Assembly (NCBI RefSeq): GCF_037392515.1 | Contig: NC_090283.1 | Coordinates: 12,034,501 to 12,098,500 of the forward strand | DNA: 64,000 bases | Origin: Haliotis asinina | Taxonomy: Eukaryota > Mollusca > Gastropoda > Lepetellida > Haliotidae | Direction of reading: 5' to 3' | Part shown: positions 1 through 64,000 of the stretch, piece after piece | Position numbering within the stretch: the stretch's first letter is position 1 | Layout of the letters: each line of letters begins with the position of its first letter | Made by a program: the position numbers and the translations under genes | Notes under the pieces: generated by a model | The model's input: the letters and a program-made list of their open reading frames with translations, nothing else | What the model was told of the DNA's origin: nothing | Databases searched by the model: none

Positions 1-30
1 TAATCAACCTCTTTTCTCCCTCTTATTCAG

Positions 31-2407
31 TGTCCTGTAGCTCAGCCCAAGGTTGGTGGTAAGAAGACCCGACGGGGCAAGAAAGGCGGACGGAGACACA
101 GAAAACGGGTGAGTGGACCAGTCGGTATTTATTTGTCAAGGAAGATTCTGTGAGGATGCTATCCAACATCACTTTCGCCTTCCACGTACTCAAACTTGTT
201 ATGTACACGTTACGGAATTCAGGTAATGTCTGTCTGGTCTCTGTTGAACAAACCCCGCGTTGCTGAGGATCCTCAAAGCCGCTGCGAGATTATTCAGTAA
301 AATATCTTAATTAAAATGTTTATACTGGTTTTACACACAGCACATTTTTCGTCATCACAATTTCCTTCCATCTTTCCACTAAGTTGTTAACGATGTTGTC
401 TACGTTACAGCTGCAGGAGAAGTTGTTGCTGGGGTCGTTGGGGGATGAGCGAGTCCAGAACATCAGACGGGGCGTGGAAGGTAGAGTCTACATTGTCACA
501 GGGTTACTCTGTATTCATACTATTCTGCACTGATACGGATCCTGCCACACATACTGACAAACTGATTTCCTACGCTAATATTTTTCTCTTTCTCGGTGAT
601 ACTTTGACAGGGTATCTATGTCATCTTTTGTTCTGTCTATTCCAACGCATCCTTTGGCCAACGCTTCATCCATTGGCCAACGCTTCATCCAATATCTCCA
701 CATCTTTTAGACTTTTGAGTTTTATGTATTGTACTCTTTCACTCTGATTTCCGTCCTATCTTTTTATGTTTTGTTCGTTTATTTTCTTCTGTTCTGTACC
801 ACTTGCTTTACCCTCTCCTTAGCCTTGCACGTGGCCCGTTTGAGTGACGTCAGTGATGGTGCGGGTCATCACCTCATCAACACGTCTGTCCACACCAGGT
901 AATACAAGCTGAAACAGGTGTCACGGTGCAGTGGTTCTTTGTTCTGTTACTGAGTCTTTAATAATCTACCGGTCTAAGCCACCTTACTCATATCTATGTA
1001 CTAGTGTATGTCCCATTGTCCGGCATCCTAAATTGATTCACTGATGCAACATCTTTATAAGAACTAACTGAAACAGTGTGTACACTCTGCAATATTCCAG
1101 CTATATGGCGGTGGTCTGTAAATATAGACAATCCAGTGATCAACTGCACATATAGACAATCCAGTGATCAACAGCACGAGCATCGAGCTGTGAAACTGAG
1201 AACTGATGAAATGTGTCAACCAAGCCAGCGAGCCTGACCAACAGATCCTGTTAGTCGCCTCTTTCGACAAGCATGGTTACTGAAGATTATTTCTAACCTG
1301 GATCTTTACAGGTGGCATTTCGAACAGAGGTAGTAAGGTTAAAACCCATCCAACAATGTTTCAAGGCATCTATGTCTTTGTATGCTGGATCTTACAATCA
1401 GTGTACTTGCGCTCAGCTCACTCTGTCACTGGTCCTGGACGGAATTGTGGGGTCAGGCTTGCTGACTTGGTTGCCACTTGTCACTGTATCCCAGTTGCGT
1501 AGATCGATGCTCATGCTGTTGATCACTGGATATGGTCCAGATTCGATTAATTACTGACCATCGCCATATCGCTGAAATGTTGGTGAATGCTAAACTAAAC
1601 TCATCCACTGTTCCTGGAGTGCTTTAGCACGCAACTATCCACCGTTTGTTTCAGCCATGCCGATAAGGCTGAACAGACTCGCCAGTTTGAATACACACAA
1701 CAGGTTGGTCACAGTTTTTTCGCACAGAATAAATCCACGCTTGTCTTTAGACTCTGATCACACAATATTGTGCATAATTTAATAAACGCTTCACCTAGCG
1801 TCGTGTTGTTATTATATATTTGTAGTCCATCAGGTCGCACGATATATTTTCCGCGAAAGGAGTTTCCATTTTGCACACCATGTCAGACAAAATCATACTT
1901 TTAATCACATCCTCATCAAATATCAAGCGGTTGGTACCTTTTGTCAAAACTGACAACCTTTCAATGATGGCTTTTGACCTGCGCGTTTGGTCACATGCCG
2001 GTGTCACGTGTCCAAAACTACAGTCCGTTTGGTACCCATAAAACCTGCCATTTTGCTATCAAAATCAAACGAGGAGTGCAGCAAATCAGATTAGAGCTAA
2101 CACTAATTGATGCCTCCTTAGCTTTAGTTTACGTAATGTCTGCATTATTTCACAGGTAGCTCTCCCCTGTGGCTACAACGCCACCTACAACATCAACGAA
2201 TATGGATATTACCCAACTGAATACCGATGTGTCATTGACAACTGTGCATATGTCCATGCTGGATACGGATATGGAAATTACAACTGTGGATATGCTCAAT
2301 ATGAATTCGGGTATGGAAATGGCAACGATGGATTTGTTCAGTATGGCTATGGATATGACGATGGCAACTATGGATATACCCAGTATAGACACAGATATGG
2401 CTATTGA
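31..2407 (+). CDS. 3' part of an unrecognised gene ending in a Gly/Tyr-rich tail (5 exons in view)
   Basis: I do not recognise this protein. Five exons join in one frame: 31-108, 411-480, 823-898, 1655-1703 and 2156-2407 (stop TGA 2405-2407), giving 174 residues; the 5' end is outside the window. All junctions are GT-AG and the phases agree (0, 1, 2, 0); the 1703 donor (GTTGGT) is weak. The first exon is very basic (RRGKKGGRRHRKR), which could be a proprotein-convertase site or a nucleic-acid-binding patch. The middle exons (residues about 27-91) are polar and charged. The last exon has four cysteines (CGYNATYN, RCVIDNCAY, YNCGYAQ) followed by GYGYGNYN-type repeats up to the terminal RYGY. 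Gly/Tyr-rich tails occur in molluscan shell-matrix and adhesive proteins and also in RNA-binding proteins; without the N-terminus neither can be preferred. Exon structure fairly sure, function unknown. Confidence 0.7.
1076..1312 (-). repeat. SINE-B copy with an internal duplication
   Basis: Reads on the minus strand as the family whose better copy is at 8297-8572: 'ccagctatatggcg', 'caatccagtgatcaac', 'tgtgtcaacca' and 'gttagtcgcctctt' occur in that order. A short block containing 'atagacaatccagtgatcaa' is present twice (about 1125-1171), a private duplication of this copy. It lies in an intron of the Gly/Tyr-tail gene. Confidence 0.7.
1449..1605 (+). repeat. SINE-B copy, 5'-truncated
   Basis: Carries 'gctgacttggttg', 'gatcgatgctcatgctgttg', 'gatcactgg' and a degraded tail 'ctaaactaaactcatcca'. 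It has the opposite orientation to the copy about 140 bases upstream in the same intron. Confidence 0.7.
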
Positions 2408-2640
2408 TCGAACTGCCAGATTTCTCAGATATTTCCTCATGGTGCTTTCAATATGGAACGTTTTCGGACTCCGCTCGATGGAACTCGAATTTGATGCACA
2501 CGAACTTGGATCTCAGTCGAAACTGTGTTTTCCTGATCACAGTTTTATATTTATATATTATCTGCCTATGCCCCAAAATATTTTGGCAGTTATTTTGATG
2601 TTATTTTGTTTTTGTAATAAATTGTATTTTATTTCCCCCA
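2408..2640 (+). other. 3' UTR with polyadenylation signal
   Basis: AT-rich sequence follows the TGA stop of the Gly/Tyr-rich exon. A canonical AATAAA lies at 2616-2621, about 210 bases after the stop, so the transcript probably ends near 2635-2645. Confidence 0.6.
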
Positions 2641-3129
2641 AATGGTCATTGTTATTGTATATAAGAACCTGTAAATAACGGTGAGTTCGGATACAGGTCC
2701 AAAACACTCACCGACACTGTCAACACTAGCACTCATCACCAAAGTCGTTTTATGTAAACTCCCCACGTTAACAATGGCATGGCAATGGTCGCTTGCAGAA
2801 TGCCACCAAACACCACATGAACACGCTGTTCGTTACCATACGTGACCTAACATGTTGAGTATCTTTCGTAGCACGAAGACGTGCTCATGCTATCCACCAC
2901 TGGCATGTCAGTTCAGGCTGAACCACACTGACAAAATGATACTGGGATTGTATACTGAAAGCCATTATAAACGCAATTTGACATACTTCCTTTACTCACA
3001 CAAATGTCACCATATATAGATGTAACTGGCAGATATAACATCTGTGGATAACTTAATAGGAAATGTCCAATCAACAACAACGTCATTGATGCAATAACGA
3101 CATCAAACAAAGGGGTCACTTGAAGTCAA
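2641..3129. other. Intergenic, nothing recognised
   Basis: No exon-like open stretch with splice sites, no repeat family that I know and no RNA gene. The short open frames here look like chance. Confidence 0.5.
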
Positions 3130-3732
3130 TATCGCATGTGTCCACCGTGTACTGCAAGTTTCTCAGAAACAGCTGTGGATGGTCTGCCAATAATGTTGAA
3201 AGGTCGGCGTCAATTCATCACTTGTTCTTGGTCATGGCACCACCCCTTCCAAAACGACCATGTTCAAAAACACGTCGTTGATAAATCCGTTGAAGTCCGT
3301 CTGCAAAGGGTACTTTAAACCTGCGTTAAGGCATCTTCGCACCGGTTTGGCACAGACATGACGTTGTCTTGTCCCAACTGCCCTCTTTGCAGTATCAGCA
3401 GCTGTCTTGAATTGATTTCGGAAGTGTAAGACTCGGATATTGCGGTCCTGTCGAGAACTTCCGGTGGCCCGAAAACGTTGTCTGAGTTGACCAATGGTGT
3501 ACGGATGCACATCACAGTGCCTGACAATCATCACATCTGAAGAAACGCCGCTAACCGTAGCGAGAACCCGATTCTTGTCGTCATGTGTCAAGCGTGGCAT
3601 TTTTTCAACGTGATTGAGTTTCACAATTCCTTGTGCTTTTATAGGGCCTGGGTGCAGGTAATGCGCGTGCACTACGTTTTTCATGAATGTGATCGTGTTT
3701 ACGAGAAATGTCCAAGGTTCATTTTTAAGCAT
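3130..3732 (-). pseudogene. Tc1/mariner-like transposase fragment (N-terminal part)
   Basis: An open frame on the minus strand (3232-3732) contains, from 3600 downward, MPRLTHDDKNRV, then a helix-turn-helix-like stretch with HPYTIGQLRQRFRATGS and RQDRNIRVLHFRNQF. This matches the N-terminal DNA-binding half of Tc1-like transposases common in molluscs. The usual GRPR-type linker between the two helix-turn-helix units is missing (GS runs straight into RQDR), and the frame degrades after NAGLKYPLQTDF with no DDE catalytic domain. The 44 residues before MPRL are probably read-through of the element's 5' sequence. A dead fragment; terminal inverted repeats not found. Confidence 0.75.
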
Positions 3733-4613
3733 CGAAGTTCATTAATAAGGAAGTTTCTGACTCAAACTCGGAATGGGCAAGAATGTCAGCCTTTTATCCC
3801 TACATCCCTTGTATCGCAGGTGAAAACCTTTCAATAGAAGTTCTGAAAGTTCCGGGACAACAAATACCAACTGCGATTTTCATGACTTTCAGTATACATT
3901 TGCTCTTTTCTTTTGCTAACTAAAAGGCTATAAAGAGCGGGTTCAAATCCCACAGATTGGCGGCCTAACAGAAGCTAATGCTGTCACATGCATCAACCAA
4001 AGTGACCAGTCGTTACTGCCCAACCTCTACAGTCATGGTATTGCCTATGCGAAAATGACTGCTGGAGGCGAGTTCTAACCCCAATCATCACAATTTTAGC
4101 ATAATACATGATTTGTGGGAAACAATACAAAAGACCTAGATGGTTTGGCAGTAACAAGATATTGAACACCCAGAAACTAGTCCAACCGACTGAAAATAAA
4201 CATGCAGTCCATGTACATCCGTGCAAACATTTTATGCCATGGCTCACTGGATGAAAACATATTGAAACAGTCACTTGAACTGAAACTGGACAAGACAATC
4301 GGTCTACATTCATATATAGACCAGAAGACTTGCATGATCTGTTTGAACGTGGCTATAGTAAGAGGGTTTACAAAGATCTATTGAAGCAACGAAAACAAAA
4401 GACCCACACACATTTAGGTCGTTGATACATCGGATCATTGCTTGCACGCTGTTACTGAGGTCTGCACTTATTCCTGAGCTGTATATATACGTGTGTAGCG
4501 TAAGCTTCACGACACTGTGGGCTGTTTATCACAGTTCTTGGCGCTACAAGTGAGACGTTTGGAGTGGAAAAATTGAATACACAACTATATGCTCTATCCA
4601 CATACCCACATAC
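3733..4613. other. Intergenic, nothing recognised
   Basis: No gene seen. A tRNA B-box-like sequence (GGGTTCAAATCCC, about 3938-3950) is present, but no paired acceptor stem or A box was found around it, so it is probably a SINE scrap. Confidence 0.4.
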
Positions 4614-4655
4614 TTGTTCTATTTACACAATGCTACTACTGATAAGGAGATGAAA

Positions 4656-4766
4656 GAGTACAAAAAAACCAAACACCCCCCCAAAAAAAACAACAAAGAA
4701 AAAAACCAACAACAAAAAACCCAAAAAACCACACACACCCCACCCCACCCCACCCCCCCCCCCCCC

Positions 4767-4798
<32 letters not shown>

Positions 4799-4832
4799 AA
4801 CAACAAAAACCCAAACAAACGCAGAAAAGACG
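4656..4832. repeat. A/C-rich low-complexity tract
   Basis: About 175 bases made almost only of A and C, including runs of 15 or more C followed directly by about 30 A. Open frames across it on both strands are artefacts of composition. Homopolymer lengths here are likely to be unreliable. Confidence 0.85.
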
Positions 4833-5441
4833 CAAAAGCAAATAATCGTTGAAAAAATTGGTCTTATTCAATCACAGGTGAAACAAGAAAAATCAACGGT
4901 TCCTCTGAGCTTCGTTCTCTCTTCTAATTATGAAATCTGAGCTGTGGGTTTTTACCGAAGTGAAGCAAAATTGAGGACCCTGCACTTTTACAGTGCTTTT
5001 TGTGCCTTCTTCACGTGCAGGCTATGCCTCAGTGGCTCAAAACGACAGCAGTTGCGTTTCTGTGATTTGTCACTGTTACCCGTCTGTGTTCAAAATCATC
5101 GATTTCCGAACGATTATTGCGATTAAAATTTATTTCGTAAGCTCCATAATACAATATATTTATATATGTGTGTGTGTATAATACAACACCGTTTATAACA
5201 GTGAATTTCAACATATCTACATTTATGAGGAAACTGACACTTCTGCGTTACTTTTCTTCAAGAGTATATGTTGGATTTGTCCGTTTTGGCGACTGTCCAG
5301 GGGAGATTGGCCAATAATACGTCCGTGGGGCTAGTCAGTCCAGACTGTAATCTGATCGTCTAAATCTTACACTGAGGTTGATTAGTGAGCTGTCAAAGGT
5401 TGTCAACTGACATTGTTACAACCTTTCTCCGATTTGCACAG

Positions 5442-5501
5442 ATCAGACTTACAAATATTTGTTCATTTGGAGGTAACTGCGACCTCAGAAGATCAGAAGA
5501 G
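5442..5501 (+). CDS. First detected exon of the coiled-coil/SPRY gene
   Basis: Sixty bases between a good pyrimidine tract with CAG acceptor and a GTAAGT donor; phase 0 in and out. It encodes 20 residues with two cysteines (ICSFGGNC). Its assignment to this gene rests on strand, phase and spacing only. Confidence 0.55.
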
Positions 5502-8500
5502 GTAAGTGCTATACCATACAGTATATACCTAAAGTCGTATTCCATTATGTTTGTTTGTTGTTTTGTTGTGCCACTTTGTGGCACGTTGTTACTGACCCGG
5601 ATGTGTAAGGAAGATTATGTGCTCTCTTCGTTCAATAGTTTGATTGTTAGTCAGTTAACGTCACACCAAACAGTATTCCTGCTAACTGGTGGAGGTCTGT
5701 AAATGACGGAATCTTGACCAACTATTAGAAAATTATAAGGGAGCGGTGGACTAGGCAGGTAGTTAAAGCGTTTATTCGTCACGCCCACGACCCGTTTTAA
5801 ATCCTCCGCATGGGGGGTACAATGTGTGAAGCCTATTTCTGGCATCCACGGATATTGCCGGAATCTTCCTGAAAGCGGCGTAAAACAATATTCATTCACT
5901 GATTAATTATAAACGAGAAATTGACTAAATGAGGAAACTAAATGTGACCTAACCTTCGTCTTGTCTGTACGGAATTCACCATCCATACGCCATGTCATGT
6001 CTCACCGACAGAGGCATGGGTTTATCAACTGAACAGTTCATGCAAGACAATGTTGTCATTGTGATCTACGTATCTCTTCTAAATACATATAATCAACCTG
6101 AACTCTCCACACTACTAGACACTAAGCTGCACTTAATAGAACCTCATGGGCAGATCAGTTGAAATGTGATGCTTTCATAATAGTAAACTCAGAGTCACAC
6201 CTGAATACACCTTGAGTCAAAATGGTGTTCGTCACGTAATGAGTCAGTGGTATCCACTACGTGTATATTGCCAGTTAGCTTGTAACACTTGAATGAGATA
6301 GAAATGCGTTCCGTGATTATGCGTCACAAGACGTTACAGGCAATGGCACAGGGAATGATACACATTGCCCTTAAAGGCTGCACAACATTTACAGGTCGCA
6401 TTTCAACCAAATGAGCATATTTCGGACACGCATCAATAGTGTCAATCACACTGCCATCAGATGCACTCAAACGTTTTGTCGAAGCTGAAGGACCGTCTAC
6501 ATGTCATCGTATCCCAATTGCGTAGGTCGACGTTCATGATGTTGACCACGGGATTATCTTGTCCAGACCCTATTACTTACATACCGCTGTCTAAGAGCTG
6601 GAAGTTGTACACGTGACAGTTAGTTCGTTAGGGTAGAATTAAAGAATGTTTGTTCCCGAGAACAGAGATTAGGCAACACATTATGTATTGTAGCTGTTGC
6701 ACTACGTTTTTGTTTGTTCATTAGGAGTGGCGTTACCTCGAGTGTGGCGTATGAATACAGACACCTGCCGGAACTGCAACGTCGCACATGACACCTGAGA
6801 CTGTTTTATTGTTTGTATTGTAGACATGGATCAAGAGAATGGAGCAAGTGGTAGGATGATGATTATTATATGCATAGATATATGATATATGATATAGCGC
6901 TCATATCCACGCACTAGTGCATGCTCAAGGCGCTATATAGAGATGGCCAAATTATTTTAGATTTAACGAAGTAGACTATCTGACTTATCAACATGAAGTG
7001 GTTACTTCCATCAGTGTTCTCTTCCATTGTAATCTCAACACTAACTATATGACAGCCAGATGACCATATTTCTGCTAAGATCAAACAAACATGTGATTGA
7101 TATTACGAGTGAGCCATGCCGCCTGGGTAGATGACATACTATCAACCAAATTTAACGTGACCAGCGTAAATTGCTTGGGATTTATTTTACCCTTGAATCT
7201 CCCAGGGAAGTATGTTCACCTGAATTAGTATATGTTTGATGTCTGTGGAGGTCTGGGATTGTTATAAATGTAAGCACACGTCTTACGTGTTAATGGAAGC
7301 AGTTCTGGACATGCTGTAGGAAAGATAAACGAGATGTTTAAATATTCTGACAGAATTATTTGAACATCGCTTAGATTTTATTATGTTTCACGGAAGAACG
7401 TTCAAACATCTTTGTGTCGAAGGTGATAGGACTTGCGTTTTCATTTCGAGCTGTCCGAGGTTCGACACAACAAAATGGCGATAAATTAAGAGTAAGTGAC
7501 CAAACGTTTAAATCGGTTCGAGACAAAGGTTTATTGACGGTGTGTTTTATAACACGAGTGTTGATGCTTTAAGGAACTTCAGATGGAGAAAGTCATGGGG
7601 CAACCAGCGAACCAAGCCACACAGCACAGCAACATGTGAGTATGTCTATATACTGTATATATACACGTATATAGAAAATCTGTGTTGTGTTATTTCGGAG
7701 ACTAATTCTTATATCTACACGTATATATACTGACGTATATTACTCCCTCCTGTAGTAGGCAACCAGACAAGCTATGACTACAGAAACTCCGATAATTTCA
7801 GCCAACCGTGTGCAAGACTGCAGTTCTCAACATCATCTTTTATTCCATCAACAGATAAAATATGGAATAATATAATCCATTTAACTATAAGAAATTGCAA
7901 CTCCGCTGCACTGTTTGAATCTTCTATCCAAGGGAAAGGAAAACGCGCACCTACATATTGTTCATATGGAATAAGGAAGTTACATGCTCTGCACACTAGA
8001 TTAAGATATATGAGGAATACATTTAATTATGATTTATTTAGAATAAATGTGAAAAATGACGAATCATGTCAATGAGGCCACAGATGTGAGAATGTTTTGC
8101 ATTACTTCCCTGAATTGTTTGTATACTATTCAGAGACGTAATCTGTTAAAATCTTTAAAAAATATTGTTAGCAATAGAACACTGATATTGAAACTGATAT
8201 TAATCTGATTTTACATAGCAATGCAGGTCTCTTAATTACTGAAAATCAGAATGTTTTCAGATGTTTATATGTCTATATCTCTCAACAAAACAACCCGTGA
8301 AGGTCCCGGGGTAGAATAGGCCTTCAGCAACCCATGCTTGCCATAACAGGCGACTCAGCTTGTCGTAAGAGGCGACTAGCGGGATCGGGTGGTCAGACTC
8401 GCTGACTTGGTTGACACATGTCATCGGTTCCCAATTACGCAGATCGATGCTCATGTTGTTGATCACTGGATTGTCTGGTCCAGACTCGATTATTTACAGA

Positions 8501-11500
8501 CCGCCGCCATATAGCTTTAATATTGCTAAGTGCGACGTTAAACTAAAACTCACTCACTCACTCACTCAACAAAACACTTCCTCACATCTGCTGTACATAT
8601 CCCGGACTATGTGTGTCAAGTGTATCTACATTGTTGTAAGGGGAATTGTGGTTTAAACATATTTATTTCATGAAAAAGCAACGAAAGAATTTTCATGAAC
8701 TGGATTGGTCAACAAGATGAATTGTGCAATTATCGGGAGAGAGCTTTTCTAAGTTGGGCAGCTTGTGCCCAATCCTTTCCTTAATGAATAAATATGTTTA
8801 ATCCAAAATCATATATACTGAGGGAAACAAAATAAAGCTCACTTGAAAGGGCAAGTTTTCCTCTGTTTTTTTCCAGGTTTATTCACAGGCTTTGTATCAC
8901 AGAGCTTGCGAAAAATAAAACTGGAAAAAATAAGGGAACACTTGCCTTTTGAAGTGATCCCTTATTTTTTTCATCAGTATATATATATGCATGTGGTGTA
9001 GGACACTCACTAAGTCAATTTCTTACGTAGATACTACTCGATGATGAAATTAGTTTCATGAACATTTTCTGAACGCTACACAAAATATACTTTACAGTAG
9101 TGAAAGTGTAATCGATGGGACATGGCGATTGTGTTTATTCGTATTTAGTCGACCTTCACCCCCAAAGAAGTTGTAGTAGTAGCAGCTGTAGTAGTAATTG
9201 TAGTTGTAGTCGTGGGGTACTTAGTAGCAGTAGCAGCAGCAGTAGTAGTAGTTGAAGGAGGGAGGGGGGGTTCTCAAAAACAACCGTAAGGGATTATTGC
9301 AAGAAAATCACAAAAACAAGCGACCATAAAAAGTATAGTGATTTGAGACAAGGTTGGGGATAAAGAGTGCTTTGAATAGAAGACATGTATCATTTGGTGA
9401 TTATTCAAAGCAAGCGTTTTTGTAGCAATGTTATTTCAGTGAGGTTTAAAACAAAGGACAATCATGCTGTGAGCATAGGTAATAACACCACCAAAGATTA
9501 TTGTATTGAAGGATTTAACACTTGGCGCAATTGTCTGATAGTACTCATACACTGAAGTGTGTTTATATTGACATGTGGCTGACACCAGGAGGGACAGGGT
9601 CTGTGGTCATCACGGAGTGATTGGCTGGAACAGGAAGTCAGAAGTCTGCGAAGAAGTAAGACCGTTTGATTATGAACAGGTCATCTAACAACTTGTATTC
9701 ATAGGAGTCACATGTGCAGTTAATAACTATTAACGGAACATGACAATTAGTGGAAGTCTCGCATAATTATGAAATTGATTTGCACGTCGTATGCCATGAG
9801 GTGAGGTGAGGTGAGGTGAGGTGAGGTGAGGTGAGGTGAGGTCAACAAAAATGGACGTTTAGATTTCCATAAAAATGATTATGTCTTTGATATGAGATGA
9901 ACTTGGACATATGTGCGTGCGTGTGTGCGTGTTTGCGTGCGTGCGTGCGTGCGTGCGTGTATGTATGATTGTACAATTCGTGACTAAAGTCTGTTTCTGG
10001 CGCTGACCATCTGTGATACCATTCCGCATGTTATCATGGATACTCCCCTCAATCACAGAATACTGACTCGGTCGTTTTTATAATAAACGTTTTCACAGAT
10101 AAGATGTGCATAAATGGAAAAGCGAAAGTCTTCAAACTGAATCATATATGTATCATCTTGTTGACAGTGTTTCACTAACATATGATGTTCACAAGGTGGG
10201 AATCTGACGATGTTTCACTAACTATACCTTAACATCTAGATTTCGTATGGAGCGTTTTGTATTTACATTTCAGTTGTGGAGGATCTTCAGAAACACCCAC
10301 AACTAACACCAAGGGGTTCCAAGAAAAGCAGAGTGAGGTTACTTCCGTGAGATGCAATCGTCGGATTTGTAGATGTTTTACCAAAGTCTTGATAGATCAT
10401 ATACATATGCATGATACCTATCTTATGGTGAGATGTACAGAAGTACTTCAAAATGTACTAAGTCTTCAAACAGAAAGTATTTTTTAAATGGTGAAGATTC
10501 CAAACAAAGGCATGTGTTCAAATATTATACATTAAAAATAACATTATTTTTCAAATTATGAAGATTTTTAATATACAACATCATTCTGAAAGTAGTCAGA
10601 TGTAAGACATGTTGGATTTCACTGTCTTAGTAGTAAAGTATAGAATTCTATACGTTTTGTTGGGTTGAGTTCCGTCTGGAATTTCAGCCCACTCCCTCAG
10701 AGTCAGGCAGCTAATAGCTTTCACATAAAAGGACTAGAATCTGTACTTTACAGAGAAAGTGTTATTCCTGATATAACATGTATTATAAACAGCATGACAA
10801 CGTAGATGTACTTTGTTATAAAGGACATAGTGACGGAGCTGAGATGTACTTTGTTATAAAGGACATAGTGACGGAGCTGAGATGTACTTTGTTATAAAGG
10901 ACATAGTGACGGAGCTGAGATGTACTTTGTTATAAAGGACATAGTGACGGAGCTGGAGAGACGTGTGAGCGAGCTGGAACAGAACAGGTCGGCGCAACAC
11001 GAGAAGCGTGCACAAGCACAACCCCGACAGCGTCCTGGAGGGAAAACAGTGTTTCCATATTTGGTAAGAATATAGAACAGGCGATCTTTTTTTAAAAATA
11101 TATATTTATTTCAGACACACCTGTTACAGACCGGGGCTCCAGCCCAGGAAAGCAGAAACACCACTGAAAAAAACAGAGGTTGAAGCAGAAGGCTTGTGTT
11201 TGTTTTTTTCAAGACTTTAGACAAGCGCACTGCTTTCAGTCACACACTCACACTGACAGAATAGGTAGCAAATGACATGAATTATGTAGTATATAAGGAA
11301 ACATGACTAGTACATGATGGTCGAAATGACACTTTGATGCTATATACTGTGATGTACATTGAACAAGCAATATTTCCAGGTTTACACCAGGGCCCACTTG
11401 TACAAAGCAGTCTTAGCACTACAATGATTGTAACTCCCGTTCTCCAACATAGGCTTAAGATAGTTGTAGCGTTAAGATTGCTTTGTGCAAGTGGGCCCAG

Positions 11501-14500
11501 GGGTCTAAAGTTTATGAATTTCATGGGAAATCTTTAAAATATTTTATAATCAGGATAGAACTGAATAGAACTTGATACCATTCATGTTCTCTGTATGAAA
11601 ATATAGAATTGGCATTTTGCAAGATGCTAGACCGTGTAGTTTGGAAGTCACACATTTATCCTAGTGGTAGTGTCTCACAGCTTGTCCAGTGACGTTGGAC
11701 TGGAAATCATCTGAGGGGAAACAAATGCAGTTTAGACACAGTGCCAGATTAGAGAGCTAATGATAAATGTACAAGACTCGGGTGGGACTGAGATTTTACG
11801 CCGGTGATGACAACCGGATTTGACAGACGCCAGTTCTGACAGATTCCTGTTTTGACGGCTGTACATGCTTTCGACCCTATGTCTCAGGATATAGAGAGGA
11901 GGGTGAAAGGAACGCTAGGGAAGATATCCGACCTGGAGATACGGGTGGGCAGACTGGAGGAGGCCCGATCTAAGATGGGGGATGCTGTAACACCACAGAT
12001 GAAGGGTACCCGGGGACATCGTGCAACCAATAAACAAGAAATTAGCAATACCCGTCCGGTATGTCATAAAGATTTGAACCGTAGATGTGATGGTCAAAAT
12101 ATGTACAGTATACTGACACAAGTCGAAATGTTTTGTTATCGAAAAACCTGTTGTACTAATCCTGTCGTAGCCATCCTCCAATCATATCCCATCCCCGAAC
12201 TGTTCAAAGGGGAGATGTTTAGACACATAGCCGACCAACTAAGCAATGGCATATGCAGTGTCCAAAAAATTGTTACAATTCGGTTCTTGAGACATTTAGA
12301 AGTTGGTATTCAAGTGAAAGGCAAACATTATGGTTGGCAATACAATAGAAAAGTAGTTTTCACCAACAATATTTGCCTTTTAAATTGATATGATACCGTT
12401 CGTGCAACATGTGGGTGATCATTGCAGTTCTTGCTGCAGTGTTCCGGCCCTTGGCCTAGATTTCGGAAGGTATCTTAGCGCTATGATAGTCGTAAGTGCC
12501 ATATACATGTATTAACATCCACTTACGAGTATCTTAGCACCAAGAGAGCTTCGAAAATCTAGGCTCTTGATTATCACAGAGAGGAGAACCTGATTTTGAA
12601 CTACCTCGACCCGGTAGTGTACGCCTCAGTATTAAAAGTTGTATGCTTCTCTTAATGGTAATACGGTCTGATGTACGCCTCTTTGTACCGTTAACCTCCT
12701 GGCAGGGTTGACACGGGAACTTGTTAAAGCATCATTGAGCAATGAAATTAAAATATATTTGATAAAGGTAAGATAAGCCACTGTGTTCTCTCATACGTTC
12801 TGATGACACCCTAAGACCAGAACACCCCCACCTGGAAATCGGCAACGGCGAGTAATGCTAGAGTTCCTATAACGTTCTCCTGGACGTCTGTAGATTCCTT
12901 GAGCAACCACCAGAGGAGGATGAAGTTCATTCTTAAGTAGTATACTGAAATAGTATCCCAGTTTTGTCCAGTGAATCCCAGATGCTGTCTATACCATGCT
13001 AGGATAGAATGGTATCAAGAGTGTACCAACAGCGTTGTTTTTTTAGCAAGCCTTAGCTCTCCGTAAACATTATTTACACTTTACAAACGTGTTTCCATGA
13101 GCGTGGCATCAACAGCGTGCCAACACTCACGTTGATTTTGGGCAAGTCGCGTTCCGTGAACATATCTTAGCTTCCGTATTTGCAGATACAGAAGAGTGCT
13201 TTCCAGGAGCATGTGAACGAAAACGTTATTGTATGATATTCACACTAAAACCGCGTGTGCATGCATCATGCATCTAACGAACTCCCCAAAGGTGAAATAT
13301 GGTAAAAAAGATGACTCAGTATGATAAGCTAATGGTTTTATTTTATTCATTTAGTTTAATCTCGATAGGAAAACAAAAGGTCTCCTCATGTCATATTTTT
13401 TAAATCTGCATTTAATAAAATCAAACAATCAGTATTATTTTTTATGTCAATTCATATATCTTTCAGTTAAAACTTACACGTGTCCCAGGTTTCATCAAGA
13501 ATCCTCAGTTTATGAACGTCATTTTGTCTCTTGGAATCTATTTCTGCAGATAGCTGATACTTGTTATTTTCTGGCGTTGAAGTTCTATGTATCTGTATGT
13601 ATTTCAATGCATACGTTTTAAAAAAAAGCAACAACCGAGGAATGAGACAATGAGATTTTATCAAATGATGTTAGCAATATTGTTCCAAACGCATCAGGAT
13701 CTAGGAGGAGAGGTCAAAGGCACATCAACAAGAGTATCTAAAATAGAAACACGAATGGTCAGACGGGAACCGCAAGTGAAAAGGACCGGTAAAACTGAGG
13801 GGAGACTTGGAGTGAGGCACTTTGGCCAGGTGAGCGGCGCCAAGAACGTATCTGTTAAAATGAAGGTCAATCTAAACGAACAATGTTTCATTTCAAGTTT
13901 GGTAAGGCCTTGAAATTTCTTCAGACTCAGTAGTATTCCAGCTTATATGGCAGTGGTCTGTGAATAATCGAGTCTGAACCAGTCAGTTCAGTGATCAACA
14001 TCATGAGCATCGATCTACGCAACTGGGATACGATGACATGTGTCAACCAAGTCAGCGAGCCTGACCAACCAGTCCCGTTAGTCACCTGCTGCGACAAGAA
14101 TGGGTTACTGAAGATCAGTTTTAACATGGAATTTAACGGGTCTGATAAATTTTGATTTTTATTGGACTTCAAAGTTTCATTGAATGGGAAGGACATTAAT
14201 GTCCCTTTGACTTCTAGGGTTTTACGATGACATCAGCTGATATGTACATTTATCATTCAAGGGATAGTGTTCTCGTCAGGATAAAGCCAATGGATATATT
14301 CGATATCCGTCATATACGGATATCGATGCAAATTAGAGAGGTCATGTGCAAATTTTCGGGATTACTTTCACAGTGTAAACAAACATGACGTCAAGGGTCA
14401 GTGATCGTGTGATGTGAACTGAATACTGCGGATGAGAAGTGAATAAGAATATCAGTAAAAACAACATCAAAATGGCTGTAACTGAGTGATAGTGAACCAC

Positions 14501-17489
14501 GACTTCAACGTACAGTGGGTGACATAGTGTTATCATCAAGAGTAAGCATTTAGATTTGTCTCCAAACCTTAAGGATTATGTTGTATTCTGTTAGATAGGT
14601 TGTCTTTATTTCCTCCACGATTGAAGATTACAGTTTATTGAATAATATTAAATATGGACACATATACGATTTATATAGCAGCATGAGGTGTGCACATGAT
14701 ATCTATACGAGGTTGCAAAAGATGATATCATGTCTTAACATACCGTGCTGTAAGGAACATACAGTCTCTCCAAGTTTCAAATGGAACATCCGAGAAACAC
14801 TCAGGTACACCTCCAAGCATGAAAGACATAATGACATCGTCATCATTAGACCACCAGTCAACAAACGTATTCACATCAATTACATCACACAGGCTGTCAA
14901 ACAGTTCATTTCTTTCATGCATTGTGTTACGGCAGAACATAAGGATGTGTTGACAATGTCGTTTGCTATTCTTCCACACTTACATTCACCAGATTTGATT
15001 TTGCTGACACCGAGTTTTGCAATTGTTAAGTTTCTAATTCTATCGGGAGCATGTATAGCTAGTTTCCATATACTCAGTGCACCATGTCCGATCAAGGAAT
15101 ATCTACTCAAATCCTGTCTGACAGATATTTGCCTCTGTAATGACTCAGTCTCCACTTGCTTTATCCGCCCGGTGATGAAGCGATTCGTAGCTAGTTTTGA
15201 TGGTATGAATAATCTATGTAGTCGTCCAGCAGGTTACACATATCATATTTCTTAATGAGTCGGAGCACATTGAAGAGTGGAGATTTTTTACATTTAGAGG
15301 ATTAAGGATTATGTTGTATTCTGTTATGTTCTGCCTTTTTCAGCTGTCACGTGATACAGCTGCGTTCAGATCTGCCAGCAGCAGCAGCAGCGGTAAGTGA
15401 TATCATCCTTAAACATGTTGACAGAATACGAGCAAAAGTCTTGAAAAATCAAGACTGACTTTCAGTTCTTTCCCAGTGTTTAAAATTGCAAAATGTTATC
15501 CAGCCTCATGTAAGAATGTCTAGTTTTGATTGGTCCACGTGACTCTGATAAAATACCATGTATATTCATCACGATCCGCCAGCGGGAGTATAAAAGTCGT
15601 ATACTCCCGCTGCGAAAGTCATATCCTCCCTCTACGCCTCGGTGACGACGCGAGAAGTGAGAAAAGCGTGCATCGACAAGCCTTTAGTAACGTGCGGTGC
15701 ATTGAGGTCAAACGATCAGCTGGTGTCAACATGGCAGCAAGTCGATTCGATGCGTGTTGTTTTGTTTTGATTTAGTGAAAACATTCAGCTAGATAAATGC
15801 GTTATCACATCGTGTCTCGGTAAATACGGGGTTTTATCAGTCAAGAGTAAGGTTGTATTCCCCAAGCCTCCGGCACAACCTTACTCGGGACTGACAAAAC
15901 CCCGTATTTCCCTCGACACGATGTGATAACTTATAATGCCCAACCCAGACTTTCTTCAGAGGCAGATTTCTTTAGGCGTTTGTAGGTTAGAATATACACA
16001 TTCTTTTTTGAAAAAAAATAAAATAAAATTTTCCAAATGGTAAAATATCTTAATATTTTCAAACTTGTCTTTTAACATTTACACAAGTAAATGCAAGTAT
16101 GAACAAGTACAGTTGCAAGTTGCTGTATATTTTGGTTATTTGGGGATCCGATTAGCCTCTTCATCCACGGGACATTGGGGTAACCCACTGGATAGAGCGT
16201 TCGTTCTTGACGCCGAGGAGCATGGAATATGTATTTATGTCATATTGATGAAACACATAACAATTAGTAGCTTGACATCCATACTCATTCACAATGTTAC
16301 ACATAGAGTGTTCCTATACACCTTGTTTTAAAGATGCTTCGGACAACGATGGAGGTGTGAGGGAGATATATCTTAGTGGCTCATCCAGACCAGTTCTCTG
16401 TGAGTACTCACTGGCATCACAGCCACTGCTAGCATCAAACCAGTATTTGTAGGTTTGAATAAATTACATCGGAATGCCGATGGATGCTCATGTGCTGGTC
16501 ACTGGATTGTCTGGTCCGGACACTATTATCTAAAGATCACCTCCATATAGCTGGAATACTGCTGAGTCGGGCGTTAAACAAATGGACCCAACAACAACAA
16601 CAGACAATATAAGGAACAGCAAAACAAAAAAAAGGTTTTTTTCGCCCATAGAAATTGTAAGTAAAAAGGAACTCAGCGTCTTTTGTTTCTTCACACAACA
16701 GACTTTACAGTCAGTTTGAATAATTATTTCATGTGTTTTCACATATTTCAATAATTATTTCCTTGTGATTTCTTAAATCTTGTGAGTGTTTGAAAAGTGC
16801 CATCTAAATTCCTCTTTCAACACATAGACTGGACGATTTCTTCATTTACAGGTCCATTACTCGACCTGAATGAACAAGAACACAGGAACAGGAAAGGAGA
16901 GCATAAATCGTTACTCAGACACAAAATGTCCCTCGACAAGCCCAAGAAGATGTGTGCTACCTCGGACATTCCCTATACTGACAGTCCACAGTACTGGGAG
17001 GTACAAGCCGCTGTCAAGCTCCTTGATGTTCTTAAGCCAGGACACACCATCTTTGAAATAACCTTGAGCCAACGAACCAAAGAGGCTCACAAGACCCTTA
17101 ACCAACAGGAGGCTGTGAGGCTGAGCCTCTCCTACTGCAAGGACCATGAAAGGGTCTGCGTCATGACGACGACGGGGCGGGACGTATACGTGAAACATGA
17201 CACTGATCTCATCAAGAATATCAAAGACGTACACACGTGGATCAGATTTGAAATTGGTGTTCTTGTCGACAGAAAGAGGAAAAGCGCAGTTTTTCTCAAT
17301 CTCCGTCAAAATGCATCATTTGCGGTTGTCAAAGATATTGGTTTCCACGAGGATTTGTGGTCAGTGTTTGGTATCGTGATTTATACCACTGGAAACAGGT
17401 TCCTGGTGAATATGACACTTGTAAGTGGTTCAGATATTGAAATTACAGGTCGGAAAAAGAAACTGATTGAAAAAGTAGTTGAAAAATAA
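5442..17489 (+). CDS. Coiled-coil protein with C-terminal SPRY-like domain (9 exons, perhaps 10; 5' end not found)
   Basis: Exons 5442-5501, 9589-9655, 10274-10332, 10938-11063, 11888-12058, 13698-13829, 15344-15392, 16334-16399 and 16852-17489 (stop TAA 17487-17489) join with matching phases into 455 residues. A possible 27-bp microexon at 6824-6850 (phase 0 on both sides) would add nine. Layout: residues 1-62 charged, with IRLTNICSFGGNCDLRRSEE first; 63-205 three related coiled-coil exons each starting Asp-Ile or Asp-Leu; 206-244 Ser-rich linker (SASSSSS); about 291-445 a domain with YWEVQAAVKL, FEITLSQR, ARV-like CVMTTTGRDVYV, LWSVFGIV and LVSGSDIEI, the order seen in SPRY/B30.2-like jelly-roll domains of molluscan proteins. 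A binding or scaffold role is inferred; no catalytic motif is visible. No signal-peptide exon or start codon was found upstream, so the N-terminus is incomplete. Confidence 0.7.
5741..5905 (+). repeat. SINE-A copy
   Basis: tRNA-derived SINE family used as reference here: a tRNA-like head with 'gttaaagcgtttattcgtc', a degraded B box, then 'caatgtgtgaagcc', 'atttctgg', 'attgccggaat', 'aagcggcgtaaaac' and an (ACTC)-type tail. Confidence 0.75.
6495..6610 (+). repeat. SINE-B fragment
   Basis: Contains 'catgtcatcgtatcccaatt', 'gcgtaggtcgacgttcat' and 'ttgtccagaccctattac', a diverged middle part of SINE-B, inside an intron of the coiled-coil/SPRY gene. Confidence 0.6.
6824..6850 (+). CDS. Candidate 27-bp microexon
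   Basis: A T-rich tract ending in TAG precedes 27 bases that read TWIKRMEQV, followed by a GTAGGA donor. Both ends are phase 0, so the gene's frame is kept with or without it, and the peptide has coiled-coil character. Short length makes chance likely. Confidence 0.3.
6851..7735. other. Intronic stretch, no gene seen
   Basis: AT-rich intron of the coiled-coil/SPRY gene. It holds a TA-rich patch (about 6866-6900) and a tandem-like pair of 'tatatacacgtatata' segments at 7650-7730. Nothing coding recognised. Confidence 0.5.
7740..8180 (+). mobile_element. LINE (non-LTR retrotransposon) 3' coding fragment
   Basis: The plus strand encodes, with interruptions, NCNSAALFESSIQGKGKRA, then RKLHALHTRLRYMRNTFNYD and LFRINVKNDESCQ, followed after a TGA by GHRCENVLHYF. 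This is the C-terminal region of a non-LTR reverse transcriptase protein, with the 'LHxRLR...NxDLF...C-x-CG...E...H-Y' pattern of its terminal zinc-knuckle-like segment. The reverse transcriptase core is absent: a 5'-truncated, inactive copy in an intron. Confidence 0.65.
8297..8572 (+). repeat. SINE-B, nearly full-length copy (reference copy)
   Basis: Runs from 'ggtcccggggtagaatagg' through 'cagcaacccatgcttgcc', 'taagaggcgactagcggg', 'tgacttggttgacacatgtc', 'gatcgatgctcatg' and 'gaccgccgccatatagc' to an (ACTC)n tail. The same blocks in the same order recur at least a dozen times in this window on both strands. Confidence 0.85.
8817..8979. mobile_element. MITE-like element, family with TA target site (copy 1)
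   Basis: Ends are inverted: 'actgagggaaacaaaataa' on the left and 'ttatttttttcatcagt' on the right, with inner arms 'acttgaaagggcaagt' / 'acttgccttttgaagt'. Both ends are flanked by TA. A second copy of the same family is at 59213-59371. No coding capacity. Confidence 0.65.
9170..9262. repeat. (TAG/CAG)n trinucleotide repeat
   Basis: Imperfect run of GTA, GCA and TAG triplets about 90 bases long in an intron. Confidence 0.7.
9589..10332 (+). CDS. Coiled-coil/SPRY gene: two short linker exons
   Basis: Exon 9589-9655 (SDWLEQEVRSLRR, ends phase 1, donor GTAAGA) joins exon 10274-10332 (IVEDLQKHPQLTPRGSKKSR, donor GTGAGG, ends phase 0). The A|TT junction codes isoleucine. The helix-forming LEQEVRSLRRIVEDL run crosses the splice, which supports the join; the 9589 acceptor has a weak pyrimidine tract. 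Confidence 0.5.
9798..9960. repeat. Two microsatellites: (GAGGT)n and (GTGC)n
   Basis: A GAGGT pentanucleotide is repeated about nine times at 9798-9842, and a GCGT/GTGC tetranucleotide run lies at 9911-9960. Both are intronic. Confidence 0.85.
10600..10790. repeat. Degraded foldback element ends
   Basis: 'ggactagaatctgtacttta' with 'gaaagtgttattcctgatat' (10730-10785) matches the right arm of the foldback at 40545-40793, and a weak left arm is near 10620-10650. A decayed copy of that family. Confidence 0.4.
10805..10950 (+). repeat. 38-bp minisatellite carrying a splice acceptor
   Basis: Four units start at 10805, 10843, 10881 and 10919, exactly 38 bases apart and virtually identical. Each unit contains 'actttgttataaag' followed by 'gacatagtgacggagctg', that is the AG acceptor and the first codons of the coiled-coil exon. 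Only the last copy runs on into the exon; the first three reach a TAA in the coding frame. Confidence 0.9.
10938..13829 (+). CDS. Coiled-coil/SPRY gene: three related coiled-coil exons
   Basis: Exons 10938-11063 (42 codons), 11888-12058 (57) and 13698-13829 (44) are all phase 0-0 and open with related peptides: DIVTELERRVSELEQ, DIERRVKGTLGKISDLEIRV and DLGGEVKGTSTRVSKIETRM. Hydrophobic residues recur at heptad spacing, as in a parallel coiled coil used for oligomerisation. After each coil comes a basic, Gln/Arg/Thr-rich tail. Shared phase and sequence show that the exons arose by duplication. The acceptor of the first is repeated upstream (see the 38-bp minisatellite). Confidence 0.7.
11390..11498. 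mobile_element. Foldback element with GGGCCCACTTG ends
   Basis: Left arm 'gggcccacttgtacaaagc' pairs with right arm 'gctttgtgcaagtgggccc'. The whole piece is about 109 bases and non-coding, a MITE-like hairpin in the intron between two coiled-coil exons. Confidence 0.7.
12453..12564. mobile_element. Foldback element, GGCCTAGATTTTC family (copy 1)
   Basis: Left end 'ggcctagatttcgg' pairs with right end 'tcgaaaatctaggc'. The core has 'gatagtcgtaagtgcc' and 'acttacgagtatcttagc', also inverted. Same family as 18546-18656 and 56052-56158. Confidence 0.7.
12565..13697. other. Intron, no gene seen
   Basis: More than 1 kb of AT-rich intron in the coiled-coil/SPRY gene with no exon-like segment, known repeat or RNA gene that I could support. 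Confidence 0.5.
13925..14135 (-). repeat. SINE-B copy
   Basis: Minus-strand copy with 'tattccagcttatatggc', 'cagttcagtgatcaacatc', 'gatctacgcaactggg' and 'gacatgtgtcaaccaag'; the 5' end is degraded. Confidence 0.75.
14569..15326 (-). mobile_element. LINE 3' fragment with 25-bp target-site duplication
   Basis: The minus strand encodes pieces of a non-LTR retrotransposon C-terminus: SVRQDLSRYSLIGHGALSIW, KLGVSKIKSGECKCGRIAND, then after one frame shift QHILMFCRNTMHERNELFDS and FVDWWSNDDDVIMSFMLGG, with a C-x-C...H-x4-C knuckle. A perfect 25-bp direct repeat flanks it at 14569-14593 and 15302-15326, the target-site duplication of the insertion. The right-hand copy sits 18 bases from the acceptor of exon 15344. 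The 205-residue open frame on the other strand (14638-15255) is a shadow. Confidence 0.75.
15344..16399 (+). CDS. Coiled-coil/SPRY gene: Ser-rich linker exons
   Basis: Exon 15344-15392 encodes LSRDTAAFRSASSSSS from an (AGC)5 run and ends phase 1 (donor GTAAGT). Exon 16334-16399 continues DASDNDGGVREIYLSGSSRP and ends phase 1 (donor GTGAGT). This is a flexible acidic/serine linker between the coiled coils and the globular C-terminal domain. Confidence 0.65.
15520..15940 (+). repeat. Palindrome-bearing repeat, copy 1
   Basis: About 280 bases are almost identical, in inverted orientation, to 32270-32585. A perfect 11-bp inverted repeat around TATAAAAG lies near 15583-15613 (gcgggagtat ... atactcccgc). 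At 15798-15935 two long arms (tatcacatcgtgtc ... gacacgatgtgata, extending through ggggttttatcagtc and gactgacaaaacccc) form a large hairpin. Non-coding; looks like a non-autonomous mobile element. Confidence 0.75.
16478..16592 (+). repeat. SINE-B 3' fragment
   Basis: 'gatgctcatgtgctggtcac', 'ggattgtctggtccggacac', 'atatagctggaatactgctg' and 'agtcgggcgttaaac' in order. Confidence 0.75.
16852..17489 (+). CDS. Coiled-coil/SPRY gene: terminal SPRY-like exon
   Basis: A 638-bp last exon encodes about 212 residues. After a basic, Gln/Lys-rich lead (LNEQEHRNRKGEHKSL) comes the globular part from YWEVQAAVKL to SGSDIEI, then a basic tail GRKKKLIEKVVEK. Motif order fits a SPRY/B30.2-like beta-sandwich, usually a protein-recognition module. 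AATAAA at 17485-17490 overlaps the stop and is unlikely to be the signal used; another lies at 18131-18136. Confidence 0.75.
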
Positions 17490-17501
17490 ACGACCCTCTA
17501 C

Positions 17502-17590
17502 CGTACGTGAAGATCCGGGGTAGATCTGTCTCCACCAGCCCATGGTTGTCGTAAGCGGGCTGGCGGGATCGGGATTCTGTTGGCAAGACC
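17502..17590 (+). repeat. SINE-B 5' fragment
   Basis: 'gtgaagatccggggtagat' and 'ccagcccatggttgtcgtaa' followed by 'ggcgggatcggg', a truncated head of SINE-B just after the SPRY gene's stop. Confidence 0.6.
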
Positions 17591-17729
17591 TGCTAGATTC
17601 TTGTTTATATATAGTTACATCTTGTATTATCTTGTGTCCGCACTATTTGTATACATACCTGTTGTGCTAACTGTTTGATAATTGACACTGAGATCTCAAC
17701 AGTGCTGCAATAATATGATTGGGAAAATA

Positions 17730-17885
17730 GTGAGTGTGTTTGGTTTTACGCCGCTTTTAGCAATATTCCAGCAATATCACGGCGGAAGACACCAGACATG
17801 GGCTTCACACATAGTACGCATGTGGGGAATCGAAACCGGGCCTTCAACCTGACGAGCGAACGCTATAACCACCAGGCTACCCCAA
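17730..17885 (-). repeat. SINE-A copy
   Basis: Minus-strand copy: 'gtgagtgtgtttggttttac', 'gccgcttttagcaatattcc', 'gggcttcacacatagtacgc', 'gtggggaatcgaaaccgggc', 'gcgaacgctataaccacc'. Confidence 0.85.
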
Positions 17886-18465
17886 CCCTCCAGGAATATT
17901 ACGTTTTGTACACGAATATTACGTTTGGTTTAAAAGAACTGTCTGCCCCTGAACAACACAACGCACCTGGCAATGAACTTTAAATATGATCAAGAAGAAA
18001 CCTGGCCAATCAAGCTGGGGTATGACAGATAACGAAAGAAATATGAATTAGATAAGCAGTAAATATTAACTTCTATATGGGAAAACGGATCAGTCAATAT
18101 GAGAATCTTAAATACTGTAAGAGCGAAACGAATAAAAATGTGATAAATGGTTGAAAATGTGATAAGGGATAAAAATGCGATAAATGGATAAAATTGAGAA
18201 AGCTCATGTTCTTGAGTGATATACACTATCAATAACCGATTAAAGTGGGTATTATATATACTACAATAGGAAATCGGACCAATCAAAATACTGAAAAATA
18301 GTCCAAAATTGTAGGGACGTTGGGAAACACGTATCAGTCATACATGGATGTGATAAATAAGAAGAAAGCGAAAAATACCCTCCGAACAAGATTTACTAAG
18401 CATGGCATCCCAAGAGGTCATAATATCTGATACCAAGACATCAGCCTGAAGCAACATCCTCTGGT
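17886..18465. other. Intergenic, nothing recognised
   Basis: AT-rich DNA between the SPRY gene and the channel gene; candidate AATAAA at 18131-18136. No other feature supported. Confidence 0.4.
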
Positions 18466-18545
18466 GCAGAGTGAGTGTACTGGGCCAGTTTATTTTCACG
18501 CCGTTTTATGCGATGCTCCCGTAATGCCACAGCTGGGGACACCAG

Positions 18546-18656
18546 GGCCTAGATTTTCGAAGCTGTCACAGCACTGAGATAGTCGTAAGTCTATATTAAT
18601 GTTTGGCACTTACGATTGTACGTCTTAGCGCTAAGAGAGCTTAGAAAATCTATGCC
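18546..18656. mobile_element. Foldback element, GGCCTAGATTTTC family (copy 2), nested in a SINE
   Basis: Ends 'ggcctagattttcgaagct' and 'agcttagaaaatctatgcc' are inverted. CAG flanks it on both sides (18543-18545 and 18657-18659), and removing one CAG plus the element restores the SINE sequence, so this is a 3-bp target-site duplication. Confidence 0.8.
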
Positions 18657-18674
18657 CAGAAATGGGCGTCACAC

Positions 18675-18841
18675 CACAGGCCCTCGTGTCATTTTGTTTT
18701 AATATAAAAAAATTGAGATGACCCCCGACTTGAAAATATATCTAGATATATTGTACTGTGAAGCTTTTCAAGTCGGGGGTCATCTCAGAATTTTTATTTT
18801 TTTAAAAATCTTTAATCCTGGAAGTGGCACGAGGGCCTGTG
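18675..18841. mobile_element. Second nested foldback element with CACAGGCCCTCGTG ends
   Basis: Outer arms 'cacaggccctcgtg' / 'cacgagggcctgtg' and inner arms 'gagatgacccccgacttg' / 'caagtcgggggtcatctc' make a long hairpin. The flanks 'gcgtcacac' and 'gcctcacac' match at 8 of 9 bases and sit where the SINE is broken, suggesting a 9-bp target-site duplication. Confidence 0.7.
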
Positions 18842-19226
18842 CCTCACACTTGTATCCATGTGGGGAATCGTACCTTGGTGTTCGACGTGACCGTGACGGC
18901 GTGACGGCGTGACGGCGAAAGTTATATTCACCAGGCTCCCCCGCCACCCAGCAGTACATAGATTTGCACTGATCCACGGAGGAAGACACGCAGATAGCCA
19001 CCAGTTATGCTCACCACATAACAGGCAATAGGTTGTAAACACTGGTTTTTGTTAAACACTGTCAGCTGATATAATACAAAATAAAAGACGAATTCACCGG
19101 TCGCATACACGAACGCAGGAAAGTGTAACACAGAGAGTCTAGTCCCTGATTCATGTCCATGACTTGCACAGGGCGACGAATTTCGTCTCAAGGCCGTTGT
19201 ATTGAAACCCGACACTAAACTTGACC

Positions 19227-19233
19227 TTTATAT
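19227..19233 (+). promoter_or_regulatory. Possible TATA box of the Cys-loop channel gene
   Basis: TTTATAT about 132 bases before the ATG at 19365. Position suits a short 5' UTR, but this is the only support. Confidence 0.25.
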
Positions 19234-19364
19234 CACGTTATCTCACACTGGTGGGTCGCTAGCTCGGACAGCCGCTCTTACGTGATTCACAGTCGTGTGT
19301 ACATATCAACGGGCTGGTCAGGCAGGAGTGACCACAGACTGGACAGTGACGGGAAGCTGGAGCA

Positions 19365-19446
19365 ATGGCTTGTTACTCCTACGGAAACATCTTCCTGACT
19401 GTTTTCTGTATTGTGGGAGTGTACCTTGGACTCCCGTGTGTTGAAG
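19365..19446 (+). CDS. Channel exon 1: start codon and signal peptide
   Basis: ATG in a good context (G at -3, G at +4) opens MACYSYGNIFLTVFCIVGVY and ends LGLPCVEG at a GTAAAC donor, phase 1. The hydrophobic stretch is a normal signal peptide, and the G|GT junction with exon 2 at 24869 gives Gly-Ile-Gly-Asp-Lys. The first intron is 5.4 kb. Confidence 0.85.
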
Positions 19447-22400
19447 GTAAACATATTATCAGCTATATTCACACTGGTGTCTCGTGTTTAGAGGTCAGGT
19501 GACTGGTGTGATGTAGGCGTCCAAGTTTGTCCGTGCTCCTGTAAGATCATACAGAGTGTATGCATTACACGCCGTCGTGTTTAAAACATAAGGCTAGGTT
19601 TAATGCCCACAATCGTCACAATAGACTGAAAATTGACACCCATTTTTATGACAGTAAACGAACCACAACTTGCTTAGTGAGTGTGAAGTTATGTATAGCT
19701 GTTGACAACCATGTTCTGCAGCATGGGACAAATTATGAAGTGAATCCGTCGAGGTTGAGTTTGCTTTCAGGAACTCACGACCTCTCGCTTCCTAGATGGT
19801 TGGGTTGAGGTCGGTGGTTCGATTCCCGGGCTGCGTCCTAGAAAACGTGTCGGTGTAAGGCAGTTGAGGGTACAATGGGACGGGTCAAAATCTTCTACCT
19901 GGGTACCCCACTACTATTACCCTACCCGGATGTTAATTCCTGACATCAAATTTGGAAGAAATGGCAATATATTCTTCAGGTCTGTGGCTAAAGTTCCGAG
20001 CTTTTCAATACCTTAAGCATGAATATTATTCAAAAGAAGTTACTGCAGTTCTGTCAAAATCTTCACAGACAATACGACCTATTAATCATGAACGAATAAC
20101 ATAAAACTTTCCTTAATATGTTTTTCTAAACCTAAACCAAAGTTTAAAGAAAAACCATGTCGCATTTCAAAGGGAATGTACGGGCAAAAATCTAAGGTTG
20201 ACATAAGATCATCTGAGATCTTCTCAAATCCACTACAGATGTCAACCAACTCCCTGATTTGTTCATCTCCACACTGTCAGATCTGCTGCATATACATGTG
20301 AAGTCGGGGTTGGTTCAGAAGGGTTCCAGGGTCAGACTGTTTATTCAATACATGGATTCAATGTCATACAAAATCATTCAACCACAATGATATAAAATGT
20401 CATCGATGCACTTGAGAAGAGTAGAATAAACATTTAAACCTTTTTTTATATAATAAATCATTATCAATTTAAGTTAAACTCAATACAATGTCCATTACCG
20501 TTACGACGGCGTAATACAAACAAATTTAAAGTTATAATTAACAACTGCATGTCTGTACTAACAATATCTGATAAAACATAATCTGTAATCATTTATCATG
20601 TACATTTTACTCATAAACATTCTTGAACAGCGACCACTTTTCGATATAGGGGTGTCCTTTACCTTAAATACGGTACGCCCGTACAGTGTTGAACGTGCAC
20701 TGTTATAATCCGCTGTACGGTAAATTTAACATAATAATTATAGATGAGCTGTGATATATTTGACAAATAAAAATCTCTGGACCAGTTCAGAATATTCACT
20801 GACACACAGCTATATAAAGGCCTATGTGACTGATAATTAGAGCGCACTTAGACTGACTACGGTACGTTACGTCACAAGTAAACAATCTATCCGCGTAGTA
20901 GCTGTGCAGACCAGTGTGGCGGCATGCTAATGAACCGTGACCGTTGCGTTGCTGCACAGATTCTACAGCGTTAGCCTTTATTTATTAAATCCACTGAAGT
21001 GCTTTAAACTGACAAAGTAAACAACTCACTAAAATATTATACGACTAAACTGTTAGCAGGATAAATATAGAAAGTTATGAAGAATATATCTGTAAGTTTG
21101 GAAATCTGAAAAACCCTGGTTCTTTACGAACTGATCTACAATACACATAGACTAAATTTCGTAGCTTCCAAATGATTGCTATTTACCGGAGATTTTCCGA
21201 ATTAACAAGTCACGATAGTGAGGGACAATAGCGTATATCAAATGGAAAATATATATTCACTTAGGCTTTGCTAATGCTGTACGCATTTAGTCAGAATAAC
21301 TTAGCGTTCAAGTATTTCTTCCGAACATATATGCAGTCACAACGTTAACTTAGTTACCTAAAATTACAATATCTACGAAAGCAACTAGTCACAATATAAA
21401 ACATATACTTGCGCTGACTTGGTTTTTGGTTTCGACAATATGCGATGGTAAAACATCTCAACTGAAGTGAACTAATAACTCTGTCTGTCAGGCAGGAATT
21501 GTACATGAAACTGAACAGTGAATTGACGCCGGAAAGTATGGGTAGAACTAGCGCTTCATGTTATTCAATATTTTCCATTATATTTGAAAAGATGAATTCT
21601 ACACATATGAATATTACAATCAGTGCCAGAGTGGCGACTTAAACACATTCTCGCAGCGTGCAACCTGCACATATTCTAAATTACAGAACGCACGTATATA
21701 CATTGTTAACGAAAAACTTCCAGGACACATATTGCGATAGTTTAAAAAAAATAATAGAAGCCTAACTTGTAAACCATATCTGTCATACAGCCGAATTGTG
21801 TGTTTAAGTTATAACTATGTTAGTCTTACAAAGTGACGGCATACAGATCTTACAAAGTGTCGGCATACAGATCTTACAAAGTGTCGGCATACAGAACTAC
21901 AAAGTGACGGCATACAGAACTACCGTAGTAATGATACCAAATTACATTAATCATAACCACGCGGCCAAGGTACAAGATTAGAACATGACTTTGATAAAGT
22001 ACAGCACTAGTTCATTGTTCAAGTAAGGCGCATTTTAAGCAAAAATATGAAAACAGAGAAGCATAAAGTAACTATGGCTTACCTTGATACAAACAGAAGG
22101 GTTCCAGGGTCAGACTGATGTATGTTTCAGACCCTGGTGCTTATATAGCTGAACCCTCTGCTTGTATGGTATAACCAGTTTCCCTAAAATGGAGACGACG
22201 CTTTGTCTATCTTTTGAAAAGTTATGGCACCGAGATATTACTCAATTTTGGCAGATAGCTTTCGAGATTCTAATTGCTTTGGCCGTGTGTTGTCGGAAAA
22301 GTTGAGTAATAACCAGTAATGTACGTGGTTAAGCCTCCACATCTACATCTGTCTAATTTGACAGTGTGTACAGGCGTGAATATTTGACCATTAAGTTGTG

Positions 22401-25400
22401 GTCGGAGCGGTCAGTACAAACACTGGAGTGTATACTCCATCAGGCTTTTAGCGGCATGGGGCGATGCCAGTAGCATAGACAGCTGTCAGTTACGCAAGTT
22501 ACCGATAACAAGCCTGCTACAACGTGAATACTTTAACAAAATGTACAAAATATAACATTGACTTTGGTGAGAAATATCTGAATAATTTTAGGAAAGAATA
22601 TGCACATTTTTGCAACTGTTATACATGCACCAACCAAACCTAGAAATGAGGTGAACAGGGACACATCAGAACCCCTGGTGTTCGGGTAAAGTTCATGAGG
22701 CTAAAAATTAAGAATATCAAGGCTGAAAGGCGGTGGCGAAAGATAAGACTGACAGACATATTTTCAATTCAGCTAAACTTGTGAACACACGTCTGAAAAG
22801 ACTGAAATCTGATTATTTCAACCAACTGATTGTCTCCCAATTGCAGAATTCAAAGGCGCTTTTCTCTACCATGTCTTCTCTAATTGGTGAAACTGAAGAG
22901 GTTGTTCTTCTAGATTCTGGAAACTCTGATGAATCTCCAGTAGTTCAACGAGAAGTTCTTGCAAGATACGGAGTTCACGACTTGCAAGTGGTCCAAAGCC
23001 TTTGCCTCACACTGGCAGTGCCCCGGTAACCATGGGTGTATTCACCCCATATCACTCCACCGAAATACTTACGTTGATTCAGAGTTCGAAAACAACATCC
23101 TGTCAGCTTGATCCCATACTTACTACGGTGTTACCGGGAGTTCTGGATTGTCTTTTACCTGTTATGACAGATATTGTTAAACCTTAGTTCGACTTCAGAA
23201 GAAATCTCAAAATGCATGAAAACTGCTGTTATTACACCACTGTTTCAGAAGCCTAATCTTGATCACAACAAACTGCAAAGTTGCCGAACGGTATAAAATC
23301 TGAAATGTTCATACAAGATCATCATTCTCAGGGTCTGCTTGATAAGTATCAGTTGGCTTACAAGAGCGGATTCATCACAGAGACAGCTGTCAGCACTGTG
23401 GATGAGGGAAATGTTGCGCTGTTGCTCCTGTTAGAATTAACAGAAGTTTTTGATACTGTTGACCATATGTCGCTAATGAGACCGACTTCACAAAGAATAT
23501 GGTTTAGACGACTTTGTATTGGACTGGTTCCACTCGTACCTAAAAGACCTTACTGCTATATTATCTGACAACACTCTTTGGACTTGTGTACCCCAGGGTT
23601 CAGTACTGGACCCAGTACTATTTACGCTTTACAGTAAACCTGTCTCTCAAATCGTTAGTAACTGTGCCTTCAATGATCATTTTTTATGGTGATGACACGC
23701 AACTGCACAATTGTTTTGCTGTTAATGACTAGTCACAGAGGTCAGGACTAAGTGCAATAGAAGACTGTACATCTAAAGTTAGTGCCTGGATAAACGCCAA
23801 CCTGCTGAAGTTAAACAGCGATAAGACAGAGGCTTTGCTCATAGGACCTGGCAAAAGGCTGCAAAAGATGAAAGCAACTCATATCACAGTTGACAATGAT
23901 GAGATTAGTTTTTCGACAGATGGTAGAAATTTGGATGTGAAGCTAGACTCATCAATTACGCAACATCGACAAGCACATCAATGACCTCGTCAAGAATTAT
24001 TACTTTCACGTACGAAACACAGGTAACATAAGCCACATTCCCACAGACCAAACGACTGCAGCACTTTCACGTTCAATGGTCGTCGCCAGGATTGTTTATT
24101 GTAATAGTCTGCTTGCAAGGGTTCCAGCGCAACAAATCAGAAGACTGCGAAACATCCAGAACCCAGGTGGGGAGAACTGCCACAATGTCAAAAAGATCCT
24201 GTCGCATCACTCCAGTACTTAGGTATCTCCACTGGCTGCCTGTTGAGTGATCTAGCGGAAGACTATGATTCTACAAGAACTCCGTTTCAGAGATCAAAGG
24301 CTACTAAAGGTCACCAACACCAGGCTCAAGACATTTGGTGGAAGATCCTTTGCATATAAAGCTGTCGTTGAATGAAAGGACCGCTCTCACATTTGGTCAG
24401 GAGTCAGCTCCAACTCTAACTTATTTCAAGAGGCATCATAAGATCTTTTCTATCCATGAATCCATATTGAAACACAATCATGGGGTACTGGGGATCTTTT
24501 CTAGCCATGAATTCATATTGAAAGACAAACATGGGGTACTTGGGATCTTTCCTAGCCATGTATCCATATTGAAAGACAAACATGGGGTACTGGGGATCTT
24601 TTGTCACCAAATCTATGTTGGTAGACATGTATGACAGAACGGGGTTCTTTTCTGTCTCTGAATATTTGTGGGTAATGAAAAAAGATGACTGAAAACTGTG
24701 GCGCAATCGTCCCCCATCCCCATGGCCGTAGTTTGTTAAAGATGGACTAGTGTTGATCGGATTGTGTTCATAGCTCATTCATTCCATCACTGACTAGACG
24801 AGATGCAGTAGTGTTGATTCGGTCGTGGTCAGACCTCATCCATACAGACCGCCATGTTTTGCTTGTAGGTATCGGTGACAAGGGCGAAGTGTTTTGGGAG
24901 TCAAGAATAATATCCGACTTCCTCAGATCTGGTTATGTGAGGGAGGCCAGGCCTGTGACATCCCCCAACACAACAGTGGACGTCACGATGTATCCCATGC
25001 TGCTGAGCATCAACAATATCGTGAGTACCCGTATGTGACGGTGGTATTTCCGGTTACGGAATACTGACAAGTACTTTTCCTGCTGCTTTTAAAGCTAAAC
25101 CTCTGTTTACCCGCTACCGGTAGACTAAACTAATGCTTACCCGTTACTCGAAAACTGGGTGGTACATCTTACTTTCAGTATTCCGTTCATATAATTGGCA
25201 TATTTCTGCTGTCCCCCGCCGTGATGTTGCTGGAATATTGCTAAAGAGTCCGTTCAGTTTTATGCCGATTTTTAGCAATAATCCATTGACAGCAATGTCA
25301 CGGTGGGGGACACCAGGAATGTCACATTCATATGGATGGAATACTGAAAATAAGCAGTGACACCGAATTTTCGTGTAAGGATACACTATACATGTGTGGG

Positions 25401-28400
25401 GAATCGAACCCGGGTCGGCGTGACGAGCGAACGCTTTGACCACTAGTCTTCTCCAAAGCGTCTTCTTTATTTATATACAGGTAGTACCAAATTTGTTGAG
25501 TGTGCGGATGTTAACGTAATGCTGTCAGAAATGAGCTTAAACTCCACATCCGTCAGATATGTACCGAGAACACGAGGCAGGTTCGCTCTGCGGTACATAG
25601 TGGAGTTGGGGCTTTGGGGTTAGTGGTTAAAGCGGACCCGGGTTCGAGTCGGCACAAGTGCGGAAGCCCATTTCTGGTGTTCCCCGCCGTGATATTACCG
25701 GAGTATTGCTAAAAGCGGCGTAAAACTAAACTCACTCAGTAAAGTGTTTGAACTAAATTCACTCAATCATAAGGTGGAACTAGGGTGCAAATCTGGCGAG
25801 TGATTAAAGTGTCTATCCGTCCATCCATCCATCTATTCCTTCATCCATCATTATTTATCTATTTAAAGTTGATGATGAAATTGCATAGTTATGTTAATTC
25901 CAGAATGAAGCGGAAAATACCCTGACGTCAAGGATTATCTTGTTCCAGGTGCGTTCCATGGTATTATTATAAAATAGAGGACAAATGTGTCTTGATACCT
26001 ATTTGGATATGTGGAGCAATTTCATTTCCCGTGCTTAACCAAACATATCACCAAATATGTCTTTCTTGTCTTTCTTGATTGTTGCATTTGCTCTGATTAA
26101 TAATTATAAATCATACATTTTCATTATAGTAGAATTGCATTGTAATAGAATTAGTTGCATGACACGATAAACTACGATTCCGTGTTCGTCTTGACCCCAT
26201 TTTGGAATCTGTTTAGAAAAGTCGTTTTATCTTTTACTAAAACAGATATTTTGCAGCCTGTCCATATATACCTATTTTGTTTAAGCAATGGGTCGACATT
26301 CGACTGAAATGGAATGCATCAGATTATGGGGGTGTGACCAATGTCAAGCTTCCGTCAATGCGATTGTGGCTGCCAGATATTGTGCCTTTCAACGCGTAAG
26401 TTACTAAATAGGAAGGGCCTTTGTGTGGGGTAGTCTAATTGTTAAAGCGTTCACTCGTCACGCCAAATACACTATGTGAAGTCCAATTCTGGTGTCCCCG
26501 TGATAATGCCGGAGTATGGCTAAAAAGGGGGAAAACCATACTCAATCATTACACTGTGTAAGGATCAGTAGTGTAACAGATGAACGAAAACAAAGTATCG
26601 CGTCCGGTTTGCTGAGAAAAAATCGGGGACACACGAGGTACATTTTGACCTGCATTCAATAATCACACAAGATTACAAGCGATAGAAAAGCAGTTGCAAA
26701 ACAAAGGAATATACGATAGGGATAAGCCCGTGAACCGTTAATCAAGGTAAGATTTGTTTTACAGTCAAACAATGATTTGGTAACTTTCAGATTTGACATG
26801 TCCAGTTGATCCAAGGGAAATAAACCCACTTCGTACTTTTCCGATTGTGATAGTTTCATGTACTTGTATTACAGAGATCCCACGCCGGTTTCAGATCCCG
26901 TATATGAAGTAACGGTTGACGTTTCCAATGACGGCACTGTACGATGGGGGCCATTGATGGTCGTGTCATCAAAATGTCCTCTTGATGTCACCAACTTTCC
27001 CTTCGATACCCAGTCCTGCACAATCGTATTTGGTTCTTGGTTACACTCACGAGAGCAGATGGACATGAAATTCTTCACGCCAGGAGCTAAAGAGATGGAT
27101 GTTAATTATTCGGAAAACTTTGGGGGTATGCCGATTGCTGAACATCCATATTGGACCATCAAAGACAATAGGGTGAAGGCTAAACTCTCAGAGGTGAAGT
27201 ATGGGACTTATGAGTTTTCTATACTAAGCGTTACAGTGGAGGCGGAGAGGAGACCTTCCTTCTTCAAGAACCTGGCCATAGGACCTGGGGCTCTTCTTGG
27301 GTTCCTGGTTCCCGTGTTGTTTCTACTACCTGCAAGATCCAGAGAAAAGAACACTTTTGGTAAGAGTGAGTTAGTGAGTGGGTGCTTGAAGGGGTGAGTG
27401 GATTGGTGGTTGAATGAGTGGATGAGTGAGTGAGTGAGTGAGGGAGTGGGAATTGTGGATGAGTGAGTGGATGGATGAGTGAGTGAGTAAATGGGTGAAC
27501 GAGCGCATGGCCATGGGTAAGTGAGTGAGTGAGTGTAAATTGTGGACCAGTTAATGAATGAGTGAGTGAGTGAGTATGCATTTACGCTGTTTTTGAAAAA
27601 TATTACAGTATCATGGAGGGGGACAATGGGCTTCACATATTGTACACATTTGAGGAATCGAACCCGTTTCTTCAGAATGAGGAGCGGGAGCTTTAACCAT
27701 TAGACTATCCCATCGTCCCCGTTTGATAAGAATTTTAGGTGTTTGGGTGAATTGCGTGTTCTATTAGACCTCACAAATCTATAACACGGATATATGCGAA
27801 TAAAAAAGTAGGGGATATTTGCGGGCACACCACTGGCCAGTGCCAATACATATGAAAAAAGTAATATTTATCCATTCAGATGAAGTATTTCCAAAGGAAT
27901 GGTATACATTGTCACATTTTCACTTCATCGTCATTTCTCTTCATCATCTGTTTCCTTCTTCGCCTCATGGTGTCATCATTTGCATGTCATCAATCTTGTA
28001 AATGCAATGTCCCTTACTATATTTTAATGGGATATATAAACGGGAGGTGGGGAGGTAGAAACACGTGTTTTCAAAAACTGAAGTGTGTCTTTGGCATTGT
28101 TTCTATTCTCCGTGAAATCATTAGACTGTGTATGGGTAGACGCAGTGAATGGGGACTAGGCAGGAATGAAATGCGGAACCGTCAGGACACTCAGTAACTG
28201 TAATAACAATAATAGTTAAATGCACTTTATGGAGATTTTGTTTGGTGTTTAACACAGTTTATCACACGTCAAGCATGGGATGCTGAACACCTGGTGGTGC
28301 AGTAGCTTAGTGTTTAAAGTGTTGTGTCGTCACGCCGAAGACCCGGAGTTCGATTCTCCACATGGGTTCAATATCTGAATCCCATTTCTGGTGTTCCTCG

Positions 28401-30230
28401 ATGTTATATAACTGGAATCTTGCTAAAAGTGGCCTTAAAACTGAACTCACTCGCCCCTGAAGATCAATTCTAACCGGGATTTTCCTAGATGTAAATGTGC
28501 CAGAGAGGTCTGTACATTGTCACACGGGCCATGACACTTGTTTTTGTGGTTGGGGTACACGGGATCCGAAACACCGGATTGTTCACAAAATGTCCTGTTG
28601 TCCGCAAGACATCGAGTTGCAGATGTTTTGCTTTACTCCTCCACTTTTGTTTATATTAGAGCAATACTTTCCCACAGGTATGCTGATAATCGTCGGACTC
28701 GTTCTTCTCATCTCAGTCCTAACTCAGGCTGTTCCCTTCAACCACAGCAGCACGCCACGTGTAGGTGAGTATCTGTCCTAACTCAGGCTGTTCCCTTCAA
28801 CCACAGCAGCACGCCACGTGTAGGTGAGTATCTGTCCTAACTCAGGCTGTTCCCTTCAACCACAGCAGAACGCCACGTGTAGGTGAGTATCTGTCCTAAC
28901 TCAGGCTGTTCCCTTCAACCACAGCAGAACGCCACGTGTAGGTGAGTATCTGTCCTAACTCAGGCTGTTCCCTTCAACCACAGCAGCCCGCCACGTGTAG
29001 GTGAGTATCTGTCCTAACTCAGGCTGTTCCCTTCAACCACAGCAGCACGCCACGTGTAGGTGAGTACCTGTCCTAACCCAGGCCATTCCCTTCAACCACA
29101 GGAACACGCCACGTCTATGTGAGTATCGGTCCTGGCCGTGGCTGTTCCCTTCAACCAAAGCAGCACACCACGTCTATGTGAGTATCGGTCCTGGCCGTGG
29201 CTGTTCCCTTCATCCACAGCATTACGCTTTGGGTGAGTATCGGTCCTATCTGTGGCCATTCCTCTCAACCACAGCAGCACACCAGGGGGTCACGTTGTAC
29301 CAGATTGATTATAATGGTACAGGCATGCAGTATTGTTCTACCTTGCAGGTCACTTCTACTTGATCACCCTGCTGCTGACCTGCTGCAGCATAGCTATCTC
29401 TGTACTGGTCAACAACATCAGCTACAGGGGAGCCAGGCGACGACCTCTGCCCAAGTGGATTCACCAGGTGAGTGAGTGAGTGATGGTGTATGAGTAAGTG
29501 AGTGAGTTAATGAGCGAGTATTTTGGTGTATGATGTTGAGAGTGAGTGAGTGAGTGAGTGAGTTTATAGGTTGTGACTAAGCTAAATAATCAGCGGGTTA
29601 GTGAGCAAGTTTATGGGTGGCTGGCCGAGTTGGTGAACGGGTGGATGCGTGATACTTGTGAATGAGTGAGTTAGTTTGACGCTGCTTTAAACAACAAATC
29701 AGGACATGTCAGTTAGTGAAGGAGGAAGTAAACGGCCATACAACTTGCTCACCTGTTGATAATATTGTATATAAAATGTGTCAAGTTCCAAATATTAAAG
29801 AAAAACAACACTGCTTTAATTATCCCGCAACATATCAAATGCTAAAGCTTCTTGGATTTAACAAACCTTGTGAGTTCCGAGTTTTTTTCGACAGGCTTGT
29901 TTAAGCCGAAATGGTCTGCGGAGAATCTTGTGCATAGACAAGTACTCGCCCGTGGACAATTTGTTCGCGGAGACATTGCGGGAGACAGAGGACTTATCTA
30001 CGCATGCGCAACCGGAAGCTGCAGCAGGGAGGGAAATGGATACACTACAGACGCGGGAAATGAGGGATGTTACCAGATATCTTAAATATATTTGTGGCAA
30101 ACTGTCGGCAGACGACTCGTACAAGAACGTAAACCAGGACTGGGAGGAACTTGCACGTGTCGTCGACCGCGTCCTGTTCGTTATCTTCTTCATTATGTAC
30201 GTGCTCACCGCAGTGTCGTTGCTGACGTAG
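19365..30230 (+). CDS. Nicotinic acetylcholine receptor-like Cys-loop channel subunit, complete (8 exons, 471 residues)
   Basis: Exons 19365-19446, 24869-25020, 25904-25948, 26286-26395, 26875-27359, 28678-28764, 29349-29467 and 29895-30230 (TAG 30228-30230) join with consistent phases; the 45-bp third and 110-bp fourth exons are the sizes typical of nicotinic receptor genes. The product would be one subunit of a pentameric ligand-gated channel in the plasma membrane. Visible: signal peptide (1-28); WNASDYGG (102-109); loop A WLPDIVPFNA (121-130); Cys-loop C164-C178 (CPLDVTNFPFDTQSC); loop B FGSW (182-185); M1 about 264-282; M2 about 289-308; M3 about 322-341; M4 about 448-470. Odd points: loop C (about 236-254) has no vicinal cysteine pair; loop A has Phe128 where Tyr is usual; M2 has Leu at 6', Val at 9' and Gln at 20', while Glu -1' and Lys 0' are kept. 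The M3-M4 loop is short (about 105 residues). Probably a non-alpha or orphan subunit; ligand unknown. Confidence 0.92.
19795..19925 (+). repeat. tRNA-like SINE fragment of a third type
   Basis: 'ggtcggtggttcgattccc' is a clear B box, followed by 'gtgtaaggcagttgagggta', unlike SINE-A or SINE-B downstream sequence. The 5' A-box half is weak, so a SINE head is more likely than a tRNA gene. Confidence 0.45.
20316..22117 (-). other. Region bounded by a perfect 24-bp direct repeat; nature unknown
   Basis: The same 24 bases (cagaagggttccagggtcag plus actg) occur at 20316-20339 and 22094-22117. Read on the minus strand, a TATATAA box (22147-22141) lies about 30 bases before the right copy, a GTAAGC donor-like site follows it (near 22080), and AATAAA (20345-20340) lies directly before the left copy. 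The interior is AT-rich with no coding capacity. Confidence 0.4.
21828..21925. repeat. Short minisatellite, about 24-bp unit
   Basis: 'cttacaaagtgacggcatac' and close variants are repeated four times; one or two units carry a small deletion. Confidence 0.75.
22730..24380 (+). mobile_element. LINE reverse transcriptase remnant (CR1/L2-Jockey-like), 5'-truncated
   Basis: In channel intron 1. Broken frames on the plus strand give, in family order: RLKSDYFNQLIVSQLQNSKA (endonuclease-RT linker); LDKYQLAYKSGFITETAVST and LLELTEVFDTVDH (RT blocks 1-3); VPQGSVLDPVLFTLYSKPVS (block 4); FYGDDTQL (catalytic block, 23682-23705, with Gly in place of the usual Ala of YADD); VSAWINANLLKLNSDKTEAL (thumb start); and near the end TRLKTFGGRSFAYKA. 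Several frame breaks and stops are present and the endonuclease is missing, so the copy is dead. Clade assignment is from motif resemblance only. Confidence 0.8.
24449..24612. repeat. 51-bp tandem repeat, three units
   Basis: 'catattgaa(a/c)acaa' recurs at 24463, 24514 and 24565 with 'catggggtactggggatctt' in each unit. The unit is 17 codons long, so an open frame passes through on both strands by chance. Confidence 0.85.
24869..26395 (+). CDS. Channel exons 2-4: N-terminal ligand-binding region
   Basis: Exon 24869-25020 encodes the N-terminal helix and first strand (VDVTMYPMLLSINNI). Exon 25904-25948 (NEAENTLTSRIILFQ) and exon 26286-26395 (QWVDIRLKWNASDYGG to VPFN) give the loop D tryptophan (W95) and loop A. 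Asn103 (NAS) is a likely N-glycosylation site. Confidence 0.9.
25155..25460. repeat. Head-to-head SINE-A 3' ends plus a SINE-A head
   Basis: A plus-oriented 3' piece (gctgtcccccgccgtgatg, attgctaaagag) is followed at once by its inverse (tttttagcaataatcc, cacggtgggggacaccagga), with flanking arms 'ttcagtattccgttcata' / 'tggatggaatactgaa', forming an imperfect palindrome at 25173-25348. A minus-oriented head (ggggaatcgaacccgggtc) ends the block. Confidence 0.6.
25610..25745 (+). repeat. SINE-A copy
   Basis: 'ggttagtggttaaagcgg', 'acccgggttcgagtcgg' (B box), 'ggaagcccatttctggtgtt' and 'gctaaaagcggcgtaaaact', in channel intron 2. Confidence 0.85.
26421..26551 (+). repeat. SINE-A copy lacking the B-box block
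   Basis: 'gttaaagcgttcactcgtca' is followed by 'aaatacactatgtgaagtcc', so about 25 bases with the B box are missing; the tail is 'accatactcaatc'. In channel intron 4. Confidence 0.75.
26875..27359 (+). CDS. Channel exon 5: Cys-loop, loops B and C, M1
   Basis: A 485-bp exon with C-x13-C Cys-loop, loop B tryptophan (W185), a short loop C (KYGTYEFSILSVTVEAERR) without cysteines, and M1 (PGALLGFLVPVLFLLP). It ends in SREKNTFG at the start of M2. The donor GTAAGA is followed at once by a (GTGA)n-type repeat. Confidence 0.92.
27364..27570. repeat. (GTGA)n/(GTGG)n-type microsatellite starting at a splice donor
   Basis: Imperfect GAGT/GGAT tetranucleotide array that begins within six bases of the exon 5 donor (27360). 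On the minus strand it gives meaningless Thr-His-Ser-Leu reading frames. Confidence 0.85.
27571..27716 (-). repeat. SINE-A copy
   Basis: 'gcatttacgctgtttttg', 'aatgggcttcacatattgta', 'gaggaatcgaacccg' and 'ctttaaccattagactatcc'. The preceding microsatellite is probably its expanded tail. Confidence 0.75.
27797..28025. mobile_element. MITE-like element, AGTAGGGGA family (copy 1)
   Basis: Left end 'aaaaaagtaggggatatt' is the inverse of the right end (gcaatgtcccttactata). The interior 'ccactggccagtgccaatac' and 'atgaagtatttcc' is shared with 61770-62001. In channel intron 5. Confidence 0.6.
28290..28453 (+). repeat. SINE-A copy
   Basis: Full-length: 'gtcgtcacgccgaagacccg', 'gagttcgattctccacatgg', 'cccatttctggtgttcctcg', 'ttgctaaaagtggccttaaa', tail 'aactcactcg'. 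Confidence 0.85.
28678..28764 (+). CDS. Channel exon 6: M2 pore helix
   Basis: 87 bases encode MLIIVGLVLLISVLTQAVPF, then NHSSTPRV, joining FG before and GHFYLITLLLT after. The exon's 3' half and its donor are the founding unit of the 59-bp minisatellite that follows. Using any later donor would read into a stop after VGEYLS. Confidence 0.88.
28706..29290 (+). repeat. 59-bp minisatellite copying the M2 exon's splice donor
   Basis: GTGAGTA recurs at 28765, 28824, 28883, 28942, 29001, 29060, 29119, 29178 and 29233: seven exact 59-bp steps, then one of 55. Each unit holds 'ctaactcaggctgttccc', 'ttcaaccacag' and, in most units, 'cacgccacgtgtag' just before the donor, the exonic bases coding TQAVPFN..TPRV. 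The first unit is the real exon end; later units drift. Confidence 0.93.
29349..29467 (+). CDS. Channel exon 7: M3
   Basis: 119 bases encode GHFYLITLLLTCCSIAISVL, then VNNISYRGARRRPLPKWIHQ, aligning with the M3 segment and the '(M/L)P.W(V/I)' motif that follows it in nicotinic subunits. Donor GTGAGT runs directly into GTGAGTGAGTGAT. Confidence 0.9.
29468..29690. repeat. (GTGA)n-type microsatellite starting at the exon 7 donor
   Basis: The donor GTGAGT is itself the first unit of a broken GAGT array that continues to about 29690, ending in 'gtttgacgctgctttaaac', a relic of a SINE-A 3' end. Confidence 0.75.
29895..30230 (+). CDS. Channel exon 8: cytoplasmic loop, M4 and stop
   Basis: 336 bases in phase 0. 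The loop is short and charged (LRETEDLSTH, REMDTLQTREMRDVTRYLKY). DWEELARVVDRVLFVIFFIM is the pre-M4 helix and M4, equivalent to 'W..VA.V.DR..F' of nicotinic subunits. The protein ends AVSLLT. Confidence 0.92.
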   Translation, partial: ACLSRNGLRRILCIDKYSPVDNLFAETLRETEDLSTHAQPEAAAGREMDTLQTREMRDVTRYLKYICGKLSADDSYKNVNQDWEELARVVDRVLFVIFFIMYVLTAVSLLT

Positions 30231-30835
30231 GGGGACGCTGTAGAGACGCTGACTGGGAGGAGGGTCTGTTCTGGAGAACACGACACCACATTCACTAAGC
30301 ACCATAAGAAACGTTACACTCGTTCCTAAATGAATTTCGCAAAAAATACTCTAAATGAAGTGACTGAAAACTTTCTGCTGCATTGTGATGCGTGAAGGTC
30401 GACTTCTAGGTCTGTCTACTGTGACTATGTGTTAGGACAGATTCTCACCTGTCTATCTGTAGCCCCGAATGAGTCTTATAATCGTGATGCGTTAACATCC
30501 GGGGGCGTGGGCAGCAGTGTTGTATGTCGACCCCATCTGCAACATTCCGTTGGCTCTTTCTCTACAGCTATTAATTGTGACAGATTTCTCTTACTTGTAT
30601 ATCACACCATGCATTCTAGGCCCTCTTTATCTGTTGCTAAGCTTTCGTGTAAACTAATACCTTCTAACATATGTTTGATAGTGTTAAGTAATTCATATAG
30701 GTATGCGGGTAACGTCACTTTTGATGTTTAGTGTGTACCTATCATGTTCAGCTGAGATCAGGCATGTCAATCAGAGATTAATCATGTAGTTTTCATTAAT
30801 CACAGGAGACGCTGTTATCGTACATATTTCTCATT

Positions 30836-30940
30836 TGGACCACGTGATCACCTCCAGGGTATGCGTTATTATAAATCTCTACCGTGGAAATTTATCAGAA
30901 AGCATTCCCTGGAGATTATCGAGGATGTGACCACGTGGCC
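30836..30940. repeat. Imperfect inverted repeat with CCACGTG at both ends
   Basis: Arms 'ggaccacgtgatcac...ccagggtatgc' and 'gcattccctgg...gtgaccacgtggcc' can fold into a hairpin, in the channel's 3' UTR region. It could be a MITE relic. Confidence 0.5.
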
Positions 30941-31026
30941 TCTTGGACTACATCTCGTGTATTTTTTCAAAGTGTCATCTTGCTTTCGTCATGGTGAAAT
31001 GTACTTTGCATATTTCATATTTTGTC

Positions 31027-31032
31027 AATAAA
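31027..31032 (+). terminator. Polyadenylation signal of the channel gene
   Basis: AATAAA about 800 bases after the stop codon, followed by a T-rich stretch (ttcttattttattgttgtgt). A plausible 3' end; an alternative could lie elsewhere in the AT-rich 3' flank. Confidence 0.45.
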
Positions 31033-31154
31033 CAGATATTTACTAACAAGTTCTTATTTTATTGTTGTGTTTTGATCATTGCTGTAAAACTTTATCCACA
31101 TGCACTTTATACAAATGCTGTATGATCTTTCTAGTGACTATATTGTCGTGTCAC

Positions 31155-31400
31155 TGATGAAGATCCGGGTTAGAATTGGTCTTGAGTAACCCATGCATGT
31201 TTTAGATTACACTAACCCATGTTTGTTTCAAGAAGCCGCTCGCGGGATCGGTTGGTGCGGCTTGACGACTCAGTTGACTAGTCATAGGATTCAGCTGCGC
31301 AGATCGATGCGCATGTAGCTGATCACAGGATTGACTGGATCAGACTCGCTTATGCATAGACCACTGCTATATGTCTGAGATATTGCTGAGTACAAATGAA
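31155..31400 (+). repeat. SINE-B copy
   Basis: 'gaagatccgggttagaattg', 'gctcgcgggatcggttgg', 'gcagatcgatgcgcatgtag', 'agaccactgctatatgtctg'; moderately diverged. Confidence 0.75.
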
Positions 31401-31904
31401 AGGTTGTCGTGCAAGTGTACACTATCCCGTTGATGAACAAACGTCAAACAGTTCACTCCCCTTTCCTAATGCATTCCACAACTCTATATATAAGACACAG
31501 ACAAAGAAAGATATATTGCCGGGCCCATGCCTGATCTGATATCGAGACCTGCTGTCTAATTGGACCAAACAAAGAAAGCAGCACGTTAACGACTATTGAC
31601 AAATGATATACATAATGTACACAGAGGACAAAGAACACACCAGCCTTCGAACTGATTTTAATCCATTTCGTCAATTATAACAATTTGAAAAAATAGAAAC
31701 TCAGTACCAAAGTACATAGAATCAAATAATCGATACAATCAAGGATAATTACAAATACATGCCAAGTAAAGCAGTTGTCTCGTGGTAGTCTGTATTTCAA
31801 AATTTGTGGATGAATGGGCAACATCGTTCCAGAACAAGGAAACAATCAAAACGCAACCCCTGAACGGCAATTTACTGAAACTGAAATTACTTAAAATCAG
31901 ATCA

Positions 31905-32144
31905 GGCCCCGATTTCTCGAAACAAACACAATTTCACAATTTGAATCAGCTGATTTTTTAAAACTCAACTGCATTTTTGAAATATAATAGCCCAAACAAC
32001 TTAACTAATCTAACCATCAAACTCAAATTGTCCCATATATTTTGTGTTTTTATATTTTGTCAATTTCAGTTCAATCTGTGAAATGCATTTTCTCAAATTT
32101 GAGTGAAAAACTCAGACTTAAGTTTGTTTCGAATAATTGGGGCC
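31905..32144. mobile_element. Foldback element with GGCCCCGATTTCTCGAAAC ends
   Basis: Left 'ggccccgatttctcgaaac' pairs with right 'gtttcgaataattggggcc'; about 240 bases, non-coding. Confidence 0.65.
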
Positions 32145-32234
32145 AGATCCAGATATTCCTTTGAAATTAGAAACATAATGGTTGTGCATATAAACCCTCA
32201 GAAAACCTACAGAGAAAAGTTACTGAGCATAAAA

Positions 32235-32590
32235 TATAAGGCATCACGTCGTGTCGAGGGAAATTTCCCTCGACACGATGTGATAACGCATTTATCTAGC
32301 TGAATGTTTTCACTAAATCAAAACAAAACAACACGCATCGAATCGACTTGCTGCCATGTTGACACCAGCTGATCGTTTGACCTCAATGCACCGCACGTTA
32401 CTAAAGGCTTGTCGATGCACGCTTTTCTCACTTCTCGCGTCGTCACCGAGGCGTAGCAGGAGGATATGACTTTCGCAGCGGGAGTATAAAAGTCGTATAC
32501 TCCCGCTGGCGGATCGTGATGGATGTACATGGTACTTTATCAGAGTCACGTGGACCAATCAAAACTCGACATTCTTACATGAGGCTAGAT
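32235..32590 (-). repeat. Palindrome-bearing repeat, copy 2 (inverted relative to 15520-15940)
   Basis: About 280 bases nearly identical to copy 1 on the opposite strand, including 'gttgacaccagctgatcg' and 'ctaaaggcttgtcgatgc'. Its terminal hairpin is collapsed to a compact palindrome (cgtgtcgagggaaatttccc with arm partners, 32250-32283). The TATAAAAG hairpin at 32478-32507 reads the same way on the plus strand as in copy 1. Confidence 0.8.
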
Positions 32591-32936
32591 AAAGATTATT
32601 ATATCATATTTAAGTAATTATTCGACTTAAGTTAGCTTCTTCTGAAGAAAATGCACACCAAGTACAAATATAAAAAGCCTCAATATTTCGTTACTCTTGC
32701 TGAGATATGACGGAGGAACAAACTGATTTGGCTGATCGTGAATCACAAAGAAAATGTTTCATTCTTCTACCCATCGAGAAATAAATACGTTTTATTTGAC
32801 TGCCTCTAACTGTAGTAGGTATTAATTACCCAGTGACCATTTTATTACCCTTCCGTTGCATTACTCTGGTTTATAATTACCCTTTTGGTTCTATACACAG
32901 ATACCCAATATCATAAAGACATACAACACGTTAAAT

Positions 32937-33030
32937 GAGGGAGTGAATGTAGTTTTATGCCGCTCTTCCAGTAATATTACGACTGGGGACACCACAAATG
33001 GGCTTCACACACCGTACCCAGGTGGGACAG
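32937..33030 (-). repeat. SINE-A 3' fragment
   Basis: 'gtagttttatgccgctcttc', 'ctggggacaccacaaatggg', 'cttcacacaccgtacccagg', then lost. Confidence 0.8.
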
Positions 33031-33311
33031 GTGATATGAAGTAAGAATGTGTCCCTGTTCACTACATCGCTCTGATATTACCTGTCAGGACACAAACAGG
33101 TGTAACCTGGTTCTAGGGGAATTCCAGGTGATCAGCCTTCGTGCCCACTGAACCAATGTAGAGGTAAAACATCGGCCATGTTGCTTGATCGGCAACACGA
33201 TACACGAGTAATACCGGTCAAGAAGTAACAATACTGGTAAGAAGATAATAACGTAACATATACGAACATCAATCTTTACCAACGTTCATGCCATATTCAT
33301 AATAATAATCT

Positions 33312-33435
33312 GGGCCCTTCTTCTCGAAACGTTCGTAGCCCTAAAACTTCTTAACTTTGATCGTAGTCAGTGTGTTAAGAATGGGCTTAAGAAGTTCGTA
33401 GTGTTACGTACGTTTCGAGAATAGCTAGCCTGGGC
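33312..33435. mobile_element. Foldback element with GGGCCCTTCTTCTCGAAAC ends
   Basis: Left arm 'ttctcgaaacgttcgtagc' and right arm 'gttacgtacgtttcgagaat' are inverted, with 'gggccc' and 'gcctgggc' at the outer ends. Same general type as 31905-32144. Confidence 0.65.
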
Positions 33436-36400
33436 AATATCCCAGCCATTACGTAATCTCATCAGGTGAGCACGGTGATGGCTATAAGCTTACTTCATCC
33501 TGTGGGCCAGAGCATAACGTCTGTGTTCCAGCTTATTGGTCATCAATGTACTTAAGGCAATGGACCTAAACATAAAACTGATTCAACATGCATGTCAAGT
33601 GCACGCTTCAAATTGGCACACGCATTCTAGCAAACAAGCATCCTGATAGGTGAACATGGTCAAACATGAGTACAGCAAAGGTCAAGGTCAACCAGATCTG
33701 CACTGTTAAAGAAACAACTGACATAGAAATCGTTATGAAAAAAATTAAGAGATCTGTTGAGTGACCTTCTTCATGTCAACTCTTCCTTTTGATCTGTTGT
33801 TTATGATGATGTCAGAAATCCAAAAACGGCCAAGTATGGAAGGTTAAAAGATCGGTTCTTTGAACATTTCACACCAACTTCATTTTCGAAACTTCTTGTT
33901 AGGAATATAAATAGTCGTTCAGAGGAAAGATGTTTTTAGGTGAACTGGAAATGTCATACTGTCATGACCATGCCATTCTCCCATGCAGAATTTCTTTCAA
34001 GGAAGGTGTAAACATCAATATGATGATACATACATTTTTCTGTGATTAGTGTTCAGACAATGAGCCTTGCCATGAACTTGACAATCAGAGGTCCAAACTT
34101 CCATGTTTGAGAAAGAAAACAGACCAGCTGTCTGTAAATCTCATATAAATAATTTAAAGCACTTCATCACCAAAACTCTTCCAAACCTTAAGTAACCATG
34201 GCAGCGTATCCTATCTAAAAGATAAGTCACTGAGACTGTATACAGCTGTACAGAAATAAATGATTGCCAATTAATAAACAAATTGCAAAAAATAGAATAT
34301 CAAAATTCTAACTAGGTCTTTTTCCAGTAGAGAAACCTCTGCAGAAAAAACAGGGAATATGTCTACCAAATTTAATGACAAAATGCTTTGATCTACTACA
34401 GATGAAGTAGTGCAAGGCATCCAGTCACAGAAAGATCAGAGTTCTTGTTTTGACACGCAATATTCAGCTGAACCTTAAAAGCTCCTTCATGCTTATTTCG
34501 AATTGACAGGAATCAAGGAGAATGAGCTAAAAATGATTTGAAGTGGCTTGCCTTTTTCATTCTCCTTCAAATGTGTTCATAATTCTTAGAACCCCAGTAA
34601 GAATTCTTAGACTGCAGTTAGAATGCTTTTCAAAAGCTATTTGATATTTGTCCACTTTGAATATACCTGGAAAGACTTGAACATTTGGGCATGTTACAAG
34701 AAGGAAAAGTTTTACAATGCAGTTCCAATTTCAAGGAATCTTCAGGAATTTTTATTCTGGTTCATTCTCCCTCAAGTGTGAAGGGAGCATGATACTTGAA
34801 TTTGAACTGTAAATCAAGAATACCCAGTCTCACTTACTTAAAGGAGTGTATTGGGAATAAAAGTGCCAGTATTGAAAATCTAATAATAAATTATTGAAAA
34901 AAAGTGGAGACACCATGTGTTTAAAAAAAAGGCTGACTGGGTTAAAATATAAACTACCAGTCACCACCTCCCTTGTATATCACTTGTCAGCTTATTTCAG
35001 ATAAATCAAATTCTTTCAAAAAGTATTTAATATATACAACAAAAAAACTTAGTCATAAAAATCTAAAAAAATATGACATGCATTAAAATATGATTAAATG
35101 TATTAAATTAAAGCAAATATATTAAACATCTTAAATTCAAAGAATGTAAACAAATATATTACATGCTTTAAAATATGTTCATACAATGAAAATAAGTCTA
35201 TCACATCTCAGTTCAACCTGCCATATATTATGAGAGACAAAAACATTTTAGACATCAACATATACATCACACACAGTAGAAACATATTTATGTATAAAAC
35301 ACACAAGACTTCAGACTGATACACAATTTTTTGACATTGAGAAGAGTAACATCATAAAGTGTGGTTGCAAGAGAGCTCTAACACAACCATACTGATTGAA
35401 TAGAATAGTTTTTATAGTAAATATACATTCTTTATTTAGCACATGTTTACTGTCCAACTCACAAAAGCTGAAAAATGAAATAATTGCAAATCTGTAGTGG
35501 TGTTGCCTCTCTCTGTCTTGTCAGGATTCACAGAATTAAACTATGAACCTTGATCCTGGTGTTCCAGTTATTAGGTTTTACCAGTCACATCTGTGACTGT
35601 AGTCACTTGTTTTTTCAGCATCAAGCTCACACGCACACTCAACTTGATCATGCTCAGGTCACCTACAAACCTGAGTCCTGGTACACACATTGTAGAAGAC
35701 ACTTAGCAATGGAGATTATATATACTTTATAACATGCTGTATATCACAGTAAGCTTTAGGCCTGGTTGACCAGAGGTCATATTATACAAACACAACCAAA
35801 GTTTATTTACAGATACACATAAACAAACCATTCTGAAAGACTTGAAAGAACAAAACTGGCATCCCTATTTCATATCTAGAAATGTATCCAGTCATCAGAG
35901 TGCTTTAAGACAAGAAACAAACTTGGGAGTTTCATATTACTTCTATAAATAATAAGTATACCCTTTCATATGTGTATATACATTTAACAACAGTTTCTGA
36001 GAACCAAATAAACAAGTTAAAACACTGTAATAGCATATATACACACAAACCTGGAATGCTGACACTGTTAATATCATATTAACTCTGAACCAGATTCAGC
36101 TAAAATGTATGGGTAATACTGGATAATGTCAACAGGAACAAAATATGCACAATCAGCACTATTACACACCATCACAACATGACATCCTTCTCATGTAGTA
36201 TGTCTTCCGTATTCAGTACTAATGATTCAGTAACCAGAACTAGATTGTCATTTCACATGATTCATTATAATCATCAAGTATTGCAAGATAATTTATTCAC
36301 AATGTAAATCCATTCCTGCTTGACAATAGGAAATACACAATATGAATTTAATCCTACCAAACCTTGATTTTCATGTTAGTCATATCTTGAGACAAAAGGT

Positions 36401-36825
36401 TTTGCTTTTTACCCAAAACACATTAAAACAGTTGAAATTTATTCCATCTCTACACTTTCTGGCAAAAATACACACATTTTTATTGTGAAATAATTGTAAG
36501 TTTAAACTTTCTAACATCTTTATATTGCTGTTATTTTCTTTGTTCTTGCTGGACTAACACAGATATACTGAACAGCAAAATAAAAGCAACACTAGATTTT
36601 AGTCAAGATTTGTAACAGAAGGCATAAACATGAACACTTGCTTTTACGAGATTTCAAGTTTTCGAAGCTGTTTCTTTTCATGTTCAGCATATTAACCACA
36701 TACTCATGGACTCACAGTTAACCTCATACATCAATGTAAACGCTACATGACAATATTTGTTGGTGGAAAATTTCCCCATGAAAACACTTCCTAACTGGAG
36801 AGACTGCGCATCATGTTATTCTAAC
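33436..36825. other. AT-rich DNA downstream of the calcium-release channel gene, no gene seen
   Basis: Nearly 3.4 kb with no convincing exon on either strand. The right part is probably 3' UTR of the minus-strand gene: the nearest AATAAA on that strand is at 36483-36478, about 900 bases after its stop. The rest looks like ordinary intergenic sequence. Confidence 0.45.
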
Positions 36826-37372
36826 TTTGTCTCAGCATGACATCATACTTCTTATCAGCACATAATGTCTAACTTCACATTAAACTAAACATAATATTTG
36901 CACATTACACAGTTTCAGCATGACATTATTTTTGCATCATAATATTGCAATATCTCTGCATGACATTGTCTCTACTTGACACCATTGCGATTTGACAATA
37001 TTTATGCAATATCTGCTCATTCTATCTCAGCATGACGCTTATTTTGCATGACATTCTGTCAGTCTCGATCTGACATTATCTCAGTCTCATACTTTTTCAA
37101 CATGGCACACTCCTGGCATGACACAATGTTGGCATGAAGCTGTCTTGTCATGATGCTATTTCGTCATGACGTTATCATGGCATGATGCTATCTCAGCATG
37201 ACATTATCTCTGCATATAATCTCAGTATGGCATTTAATTTGCATGACATTATGTCACAAGAGATGCTATAGAGATCTCAGTCTGACACTACCTCAACATG
37301 ACACTACCTCAGCATGACACTACCTCAACATGATGCTGTCTCGGTTGATGCTGTCTTGTCATGACAACCTCC
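36826..37372. repeat. Degenerate minisatellite in the 3' UTR of the calcium-release channel gene
   Basis: 'tctcagcatgacatta' and variants (tctgcatgacat, cctcaacatgacacta) recur about 25 times with irregular spacing just downstream of the stop codon on the minus strand. Confidence 0.7.
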
Positions 37373-37387
37373 AGCTCTGTGATGTGT

Positions 37388-38978
37388 TTACTTTTTGTCT
37401 GCCTTGAACTTAGCCTCCCACTCCTTCTGTCTTTGTTTCTCCTTCTCTCGTTCCTTGGTCGCTTCCTGCACATACAAGATACATAGTTTTCAAACTTTAC
37501 ACCAAACCTATGACAAACAGAATGACTACCTAACTTACAATATCTGCACGATTTGAAAACTGTACTTCTGAACCTGTTTGTATTCCGTATTGAATATTAT
37601 TGATAGTGAGTGAGTGAGTGAGTGAGTGAGTTTAGTTTTATGCCGCTTTCAACAATATTCCAGCAATATCACAGTGGGCGACATCAGAAACAGGCTACAC
37701 ACATTATTCCCATGTGAAGAATTGAATCTGAGTCTTTGGCATCACGAACAAAACTTTTAACCACAAGGCACCCTTACTGATACAGAGCTCACGACAACAC
37801 TCTGTGGAAGTTACCAGTTCAGTTAACATTCACTTTAGTGAATGAATCTAGATCCCTTTCTGAATTCAATTCATTATTCGTCGCCAGTAGAATAAAATAT
37901 TTACAACTATTTTAAGGGAGTGTTTTTACCTTGCTGTTAATTTGTTGTTTATCTTACTGTGCTACACAAAATGGAATAAATCAAGGGCAAGCAGTACAAT
38001 AACTCATTTTGCCAAGGTTCCTGTAATAAAGTGATAAATGTCCTCTATGAGTTTCACTTTTTGCTTTACAGAAAATATTTAGCTTCAACTTCAAGGCACT
38101 GTTTCACACCATGTTTCTTTGAAAATCGATAATGCATTCCTCTCAGTAATACTATCAGCCCTCAGGGAGGCTTAGTAACCATTTAATTTATTCCCCCTGA
38201 AATTACATATTTAGGCTGCAATATTAAATTTAAAATTTTGAATGAATGAAAGAAAGCTGCATTGAACTGACTGGTGTCCTCTTCCAGCCGAACATTATTT
38301 CAAGCAGAAATCATTGAGTCATACCCCTAGGAACACTCTTCACGAACATCCGCCTTTGGAGACAGAACTGAGTCTTAGATAAAACATACGTGTAGATTTT
38401 GATTGAAATCAAAATCAAACACCAACAACACTGCCTGGGACAGTTTTTGATGTACGGAGCAAATTGTTTAAGATTCCATATATGCCAAGTGTTCTCTGTT
38501 TGGAAAATACATCCTTGTCATATTGATGTGATGTCATGAACAACGTTACATTTTTTTCCTGTGAATATTTTTCGTTCTATATGCGGCAGAGGCGGGAAGA
38601 AAGCCCATATTTGAAAGTAGATTTGGGTGTATTTTCCTTAATTCGTTGACTTTGATAATAAACAGAGTATCATATTTGTTACGATGTCATACTATGTCTA
38701 CGACACTCATGACTAAACATCGGTATAACCCTTGCTTTTGCGAAATACCAACATTTAGGCACTCGTGTTATAAACACAGTATGACACGGGCACTCTGTTT
38801 TACGAATACGCCATGGTCCACATGATATGTAGCAGGAACAAACCTCCTCCTTCATCTTGTTGACGAGGTAGTCCACCTGGTCCATCAACGTCTCCAGCTT
38901 CTTCTCGTTACTGTCTTCTTCGTGGCGCAGGCTCATTGCACGGTTCAACGGGAAGAAGTCAAAATTGTTCTGCTCCAA
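37388..38978 (-). CDS. ITPR-like: Calcium-release channel: C-terminal coiled-coil exons and stop
   Basis: Exon 38978-38844 has NNFDFFPLNRAMSLRHEEDS then a helix KKLETLMDQVDYLVNKMKEE. Exon 37465-37388 adds a highly charged helix (EATKEREKEKQRQKEWEAKF) and ends KADKK with TAA at 37390-37388. The coiled coil holds the tetramer together in IP3 receptors; the tail here is shorter. Confidence 0.92.
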
Positions 38979-41900
38979 CTGAAACAACACAGCATAGACT
39001 AGATCGTTAAGTCTCATGACAAGTGGGAATGAGAAAATCTAACAAGACTGTCATGTTTAATGTCAAATGACAATACAAACCAGTGCTAGATCATTGCATC
39101 TCCTGTTACAATAACAATAAGACATACGTACACCAGATCATCAAGTCTTATGAATACAGGTAAAAACTTAACATCGTGTCTCATATCATGTGACAATAAG
39201 ACATATCAACTGTAGATTATCATCTCTCATGTCATGTGACAATAAGACATATCCACTAGATCATCAAGTCTTATGAATACAATTAACAAGATAACACTAA
39301 TGTCTGATACAAACATGAAAACAAAACAACTCAAATTCAAGTAAAACATGTGAGAACAACAAAGTCCAAATGCTAGTCCATCGCCTCCCTTGCTGTTGAT
39401 AGGGGGCGGTTGGGTTAAAGTGTCTGCTCGTCATGCCGAAGTCCTGGGTTTAATTACCCACATGGGTACAACATGTGAAACCCGTTCCTGGTGTCCCCTG
39501 CCATGATATTGCTGGAATACTGCTAAAGGTGGCAAAAAAACATACTCACTCACTTCTACTGACAACAGTGAGTGAATTTAGTTTGTGCCATGAATTCTGC
39601 TGCCATAGAGAACTAGTGCTGGGACTACACATAACTCTGAACTGAACTACCATTGAACAATGCAGAAAAGTAATTACTAAAATAAACAAATGCAAAATGG
39701 GTAATATATAAGATTATTATGTAAGCATATATTACTGGCTACTCTTTTTGTCTATAGGCAGTCACATGACTATCGAGTCAAAGTGTACTGACGCCAATCC
39801 AGGTCCGACCAAAAGTCAGATTGACTACAAGTATCATAGACGTCATTCCATCGTTTACATGTCACATTATTGTTTACATAAAGTTTTCGGTTTGTAGGGA
39901 AAATCAAATGACTTTTCTTGATTAAATGGACATATTTTGATTTGTAGAAGCTTTTTTTGGTAATTACATAATAAAACAATTATAGACTGCTAAAGTTGGT
40001 CAAACCTTGTTTTCATGGGCCCGTTTAAAGTAATATTGCTTTTTGTGGGGCCATAAAACAGTTACTGACCCCATCACCAGTCTATAATTGTATAATGTGA
40101 AAGGAAAGCACTGCTCTGATATGTAGTGATGTCATCACCTACCAAATTTGCAATGTAAAGCTCCAGGGCGGTGTAATCATTGGGCCTTGTCTCATCCAGA
40201 TGGATGAAGAAAAAGAGGTATGCCCACTGATTGTGTTCCATCTTTACATGCTTCTCGAAACCCTGAAACGACATTTTGAAATATACATATGAAACATACA
40301 TGTAGCCTGCAAAGGTCACACCACAATTTTTTGAATACGTCTTCCACTGTAATACAGTCTTGGATGAGAACATACTTGATAATTTTTTCAAATAATGATC
40401 TTAGTCCAAAAGTACACAATATTGTCTGTCGACGTAAGAATCGGCATGTCGACCTGACAGCTATTGTGTGTTGACAGTTTCATAACTATGCAAAATCTGT
40501 GATTACACAATGGCATCTAGACAATAGTCAAATGTAACATACATCATATTTGGGATTGCACTTTCTTTGTGAAGTACAAATTCTCGAACTTTTGTGATTG
40601 AGTCCCATATGGGAACCTTACCGGCACCGCTTGAGCCAGGCTTCTAATCGCCAGCACACAAAATCATCTGAGCATGTTAGACAGCAAACTTTGTGTGCTG
40701 GCCGTTAGGTGTCTGACTCTATGGGTGTGGGACTCAACCACAAAAGTACTAGAATTTGTATTTCACTAAGAAAGTGTAATCCCAAATATGACACATGTAA
40801 CACAAAATCTACACAGGGATACTTTCTGGAGTATGACCATAGTTCTTCTGCACAATGCAATTTTATCACAGTTGTGTACGGCACTCACCCCTGCTTGACG
40901 CTCAAAGTCGTAGCTTTCCCTGCTGCAGATGAAACAGTTCGACTTCATGTCATTGTCGATTTGCCACTGGAAAGAATACAAAGTTGTTCAAAGTCCTATG
41001 ATGGAATAACATTTCATATGAAAAGTCCTGATTAATTATTACCACTAAAAGCAATATATTTCCCTAATATATGAATCCTAATATATATCGTATGAATTAT
41101 TAATTATCATGGAATAGTTAAGCATATGACTAGTACAAATGAGCATAGAGTGGAACTGTTTGCTTGAAGCTGTTGATCTTGACATGCTAGATACTTCATT
41201 CACAGATTTATAAGAACAATTCCCAGATTGAAATTGGAAATTTCTTAATAATGTTCTCACTGTTTAGCCAAATGTTATGGCTAGAACAGATGACTTGAAC
41301 TATGGTTACCTTATTGTCTCTAAGCTCAGAGAAGGTGTCCACAATGATACCGAAGATGATGTTGAGGCCAATGGTGGTGATGAGGATGAAGAAGACTGTG
41401 TCAAACACGGTCACACCCAGATGAAAATGGTAATCTCTTCCTGCCAAGGAAGGTTCCATCACCTAGTCAAACAAGAATGAGTAAGTTTACCTCCAGTGTC
41501 AAAATTAGCAGCATCATTTGAGAAACCATCCTGGGTTATCCTGGGGTTAAAAGTGTTTCTTTTTTATACATACCCTGGGCCATTTAACTATATGTTTGTT
41601 TAGAGTCTACTTAAATGACACAATGCTTGGTTCAAATGACTCATTACTAGATCAAATCACACAAAGTCTGATGGAAATAACACAATGCTGGATCTAAGTA
41701 CTGTAAATAATGAGATTAATGCATCACACATTTAATGCAAATACAGGGTCCAGTCTAAAGTGTGTCAAGAAAATAATGCAAGCTCAGGTGATGATAAAAT
41801 GTGACACCCTGAATATTTGATGCTGCTCATTTACTTTTCACACTTGTCATTTGCCATTTGAGTAACACAATATTTAATTCAAATGACACTTTGCTTGCTA

Positions 41901-44900
41901 CAAATGACAGAATGCTATCAAACGACAATGTCTTTTCAATATGGAAAAAAATGGCATGACCAGTAATATACATTTCCAAGATGTCTTCAGTATAACTGGG
42001 AAGTCTTGTAACAAGAAAGCCTGACGCTACTTAAAACATTTTTCCAAGTCTCACTCAGATGGTTCATATCAGTGCAAAACATGATCAGCAGATTCTAATA
42101 TAATGGCTATAATACACCAACATTTCACCTTTTGTAGAATCCATTTTACAATGAACAGGGGGAATAAGTGGGGTGGAGTGGGGTGGAGTGGGGTGGAAGT
42201 GGGTTGGAAGTGGGGTGGAGTGGGGTGGAGTGGAGTGGGGTGGAAGTGGGGTGGAGTGGAAGTGGGGTGGAGTGGGGTGGAAGTGGGGTGGAGTGGGGTG
42301 TCACTCAAACTGTACATGCCTCTCCATAAAAATCATCATCTATGCTCCCTAGCCATGAATTATGCTAAATTATGAACGTTCTGTTAGGGTCATGACTTGT
42401 GTAGATGCATGTACACATCCACATCTGAGCATGACAACCTCCATGACTTACGTTGTACACCCCTTCAATGAGGCCATGGTGAATCATGGTGGTGAGGCAC
42501 TCGTAGATGGTGCGGCAGTGACGTCCCTCCGCTGCAGTGAGGACGTTTCTGTAGAAAGCGAAGGAGATGAGGGAGAAGATGTACATGATGGCGATCCCGA
42601 GCAGTGCTACCAGAACCAGAGACCAACCTGTAGTAAGACAATAACAAGGGGAGGTGAAATCATCGGGCATTCTGGGTTGTTATGATAGCATACGTAAATT
42701 TAGAGCTTACATGCAATGCAAAACACAACTTTGCAGATTCTTACACCTTTCAGTATGGACTTACAATAACAATTTGTCTGAAATGCAAATTCAATTTAAA
42801 AAGTTGAAAAATAACCCTTTGAAAAAAATCAAGTGAAACTGAGTTCAGATGATTCCCTTAAAAAAAAAACAGCTGGGGTGAAAAATGGTTTCAACAGCTG
42901 CACTCTGCAGAAAAGCGCACAATAGCTGCACATGCAGTGAATTGGTTTGCACAGCTAGAACCAGGATGCCTATACATACACGAAGAGCCCTGAAAGTATC
43001 ATCAGCTGTGACTCAGCCAATGAAAGTCTTTGCTATACTTAATTTCATATCTACCCACTCCGACTGAGTTTGGTATCCTGGGTGCCTCTTTCTCGAGAGT
43101 AGTATTGATTTGTAAGTGCATGCATACAGTTTTGTTTATTTGTTTTTTCATAATCTGCAATGCATATTATATGTCATGAATTAATGATATGTGTGTTTTA
43201 ATTAAGTTTATTTTGTTGGTTACATCTAAACTTAAGCTACTGCAACAAGTCATCATCAGCATTCAGTATGACAGGGTGCAACATGCACTGTCTGATGTAA
43301 CTGTTCACAGTGGAAAGTATTTGCAATGAGTACTTCGTCCAGATGGTTCAAAGCACAACAAATGAACAGTACTTAGGGAAACAAAGACGCACTTCTACAG
43401 TGATATATACATTCACGTGTGTGTGCTTGTGTGTCCATGTGTTTTTGCCGTGGGTGTGGTGCTGCTTGACGTAACATTGAGTGAATGATTGTAAATTTAG
43501 TTGTATGCTGCTTTCAGCAATATTCAGTATCAAGGCGGGCACACCAGAAATGGGCTCCACACATGGTACCCATGTGGGGAATCACACCCAGATCTTCAGT
43601 GTGATAAGCAAACACTTTAACTACTTGAATGTGCCACCACGCCTTGACATAACACACTCAGAAAGGACAGCTCTTCAAGGCATTTAGCAATACAAAACAA
43701 TATTACAAAGAGGAACACCAAAAATGAGCTGGATCTTCAGCCTTGACTCAACAAGACATGACTGTAAAACAAGTATCACATGTAGACCATCTGTAAAGTA
43801 AGTATAATGCATGCCAACCATTGCGTGTGACGGCCTGGATGACTCGCTTCAGCAGCTGGTTGAGCATCGCCATGTGGAGGAGATGCACGGAGAAGAAGTA
43901 GCCATACAGGGCGGTACCGCTCACAGAGAAGCCAAGGAAACACTGCAACAGAGGACTCATATGGAAATACTGACACTGGAGTAGTGACACTGGAATAGTG
44001 ACACTGGAATAGTGACACTAAAATACACATACTAAAACACTGATACTAACAAACTGCAATACTGACAATATAAATAATAGTAATAAACTACTGACACGAC
44101 AATATGTAACACATGTTATATTTGGGATTACACTTTCTTAGTAAAGTACAAATTCTAGTACTAGGACCCACACACTCCTAATTGCCACTGACAAAGTCAG
44201 CCGCCTAATCCGCTCATTAACCACGCTTTCCATGAAATGAAATTTGGACAACTGGTAGTCTAGACTGTAGGCTTTGTGTACCCCTCTGATTAGTGTTAAT
44301 TGGCATGGCTCGCCCGACCGAAATGGCATTGTTTAATCATACTGACACTAAAACAAAATTAAACTGGAACATGGACACGATAATATTTATCAATGTCTCT
44401 TAAATGTAAGGCCAGTGCTGGAATTGATTCTATAATACTTTGTTACCAGAATACTTATAGCAAAGTGCACAGACAGCAGTATGATTACAATATGTAACTT
44501 ATATATAATTAAATACCGATTATGAAATTCTAGACTATTGGCATCATATACAAATGTGAAGGACACATACTCATAATCTCATTAGACTGGTATAATGCTA
44601 CAAAGTTGATACTTAAATACAGGTATACCAAATGTTAATTTGTAGACTCAAAAGTTAGATGACAACTGTGGATAAATACTCCACAAAAAACATGTTTAAA
44701 AGTGTAAAAGACATATTTTCTGCTGTGAAAAGAAAAATACAACTGAATACAAATACAAGCTAAATAAAATCCCTAAACAACAAAAGGCATAAGATGACAT
44801 TCTGTTCTTTGTGCAAAGTTTCAAGAAAGAACACCACTTACTTTTTTTAATTTGATCTGTACAATATATAATGGAGAATAATAAGGTCAAAGTTCACACA

Positions 44901-47900
44901 CTTACAATGTAGTAGAAAGTGAGAAACCCGAAAAACTTCACTTCAAGATGGCCGCCCTTCTTCTGTTCCTCATCCTCATTTTCTTCCTTTGCATGGCTCC
45001 GTTTGGGTGTGATCCGCCTAAAAGCAGAATGTTTCTCACATGTGACACACTGATAACATTCAACATCATGGCAAAGCTTTGTTTTCCACTTTGACCCAAC
45101 CAAGGCTCTCGGCCTACTTTTCATTCAAATGTTCTTGATTTCCCCTACTCTACCAAACACAGCCTTACCTGCATGTGTCCACGACTACAACATCCAACAT
45201 CACCAAAACCTAGCCTACAAGAGTCTACCACAAACCTATCCATGAAACCTTGCCTACAAGTGACTACCACCACGCGGCCCTCCCTTTAACTAACCTAGAC
45301 ATTGTTTGTCCCTACTGGCACATTCCCGTTTTCTATCTCATCCACCATTATTCCCTTCAGCTAGGCTGCTTCCCATTTCTCTAACTCCATCTAACTGTTG
45401 CTCTACTAGCTCTACTCTCACACATGACCTTTCTCACAAATACATATTTCCTCATTAAAAACCACTCTTCACAAACACCTCACTTCACAAACACCTCTCT
45501 TCACTAACCTCTCTCTTCACAAACAACTCTCTCTTCACAAACACCTCTCTTCACAAACGACTCTCTTCACAAACAACTCTCTCTTCACAAACAACTCTCT
45601 CTTCACAAACACCTCTCTTCACAAACACCTCTCTTCACAAACGGCTCTCTTCACAAACAACTCTCTCTTCACAAACACCTCTCTTCACAAACAACTCTCT
45701 CTTCACAAACACCTCTCTTCACAAACGACTCTCTTCACAAACAACTCTCTCTTCACAAACATCTCTTTCTCCACTAACCTCTTTCTTCACAAACAATTCT
45801 TTCTTCACTAACCTCTTTCTTCACAACCAGCTCCCTTCACAAACAACTCTCTCTTCACAAACACCTCTCTTCACAAACAACTCTCTTCACAAACACCTCT
45901 CTTCACAAACACCTCTCTTCACAACCCACAGTCCTGTCATACATAATGAACAAGCTACGTCTCATTTGTGAACCTACTTCCACAGCCTCTTGAAGTCCTT
46001 GATCCCAGGGAAGGTGGGGTGGTTGGAGAGGAAGTAACTGATGAGGATCATCAAGGAGAGGATGTTGTGGATGCCGCCCAGGATGAAGGTCATGTAGTAG
46101 GCCCCAGGCCATTTGTCCGTTTGGGGGACAGCACTGGAAGCGAATCAGTCAGTTAATAAACAGACATTCTGTGGGGACACACTTGTATCCACATTAAAAT
46201 GAACATGTCCGCAGGCTCGCAGTAGAGCAAGAGATGGTATTGGCACGAGGTGATATTGGTAGAACCTCGAGTCTGTCTCACAGTCCCTCAACCACATTAT
46301 CTTCTCTTTGACTCAGTCTCATCTGTAACACAGATGCTTTTTCTTTCTTTCTCATATTCCTACTGGACACTTGTATGTGTCAATGTTTAAAAGAAGAACA
46401 TTAGAACCTGGCAGTCCTTGAACCACATTATCTTATCTTTAGCTCAGGTCTATTTGTAATGCAGATGTTTCCATTTTTATCTCCCATCTTAATGAGCTCC
46501 ATTTCAAAGCAAATGAAATTATTGGTTTCTTACAAAATTATGTATTTACTCAGTGACTTTCATCCTACTTCATGAATGAGGTGACAGTTGTTTAAATTTC
46601 TCTGTAATATTTTAGGGTCAATGTATTTGTAAAATGGCATTAAAAATGTTACATTTGATTGTCTGTTTGAAAACAATCCCATGAAAATAAGGTTTTAATT
46701 ACATTACCAAAAACATAATCATAAATGTGTCTCTTTCTTGCAATTTCAGACATTCAATTCAACTAGGAAATTTAGTTGATCAGGGTCCCTAAACACAAAG
46801 CTAAAGTAGCATGTCTAAGTCCAAACTGTCATAGCCTTAAGACTGTGTTGTGCAACTAGGCCTGGCTCCACTTACACAAAGCAGGTTTAGTTCAGGACTT
46901 TGGTAAGCCGATATATAGACACAGTTACACATAAAGGAACAAAGCTGAGGAGGTTTTCATCAAACTTACGAACCAACTGAAGATATACTTTAGGGTAGGG
47001 TGGGTGAGTTTAGTTTTACTCTGCACTCAGCAATATTCCAGCTATATGGCAGCGGTCTGTAAATAATCAAGTCTGGACCAGACAATCCAGTGATCAACAA
47101 CACGCCCAGCGATCTGCGCAATTGGGAACCGATGACATGTGTCAACCAAGTCAGCAAGCCTGACCACCCGATCCCGTTAGGCGCCTCTTATGACAAGCAG
47201 TCGCCTTTTATAGCAAGCATGGGTTGCTGAAGGCCTATTCTACCCCGGGACCTTTACGTGTCAGATATACTTTAGATATGATTTCAATATTTGGTATTTA
47301 CTGTTGAAATGATCTGGGGTGCGAAAGGTAGCTGACACTTTGCCTTGCATGCACAATACACGTGCTCTACATGTGCTACCCGTGTCCTCCACATGCGCTG
47401 CCCACACTACCTGTCTGACAGCAATCCATTGTAGCCTAATGGATAAAACTGCAAAGGGTTGCGGGCTTGAAACCAGGCATCGACAATAAGTATTGGAAGT
47501 TTTTATCAATGTGATAGCAAGTTATATCAATCTTAAAAACTAGTAGTAATTCAAAGTCAAGGGCTATTTCTTGGGAAATCCCTGGGAGGAGGGCAATTCT
47601 TTTGAAAATCCATGGGAGGGGGTCAGATTTGATGTGCAAGAAATGATTGTCTATGGACGAAACTGCTCGTAGAGGTTTACTTGGTAAAAGGAGAACCCGG
47701 TGAGACAAATGCATGACGTTACTGGAGTGGGTGAGTGAGTTTAGTTTTACGCCGCACTCAGCAATATTCTAGCTATATGTCTGTAAATAATTGAGTCTGG
47801 ACCAGACAATCAAGTGATCAACAGCATGAGCATCGATCTGCGCAATTGGGAACCGATGGCATCAACCAAGTCCGTGATCCTGACCTTCCAATCCCGTTAG

Positions 47901-50900
47901 TCGCCTCTTACGACAAGCATAGTGGCCTTTTATGGCAAGCATGGATTGAAGAAGGTCTATTCTACCCCGGGACCTTCACCATTTTACATCACTGGAGGTT
48001 TATAAAGGACTGTAGTGCTAGGCTCCTGGGGAACATCACAGAATTAATATCTTTCATTGTAAAAAACAGACATAAAAACTGAGCAGTAGTAGTGCTAGGC
48101 TCCTGGGGAACATCACAGAATTAATATCTTTCATTGTAAAAAACAGACATAAAAACTGAGCAGTTACGCAGAGTACAGGAATCAAACTGCGACAGGTAGA
48201 GTTTTTTGGGCAACCATGGTAAAAGTGACACTTTTCACTTACTCTGCAGCATTGGCAGGGTTCTCGTGCCATGTGATCATGACAAGAAAGGCAATGGCGA
48301 CAGTTACAATCATCACTAGTATGTTCACCCACGGCCTGCAAAGAAATAACAGTCAAAATATGAAGGGACTTTCAGGTAAGGACACAATAAAACATACATA
48401 CATGCATGCAGTACCAGAAATATGCCATCAGACTTTGGATTGGCTGTTTGGCATGAGAGTGCAGGTGAAAAAATATGTGATGAGTCAGCAAATATCAGAC
48501 TGACCCAGTGGGAAGAATTCATGTATATATAATCTGCTGACTTGGCACATTCAATATTGAGCTAATGGCAAGTATTCATGTATATCTGCTGACTTAGCAG
48601 TTTCAGTACCTAAACAATGGCAGGTAATCATGTATATCTCCTGCAATCAACAGTTTCAGTCTTTAGAAAATGGCAAGAATATACTGACCAGCTCTGGACA
48701 AAGAAACGGGCCAGTGGGTTTGCATGAACCTTCCGCTGGTACTTGATGTCTGCGATAATGTCTTGAGACCAATCCATGAAGTCTCGCAGCTTGTTGCTAG
48801 GCGATGACCTGTCCACATCATACTTGAACTTCTCCTTGATTTCCTCACGGAGTACATTCTATACACGGAAAAATAATGTGTAAAACAAATGTTCACATGG
48901 AATAATCAGGACAACATAGCAAATGGCTGGGCCAGACAATCCAGTGATCAACGCCATTTGGATATGATGACCTGTGTGTACCAAGCTGACCACTTGATCC
49001 TGTTAGCCACCTCTTACGAAAAGCGTGCGTTGCTGAAGGAAAATTCTCACTAGGATCTTCAGGGGTATTATCAAATACTGGAGAGGTATTATCAATCACT
49101 GAACAGGAAGCAGCATAACTAGCAGACATGAAATATAGATCAGTAGTTCAGCTGTTGTCTGTCTATACACTTCAATGACAAAGGGCAGATCTGAGATATG
49201 ATCAGCATATGGCATGCTTCAAATACAATATGTCACTATCTTTGGCCTTCATCTTGTTTTGATCTGAAGATGACATTTTCAGATAAGGAGAACTGCCTGA
49301 CCTTTACACTTGGATTCACTAATTGTTTGTCATAACTCTGAAAGTTGCCCATCTGAGATATGATCAAATACAATATGTCACTATCTTTGGCTTTCATCTT
49401 GTTTTGATCTGAAGTTGACATTTTCAGATAAGGAGAACTGCCTGACCTTTACACTTGGATTCACTAATTGTTTGTCATAACTCTGAAAGTTGCCCGTCTG
49501 AGATATGATCAAATACAATATGTCACTATCTTTGGCTTTCATCTTGTTTTGATCTGAAGTTGACATTTTCAGATAAGGAGAACTGCCTGACCTTTACATT
49601 TGGATTCACTAATTGTTTGTCATAACTCTGAAAGTTGCCTCTTACCTTGTCTTTGACATGGAAGTAGATTTTCTGGAGGATGTCCTCCTTCAGGACCTCA
49701 ATGGAAAGAGTGTTGTTATAGAAGTACGTCCATGCAATCTCGCTCTCTGGTGTCTTGATCAGCACTGCAACCAGAAACACAGACATGTTGAGACAGATGC
49801 AATGATAAGCACGTAGACGATGACAACAAAGAATGTGTTTCAGGCATTAAGATATTCATCATGTGAGAGACACAAACAGGGAAATGGCAGACAAGGGGTT
49901 GACTTACTGGGTTTCGTGATCTCCTCGTGAAGATCCATCATACGACACAGGATGTGGTAGTATGCAAAGCCGACGTCACTCACCAGGTTGGCAAGCTGAG
50001 CTGTTTCTGTTGTCTTCTAGATAACAATGATGATAAAATAGTGATAGTTATGATTACAACCAAATTTCTCTCTTCTGCATTTTGTTTGGATCTGTAAAAC
50101 ACGATGATGATGATGATGATGATGATGATGGATACTTGTAGCAAAGCTTTTTTATTTGAAAAAATCTCTGCATATTCCTCCCACGAAACAATATCAAACA
50201 ATGACTCAGTTGACAATGTTAGCCTCCATACAGAGGTCAGTGACACTTGTTAAGTCCATATAAGGTAATATTTGTGAAAGATGAACATTTATCATCTGAA
50301 ATTATGATGTATTTCATGATAGAACATGATAGTGAACATGATAGTGAACATGATAGTGAACATGATAGTGAACATGCAATACACTTTTGACCATATTCCA
50401 GCAATACACATTGGTGGACATAAAAAATGGACTTCATACCATGTAACCATGTAAGAAATCAAACCCATGTCTTCAGTGACATAGGTGAACACTTGAACAA
50501 ACTCTCCCACCCTTCATTGTAATGCAAACATCAGCGCTATATCTCACCTTTTAACAGATCTGAACTTATGAAGTTAGTTGTAATCAAACAGTAGCTGCAT
50601 GCACTAGTAACACAAATAGTCTGAGGAGGTCAGGTTTGATGTACAAAAATGATCGTCTATTTCAGACTTCATTTGACTAATAATTTGCATAAAATATATG
50701 AATTTCTATGGTATTTTTTTATCAAACATTCAAATATGAATGATCATAGTAACTATTACCTAATATTATGATTTTCTAGCATATTTTAAAACACATTCGC
50801 AAACAAGCAAACAGATACATGTATCTCGGTAATCATCTCTCAAACAGACTATTTATGGTACAACCTATATACACTGATTTCACATGCTTTGTAAACTCCA

Positions 50901-53900
50901 CACAACACGACAAATAGGAAAGGCACAGCAGAGAGTATCAGATTACAAGGAGGACTGGACCACTTTTGCATGTACAGCAAATGCATGACTGGACTAATGC
51001 TTAGTCTCTATATATATAAGTTTGATAAACAAAGCCATTTTAAATGAAAAGGAGCCCCAGAGATACCAGTGATTCTGACCCTGAACCTGGGGAAATCTAG
51101 ACTTGCTTCATCTAAGGCTTTAGCACTGCCGAGAAGGCAGTAGGCCAAATAGTGTGGTTCAGGGACTGTGAGACAGACTAATGCATGACATACATTGATT
51201 CAACATTGATCAGTATATTGTGACTTCATGCAGTTATCAAAACAGTCACACAGTAGTATACAACTTCCCTGACCATATTTTCTGTAATCTTCTTTTAGAA
51301 AAGTTGTTTATGAAATACCTACAATAGTGCAAAGAAATAGAAAAAAAAAATCTCAGTAGGAATTTATTATTAACATGAAGAAAGATTGAACATTTGTAAG
51401 AATTTTAAGTTACAAAGAAGCTCATGTTTGCAGTATTTTCAGAACAAAGTTTTAGGATGTCTTTTAGCAGAATTTAGTTGTTATGCATGGCCAAGATATG
51501 TTATGGATTAATCTTCCTTTCAATTCATAAAATTTTAAGAGTTAAAAAGACGTTTAATCCATAACAGACCTTGGCGAAAGTTTTAGGAGTTAGCTGAGAT
51601 CAAGACCAATTCTGTCAGTCCATCATTCCTCCTTGTAATACATGATGACTCTATCAATAGAAAAGGTGTCTCAGATTTTGTAAGGATTAAGTACAGCAAT
51701 GACATGCAGGCTAAGTGGAGGCTAAGTGCAAGATAAGTGTACCAAAGGAGTATGCCAAACAGCATGTTGTGATGGCACAGTAGTTACAGGGAAGGTCATG
51801 CATCGTTGAAATATAAAGTCAATGAGTGAGTTCAGCAATATTCCAGCAATATCATGGCGGGGGACACCAGAGATGGGCTTCACATATTGTACCAATGACA
51901 GGATCGAACCTGAGGCTAATGGCATGATGCATGAACGCTCTAACCACTGGGTACCCTACAGCCCTTTTGACACATTAATATACTGAGACTCAGAGCATTT
52001 CAGGATTGTGATTTGAAAAAATGATTTTATGGTGCTTTTACTGAGAAAAATCTTTGATCAGTGAGTGAGTGAGTTGGGCTTTATTGGCTTGTAGCAATAT
52101 TCCAGCAATATCATGCTTGGGGAACAGCAGAAATGGGCTTCACACATTGTACTCATGTGGGTATCATACCCGGGCCTTCAGCTACCCCATCTCCCCTTAC
52201 TAGAAATGACTGGATCTAGTTTTGATGAGATGATGACAATCAGTAGAGGCTGACAATTCTCCAACAAAACAGACAACTTCATGGCATACACAAAGATGAT
52301 GCTGACAAAGACAACATGAATGCTACAGGATGAATACTTCAGACGAGGACAGCGATTACAGGATGTAACACACAAACAAACATATATCTAGACACACGCC
52401 ATTTTCATTTGGAACACTGGGATTAAACTGACATGTTCTTGTATCAACATGTGGTGGGGACAAAACATACTTTCTACATCTCCTTGACAGTTCCAATTTG
52501 TTGGAAAGTTGAAACACTGAAGATGGTTCAGACAAGTAACCCTTAATTCTCCATGCCACTGAAGACTACCACTGGATTTTCACTTTCCCCTAACACTATC
52601 AGTTGTCTTTGGCTAACAGACAAGCATGAATTTCAAGGGCTGTGGTATGACAAAAATATTATGAAGTATTTGACATTTAAGGTTTTCTTTAAGATAATAA
52701 CCCCAAATCATACTGACATTTTCATTATTATTTTGTCGTCAATCAGATTATTGACACTGGAATTGTTTTCTGTAAACATGATATCCAGAGTTCCTAATGA
52801 AAGTGGCAACAATACACAGCTAAATGAATTAATATCTGTTTTTACCTCTCTGACATGCATGGCAGAAGTATCCTACATGATGGAAAAACATATACACAAC
52901 GATCAATGATACAGTCAAGACAAGATAATGTTTCCTTCACAACTAACAATCCTGATGATGAAGTCATGACGTGTACACTTAGACTTACCACCACAAGTTC
53001 TAAATCCTACCAGCAACATGTATGGCCGACAAAAGGATATGTTAGTACAATTCACAAAAATACCACAAAATAGTCAACAGAATTAAAAAGTGACTCATTT
53101 CCAACTATTTCTGTGCCACGGCAAGAGTATTAAAATTAAAATTTCAGTCAATGTTTTTTAACAGTAAACTTTTATTTCAGTACTTACAACCTACACCAGA
53201 AGATGAAACAAAAGATAAATAGGATAAATACAACAGAATAAATAGTTAATAGAAACTATATTATTACATATATTCCTGTATAATACAATGTAATAAGCTT
53301 TCTGTAAGAACATTTTTATATATTTCATGTGAAAAGAGTACCGTATGCATGTGATTAAAAAAAAGTCTTAATTACTTCAATAACATTTAATTAATCATTA
53401 GATTGAGAAACCTCGAGCTCACCTTGATGTCGCCGTATGCTACCACCATGGCTTGTACAATGGAATCTCTGTCAAGGTACTCCATCACCTCCTGGAGAAG
53501 ACGATCACATGATTATTTTAAAATAGGTTCAGTTAGAATACAGTGCACCAGCTTATGTGAAAGGAAAGACTAAGTGAAAAAAGTGAAATTTACCAAAAAG
53601 ACTACATCATCAATTATATGGATAGGGTGCTGACAGACAAATGTATGAGTGAGTGAGTGACTCTGGCTCTATGCCACTTTAAGCAATTTTCCAGCAATAC
53701 CAAAGCAGAAAACATCAGGAACGGCTAAATGACAAGAATTCTAATGAGTAAGAATCTGGGATTAGAAGCCATGATTATTAGATCCTGGAATGGTGATGGG
53801 AGGCAACTCTGCATACTACATGAAGAGGAACCCTTCAGCATTTCCGGAATCATATATTCAGTGCATGTGGCAGCTATTTGCTATGCCTCTATAGTTCTGT

Positions 53901-56900
53901 ATAGGGAGGAAACAGTAATACTCAATACTACAGTAGTGTAGGTGAAACAGGTGACGCTTATGTAAGTTACACACATAATGTATATATAATTTCTAAAAAT
54001 GACACACAAAGATTGTCATCCAAGCAATGAATCTTAAATATTTTGTCAATATGTTAACAACCAGTTACCATGGTAACTACTAATCAACTATAACCATGGT
54101 AACTGCCACTGAAATGCACAAAATTGATGTTTTGAAAAGATTAATTCAACAGAGAATCACAGAAACTTGGACATTTTATATCTTAACAACATTCTTTGTT
54201 CAGAAGAATTAAAATGAAAAAATATAGTGTTGCTCATTGTTTCTATGACAACCACATTGATATATTTTCTAGAAGAGAAAAAGTGTTAGTTACAGCTGAC
54301 TGCCGTGTCACAAGCAGATTACTGTTGAACAACTAAACATCAGGAAAACCACCACAATATAATGTAAGTGTAAGTCAGTTTTAGTTTATTATTAAAGACA
54401 TAATCTGCTCATGACACAATTGTTAGCAGTAAATACACAATAAAAACAATGTTTATTTGAAATGCAGAGAATCTCAATAGCGGTGACTTTTTGGTCTTCA
54501 GTATCTCAGAGTTAATTGTTGTAGTAGACTTATTTCCATCACAAATTATGGCCAGTGATTCAGAGTGAGTAAGTATGACAGCCTTTTTCCAATATTCCAG
54601 CAATATCATAACAGGGGACCCATGTTGAGAATCAAACCCAGGTCTTTGGTGTGGTGAGCAAGCACTTTAACCATTAGACTACCCTACCATCCCTTCAAGG
54701 CTTCTGCAACATGGAGTGCTCATCAGAGTTCTATGAGTGAGTGAGTGTAGTTTTACTCCACTTTTAGCAATATTTCAGCAATATCATGACTAGGGACACC
54801 AGAAATGGGCACCACACATTGTACATTGCAAGGTTTATGAGGCTGATTTGATTTGAAATAAGTCATAACATGAACTGTATCCAAAGCCATCCAAGCCAGG
54901 AGATTCTTGCATTCGTATTGAATCTAAAATACCACACAATTGACTGCAATTCTGAAGGACTGGAAGCAGGTAAGCATATAAACAATAAACCAAGTATGGT
55001 TAGAGAGGAAAAAACAGCTAACTACAAAGCTAACATCAAGAGGTCAATATACAAGCTATACACAACAACTGACTTCAGATACAGTGTCATACAAGCCTAA
55101 CAGGATACAGTGAAAATGATTTACAGAAATGATTTAATTGTTTGGACAAAACAGTACAAAGCCACAACATCAATGATATTGAAATTTAGCGCAAGTAACA
55201 TCAGCTACATTTCTTACACAGAAAACAAAGGACAAAGACATTTTAAGGATATTTTGTTCATGAAACAGGTCACAAAAATACACTGAATCATGGTAACTGA
55301 AGTCAATCATTCGACATGGAAACTAAGCGTAACATTTTCTGCAAAAGTAAGCAATTAGTAAACATTTCAAAATGCCATAACCAACAGATCCATGCCCAAC
55401 ATGGCAGATTATTTGCCCATCTCCAACATCAAAACATTGACACAAAATTTACCCAACACGTCGGCCGACGGAATCTAATGTCACTGCTCTGTAAGTGAAC
55501 ACAAGGAAATGTGTCATGGGGTGCATGATAACGGTGGAGGATACAATGATACTGTTAATGAATATTGCTTAGCCTTTCTGTTTTGCAGCTACTTGCAGCA
55601 AAACTAGTAACTGAGTGGCTGAATACTCATGTTGTGTTTGCTGTTCAGTGCAATATACCAGAAAAATTATTATTATCTGTAAATAACTGACTCTGAACTT
55701 GACAGTCCAGTGACTGACATCATGTCCTACACTATGAAGCTGAATACAACCACAGTCCTACTTGTCAGATGTTGCATGTTGTGTATTGCCTAACCAGCAA
55801 TATATCATGAGGCTAAATAATTACTCCTGGACCAGACTATCTAGTGATTGACATCATGAGCATCAATCAACACTAGGAGGCTGAATACAATAGGAGTCAT
55901 ATCTATATGTAGTATTTGCTGTTCAGTGCCACTCAATACTCCAATTACATAATGATCAACTGTTTGAAACTGAGTCTGGACAAGATAATCCCGTGATTGA
56001 AATCAGGAGTACTGATCTACACAACTGAACTACCAGTGTTATCTTGACCAGGGCCTAGATTTTCGAAGATCTCCCAGCACTAAGATAGTCGTAAGTGCCA
56101 TGCATTAACATTTACTTATTACTATCTTAGCACTAAGAGAGTTTTGAACATGTAGGCCCCGGTGAGGAAATCTCAGTAATCTGGACCCTGCTGTTACAGG
56201 TTGTATCATTTAGACTGATACACATGGGGAATAATGGAATCATAGACAGCTTGGTAATGGTCCTATCTACATACAAAGTTGTCTGGATGACTAGGTGTCC
56301 AACAGGGACCTGATTAACAAGGGTTCACTGTAAACTGTAGAAAGGACTGGAATCAAGATGGTTAAATATATACTCTTTTCCATTGACATGGTGTGTTCAA
56401 AATGCATGAAGACATCTGAAAACAGTCCATTTCCTGATTTTTTCTTTTTTTATTTCAGTTTTCCATTTTCATTGCATATTGATTGTTTTATGTCATCACT
56501 ACAACCCTCAGACTTGCTGTGAGTGTTGTATTACACCATGATCTTGCATATATCATGGCAAACTGTCAACAATTGAGTCTGGACCAGACAAACCAGTGAT
56601 TAACAGCATCAGCAATAATCCAAAGAGGAGGAAGAGGTGGAAGAAGATTTGTGTGAGTCATCACATGAGCATTGAAGGGGGAGAACTCGTAAATTATGTC
56701 ACTTAAAGATTAAGGAACAGGTGATACTTTGGTGTTTCATCATTGACAAATTGTTACTTCCCTGAAAAGACAGATGCCATCACCTTTGTTTGTTTGGTAG
56801 TTGCACTCAGCAATATTCCAGCCAAATGGTAGCAGTCTGTAACAACTAAAACTGGACCAGACAATCCAGTGATTAACAGGACAAGCATTGATCTACTTTA

Positions 56901-59900
56901 GTAGATGACAAATTAACATAGTATGGTCAATGCTAAGTATGTAGGTGGTCACTTCATGTTTCAATCGTCAGCATGTATGTACATGTTTGTAAGAAGCTCA
57001 GTACTTGAGAAAAGTGATCTGTTACAGGTCTGGCAAAGTTGTGGAATAGTTGAGGGGTAGGTCTGGTGTAGTTGGAGGACAGATCAGGAACGGTTCGGGC
57101 ATAGCTCTGGAACAGTCCATGTTGACAGGTCATGCCATCAATCCAAAATGGAGAGCGAACAGTGTAAGAGAAAAAGTATTCATGATTCATAACATCACTC
57201 CTAATTGATGGATAACAACAATCAACCCAAATCATCAAACCTTCGGCAAAAGACAATAATCAATCATCAACTTGTTGAGTAAATAATAAGCCAATCAATA
57301 AAACCAAACAAGCTCATTAACAATAAACATATTATCAACTTAGTTACTAAACAGGAAACCAACCATTAGATCATGCAACCAATCTTCAACCCATTGGGAA
57401 AATAGTAACTTATCTTCAACTTATTGGATAAATAATAAGGGTAAACAGTAAACCAATCATCACATAGGGTAAACAGTAAACCAATCATCACATAGGGTAA
57501 ACAGTAAACCAGTCAACAACTATTGGGGGAAAAGTTAAACAAATCATCAATATTCATTGGGTAAACAGTAAGCATACCATCTCATAGGGTAAACAATAAA
57601 CCAATCGTCAACTCAAGGAAACAGTAAACCAATCATCAACTCAAGGAAACAGGAAAACCAATCATCAACATGACAAGTCAAAAGGTAACCAATCATTACT
57701 TTCTCAGGTAGAAAAGTCAACCTTCGTGTACAACATCAAATACCACCTCAGTGGTTGTTCATCACTTTTCAATGAAGCCTCACTTTATCAATTGTTTGGG
57801 ATACATAACTTTGACAGCCTCAAGTAGACTGACATAAACTGGCACATCAGAATATTTGATCTTTTAGTTTGACATGCCCTTTAGATATTATAGCTTGCAT
57901 GTAAATATTTTATAATAGTTATCTCCCCTTTACAGTCCAAATCTTTCACACAATCTTTTCTTTTACAACCCAAACTACCAACAATGTGAGGCCTGATCTG
58001 GGAACACAACACCAAACCACATTACCTGGACATGTAGGAAAAACACTTAAGAATCAGTTCAGACATTCAATGTGACATGAGACAAAGAAAGCTACTGGTT
58101 GATTTATCACTTGAAAAGAGAATTTATCTACTGATTCCTTTTTTCAAACTGTATTTACAACATGTACAAATACTTACTACATGAAGTCCATATATCTGGG
58201 AAAACTATCTCAAGCATCTCGACCTCTAAACAATGTCTTACAATATATTCATGTTTGTGCATGAGATCTGTGGCTGGGCTGTAACGATCCCTAGGTAGTT
58301 GAAAAAGTATCGGAAAGTAGGATAGTCTCCTATGACTGGGCATGCTAATGTATGGTGTGAGCAGTCAGTGTGGCTGGATATGAGTGCCATGTAAGTGGAC
58401 CATTATCATTACTATTGCTAATGCCATGTTCAAATTTGTAATAATTTAGTCACGCAATAATCATCAGTGTAAATTCCTTTGTCACTGACTTTTGTCTTCA
58501 TTCTCAAACAGACTGAGCCAACTTTTTCCAAGGAGATATCAGTGCTCCCACCACTACAGTCCATGTTGAATAGTAGGAGTTGTAATAATCTAACACTGAG
58601 ACTGTTGGTCAAGACACACACTGTTCCTCATTGCATCAATTAATCAGAACTAATGACATTAATTCTTTTTAACTTGATGTTTAATGGCAATCAACAATAT
58701 TCAACCTAGGTGACGTCAATCTGTAAATAATGTAGTCTGAACCAGAACATCCAGTGATTAACATCAAGAGCATGCATCTACTTACATGGTGCAAGTCTGA
58801 TCATCAAATCCTGATAGTCGGCTTTTTAGACAAGAATGTCTTTTTAAAGACCTATTCTAATTCAGGTCTTCCCGGATCTTAGAACCTGACAGTCATTGCT
58901 ACGTTACTGTTGTTAAATAGAAATTTGTAATGTCTAGATACATGTAATGTGCAGGCTCATTAACTGACTGACTAGAGTACAGTTATTGTTAAAAGACACC
59001 CATAGTGACGCACTACAGATGACACTACAGATAACACTAAAACACTAAAAGCATGAAACTACCAGTAAACTAAACTGCACGTGTACACTGAAGTCGAGGT
59101 GCACAAAGTTTATCCACCTAACATTTTACGGAATGATCCTCTGTTTGAATTAATGGTTGCTGCTGTGGAAGATATATTTTCAAACATTGTCCACACTGGA
59201 TTTTTAATGATATACTGAGGAAAAAAAAATAAGGGTTCACATGAAAGCACAAGTGTTCCTCTATGCTTTTTCCTGAGGTTTTCTATTTGATACACACCTT
59301 GTGAAGAAACCTTGGAAAAAAACAGAAGCACTTGTGCTTTAATGTGACCCCTTATTTTTTCCCTACGGTATATATCAATTTAAGGATAATAGGTGGAACA
59401 GATGCCAACCCCAATTGTTCAGAATTCAGGAAAATATGTACAATATATTTATGATAAGACCATATTGCAAGAGGCTAACTATCCTCTACACAAAACCATG
59501 TGACTTACACTTGCGAGAATATCCTCCTCATCGTCTTTCTCTGGTGGGTTTTCCTCGGTCAGAGATTTAATCAGAGTTGCGATTGACTTCTTCAAGGTGT
59601 ACACCTGGACAGGGAAATAGAAATGGTACACATTATACAAATCTGGATTTGAACCCACTGATGGCAGATCTAAAGGGAGGCAACTCAGTGCAATACAACA
59701 TTTGGTATGAGCATATGTGTGGTGTTTATGCTTGATAGTCTAGACCAATGGTAGTTTCATCATGCTAGTCCATGGAAATACCATGTTTCAGTTTAACATT
59801 ATATCTAATTCAAACCACATGAGGTGATTACCTGAGAAAACTTGCCACTGCCACTCGGTTCGGCGAGATCTGTTCATTATGTGATGGAGGTATAATGAGA

Positions 59901-62281
59901 AAAATGTTAAGAGCTGTCAGGAAAGTATTACCTGTTCCAGTGGGCAGTTCTTGTACACCCCTACTCTGAGTATATGGTTGATGTACTCGCAGATCTTGTT
60001 GTCAAACACTATAGACTGGTTCTGGAAGTTACCCTGGAAACGTATCACAAGGTAAGTTACCATAGCAACACACAAATACTGAGACTAAGCAACAAAAATG
60101 ATTAGTTACCCTGAACACAAATATGTTATATTTTGGGTACAGAATACATGGTTTACTTTTTTAAATTTTAAGATGAAAGAGGTCTTCACTTAAGTAATTT
60201 TGTCAAAAACATATTCCTCTTTTCTTCAACAAACATTTAAGTTTTCAAAAAATGTAGACCAGGTAATATATATGGTGGAGTACAAATTTTGCAATTTTGT
60301 TAAAGTTTCCAAATATTGCCTTCTAAATTTCACACATGTGGAGTTTCTGACTCCTTGAAAGAGTCTAGATTAATAGTTGTTTCATAGTGCTAGCCCACTG
60401 AGGGTGTGGGTTTTACACTGACCACTGACTCACCGATGTGTATTCCACAAGCGTGTCAAACAACTGCACTAAAAGTGGTGCTGTCTTGTCTGAAATACTT
60501 GAATATAGTATATTGAGAAACCTTGTTGTCTCAGCAACTAGATTCACAGACTTGATATTGTCCGGTTGTTCCCTGAGGTAGTTCTGAAGGCCCTTGTGTT
60601 GATTGTCACACATGAGTCCGAGCACACGTAGCACAAGTTCTATAAAACCATCATCCTTGAAATCCAGCTCATCTGACATTGAGATGGCAGCATTTGTCAA
60701 TGCTGTAAGTTCCTCTTCATCCATGTCCTGTGAAGAATGGATGCAGGAATGAATGGCCATCAGAACAAATACACGAACAAAGGAATGACGGACCGAATGA
60801 ATGAATTGGGTGTGAACTGCTGTTCTGAACAAATATGAGACAATTTGTTTTCAAACCTGACTTAAAGGCAAGATGTTGGTGTTGACACTTAACTTTAAGT
60901 CTAGTTTGAAAACACAAGCAGTGTTGTATATCTTCAAACATACAGTTTATTTGGGCATGGGGTTATCAAGACTCATATTTGAATTGTCTCGGGTGGAGAT
61001 CAGCTTGAAAACACTAGCAGTGTTGTATATCTTCAAACATACAATTTGTTTGGACATGGGGTCATCAAGACTCGTATCTGAATTCCTCAGGTGGAGATCA
61101 GTTTGAAAACACAAGCAGTGTTGTATATCTTCAAACATCCAATTTGTTTGGACATGGGGTTATCAAGAGTCATATTTGAATTGCCTCAGGTGGAGATCAG
61201 TTTGAAAACACAAGCAGTGTTGTATATTATCTAACATATAATTTGTTTGGGCACTGGGCTATCAAGAGTCATATTTGAATTGCCTCAGGTGGAAATCAGT
61301 TTGAAAACACAAGCAGTGTTGTATATCATCTAACATATAATTTGTTTGGGCATGGGGTTATCAAGACTCATATTTGAATTGCCTCAGGTGGAGATCAGTT
61401 TGAAAACACAAGCAGTGTTGTATATCTTCAAACATCCAATTTGTTTGGGCATGGGTTTATCAAGACTCATATTTGAATTGCCTCAGGTGGAGATCAGTTT
61501 GAAAACACAAGCAGTGTTGTATATCTTCAAACATCCAATTTGTTTGGGCATGGGGTTATCAAGACTCATATTTGAATTGCCTCAGGTGGAGATCAGTTTG
61601 AAAACACAAGCAGTGTTGTATATCTTCAAACATACAATTTGTTTGGATTGCCTCAAGCGGAGATCAGTTTGCATATGGTACTAACATCTGCTCTGGTGCA
61701 TGGTGTCTATGGCTACATCAAGCTCTGACCAGGGCATACCAAAGATATCAGGATGAACCATAATATAACATTTAAGAAGAGTAGGTGATTTTCCATTCTG
61801 TAAGCATACCACTTGCCAATGCCAATTCATATGATAAAAAATAATATATATCTACAAAGATGAAACATTTCCAACGGAAGGGAACAAAATTTTAACATTT
61901 CTCTTAGTTTCCCTTCATCATCTGTTTCCTCCTTGGCTTCATCATCTGCATTTTATCAATCTTGTAAATCCAGTATCCCCTACTTTTTATTTATGGTATA
62001 TCATGCTGCCTCAGTGTTACTTGGTGCAGTACAACAGAACTAACCTCTATTTTGATGTCCACCTCATCAAGTGGCGCCACTTCTGACTTCTTCTTGGACT
62101 TGACCTTGCTGACTTCCATCTTGGTTGGTGGTGGACCACTTACCCCATTCATCATGCTACCATTGACAGCGACCTTGGGGGGTCCCAGACCCTGGGGGAT
62201 CATCAGGGTGTTTCCCCCCTTCCCCCCACTCATACGACTTGCTCGACTGATTGGCCGCTTCATAGAGCCACGAGACCCCAT
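37388..62281 (-). CDS. ITPR-like: IP3 receptor/ryanodine receptor-family calcium-release channel, C-terminal 806 residues (18 exons)
   Basis: Exons, 5' to 3' on the minus strand: 62281-62045, 60727-60434, 60033-59932, 59604-59509, 53491-53423, 50016-49908, 49764-49646, 48858-48689, 48335-48243, 46133-45978, 45017-44906, 43942-43819, 42627-42452, 41462-41310, 40966-40889, 40262-40143, 38978-38844 and 37465-37388 (TAA). All phases agree. The family forms tetrameric calcium-release channels of the endoplasmic reticulum. Order seen: disordered basic segment (1-79), RIH-associated region (80-266), helical coupling region (267-398), S1-S4 (399-560), S5 (561-588), pore loop (600-619), S6 (636-662), C-x2-C...H-x4-H zinc site (C681, C684, H701, H706), FFPLNRAMSL (about 745-754), C-terminal coiled coil. 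Closest to IP3 receptors by FEKHVKMEHN and RAMSL, but the luminal S5-pore loop is very short and the GGGVGD filter is replaced by IEGVYNV. The ligand-binding N-terminus lies off the window, so IP3 gating is not shown. Confidence 0.93.
37603..37772 (-). repeat. SINE-A copy
   Basis: (GTGA)n tail, 'tttagttttatgccgctttc', 'aacaatattccagcaatatc', 'acaggctacacacattattc', 'aacttttaaccacaaggc', in the last intron of the calcium-release channel gene. Confidence 0.85.
39402..39556 (+). repeat. SINE-A copy
   Basis: 'tgggttaaagtgtctgctcg', 'tcatgccgaagtcctggg', 'atattgctggaatactgc', tail 'catactcactcactt'. Confidence 0.85.
40143..40966 (-). CDS. ITPR-like: Calcium-release channel: zinc-binding linker exons
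   Basis: Exon 40966-40889 carries NCFIC and exon 40262-40143 carries FEKHVKMEHNQWAYLFFFIH. Together they hold the two cysteines and two histidines of the linker-domain zinc site that sits under the gate in IP3 and ryanodine receptors. NDYTALELYIANL follows, as '(E)YTGPESYVAEM' in IP3 receptors. Confidence 0.93.
40545..40793. mobile_element. Foldback element with CATATTTGGGATT ends
   Basis: Left arm 'catatttgggattgcacttt' + 'ctttgtgaagtacaaattct' and right arm 'agaatttgtatttcactaag' + 'aaagtgtaatcccaaatatg' form a stem of about 50 bases. The loop contains a smaller inverted pair (gccagcacacaaa / tttgtgtgctggc). Related ends at 44116-44190 and 10730-10785. Confidence 0.75.
41310..41462 (-). 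CDS. ITPR-like: Calcium-release channel: S6 exon
   Basis: 51 codons starting VMEPSLAGRDYHFHLGVTVF, then S6 (TVFFILITTIGLNIIFGIIV) and DTFSELRDNK. The gate-forming end 'LN(L/I)IFG(V/I)I(I/V)DTF..LR' is fully conserved with IP3 receptors, so the S6 gate looks normal even though the filter does not. Confidence 0.94.
42166..42301. repeat. G-rich minisatellite (GTGGGGTGGA)n
   Basis: About 135 bases of GGGGTGGAGT/GGAAGT units on the plus strand, which is the template strand for the calcium-release channel gene. Runs of four G at short spacing could form G-quadruplexes. Confidence 0.85.
42452..45017 (-). CDS. ITPR-like: Calcium-release channel: S3, S4, S5 and pore-loop exons
   Basis: Exon 45017-44906 has an acidic stretch (AKEENEDEEQKK) then EVKFFGFLTFYYI (S3). 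Exon 43942-43819 completes S3 and gives S4 with HLLHMAMLNQLLKRVIQAVT, matching 'LLDI..GVKTLRTIL.SVTHNG' and 'TLLNVIKSVTRNG' of the two sister families. Exon 42627-42452 gives S5, an 11-residue turn (RNVLTAAEGRH) and the pore helix CRTIYECLTTMIHHGLIEGV, then YN. Confidence 0.92.
43476..43640 (-). repeat. SINE-A copy
   Basis: 'gttgtatgctgctttcagc', 'gcacaccagaaatgggctcc', 'cacatggtacccatgtgggg', 'aaacactttaactacttga'. Confidence 0.8.
44116..44190. repeat. One arm of the CATATTTGGGATT foldback family
   Basis: 'ttatatttgggattacactt' and 'tagtaaagtacaaattctag' match the left arm at 40545; the right arm is not found nearby. Confidence 0.6.
45425..45930. repeat. Minisatellite (CTCTTCACAAACAACTCT)n
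   Basis: About 500 bases of 'ctcttcacaaacacctctct' and 'ctcttcacaaacaactctct' units, 15-18 bases each, ending less than 50 bases from the splice donor side of exon 46133-45978. Expansion could change intron length but not coding. Confidence 0.9.
45978..48335 (-). CDS. ITPR-like: Calcium-release channel: S1 and S2 exons
   Basis: Exon 48335-48243 encodes WVNILVMIVTVAIAFLVMIT (S1). Exon 46133-45978 encodes WPGAYYMTFILGGIHNILSL and MILISYFLSNH (S2), then a basic cytosolic segment FPGIKDFKRLWK. Confidence 0.88.
46160..46990. other. Intron, no gene seen
   Basis: AT-rich intron sequence of the calcium-release channel gene. A fragment 'ggctccacttacacaaagca' (46863) resembles the end of the foldback at 11390-11498; nothing else recognised. 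Confidence 0.4.
46998..47262 (-). repeat. SINE-B, nearly full-length copy
   Basis: 'gtgagtttagttttactctg', 'agctatatggcagcggtctg', 'ccagacaatccagtgatcaa', 'gacatgtgtcaaccaagtca', 'gggttgctgaaggcctattc', 'taccccgggacctttacg'. Confidence 0.9.
47727..47990 (-). repeat. SINE-B, nearly full-length copy
   Basis: Same blocks as the copy 500 bases away, with small deletions around 'agctatatgtctgtaaataa'; ends 'taccccgggaccttcacc'. Confidence 0.9.
48013..48164. repeat. 76-bp tandem duplication
   Basis: 'tagtgctaggctcctgggg' recurs exactly 76 bases later (48013 and 48089), and both units are otherwise identical through 'aaaaactgagcag'. A young duplication 80 bases from the donor of exon 48335-48243. 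Confidence 0.9.
48689..53491 (-). CDS. ITPR-like: Calcium-release channel: helical coupling exons before S1
   Basis: Exons 53491-53423 (EVMEYLDRDSIVQAMVVAYG), 50016-49908 (DVGFAYYHILCRMMDLHEEI), 49764-49646 (SIEVLKEDILQKIYFHV) and 48858-48689 (SSPSNKLRDFMDWSQDIIAD to NPLARFFVQSW). The order fits the IP3 receptor stretch from 'RPKELVEVIKKAY' through 'NIYILAHQLARHN' and 'EIVRLDRTMEQIVFPV' to the pre-S1 helix. Confidence 0.9.
48922..49065 (-). repeat. SINE-B fragment
   Basis: 'gggccagacaatccagtgat', 'gatcctgttagccacctctt' and 'gcgttgctgaaggaaaattc'; head and tail missing. Confidence 0.7.
49239..49645. repeat. 145-bp tandem repeat abutting a splice donor
   Basis: 'tttgg(c/t)(t/c)ttcatcttg' style units start near 49239, 49384 and 49529, 145 bases apart and almost identical. 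The third ends at 'gaaagttgcct', directly beside the donor of exon 49764-49646. The open frames on the minus strand (STSDQNKMKAKDSD) are chance. Confidence 0.9.
50098..50135. repeat. (GAT)n trinucleotide repeat
   Basis: About ten GAT triplets in an intron, preceded by a second short CAATGATGAT run at 50025. Confidence 0.85.
50322..50513 (-). repeat. (GAACATGATAGT)n microsatellite and SINE-A copy
   Basis: Four 12-base units at 50322-50376, then a diverged minus-strand SINE-A: 'accatattccagcaatacac', 'ggacttcataccatgtaacc', 'gaacacttgaacaaactctc'. The microsatellite occupies the position of the SINE tail. Confidence 0.7.
50520..51820. other. Intron, no gene seen
   Basis: AT-rich intron of the calcium-release channel gene; no exon-like segment or recognisable repeat. 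Confidence 0.45.
51822..51960 (-). repeat. SINE-A copy
   Basis: 'gagttcagcaatattccagc', 'gcgggggacaccagagatgg', 'gggcttcacatattgtacc', 'gctctaaccactgggtaccc'. Confidence 0.85.
52059..52195 (-). repeat. SINE-A copy
   Basis: (GTGA)3 tail, 'tagcaatattccagcaatat', 'gcagaaatgggcttcacaca', 'gtgggtatcatacccgggcc', head truncated. Confidence 0.85.
52200..53420. other. Intron, no gene seen
   Basis: AT-rich; a 118-codon open frame (52553-52909) has no family resemblance, splice context or repeat match and is treated as chance. Confidence 0.45.
53645..53730 (-). repeat. SINE-A 3' fragment
   Basis: (GTGA)n tail, 'ctatgccactttaagcaatt', 'ttccagcaataccaaagc', 'catcaggaacggc', then lost. Confidence 0.65.
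54560..54830 (-). repeat. Two adjacent SINE-A copies
   Basis: First copy 54560-54693 ('ccaatattccagcaatatca', 'actttaaccattagactacc'); second 54736-54830 ('gtgagtgagtgtagttttac', 'caccagaaatgggcaccaca'), which lacks its head. Confidence 0.75.
54840..55640. other. Intron, no gene seen
   Basis: AT-rich intron sequence with only short chance open frames. Confidence 0.4.
55650..56040 (-). repeat. Cluster of decayed SINE-B pieces
   Basis: 'ttgacagtccagtgactgac', 'tggaccagactatctagtga' and 'gacaagataatcccgtgatt' are three diverged versions of the same SINE-B block, each with flanking 'catcatgagcatcaatc'-like words, suggesting a tandem or nested cluster. Confidence 0.5.
56052..56158. mobile_element. 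Foldback element, GGCCTAGATTTTC family (copy 3)
   Basis: 'ggcctagattttcgaagatc', 'taagatagtcgtaagtgcca', 'ctatcttagcactaagagag' and a decayed right end 'acatgtaggcc'. Confidence 0.7.
56785..56905 (-). repeat. SINE-B fragment
   Basis: 'ttgcactcagcaatattcca', 'tggtagcagtctgtaac' and 'ggaccagacaatccagtgat', then decayed. Confidence 0.75.
57240..57730. repeat. Degenerate tandem repeat (AAACCAATCATCAAC-like)
   Basis: 'gtaaaccaatcatcaac' variants recur more than 15 times at irregular spacing, with two perfect 'cacatagggtaaacagtaaa' blocks around 57463-57500. Confidence 0.7.
57731..58670. other. Intron, no gene seen
   Basis: AT-rich intron of the calcium-release channel gene without supported features. 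Confidence 0.4.
58675..58880 (-). repeat. SINE-B copy, decayed
   Basis: 'gtctgaaccagaacatccag', 'tgattaacatcaagagcatg', 'aatcctgatagtcggctttt', 'ctattctaattcaggtcttc'. Confidence 0.65.
59213..59371. mobile_element. MITE-like element, family with TA target site (copy 2)
   Basis: Left 'tactgaggaaaaaaaaataa' and right 'ttattttttccctacggta' are inverted, as are inner arms 'gaaagcacaagtg' / 'cacttgtgcttta'. Homologous to 8817-8979. It lies 138 bases from the donor of exon 59604-59509. Confidence 0.65.
59509..60727 (-). CDS. ITPR-like: Calcium-release channel: RIH-associated domain exons
   Basis: Exons 60727-60434, 60033-59932 and 59604-59509. LGLMCDNQHKGLQNYLREQ matches the 'LCENHN..LQNFLR' signature of the RIH-associated domain shared by IP3 and ryanodine receptors, and LVEYTSGNFQNQSIV matches 'LTEY..GPC..NQ..IA'. 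The domain links ligand sensing to the pore region in the known structures. Confidence 0.92.
60885..61672. repeat. 99-bp minisatellite, about eight units
   Basis: 'ttgaaaacacaagcagtgtt' recurs at 61102, 61201, 61300, 61399, 61498 and 61597 in exact 99-base steps, with two diverged units to the left. 99 bases is 33 codons, so open frames run through on both strands (repeated LSRLIFELPQVEISLKTQ). Intronic, not coding. Confidence 0.93.
61770..62001. mobile_element. MITE-like element, AGTAGGGGA family (copy 2)
   Basis: Interior 'ccacttgccaatgccaattc' and 'tcatcatctgtttcctcctt' match 27797-28025; ends 'gagtaggtgatttt' and 'cagtatcccctacttttt' are inverted. It ends 44 bases from exon 62281-62045. 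Confidence 0.6.
62045..62281 (-). CDS. ITPR-like: Calcium-release channel, first exon in view: basic disordered linker
   Basis: 237 bases, phase 0 at both ends. It opens MGSRGSMKRPISRASRMSGG, is rich in Gly, Pro, Ser and Lys, and ends EVDIKIE. The ATG is the first codon after a CAG acceptor and need not be a start. KRPIS and SRAS are basic-residue kinase-type sites, as found in the regulatory segment of IP3 receptors just before the RIH-associated domain. Confidence 0.75.
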
Positions 62282-62399
62282 CTGTAGCAATAACAGTCAC
62301 TTTATACAACAGACATCTATTTACGCAAGAGGCAATGGCTGGTTATACATACCACTAAGGCAGCTAGAACAAGCAGACAACAAGGATTCTCTGTTCATC

Positions 62400-63590
62400 C
62401 AGATTCTCCAAAGGCAGAAGAGTAGGAACACTAGCATTCTCTGTTCCCCTCTAATCCCCATGGGAGGACCAGAAGGAACACTAGCATTCTCTATTCACCT
62501 CTAATCCCCATGGGAGGACCAGAAGGAACACTAGCATTCTCTATTCCCCTCTAATTCCAGTGAGAGGACCAGAAGGAATACTAGCATTCTCTGTTCCCCT
62601 CTAATTCCCGTGGGAGGACCAGAAGGAACACTAGCATTCTCTGTTCCCCTCTAATTCCAGTGAGAGGACCAGAAGGAACACTAGCATTCTCTGTTCCCCT
62701 ATAATTCCTGTAGGAGGACCAGAAGGAACACTAGCATTCTCTATTCCCCTCTAACCCATGGGGAGGCCAAAAGGAACACTAACATTCTCTATTTCCTTCT
62801 AATCACCAATTGAAGATCAAAAGGAACTCTAGCATTCTCTGTTCCCCTATAATCCCCATGGGAAGACCAAAAGGAACACTAGCATTCTCTATTCCCCTCT
62901 AACCCATGGGGAGACCAAAAGGAACACTAACATTCTCTATTCCCTTCTAATCACCAAATGAAGACCAAAAGGAACTCTAGCATTCTCTAGTCCCCTCTAA
63001 TCCCCATGGGGAGACTAAAAGGAACACTAGCATTCTCTATTCCCCATGGGAAGACCAGAAGGAACACTAGAATTCTCTATTCCCTTCTAATCCCCGTGGG
63101 AGGACCAGAAGGAACACTAGCATTCTCTATTCCCCTCTAACCCATGGGGAGACCAAAAGGAACACTAGCATTCTCTATTCCCTTCTAATCACCAAATGAA
63201 GACCAAAAGGAACTCTAGCATTCTCTAGTCCCCTCTAATCCCCATGGGGAGACCAAAAGGAACACTAGCATTCTCTATTCCCCTATAATCCCCATGGGAA
63301 GACCAGAAGGAACACTAGCATTCTCTATTCCCCTCTAACCCATGGGGAGACCAAAAGGAACACTAACATTCTCTATTCCCTTCTAATCACCAAGTGAAAA
63401 CCAAAAGGAACATTAGCATTCTCTATTCCCCTCTAATCCCCATGGGAAGACCAGAAGGAGAACAGGACTCATTTCTTCCCATCAAATCCCCAGTGGAAAA
63501 CTAGGAAGAGAACCGAAATCCTGTCTTCCCCTCAAACGCCCATGGGAAGACCAGAAGAAGAACAGGAGTCGTCTATTCCACTCAAATCCC
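62400..63590. repeat. 50-bp minisatellite, about 23 units
   Basis: 'ggaacactagcattctctgt' recurs every 50 bases from 62425 and 62475 on, each unit with 'tcccctctaatccccatggg'. A higher-order pattern is visible: variants with 'aacccatggggagacc' and 'tcaccaaatgaagaccaaaa' alternate in blocks of about 240-250 bases around 62750-63400. Confidence 0.92.
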
Positions 63591-64000
63591 CACTATGTGA
63601 CAATATTAAACATTCATGTATAAGACAAACTCTGCAAGCAAATCTAAAGTCATTTGTATAATGTTTCTCAACATACAATTGTTAACACAGAAAAGATAAA
63701 ATATAATAACATATGTATATCAGGAACAGTGATATATCTCCACACTGATGTAGAAGCTAGCAAAGTCTTGAATTGTCTCTAAGTTGACAAATTACAAGTG
63801 CAGGGGTTCAACTTTTTAAAAAGCCACTTGCCAGTGGAAAGCAAGAAAGTGTTTGTAACTTGTCTTGACTAATTTTCCACTTGCTCTGTTTTTTTTGACA
63901 TAATCATAGCGCATATTGATGTAATTATGAAAGAATAAATCAAAACGGTATTTGAAGTTAATGTTTACTGGACTATTTATCGTGAAGAGATAAATAGCAA
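63591..64000. other. Intron or flank, no gene seen
   Basis: AT-rich, upstream (on the minus strand) of the first visible exon of the calcium-release channel gene; presumably intron continuing past the window edge. Confidence 0.4.

Follow-up and report, generated by a model that had tools for sequence, protein, structure and literature searches.

A Haliotis asinina gene of the IP3R/RyR family, most likely IP3R-B, with a non-canonical selectivity filter

Gene model at the locus

The window analysed here is a stretch of Haliotis asinina DNA of 64,000 nucleotides. On its minus strand, at 60727-38844, a 16-exon model of 702 stop-free C-terminal codons was built by hand from splice sites and phases, the exon ends being our choice, made to fit the phases. 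This 64-kb window holds the C-terminal part of the gene only: MIR and RIH domains would fall past the window end at 64000, SPRY and RyR repeats would also fall outside, and the IP3-binding region with its basic core residues lies outside as well. The exons, and the intron that splits the filter, are listed with the evidence for each.

60434-60727, minus strand: exon E2, RIH_assoc domain (CDNQHKGLQNYLR ... LVEYTS); Pfam, splice sites, phase
59932-60033, minus strand: exon E3, carrying model residues 99-120 of the RIH_assoc match; phase 0-0, ITPR2 alignment
59509-59604, minus strand: exon E4; phase 0-0, acceptor score 8.5
53423-53491, minus strand: exon E5; phase 0-0, donor score 7.1
49908-50016, minus strand: exon E6; phase 0-1
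49646-49764, minus strand: exon E7; phase 1-0
48689-48858, minus strand: exon E8, juxtamembrane region; phase 0-2, aligns to ITPR2 ahead of the membrane domain
48243-48335, minus strand: exon E9, presumed S1; hydrophobic by eye, phases compatible
45978-46133, minus strand: exon E10, presumed S2; hydrophobic by eye, phases compatible
44906-45017, minus strand: exon E11, presumed start of S3; alignment, acceptor score -0.1
43819-43942, minus strand: exon E12, S3-S4 and S4-S5 linker (HLLHMAM ... VTRNG); weak donor GCAATG/gttggc, -1.8
42452-42627, minus strand: exon E13, S5 and the pore helix, then the filter's first half (HHGLIEGVYN); phmmer, splice phase
41463-42451, minus strand: intron of 989 bases splitting the filter; microexon scan
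41310-41462, minus strand: exon E14, S6 with its gate (NIIFGIIVDTF), preceded by the second half of the filter loop (VMEPSLAGRD); phmmer, splice phase
40889-40966, minus strand: exon E15, first half of the zinc linker (CFIC); phmmer, splice phase
40143-40262, minus strand: exon E16, second half of the zinc linker (H..H) and junctional domain; phmmer, splice phase
38844-38978, minus strand: exon E17, IP3R-type tail (FFPLNRAMSL); alignment, 3' boundary uncertain, donor score 0.0

Upstream of 60727, an open stretch at 62281-62045 is a candidate further exon, and a terminal exon would follow beyond 38844.

The model is coding-like in its composition by codon position and in its third-position GC (0.65, against 0.37 in the introns). 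Pfam assigned RIH_assoc ahead of the membrane domain with 81.6 bits (cut-off 28.5, model residues 26-120) and Ion_trans with 40.8 bits. The earlier note held that the gene does not look decayed, and the stop-free reading of 702 codons over 16 exons with coding composition bears this out. A decaying gene or pseudogene with a drifting filter would suit the weak E12 donor and the luminal turret after the filter, only 1/10 identical to ITPR2. The open frame itself counts against decay, as do the high third-position GC in both pore exons (0.76 in one, 0.63 in the other) and the conservation of S6, zinc linker and tail; intron pieces of the same 16 lengths would all be stop-free with a chance of about 10^-11 when the best of three frames is allowed, although the ends of the exons themselves were hand-chosen. 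Decay is considered very unlikely.

Filter sequence and alignment registers

Exon 42627-42452 ends in TACAAC/gtaagt and exon 41462-41310 starts at ttgactag/GTGATG, with phase 0 on both sides. Coordinates, splice sites and phase all agree with the in-phase joining of this pair described earlier. The junction reads HHGLIEGVYN/VMEPSLAG, that is, ...TTMIHHGLIEGVYN/VMEPSLAG, and the predicted spliced reading over 42452/41462 is LIEGVYNVMEPS (HHGLIEGVYNVMEPS). Mammalian IP3 receptors carry GLR(S/N)GGGVGD at the filter and ryanodine receptors GGGIGD, whereas the Haliotis model has (I)EGVYNVM. GGGxGD, a criterion of the IP3R/RyR superfamily, has IEGVYNVM in its place and is absent whichever alignment register is taken.

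The intron interrupts the filter itself, and a missed exon or an alternative splice site might bring back a canonical filter. A tblastn search with the IP3R3 pore gave a single chance-level AGGIG match (17541-17636, plus strand, E 0.50), but it lies far off and on the other strand than the gene. LIEGVYN follows directly after the pore helix already in the upstream exon, which ends in a good donor (gtaagt, 4.1), and an in-frame stop stands immediately ahead of the downstream acceptor. None of the 36 possible in-phase microexons (up to 240 bases) in the 989-base pore intron contains GG or GD, and neither GG[GA][VIL]G[DENSG] nor HG[LVI]xxGGG was present in a six-frame search of the window; a missed microexon or second pore exon was rejected on these results. 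The missed small exon between 41462 and 42452, named in the earlier note as the finding that would overturn its claim, receives no support from the sequence. An annotation artefact is thought extremely improbable.

A gapped and an ungapped register fit the filter about equally. The gapped register is the one picked by phmmer in its alignments to PDB sequences. Since pore helix and S6 lie as far apart as in IP3R2/3, its gap is cancelled by two residues inserted directly behind it. At a cost of 13 per gap, two gaps in all, this register reaches at most 24 against IP3R3 (ungapped, 20) and 17 against ITPR2 (ungapped, 14), and within the filter stretch it leaves 4/10 aligned positions identical to ITPR2. 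The ungapped register retains the constriction glycine (G2546, rat IP3R1), with Glu in place of the adjacent pore-lining Ser2545 and Met in place of the luminal Asp2551; a Glu ring appears beside the constriction glycine and the Asp ring is gone. In the account given in PMC8149723, the filter is defined by the side chains of Asp2551 and Ser2545 together with G2546. The previous description, in which two glycines are missing, the last Gly is Tyr and the Asp is Asn, is right as to the loss of GGGxGD, but its list of substitutions is tied to one of the two registers.

The S6 gate and zinc linker, earlier described as intact, are largely so. In S6 (16/33 identical to ITPR2), the human IP3R3 residues N2510, F2513, G2514, D2518 and R2524 are retained and I2517 is replaced by Val; these positions are given as gate and permeation residues in PMC8930994. 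CxxC (CFIC) and both His of the C2H2-like linker are kept in the alignment to ITPR2.

Family membership and subfamily placement

A phmmer search of the pore region against PDB matched IP3R2 (1.9e-29), IP3R3 (2e-29) and RyR1 (3.3e-20), and 52 distinct sequences were found up to E 1, the weakest being polycystin-2 (0.036). With the whole model, ITPR2 (2.4e-61) and RyR2 (1e-36) were matched. Chance similarity was rejected on these pore-region and whole-model matches, and the locus is a genuine IP3R/RyR-family pore. The pore-to-linker stretch scores 27.7 bits for Ion_trans, against 46.2 for the equivalent stretch of IP3R3. The protein stays in the superfamily, but not as a canonical animal member, because protist proteins without GGGxGD are filed there by their authors: by description, the filter of Paramecium CRC group VI is also off GGGxGD (PMC3213138), and that of oomycete ITPRs is GGGLG(G/S) (PMC7399828).

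The model combines features of both branches. It is like vertebrate ITPR1-3 in RIH_assoc, the S6 gate Phe, the zinc linker and the FFPxxRAMSL tail, and 65/181 aligned residues from pore helix to tail are identical to ITPR2. It is unlike them in the replaced GGGVGD, in Ile at the position of Arg2544 at the pore-helix end, and in lacking the long luminal loop that joins S5 to the pore helix (3 residues between aligned blocks, against 53 in ITPR2, 2424-2476). The ITPR2 matches are interrupted between S5 and pore helix, whereas the RyR matches run uninterrupted from S5 to the linker (query 5-172/177 for the pore region; 436 or later to 679 for the model). A short S5-pore loop is thus shared with RyR, and the S4 HLLxxAM is RyR-like. 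Differences from RyR are the gate Phe, which is Gln in RyR (PMC8930994), the IP3R-like tail and a filter that is not GGGIGD. RyR carries an EF-hand pair between RIH_assoc and the membrane domain; Pfam found no EF-hand in the model, but a missed exon could lie in the 3.4-kb and 6-kb introns.

Gate and tail follow IP3R and the short S5-pore loop follows RyR, which makes IP3R-B the most likely subfamily, a placement drawn from this mosaic and from the subfamily as described. Such a mixture suits a protein intermediate between IP3R-A and RyR. The label of an IP3R-like channel was therefore correct as to the family but too broad. IP3RB is described in PMC7992859 as an understudied third animal type besides IP3R-A and RyR; the leech Helobdella has two IP3RB genes, vertebrates (by loss), fly and nematode are said there to lack it, and limpet sequences are included in its tree. 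When viral contigs were scanned with the pore exon and prokaryote contigs with the S6 exon, 7 and 267 pattern matches were obtained, and tblastn confirmed 0 in either set; no orthologue is expected there, as the collections are viral and prokaryotic.

Permeation through the predicted pore

We favour, with a probability of roughly 0.5, an intact-looking IP3R/RyR subunit, most likely IP3R-B, whose pore would still pass cations with changed permeation. Four subunits would assemble around a cation pore across the membrane of the endoplasmic reticulum. As in IP3 receptors, this pore would open when the junctional domain with its zinc site moves against the S6 gate. With (I)EGVYNVM in exchange for GGGVGD, cations would be conducted but permeation would differ. 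In the ungapped register the exchanges of Ser2545 for Glu and Asp2551 for Met, beside the kept G2546, would place the four-carboxylate ring at the narrowest point instead of at the luminal mouth. The phmmer choice of the gapped register and its slightly higher scores count against this explanation, as do the lower Ion_trans score, the weak E12 donor, the E17 donor of 0.0 and the E11 acceptor of -0.1.

A close rival, which we hold only tentatively, is a non-conducting subunit that would assemble, by itself or together with subunits of IP3R-A or RyR, with ions blocked at the filter, and act as brake, scaffold or ligand sensor. MCUb, the non-conducting partner of the mitochondrial uniporter, is a precedent, and the Capsaspora IP3R-B studied by Alzayady (2015) reportedly shows neither IP3 binding nor calcium release. 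Single filter changes (G2546A, D2551A, IP3R2 G2498S, IP3R1 G2506R) each stop calcium flux in mammalian receptors (PMC7939385, PMC8149723), so a wholesale change of the filter could mean a dead pore. Two mutant subunits in a tetramer leave intermediate activity only (PMC7939385), and an ITPR1 mutation adjoining the filter was argued, mainly by prediction, to be dominant-negative (PMC4863663). On the other side, the residues lining the S6 gate and the cytosolic mouth of the pore are retained, for which a dead pore would have no need, and an evolved filter is not equivalent to a point mutant. The altered selectivity and the dominant-negative subunit put forward in the earlier note are both candidate readings; mammalian mutagenesis leans to conduction loss and the kept gate residues argue for conduction.

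EGWxxVM-type filter loops occur in voltage-gated calcium and NALCN channels. The filter may have been rebuilt rather than lost, with a carboxylate ring at the constriction in an E-G-x-x-x-V-M loop, and the result may be a calcium-selective or calcium-blocked release channel that differs from every IP3R or RyR studied. We consider this CaV-like reading, based on the motif, unlikely. A 48-residue pore-loop query gave no match in PDB up to E 10; since the known relatives IP3R and RyR were missed too, the search says nothing on kinship with voltage-gated channels. Such kinship was considered and support is lacking; the Ion_trans rating of the stretch, below that of canonical IP3R3, was set beside the idea.

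The filter may also be a normal, so far undescribed trait of its clade, present in this or a similar form in every lophotrochozoan IP3R-B, and not a peculiarity of a single gene. We give this an even chance, and it would be compatible with conducting and non-conducting readings alike. The understudied state of IP3RB (PMC7992859) leaves room for it, and ciliate CRC-VI filters are described as practically without similarity (PMC3213138), so that the wider family tolerates filter change. Metazoan channels, however, are said in the same source to keep GGG(V/I)GD, and the schistosome and kinetoplastid homologues examined in PMC3194816 keep GGGXGD. No animal IP3R or RyR without GGGxGD was found in the literature searched, a scope outside which most subscription journals fall. 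Animal IP3 and ryanodine receptors are described as conserving GGGxGD, so that a well-preserved animal gene lacking the motif amounts to a natural experiment, and the locus poses a concrete question on the IP3R-B subfamily. A working pore with another filter would show how the weak calcium selectivity of the family is set; a dead one would mean that an animal lineage maintains a large pseudo-channel for regulation.

A further difference from vertebrate ITPRs lies at the presumed activating calcium site, where CENH is CDNQ and TEYCQ is VEYTS in the alignment to ITPR2. Because these residues differ, gating may also be unlike that of IP3R.

The selectivity filter and its two registers

The selectivity filter of the channel gene is split between two exons, whose coordinates are exactly those claimed in the earlier note:
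42627-42452, minus strand: exon with S5, the pore helix and the first half of the filter
41462-41310, minus strand: exon with the second half of the filter and S6

The first exon ends in TACAAC followed by gtaagt, and ttgactag precedes the second. They join in phase (phase 0 on both sides), reading ...YECLTTMIHHGLIEGVYN up to the junction and VMEPSLAGRDYHFHLGVTVFDTVFFILITTIGLNIIFGIIVDTFSELRDNK after it. When the pore-to-linker stretch (177 residues) was compared with PDB, IP3R2 and IP3R3 were matched at E ~2e-29 and RyR1 at 3.3e-20.

At the filter, the mammalian IP3 receptor sequence is RSGGGVGD or GLRNGGGVGD, whereas the window gene has GLIEGVYNVM. In the phmmer alignment a two-residue gap inside the filter is followed by a two-residue insertion, and G--VYN stands against GGGVGD. 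This is the register of the earlier note (two glycines missing, last Gly to Tyr, Asp to Asn). Pore helix and S6 are as far apart in the window gene as in IP3R2/3, and therefore an ungapped register is also possible, with R to I, S/N to E, G kept, G to V, G to Y, V to N, G to V and D to M. Under BLOSUM62, each gap costing 13, the gapped register scored up to 24 against IP3R3 (ungapped, 20) and 17 against ITPR2 (ungapped, 14). In the gapped register 4/10 aligned filter-stretch residues are identical to ITPR2, proportionally no lower than in the pore helix (6/17). Thus, the earlier substitution list holds in the register picked by phmmer and not in its rival, but the filter is non-canonical in both, the three-glycine motif and its Asp being missing in either.

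The pore intron (989 bases) allows 36 in-phase microexons no longer than 240 bases, and none of them encodes GG or GD. The patterns GG[GA][VIL]G[DENSG] and HG[LVI]xxGGG are absent from all six frames of the window. With the IP3R3 pore as tblastn query, every match at E <0.1 fell in the channel gene; the next, at 17541-17636, was at chance level (E 0.50). The exon upstream of this intron already encodes the residues that directly follow the pore helix, so a further exon could lengthen this stretch but not substitute for it.

In the accessible passages of the cited papers, the filter motif is called conserved in metazoan channels (PMC3213138), and GGGXGD is present in the schistosome and kinetoplastid homologues examined (PMC3194816). 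Protist variants described there are GGGLG(G/S) in oomycete channels (PMC7399828) and Paramecium CRC-VI, with practically no filter similarity (PMC3213138). No animal example was seen in such passages of the open-licence literature searched. Within that literature the window filter is a variant new among animal channels, of a kind of departure already known in protists; it may be peculiar to this gene or shared across a subfamily.

Integrity and family placement of the channel gene

The gene model was obtained by tracing homology and splice phases outward from the pore exon pair, exon ends being picked by us with simple splice-site scores so that phases agree. It comprises 16 minus-strand exons (E2-E17) from 60727 to 38844, joined into 702 stop-free codons. 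Splice-site scores are lowest for the E12 donor (43819; -1.8), the E11 acceptor (-0.1) and the E17 donor (38844; 0.0). At a cut-off of E 1, the only Pfam families matched were RIH_assoc (81.6 bits) and Ion_trans (40.8 bits). The whole model matched ITPR2 at 2.4e-61 in two colinear blocks, the alignment being loose across S1-S3 with S1 and S2 placed by eye, and RyR2 at 1e-36. Exon GC at codon positions 1, 2 and 3 is 0.50, 0.29 and 0.65 (introns, 0.37), a composition of coding-sequence type. The stop-free codons, family matches and coding composition therefore make decay unlikely, in line with the earlier note. The gene extends past the modelled 5' part; the model covers a C-terminal portion with a provisional 3' end.

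S6 is identical to ITPR2 at 16/33 residues. The gate is intact, as previously described: N2510, F2513, G2514, D2518 and R2524 (human IP3R3 numbers), to which the text available from PMC8930994 assigns pore-facing, gate, hinge and salt-bridge roles, are present, and I2517 is Val. The Asp matching rat IP3R1 D2570 is kept, and its partner Arg2544 (PMC8149723, in part) is replaced by Ile. The zinc linker also proved intact, with its cysteines and histidines present. The CENH and TEYCQ motifs, which we take to carry activating calcium ligands, read CDNQ and VEYTS, with the second Glu kept. Thr2581, said in the same part of PMC8930994 to supply a main-chain group, is aligned to Asn in the PDB comparison. 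With these changes, which lie in 60434-60727 and 40143-40262 (minus strand), calcium activation of the channel may also differ.

RyR matches run continuously from S5 through the pore (query 5-172 of the 177-residue stretch; 436 or later to about 679 of the whole model). ITPR2 matches are interrupted because 53 residues lie between the blocks in ITPR2 against 3 in the window gene. The S3-S5 segment matches ITPR2 (34.9 bits) and RyR3 (34.2 bits) equally well. IP3R-like features are the Phe at the gate and the FFPxxRAMSL tail; no EF hand was detected in the model. Such a mosaic of RyR-like and IP3R-like features would be expected of the animal subfamily IP3R-B. Alzayady 2015 reportedly placed IP3R-B as the sister of RyR and saw neither IP3 binding nor calcium release with the Capsaspora IP3R-B. 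A leech study (PMC7992859, in part) assigns IP3R-B to the bilaterian ancestor with loss in vertebrates, has limpet among its tree's species, counts two IP3R-B genes in Helobdella and calls IP3R-B physiology mostly undetermined.

Predicted behaviour of the pore

In the excerpts available, the filter is defined by the side chains of Asp2551 and Ser2545 together with G2546; D2551A is dead, D2551E moves selectivity toward monovalent ions and G2546A abolishes flux (PMC8149723). IP3R2 G2498S and IP3R1 G2506R give no functional channel if they are the sole subunit expressed, and intermediate activity remains if a tetramer contains two G2498S subunits (PMC7939385). Taken alone, these mammalian mutants would predict a dead pore. 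However, the protein retains its gate and cytosolic pore residues, and in the ungapped register a carboxylate would be gained at S2545, adjoining the kept G2546. Because of these two features a conducting pore with changed permeation is ranked first, at about even odds, and a non-conducting regulatory subunit second. The filter may resemble the loops of EGWxxVM type in voltage-gated calcium channels, a likeness to which the Ion_trans score lends no support; a 48-residue pore-loop query matched nothing in PDB up to E 10, IP3R and RyR included.

Other features of the window

62424-63459: large tandem array, 50/148 bp units
60903-61646: large tandem array, 99 bp units
49219-49639: large tandem array, 145 bp units
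45457-45924: large tandem array, 16-50 bp units
42167-42300: CCACTCCACC-type array
22727-24222, plus strand: open stretches resembling, by eye, reverse-transcriptase gene remains
26810-30230, plus strand: nicotinic-receptor-like gene
26810-27397, plus strand: Neur_chan_LBD (Pfam, 66.7 bits)
near 30040-30230, plus strand: Neur_chan_memb (Pfam, 32.1 bits)
28716-29284: 59-bp unit repeated 9.7 times, 90 percent match
about 47000-47260 and 47730-47980: dispersed repeats with ends like GCTGAGTGCGGCGTAAAACTAAACTCACTC

The four large arrays lie within the modelled channel gene or upstream of it, and the CCACTCCACC-type array within the filter-splitting intron. ARAGORN (bacterial settings) found zero tRNA in the whole window, and Pfam gave no match on 23263-23568, the one piece tested of 22727-24222.

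The nicotinic-receptor-like gene is a tail-to-tail neighbour of the channel gene; one stretch between its two domains, tested separately, had no Pfam match. The 59-bp unit inside it reads to us like an M3 exon end plus a GTGAGT donor, so the array may contain many copies of a splice donor. Translated text at 8369-8656 is similar to the dispersed repeats, which are probably of a kind that occurs in abalone DNA.
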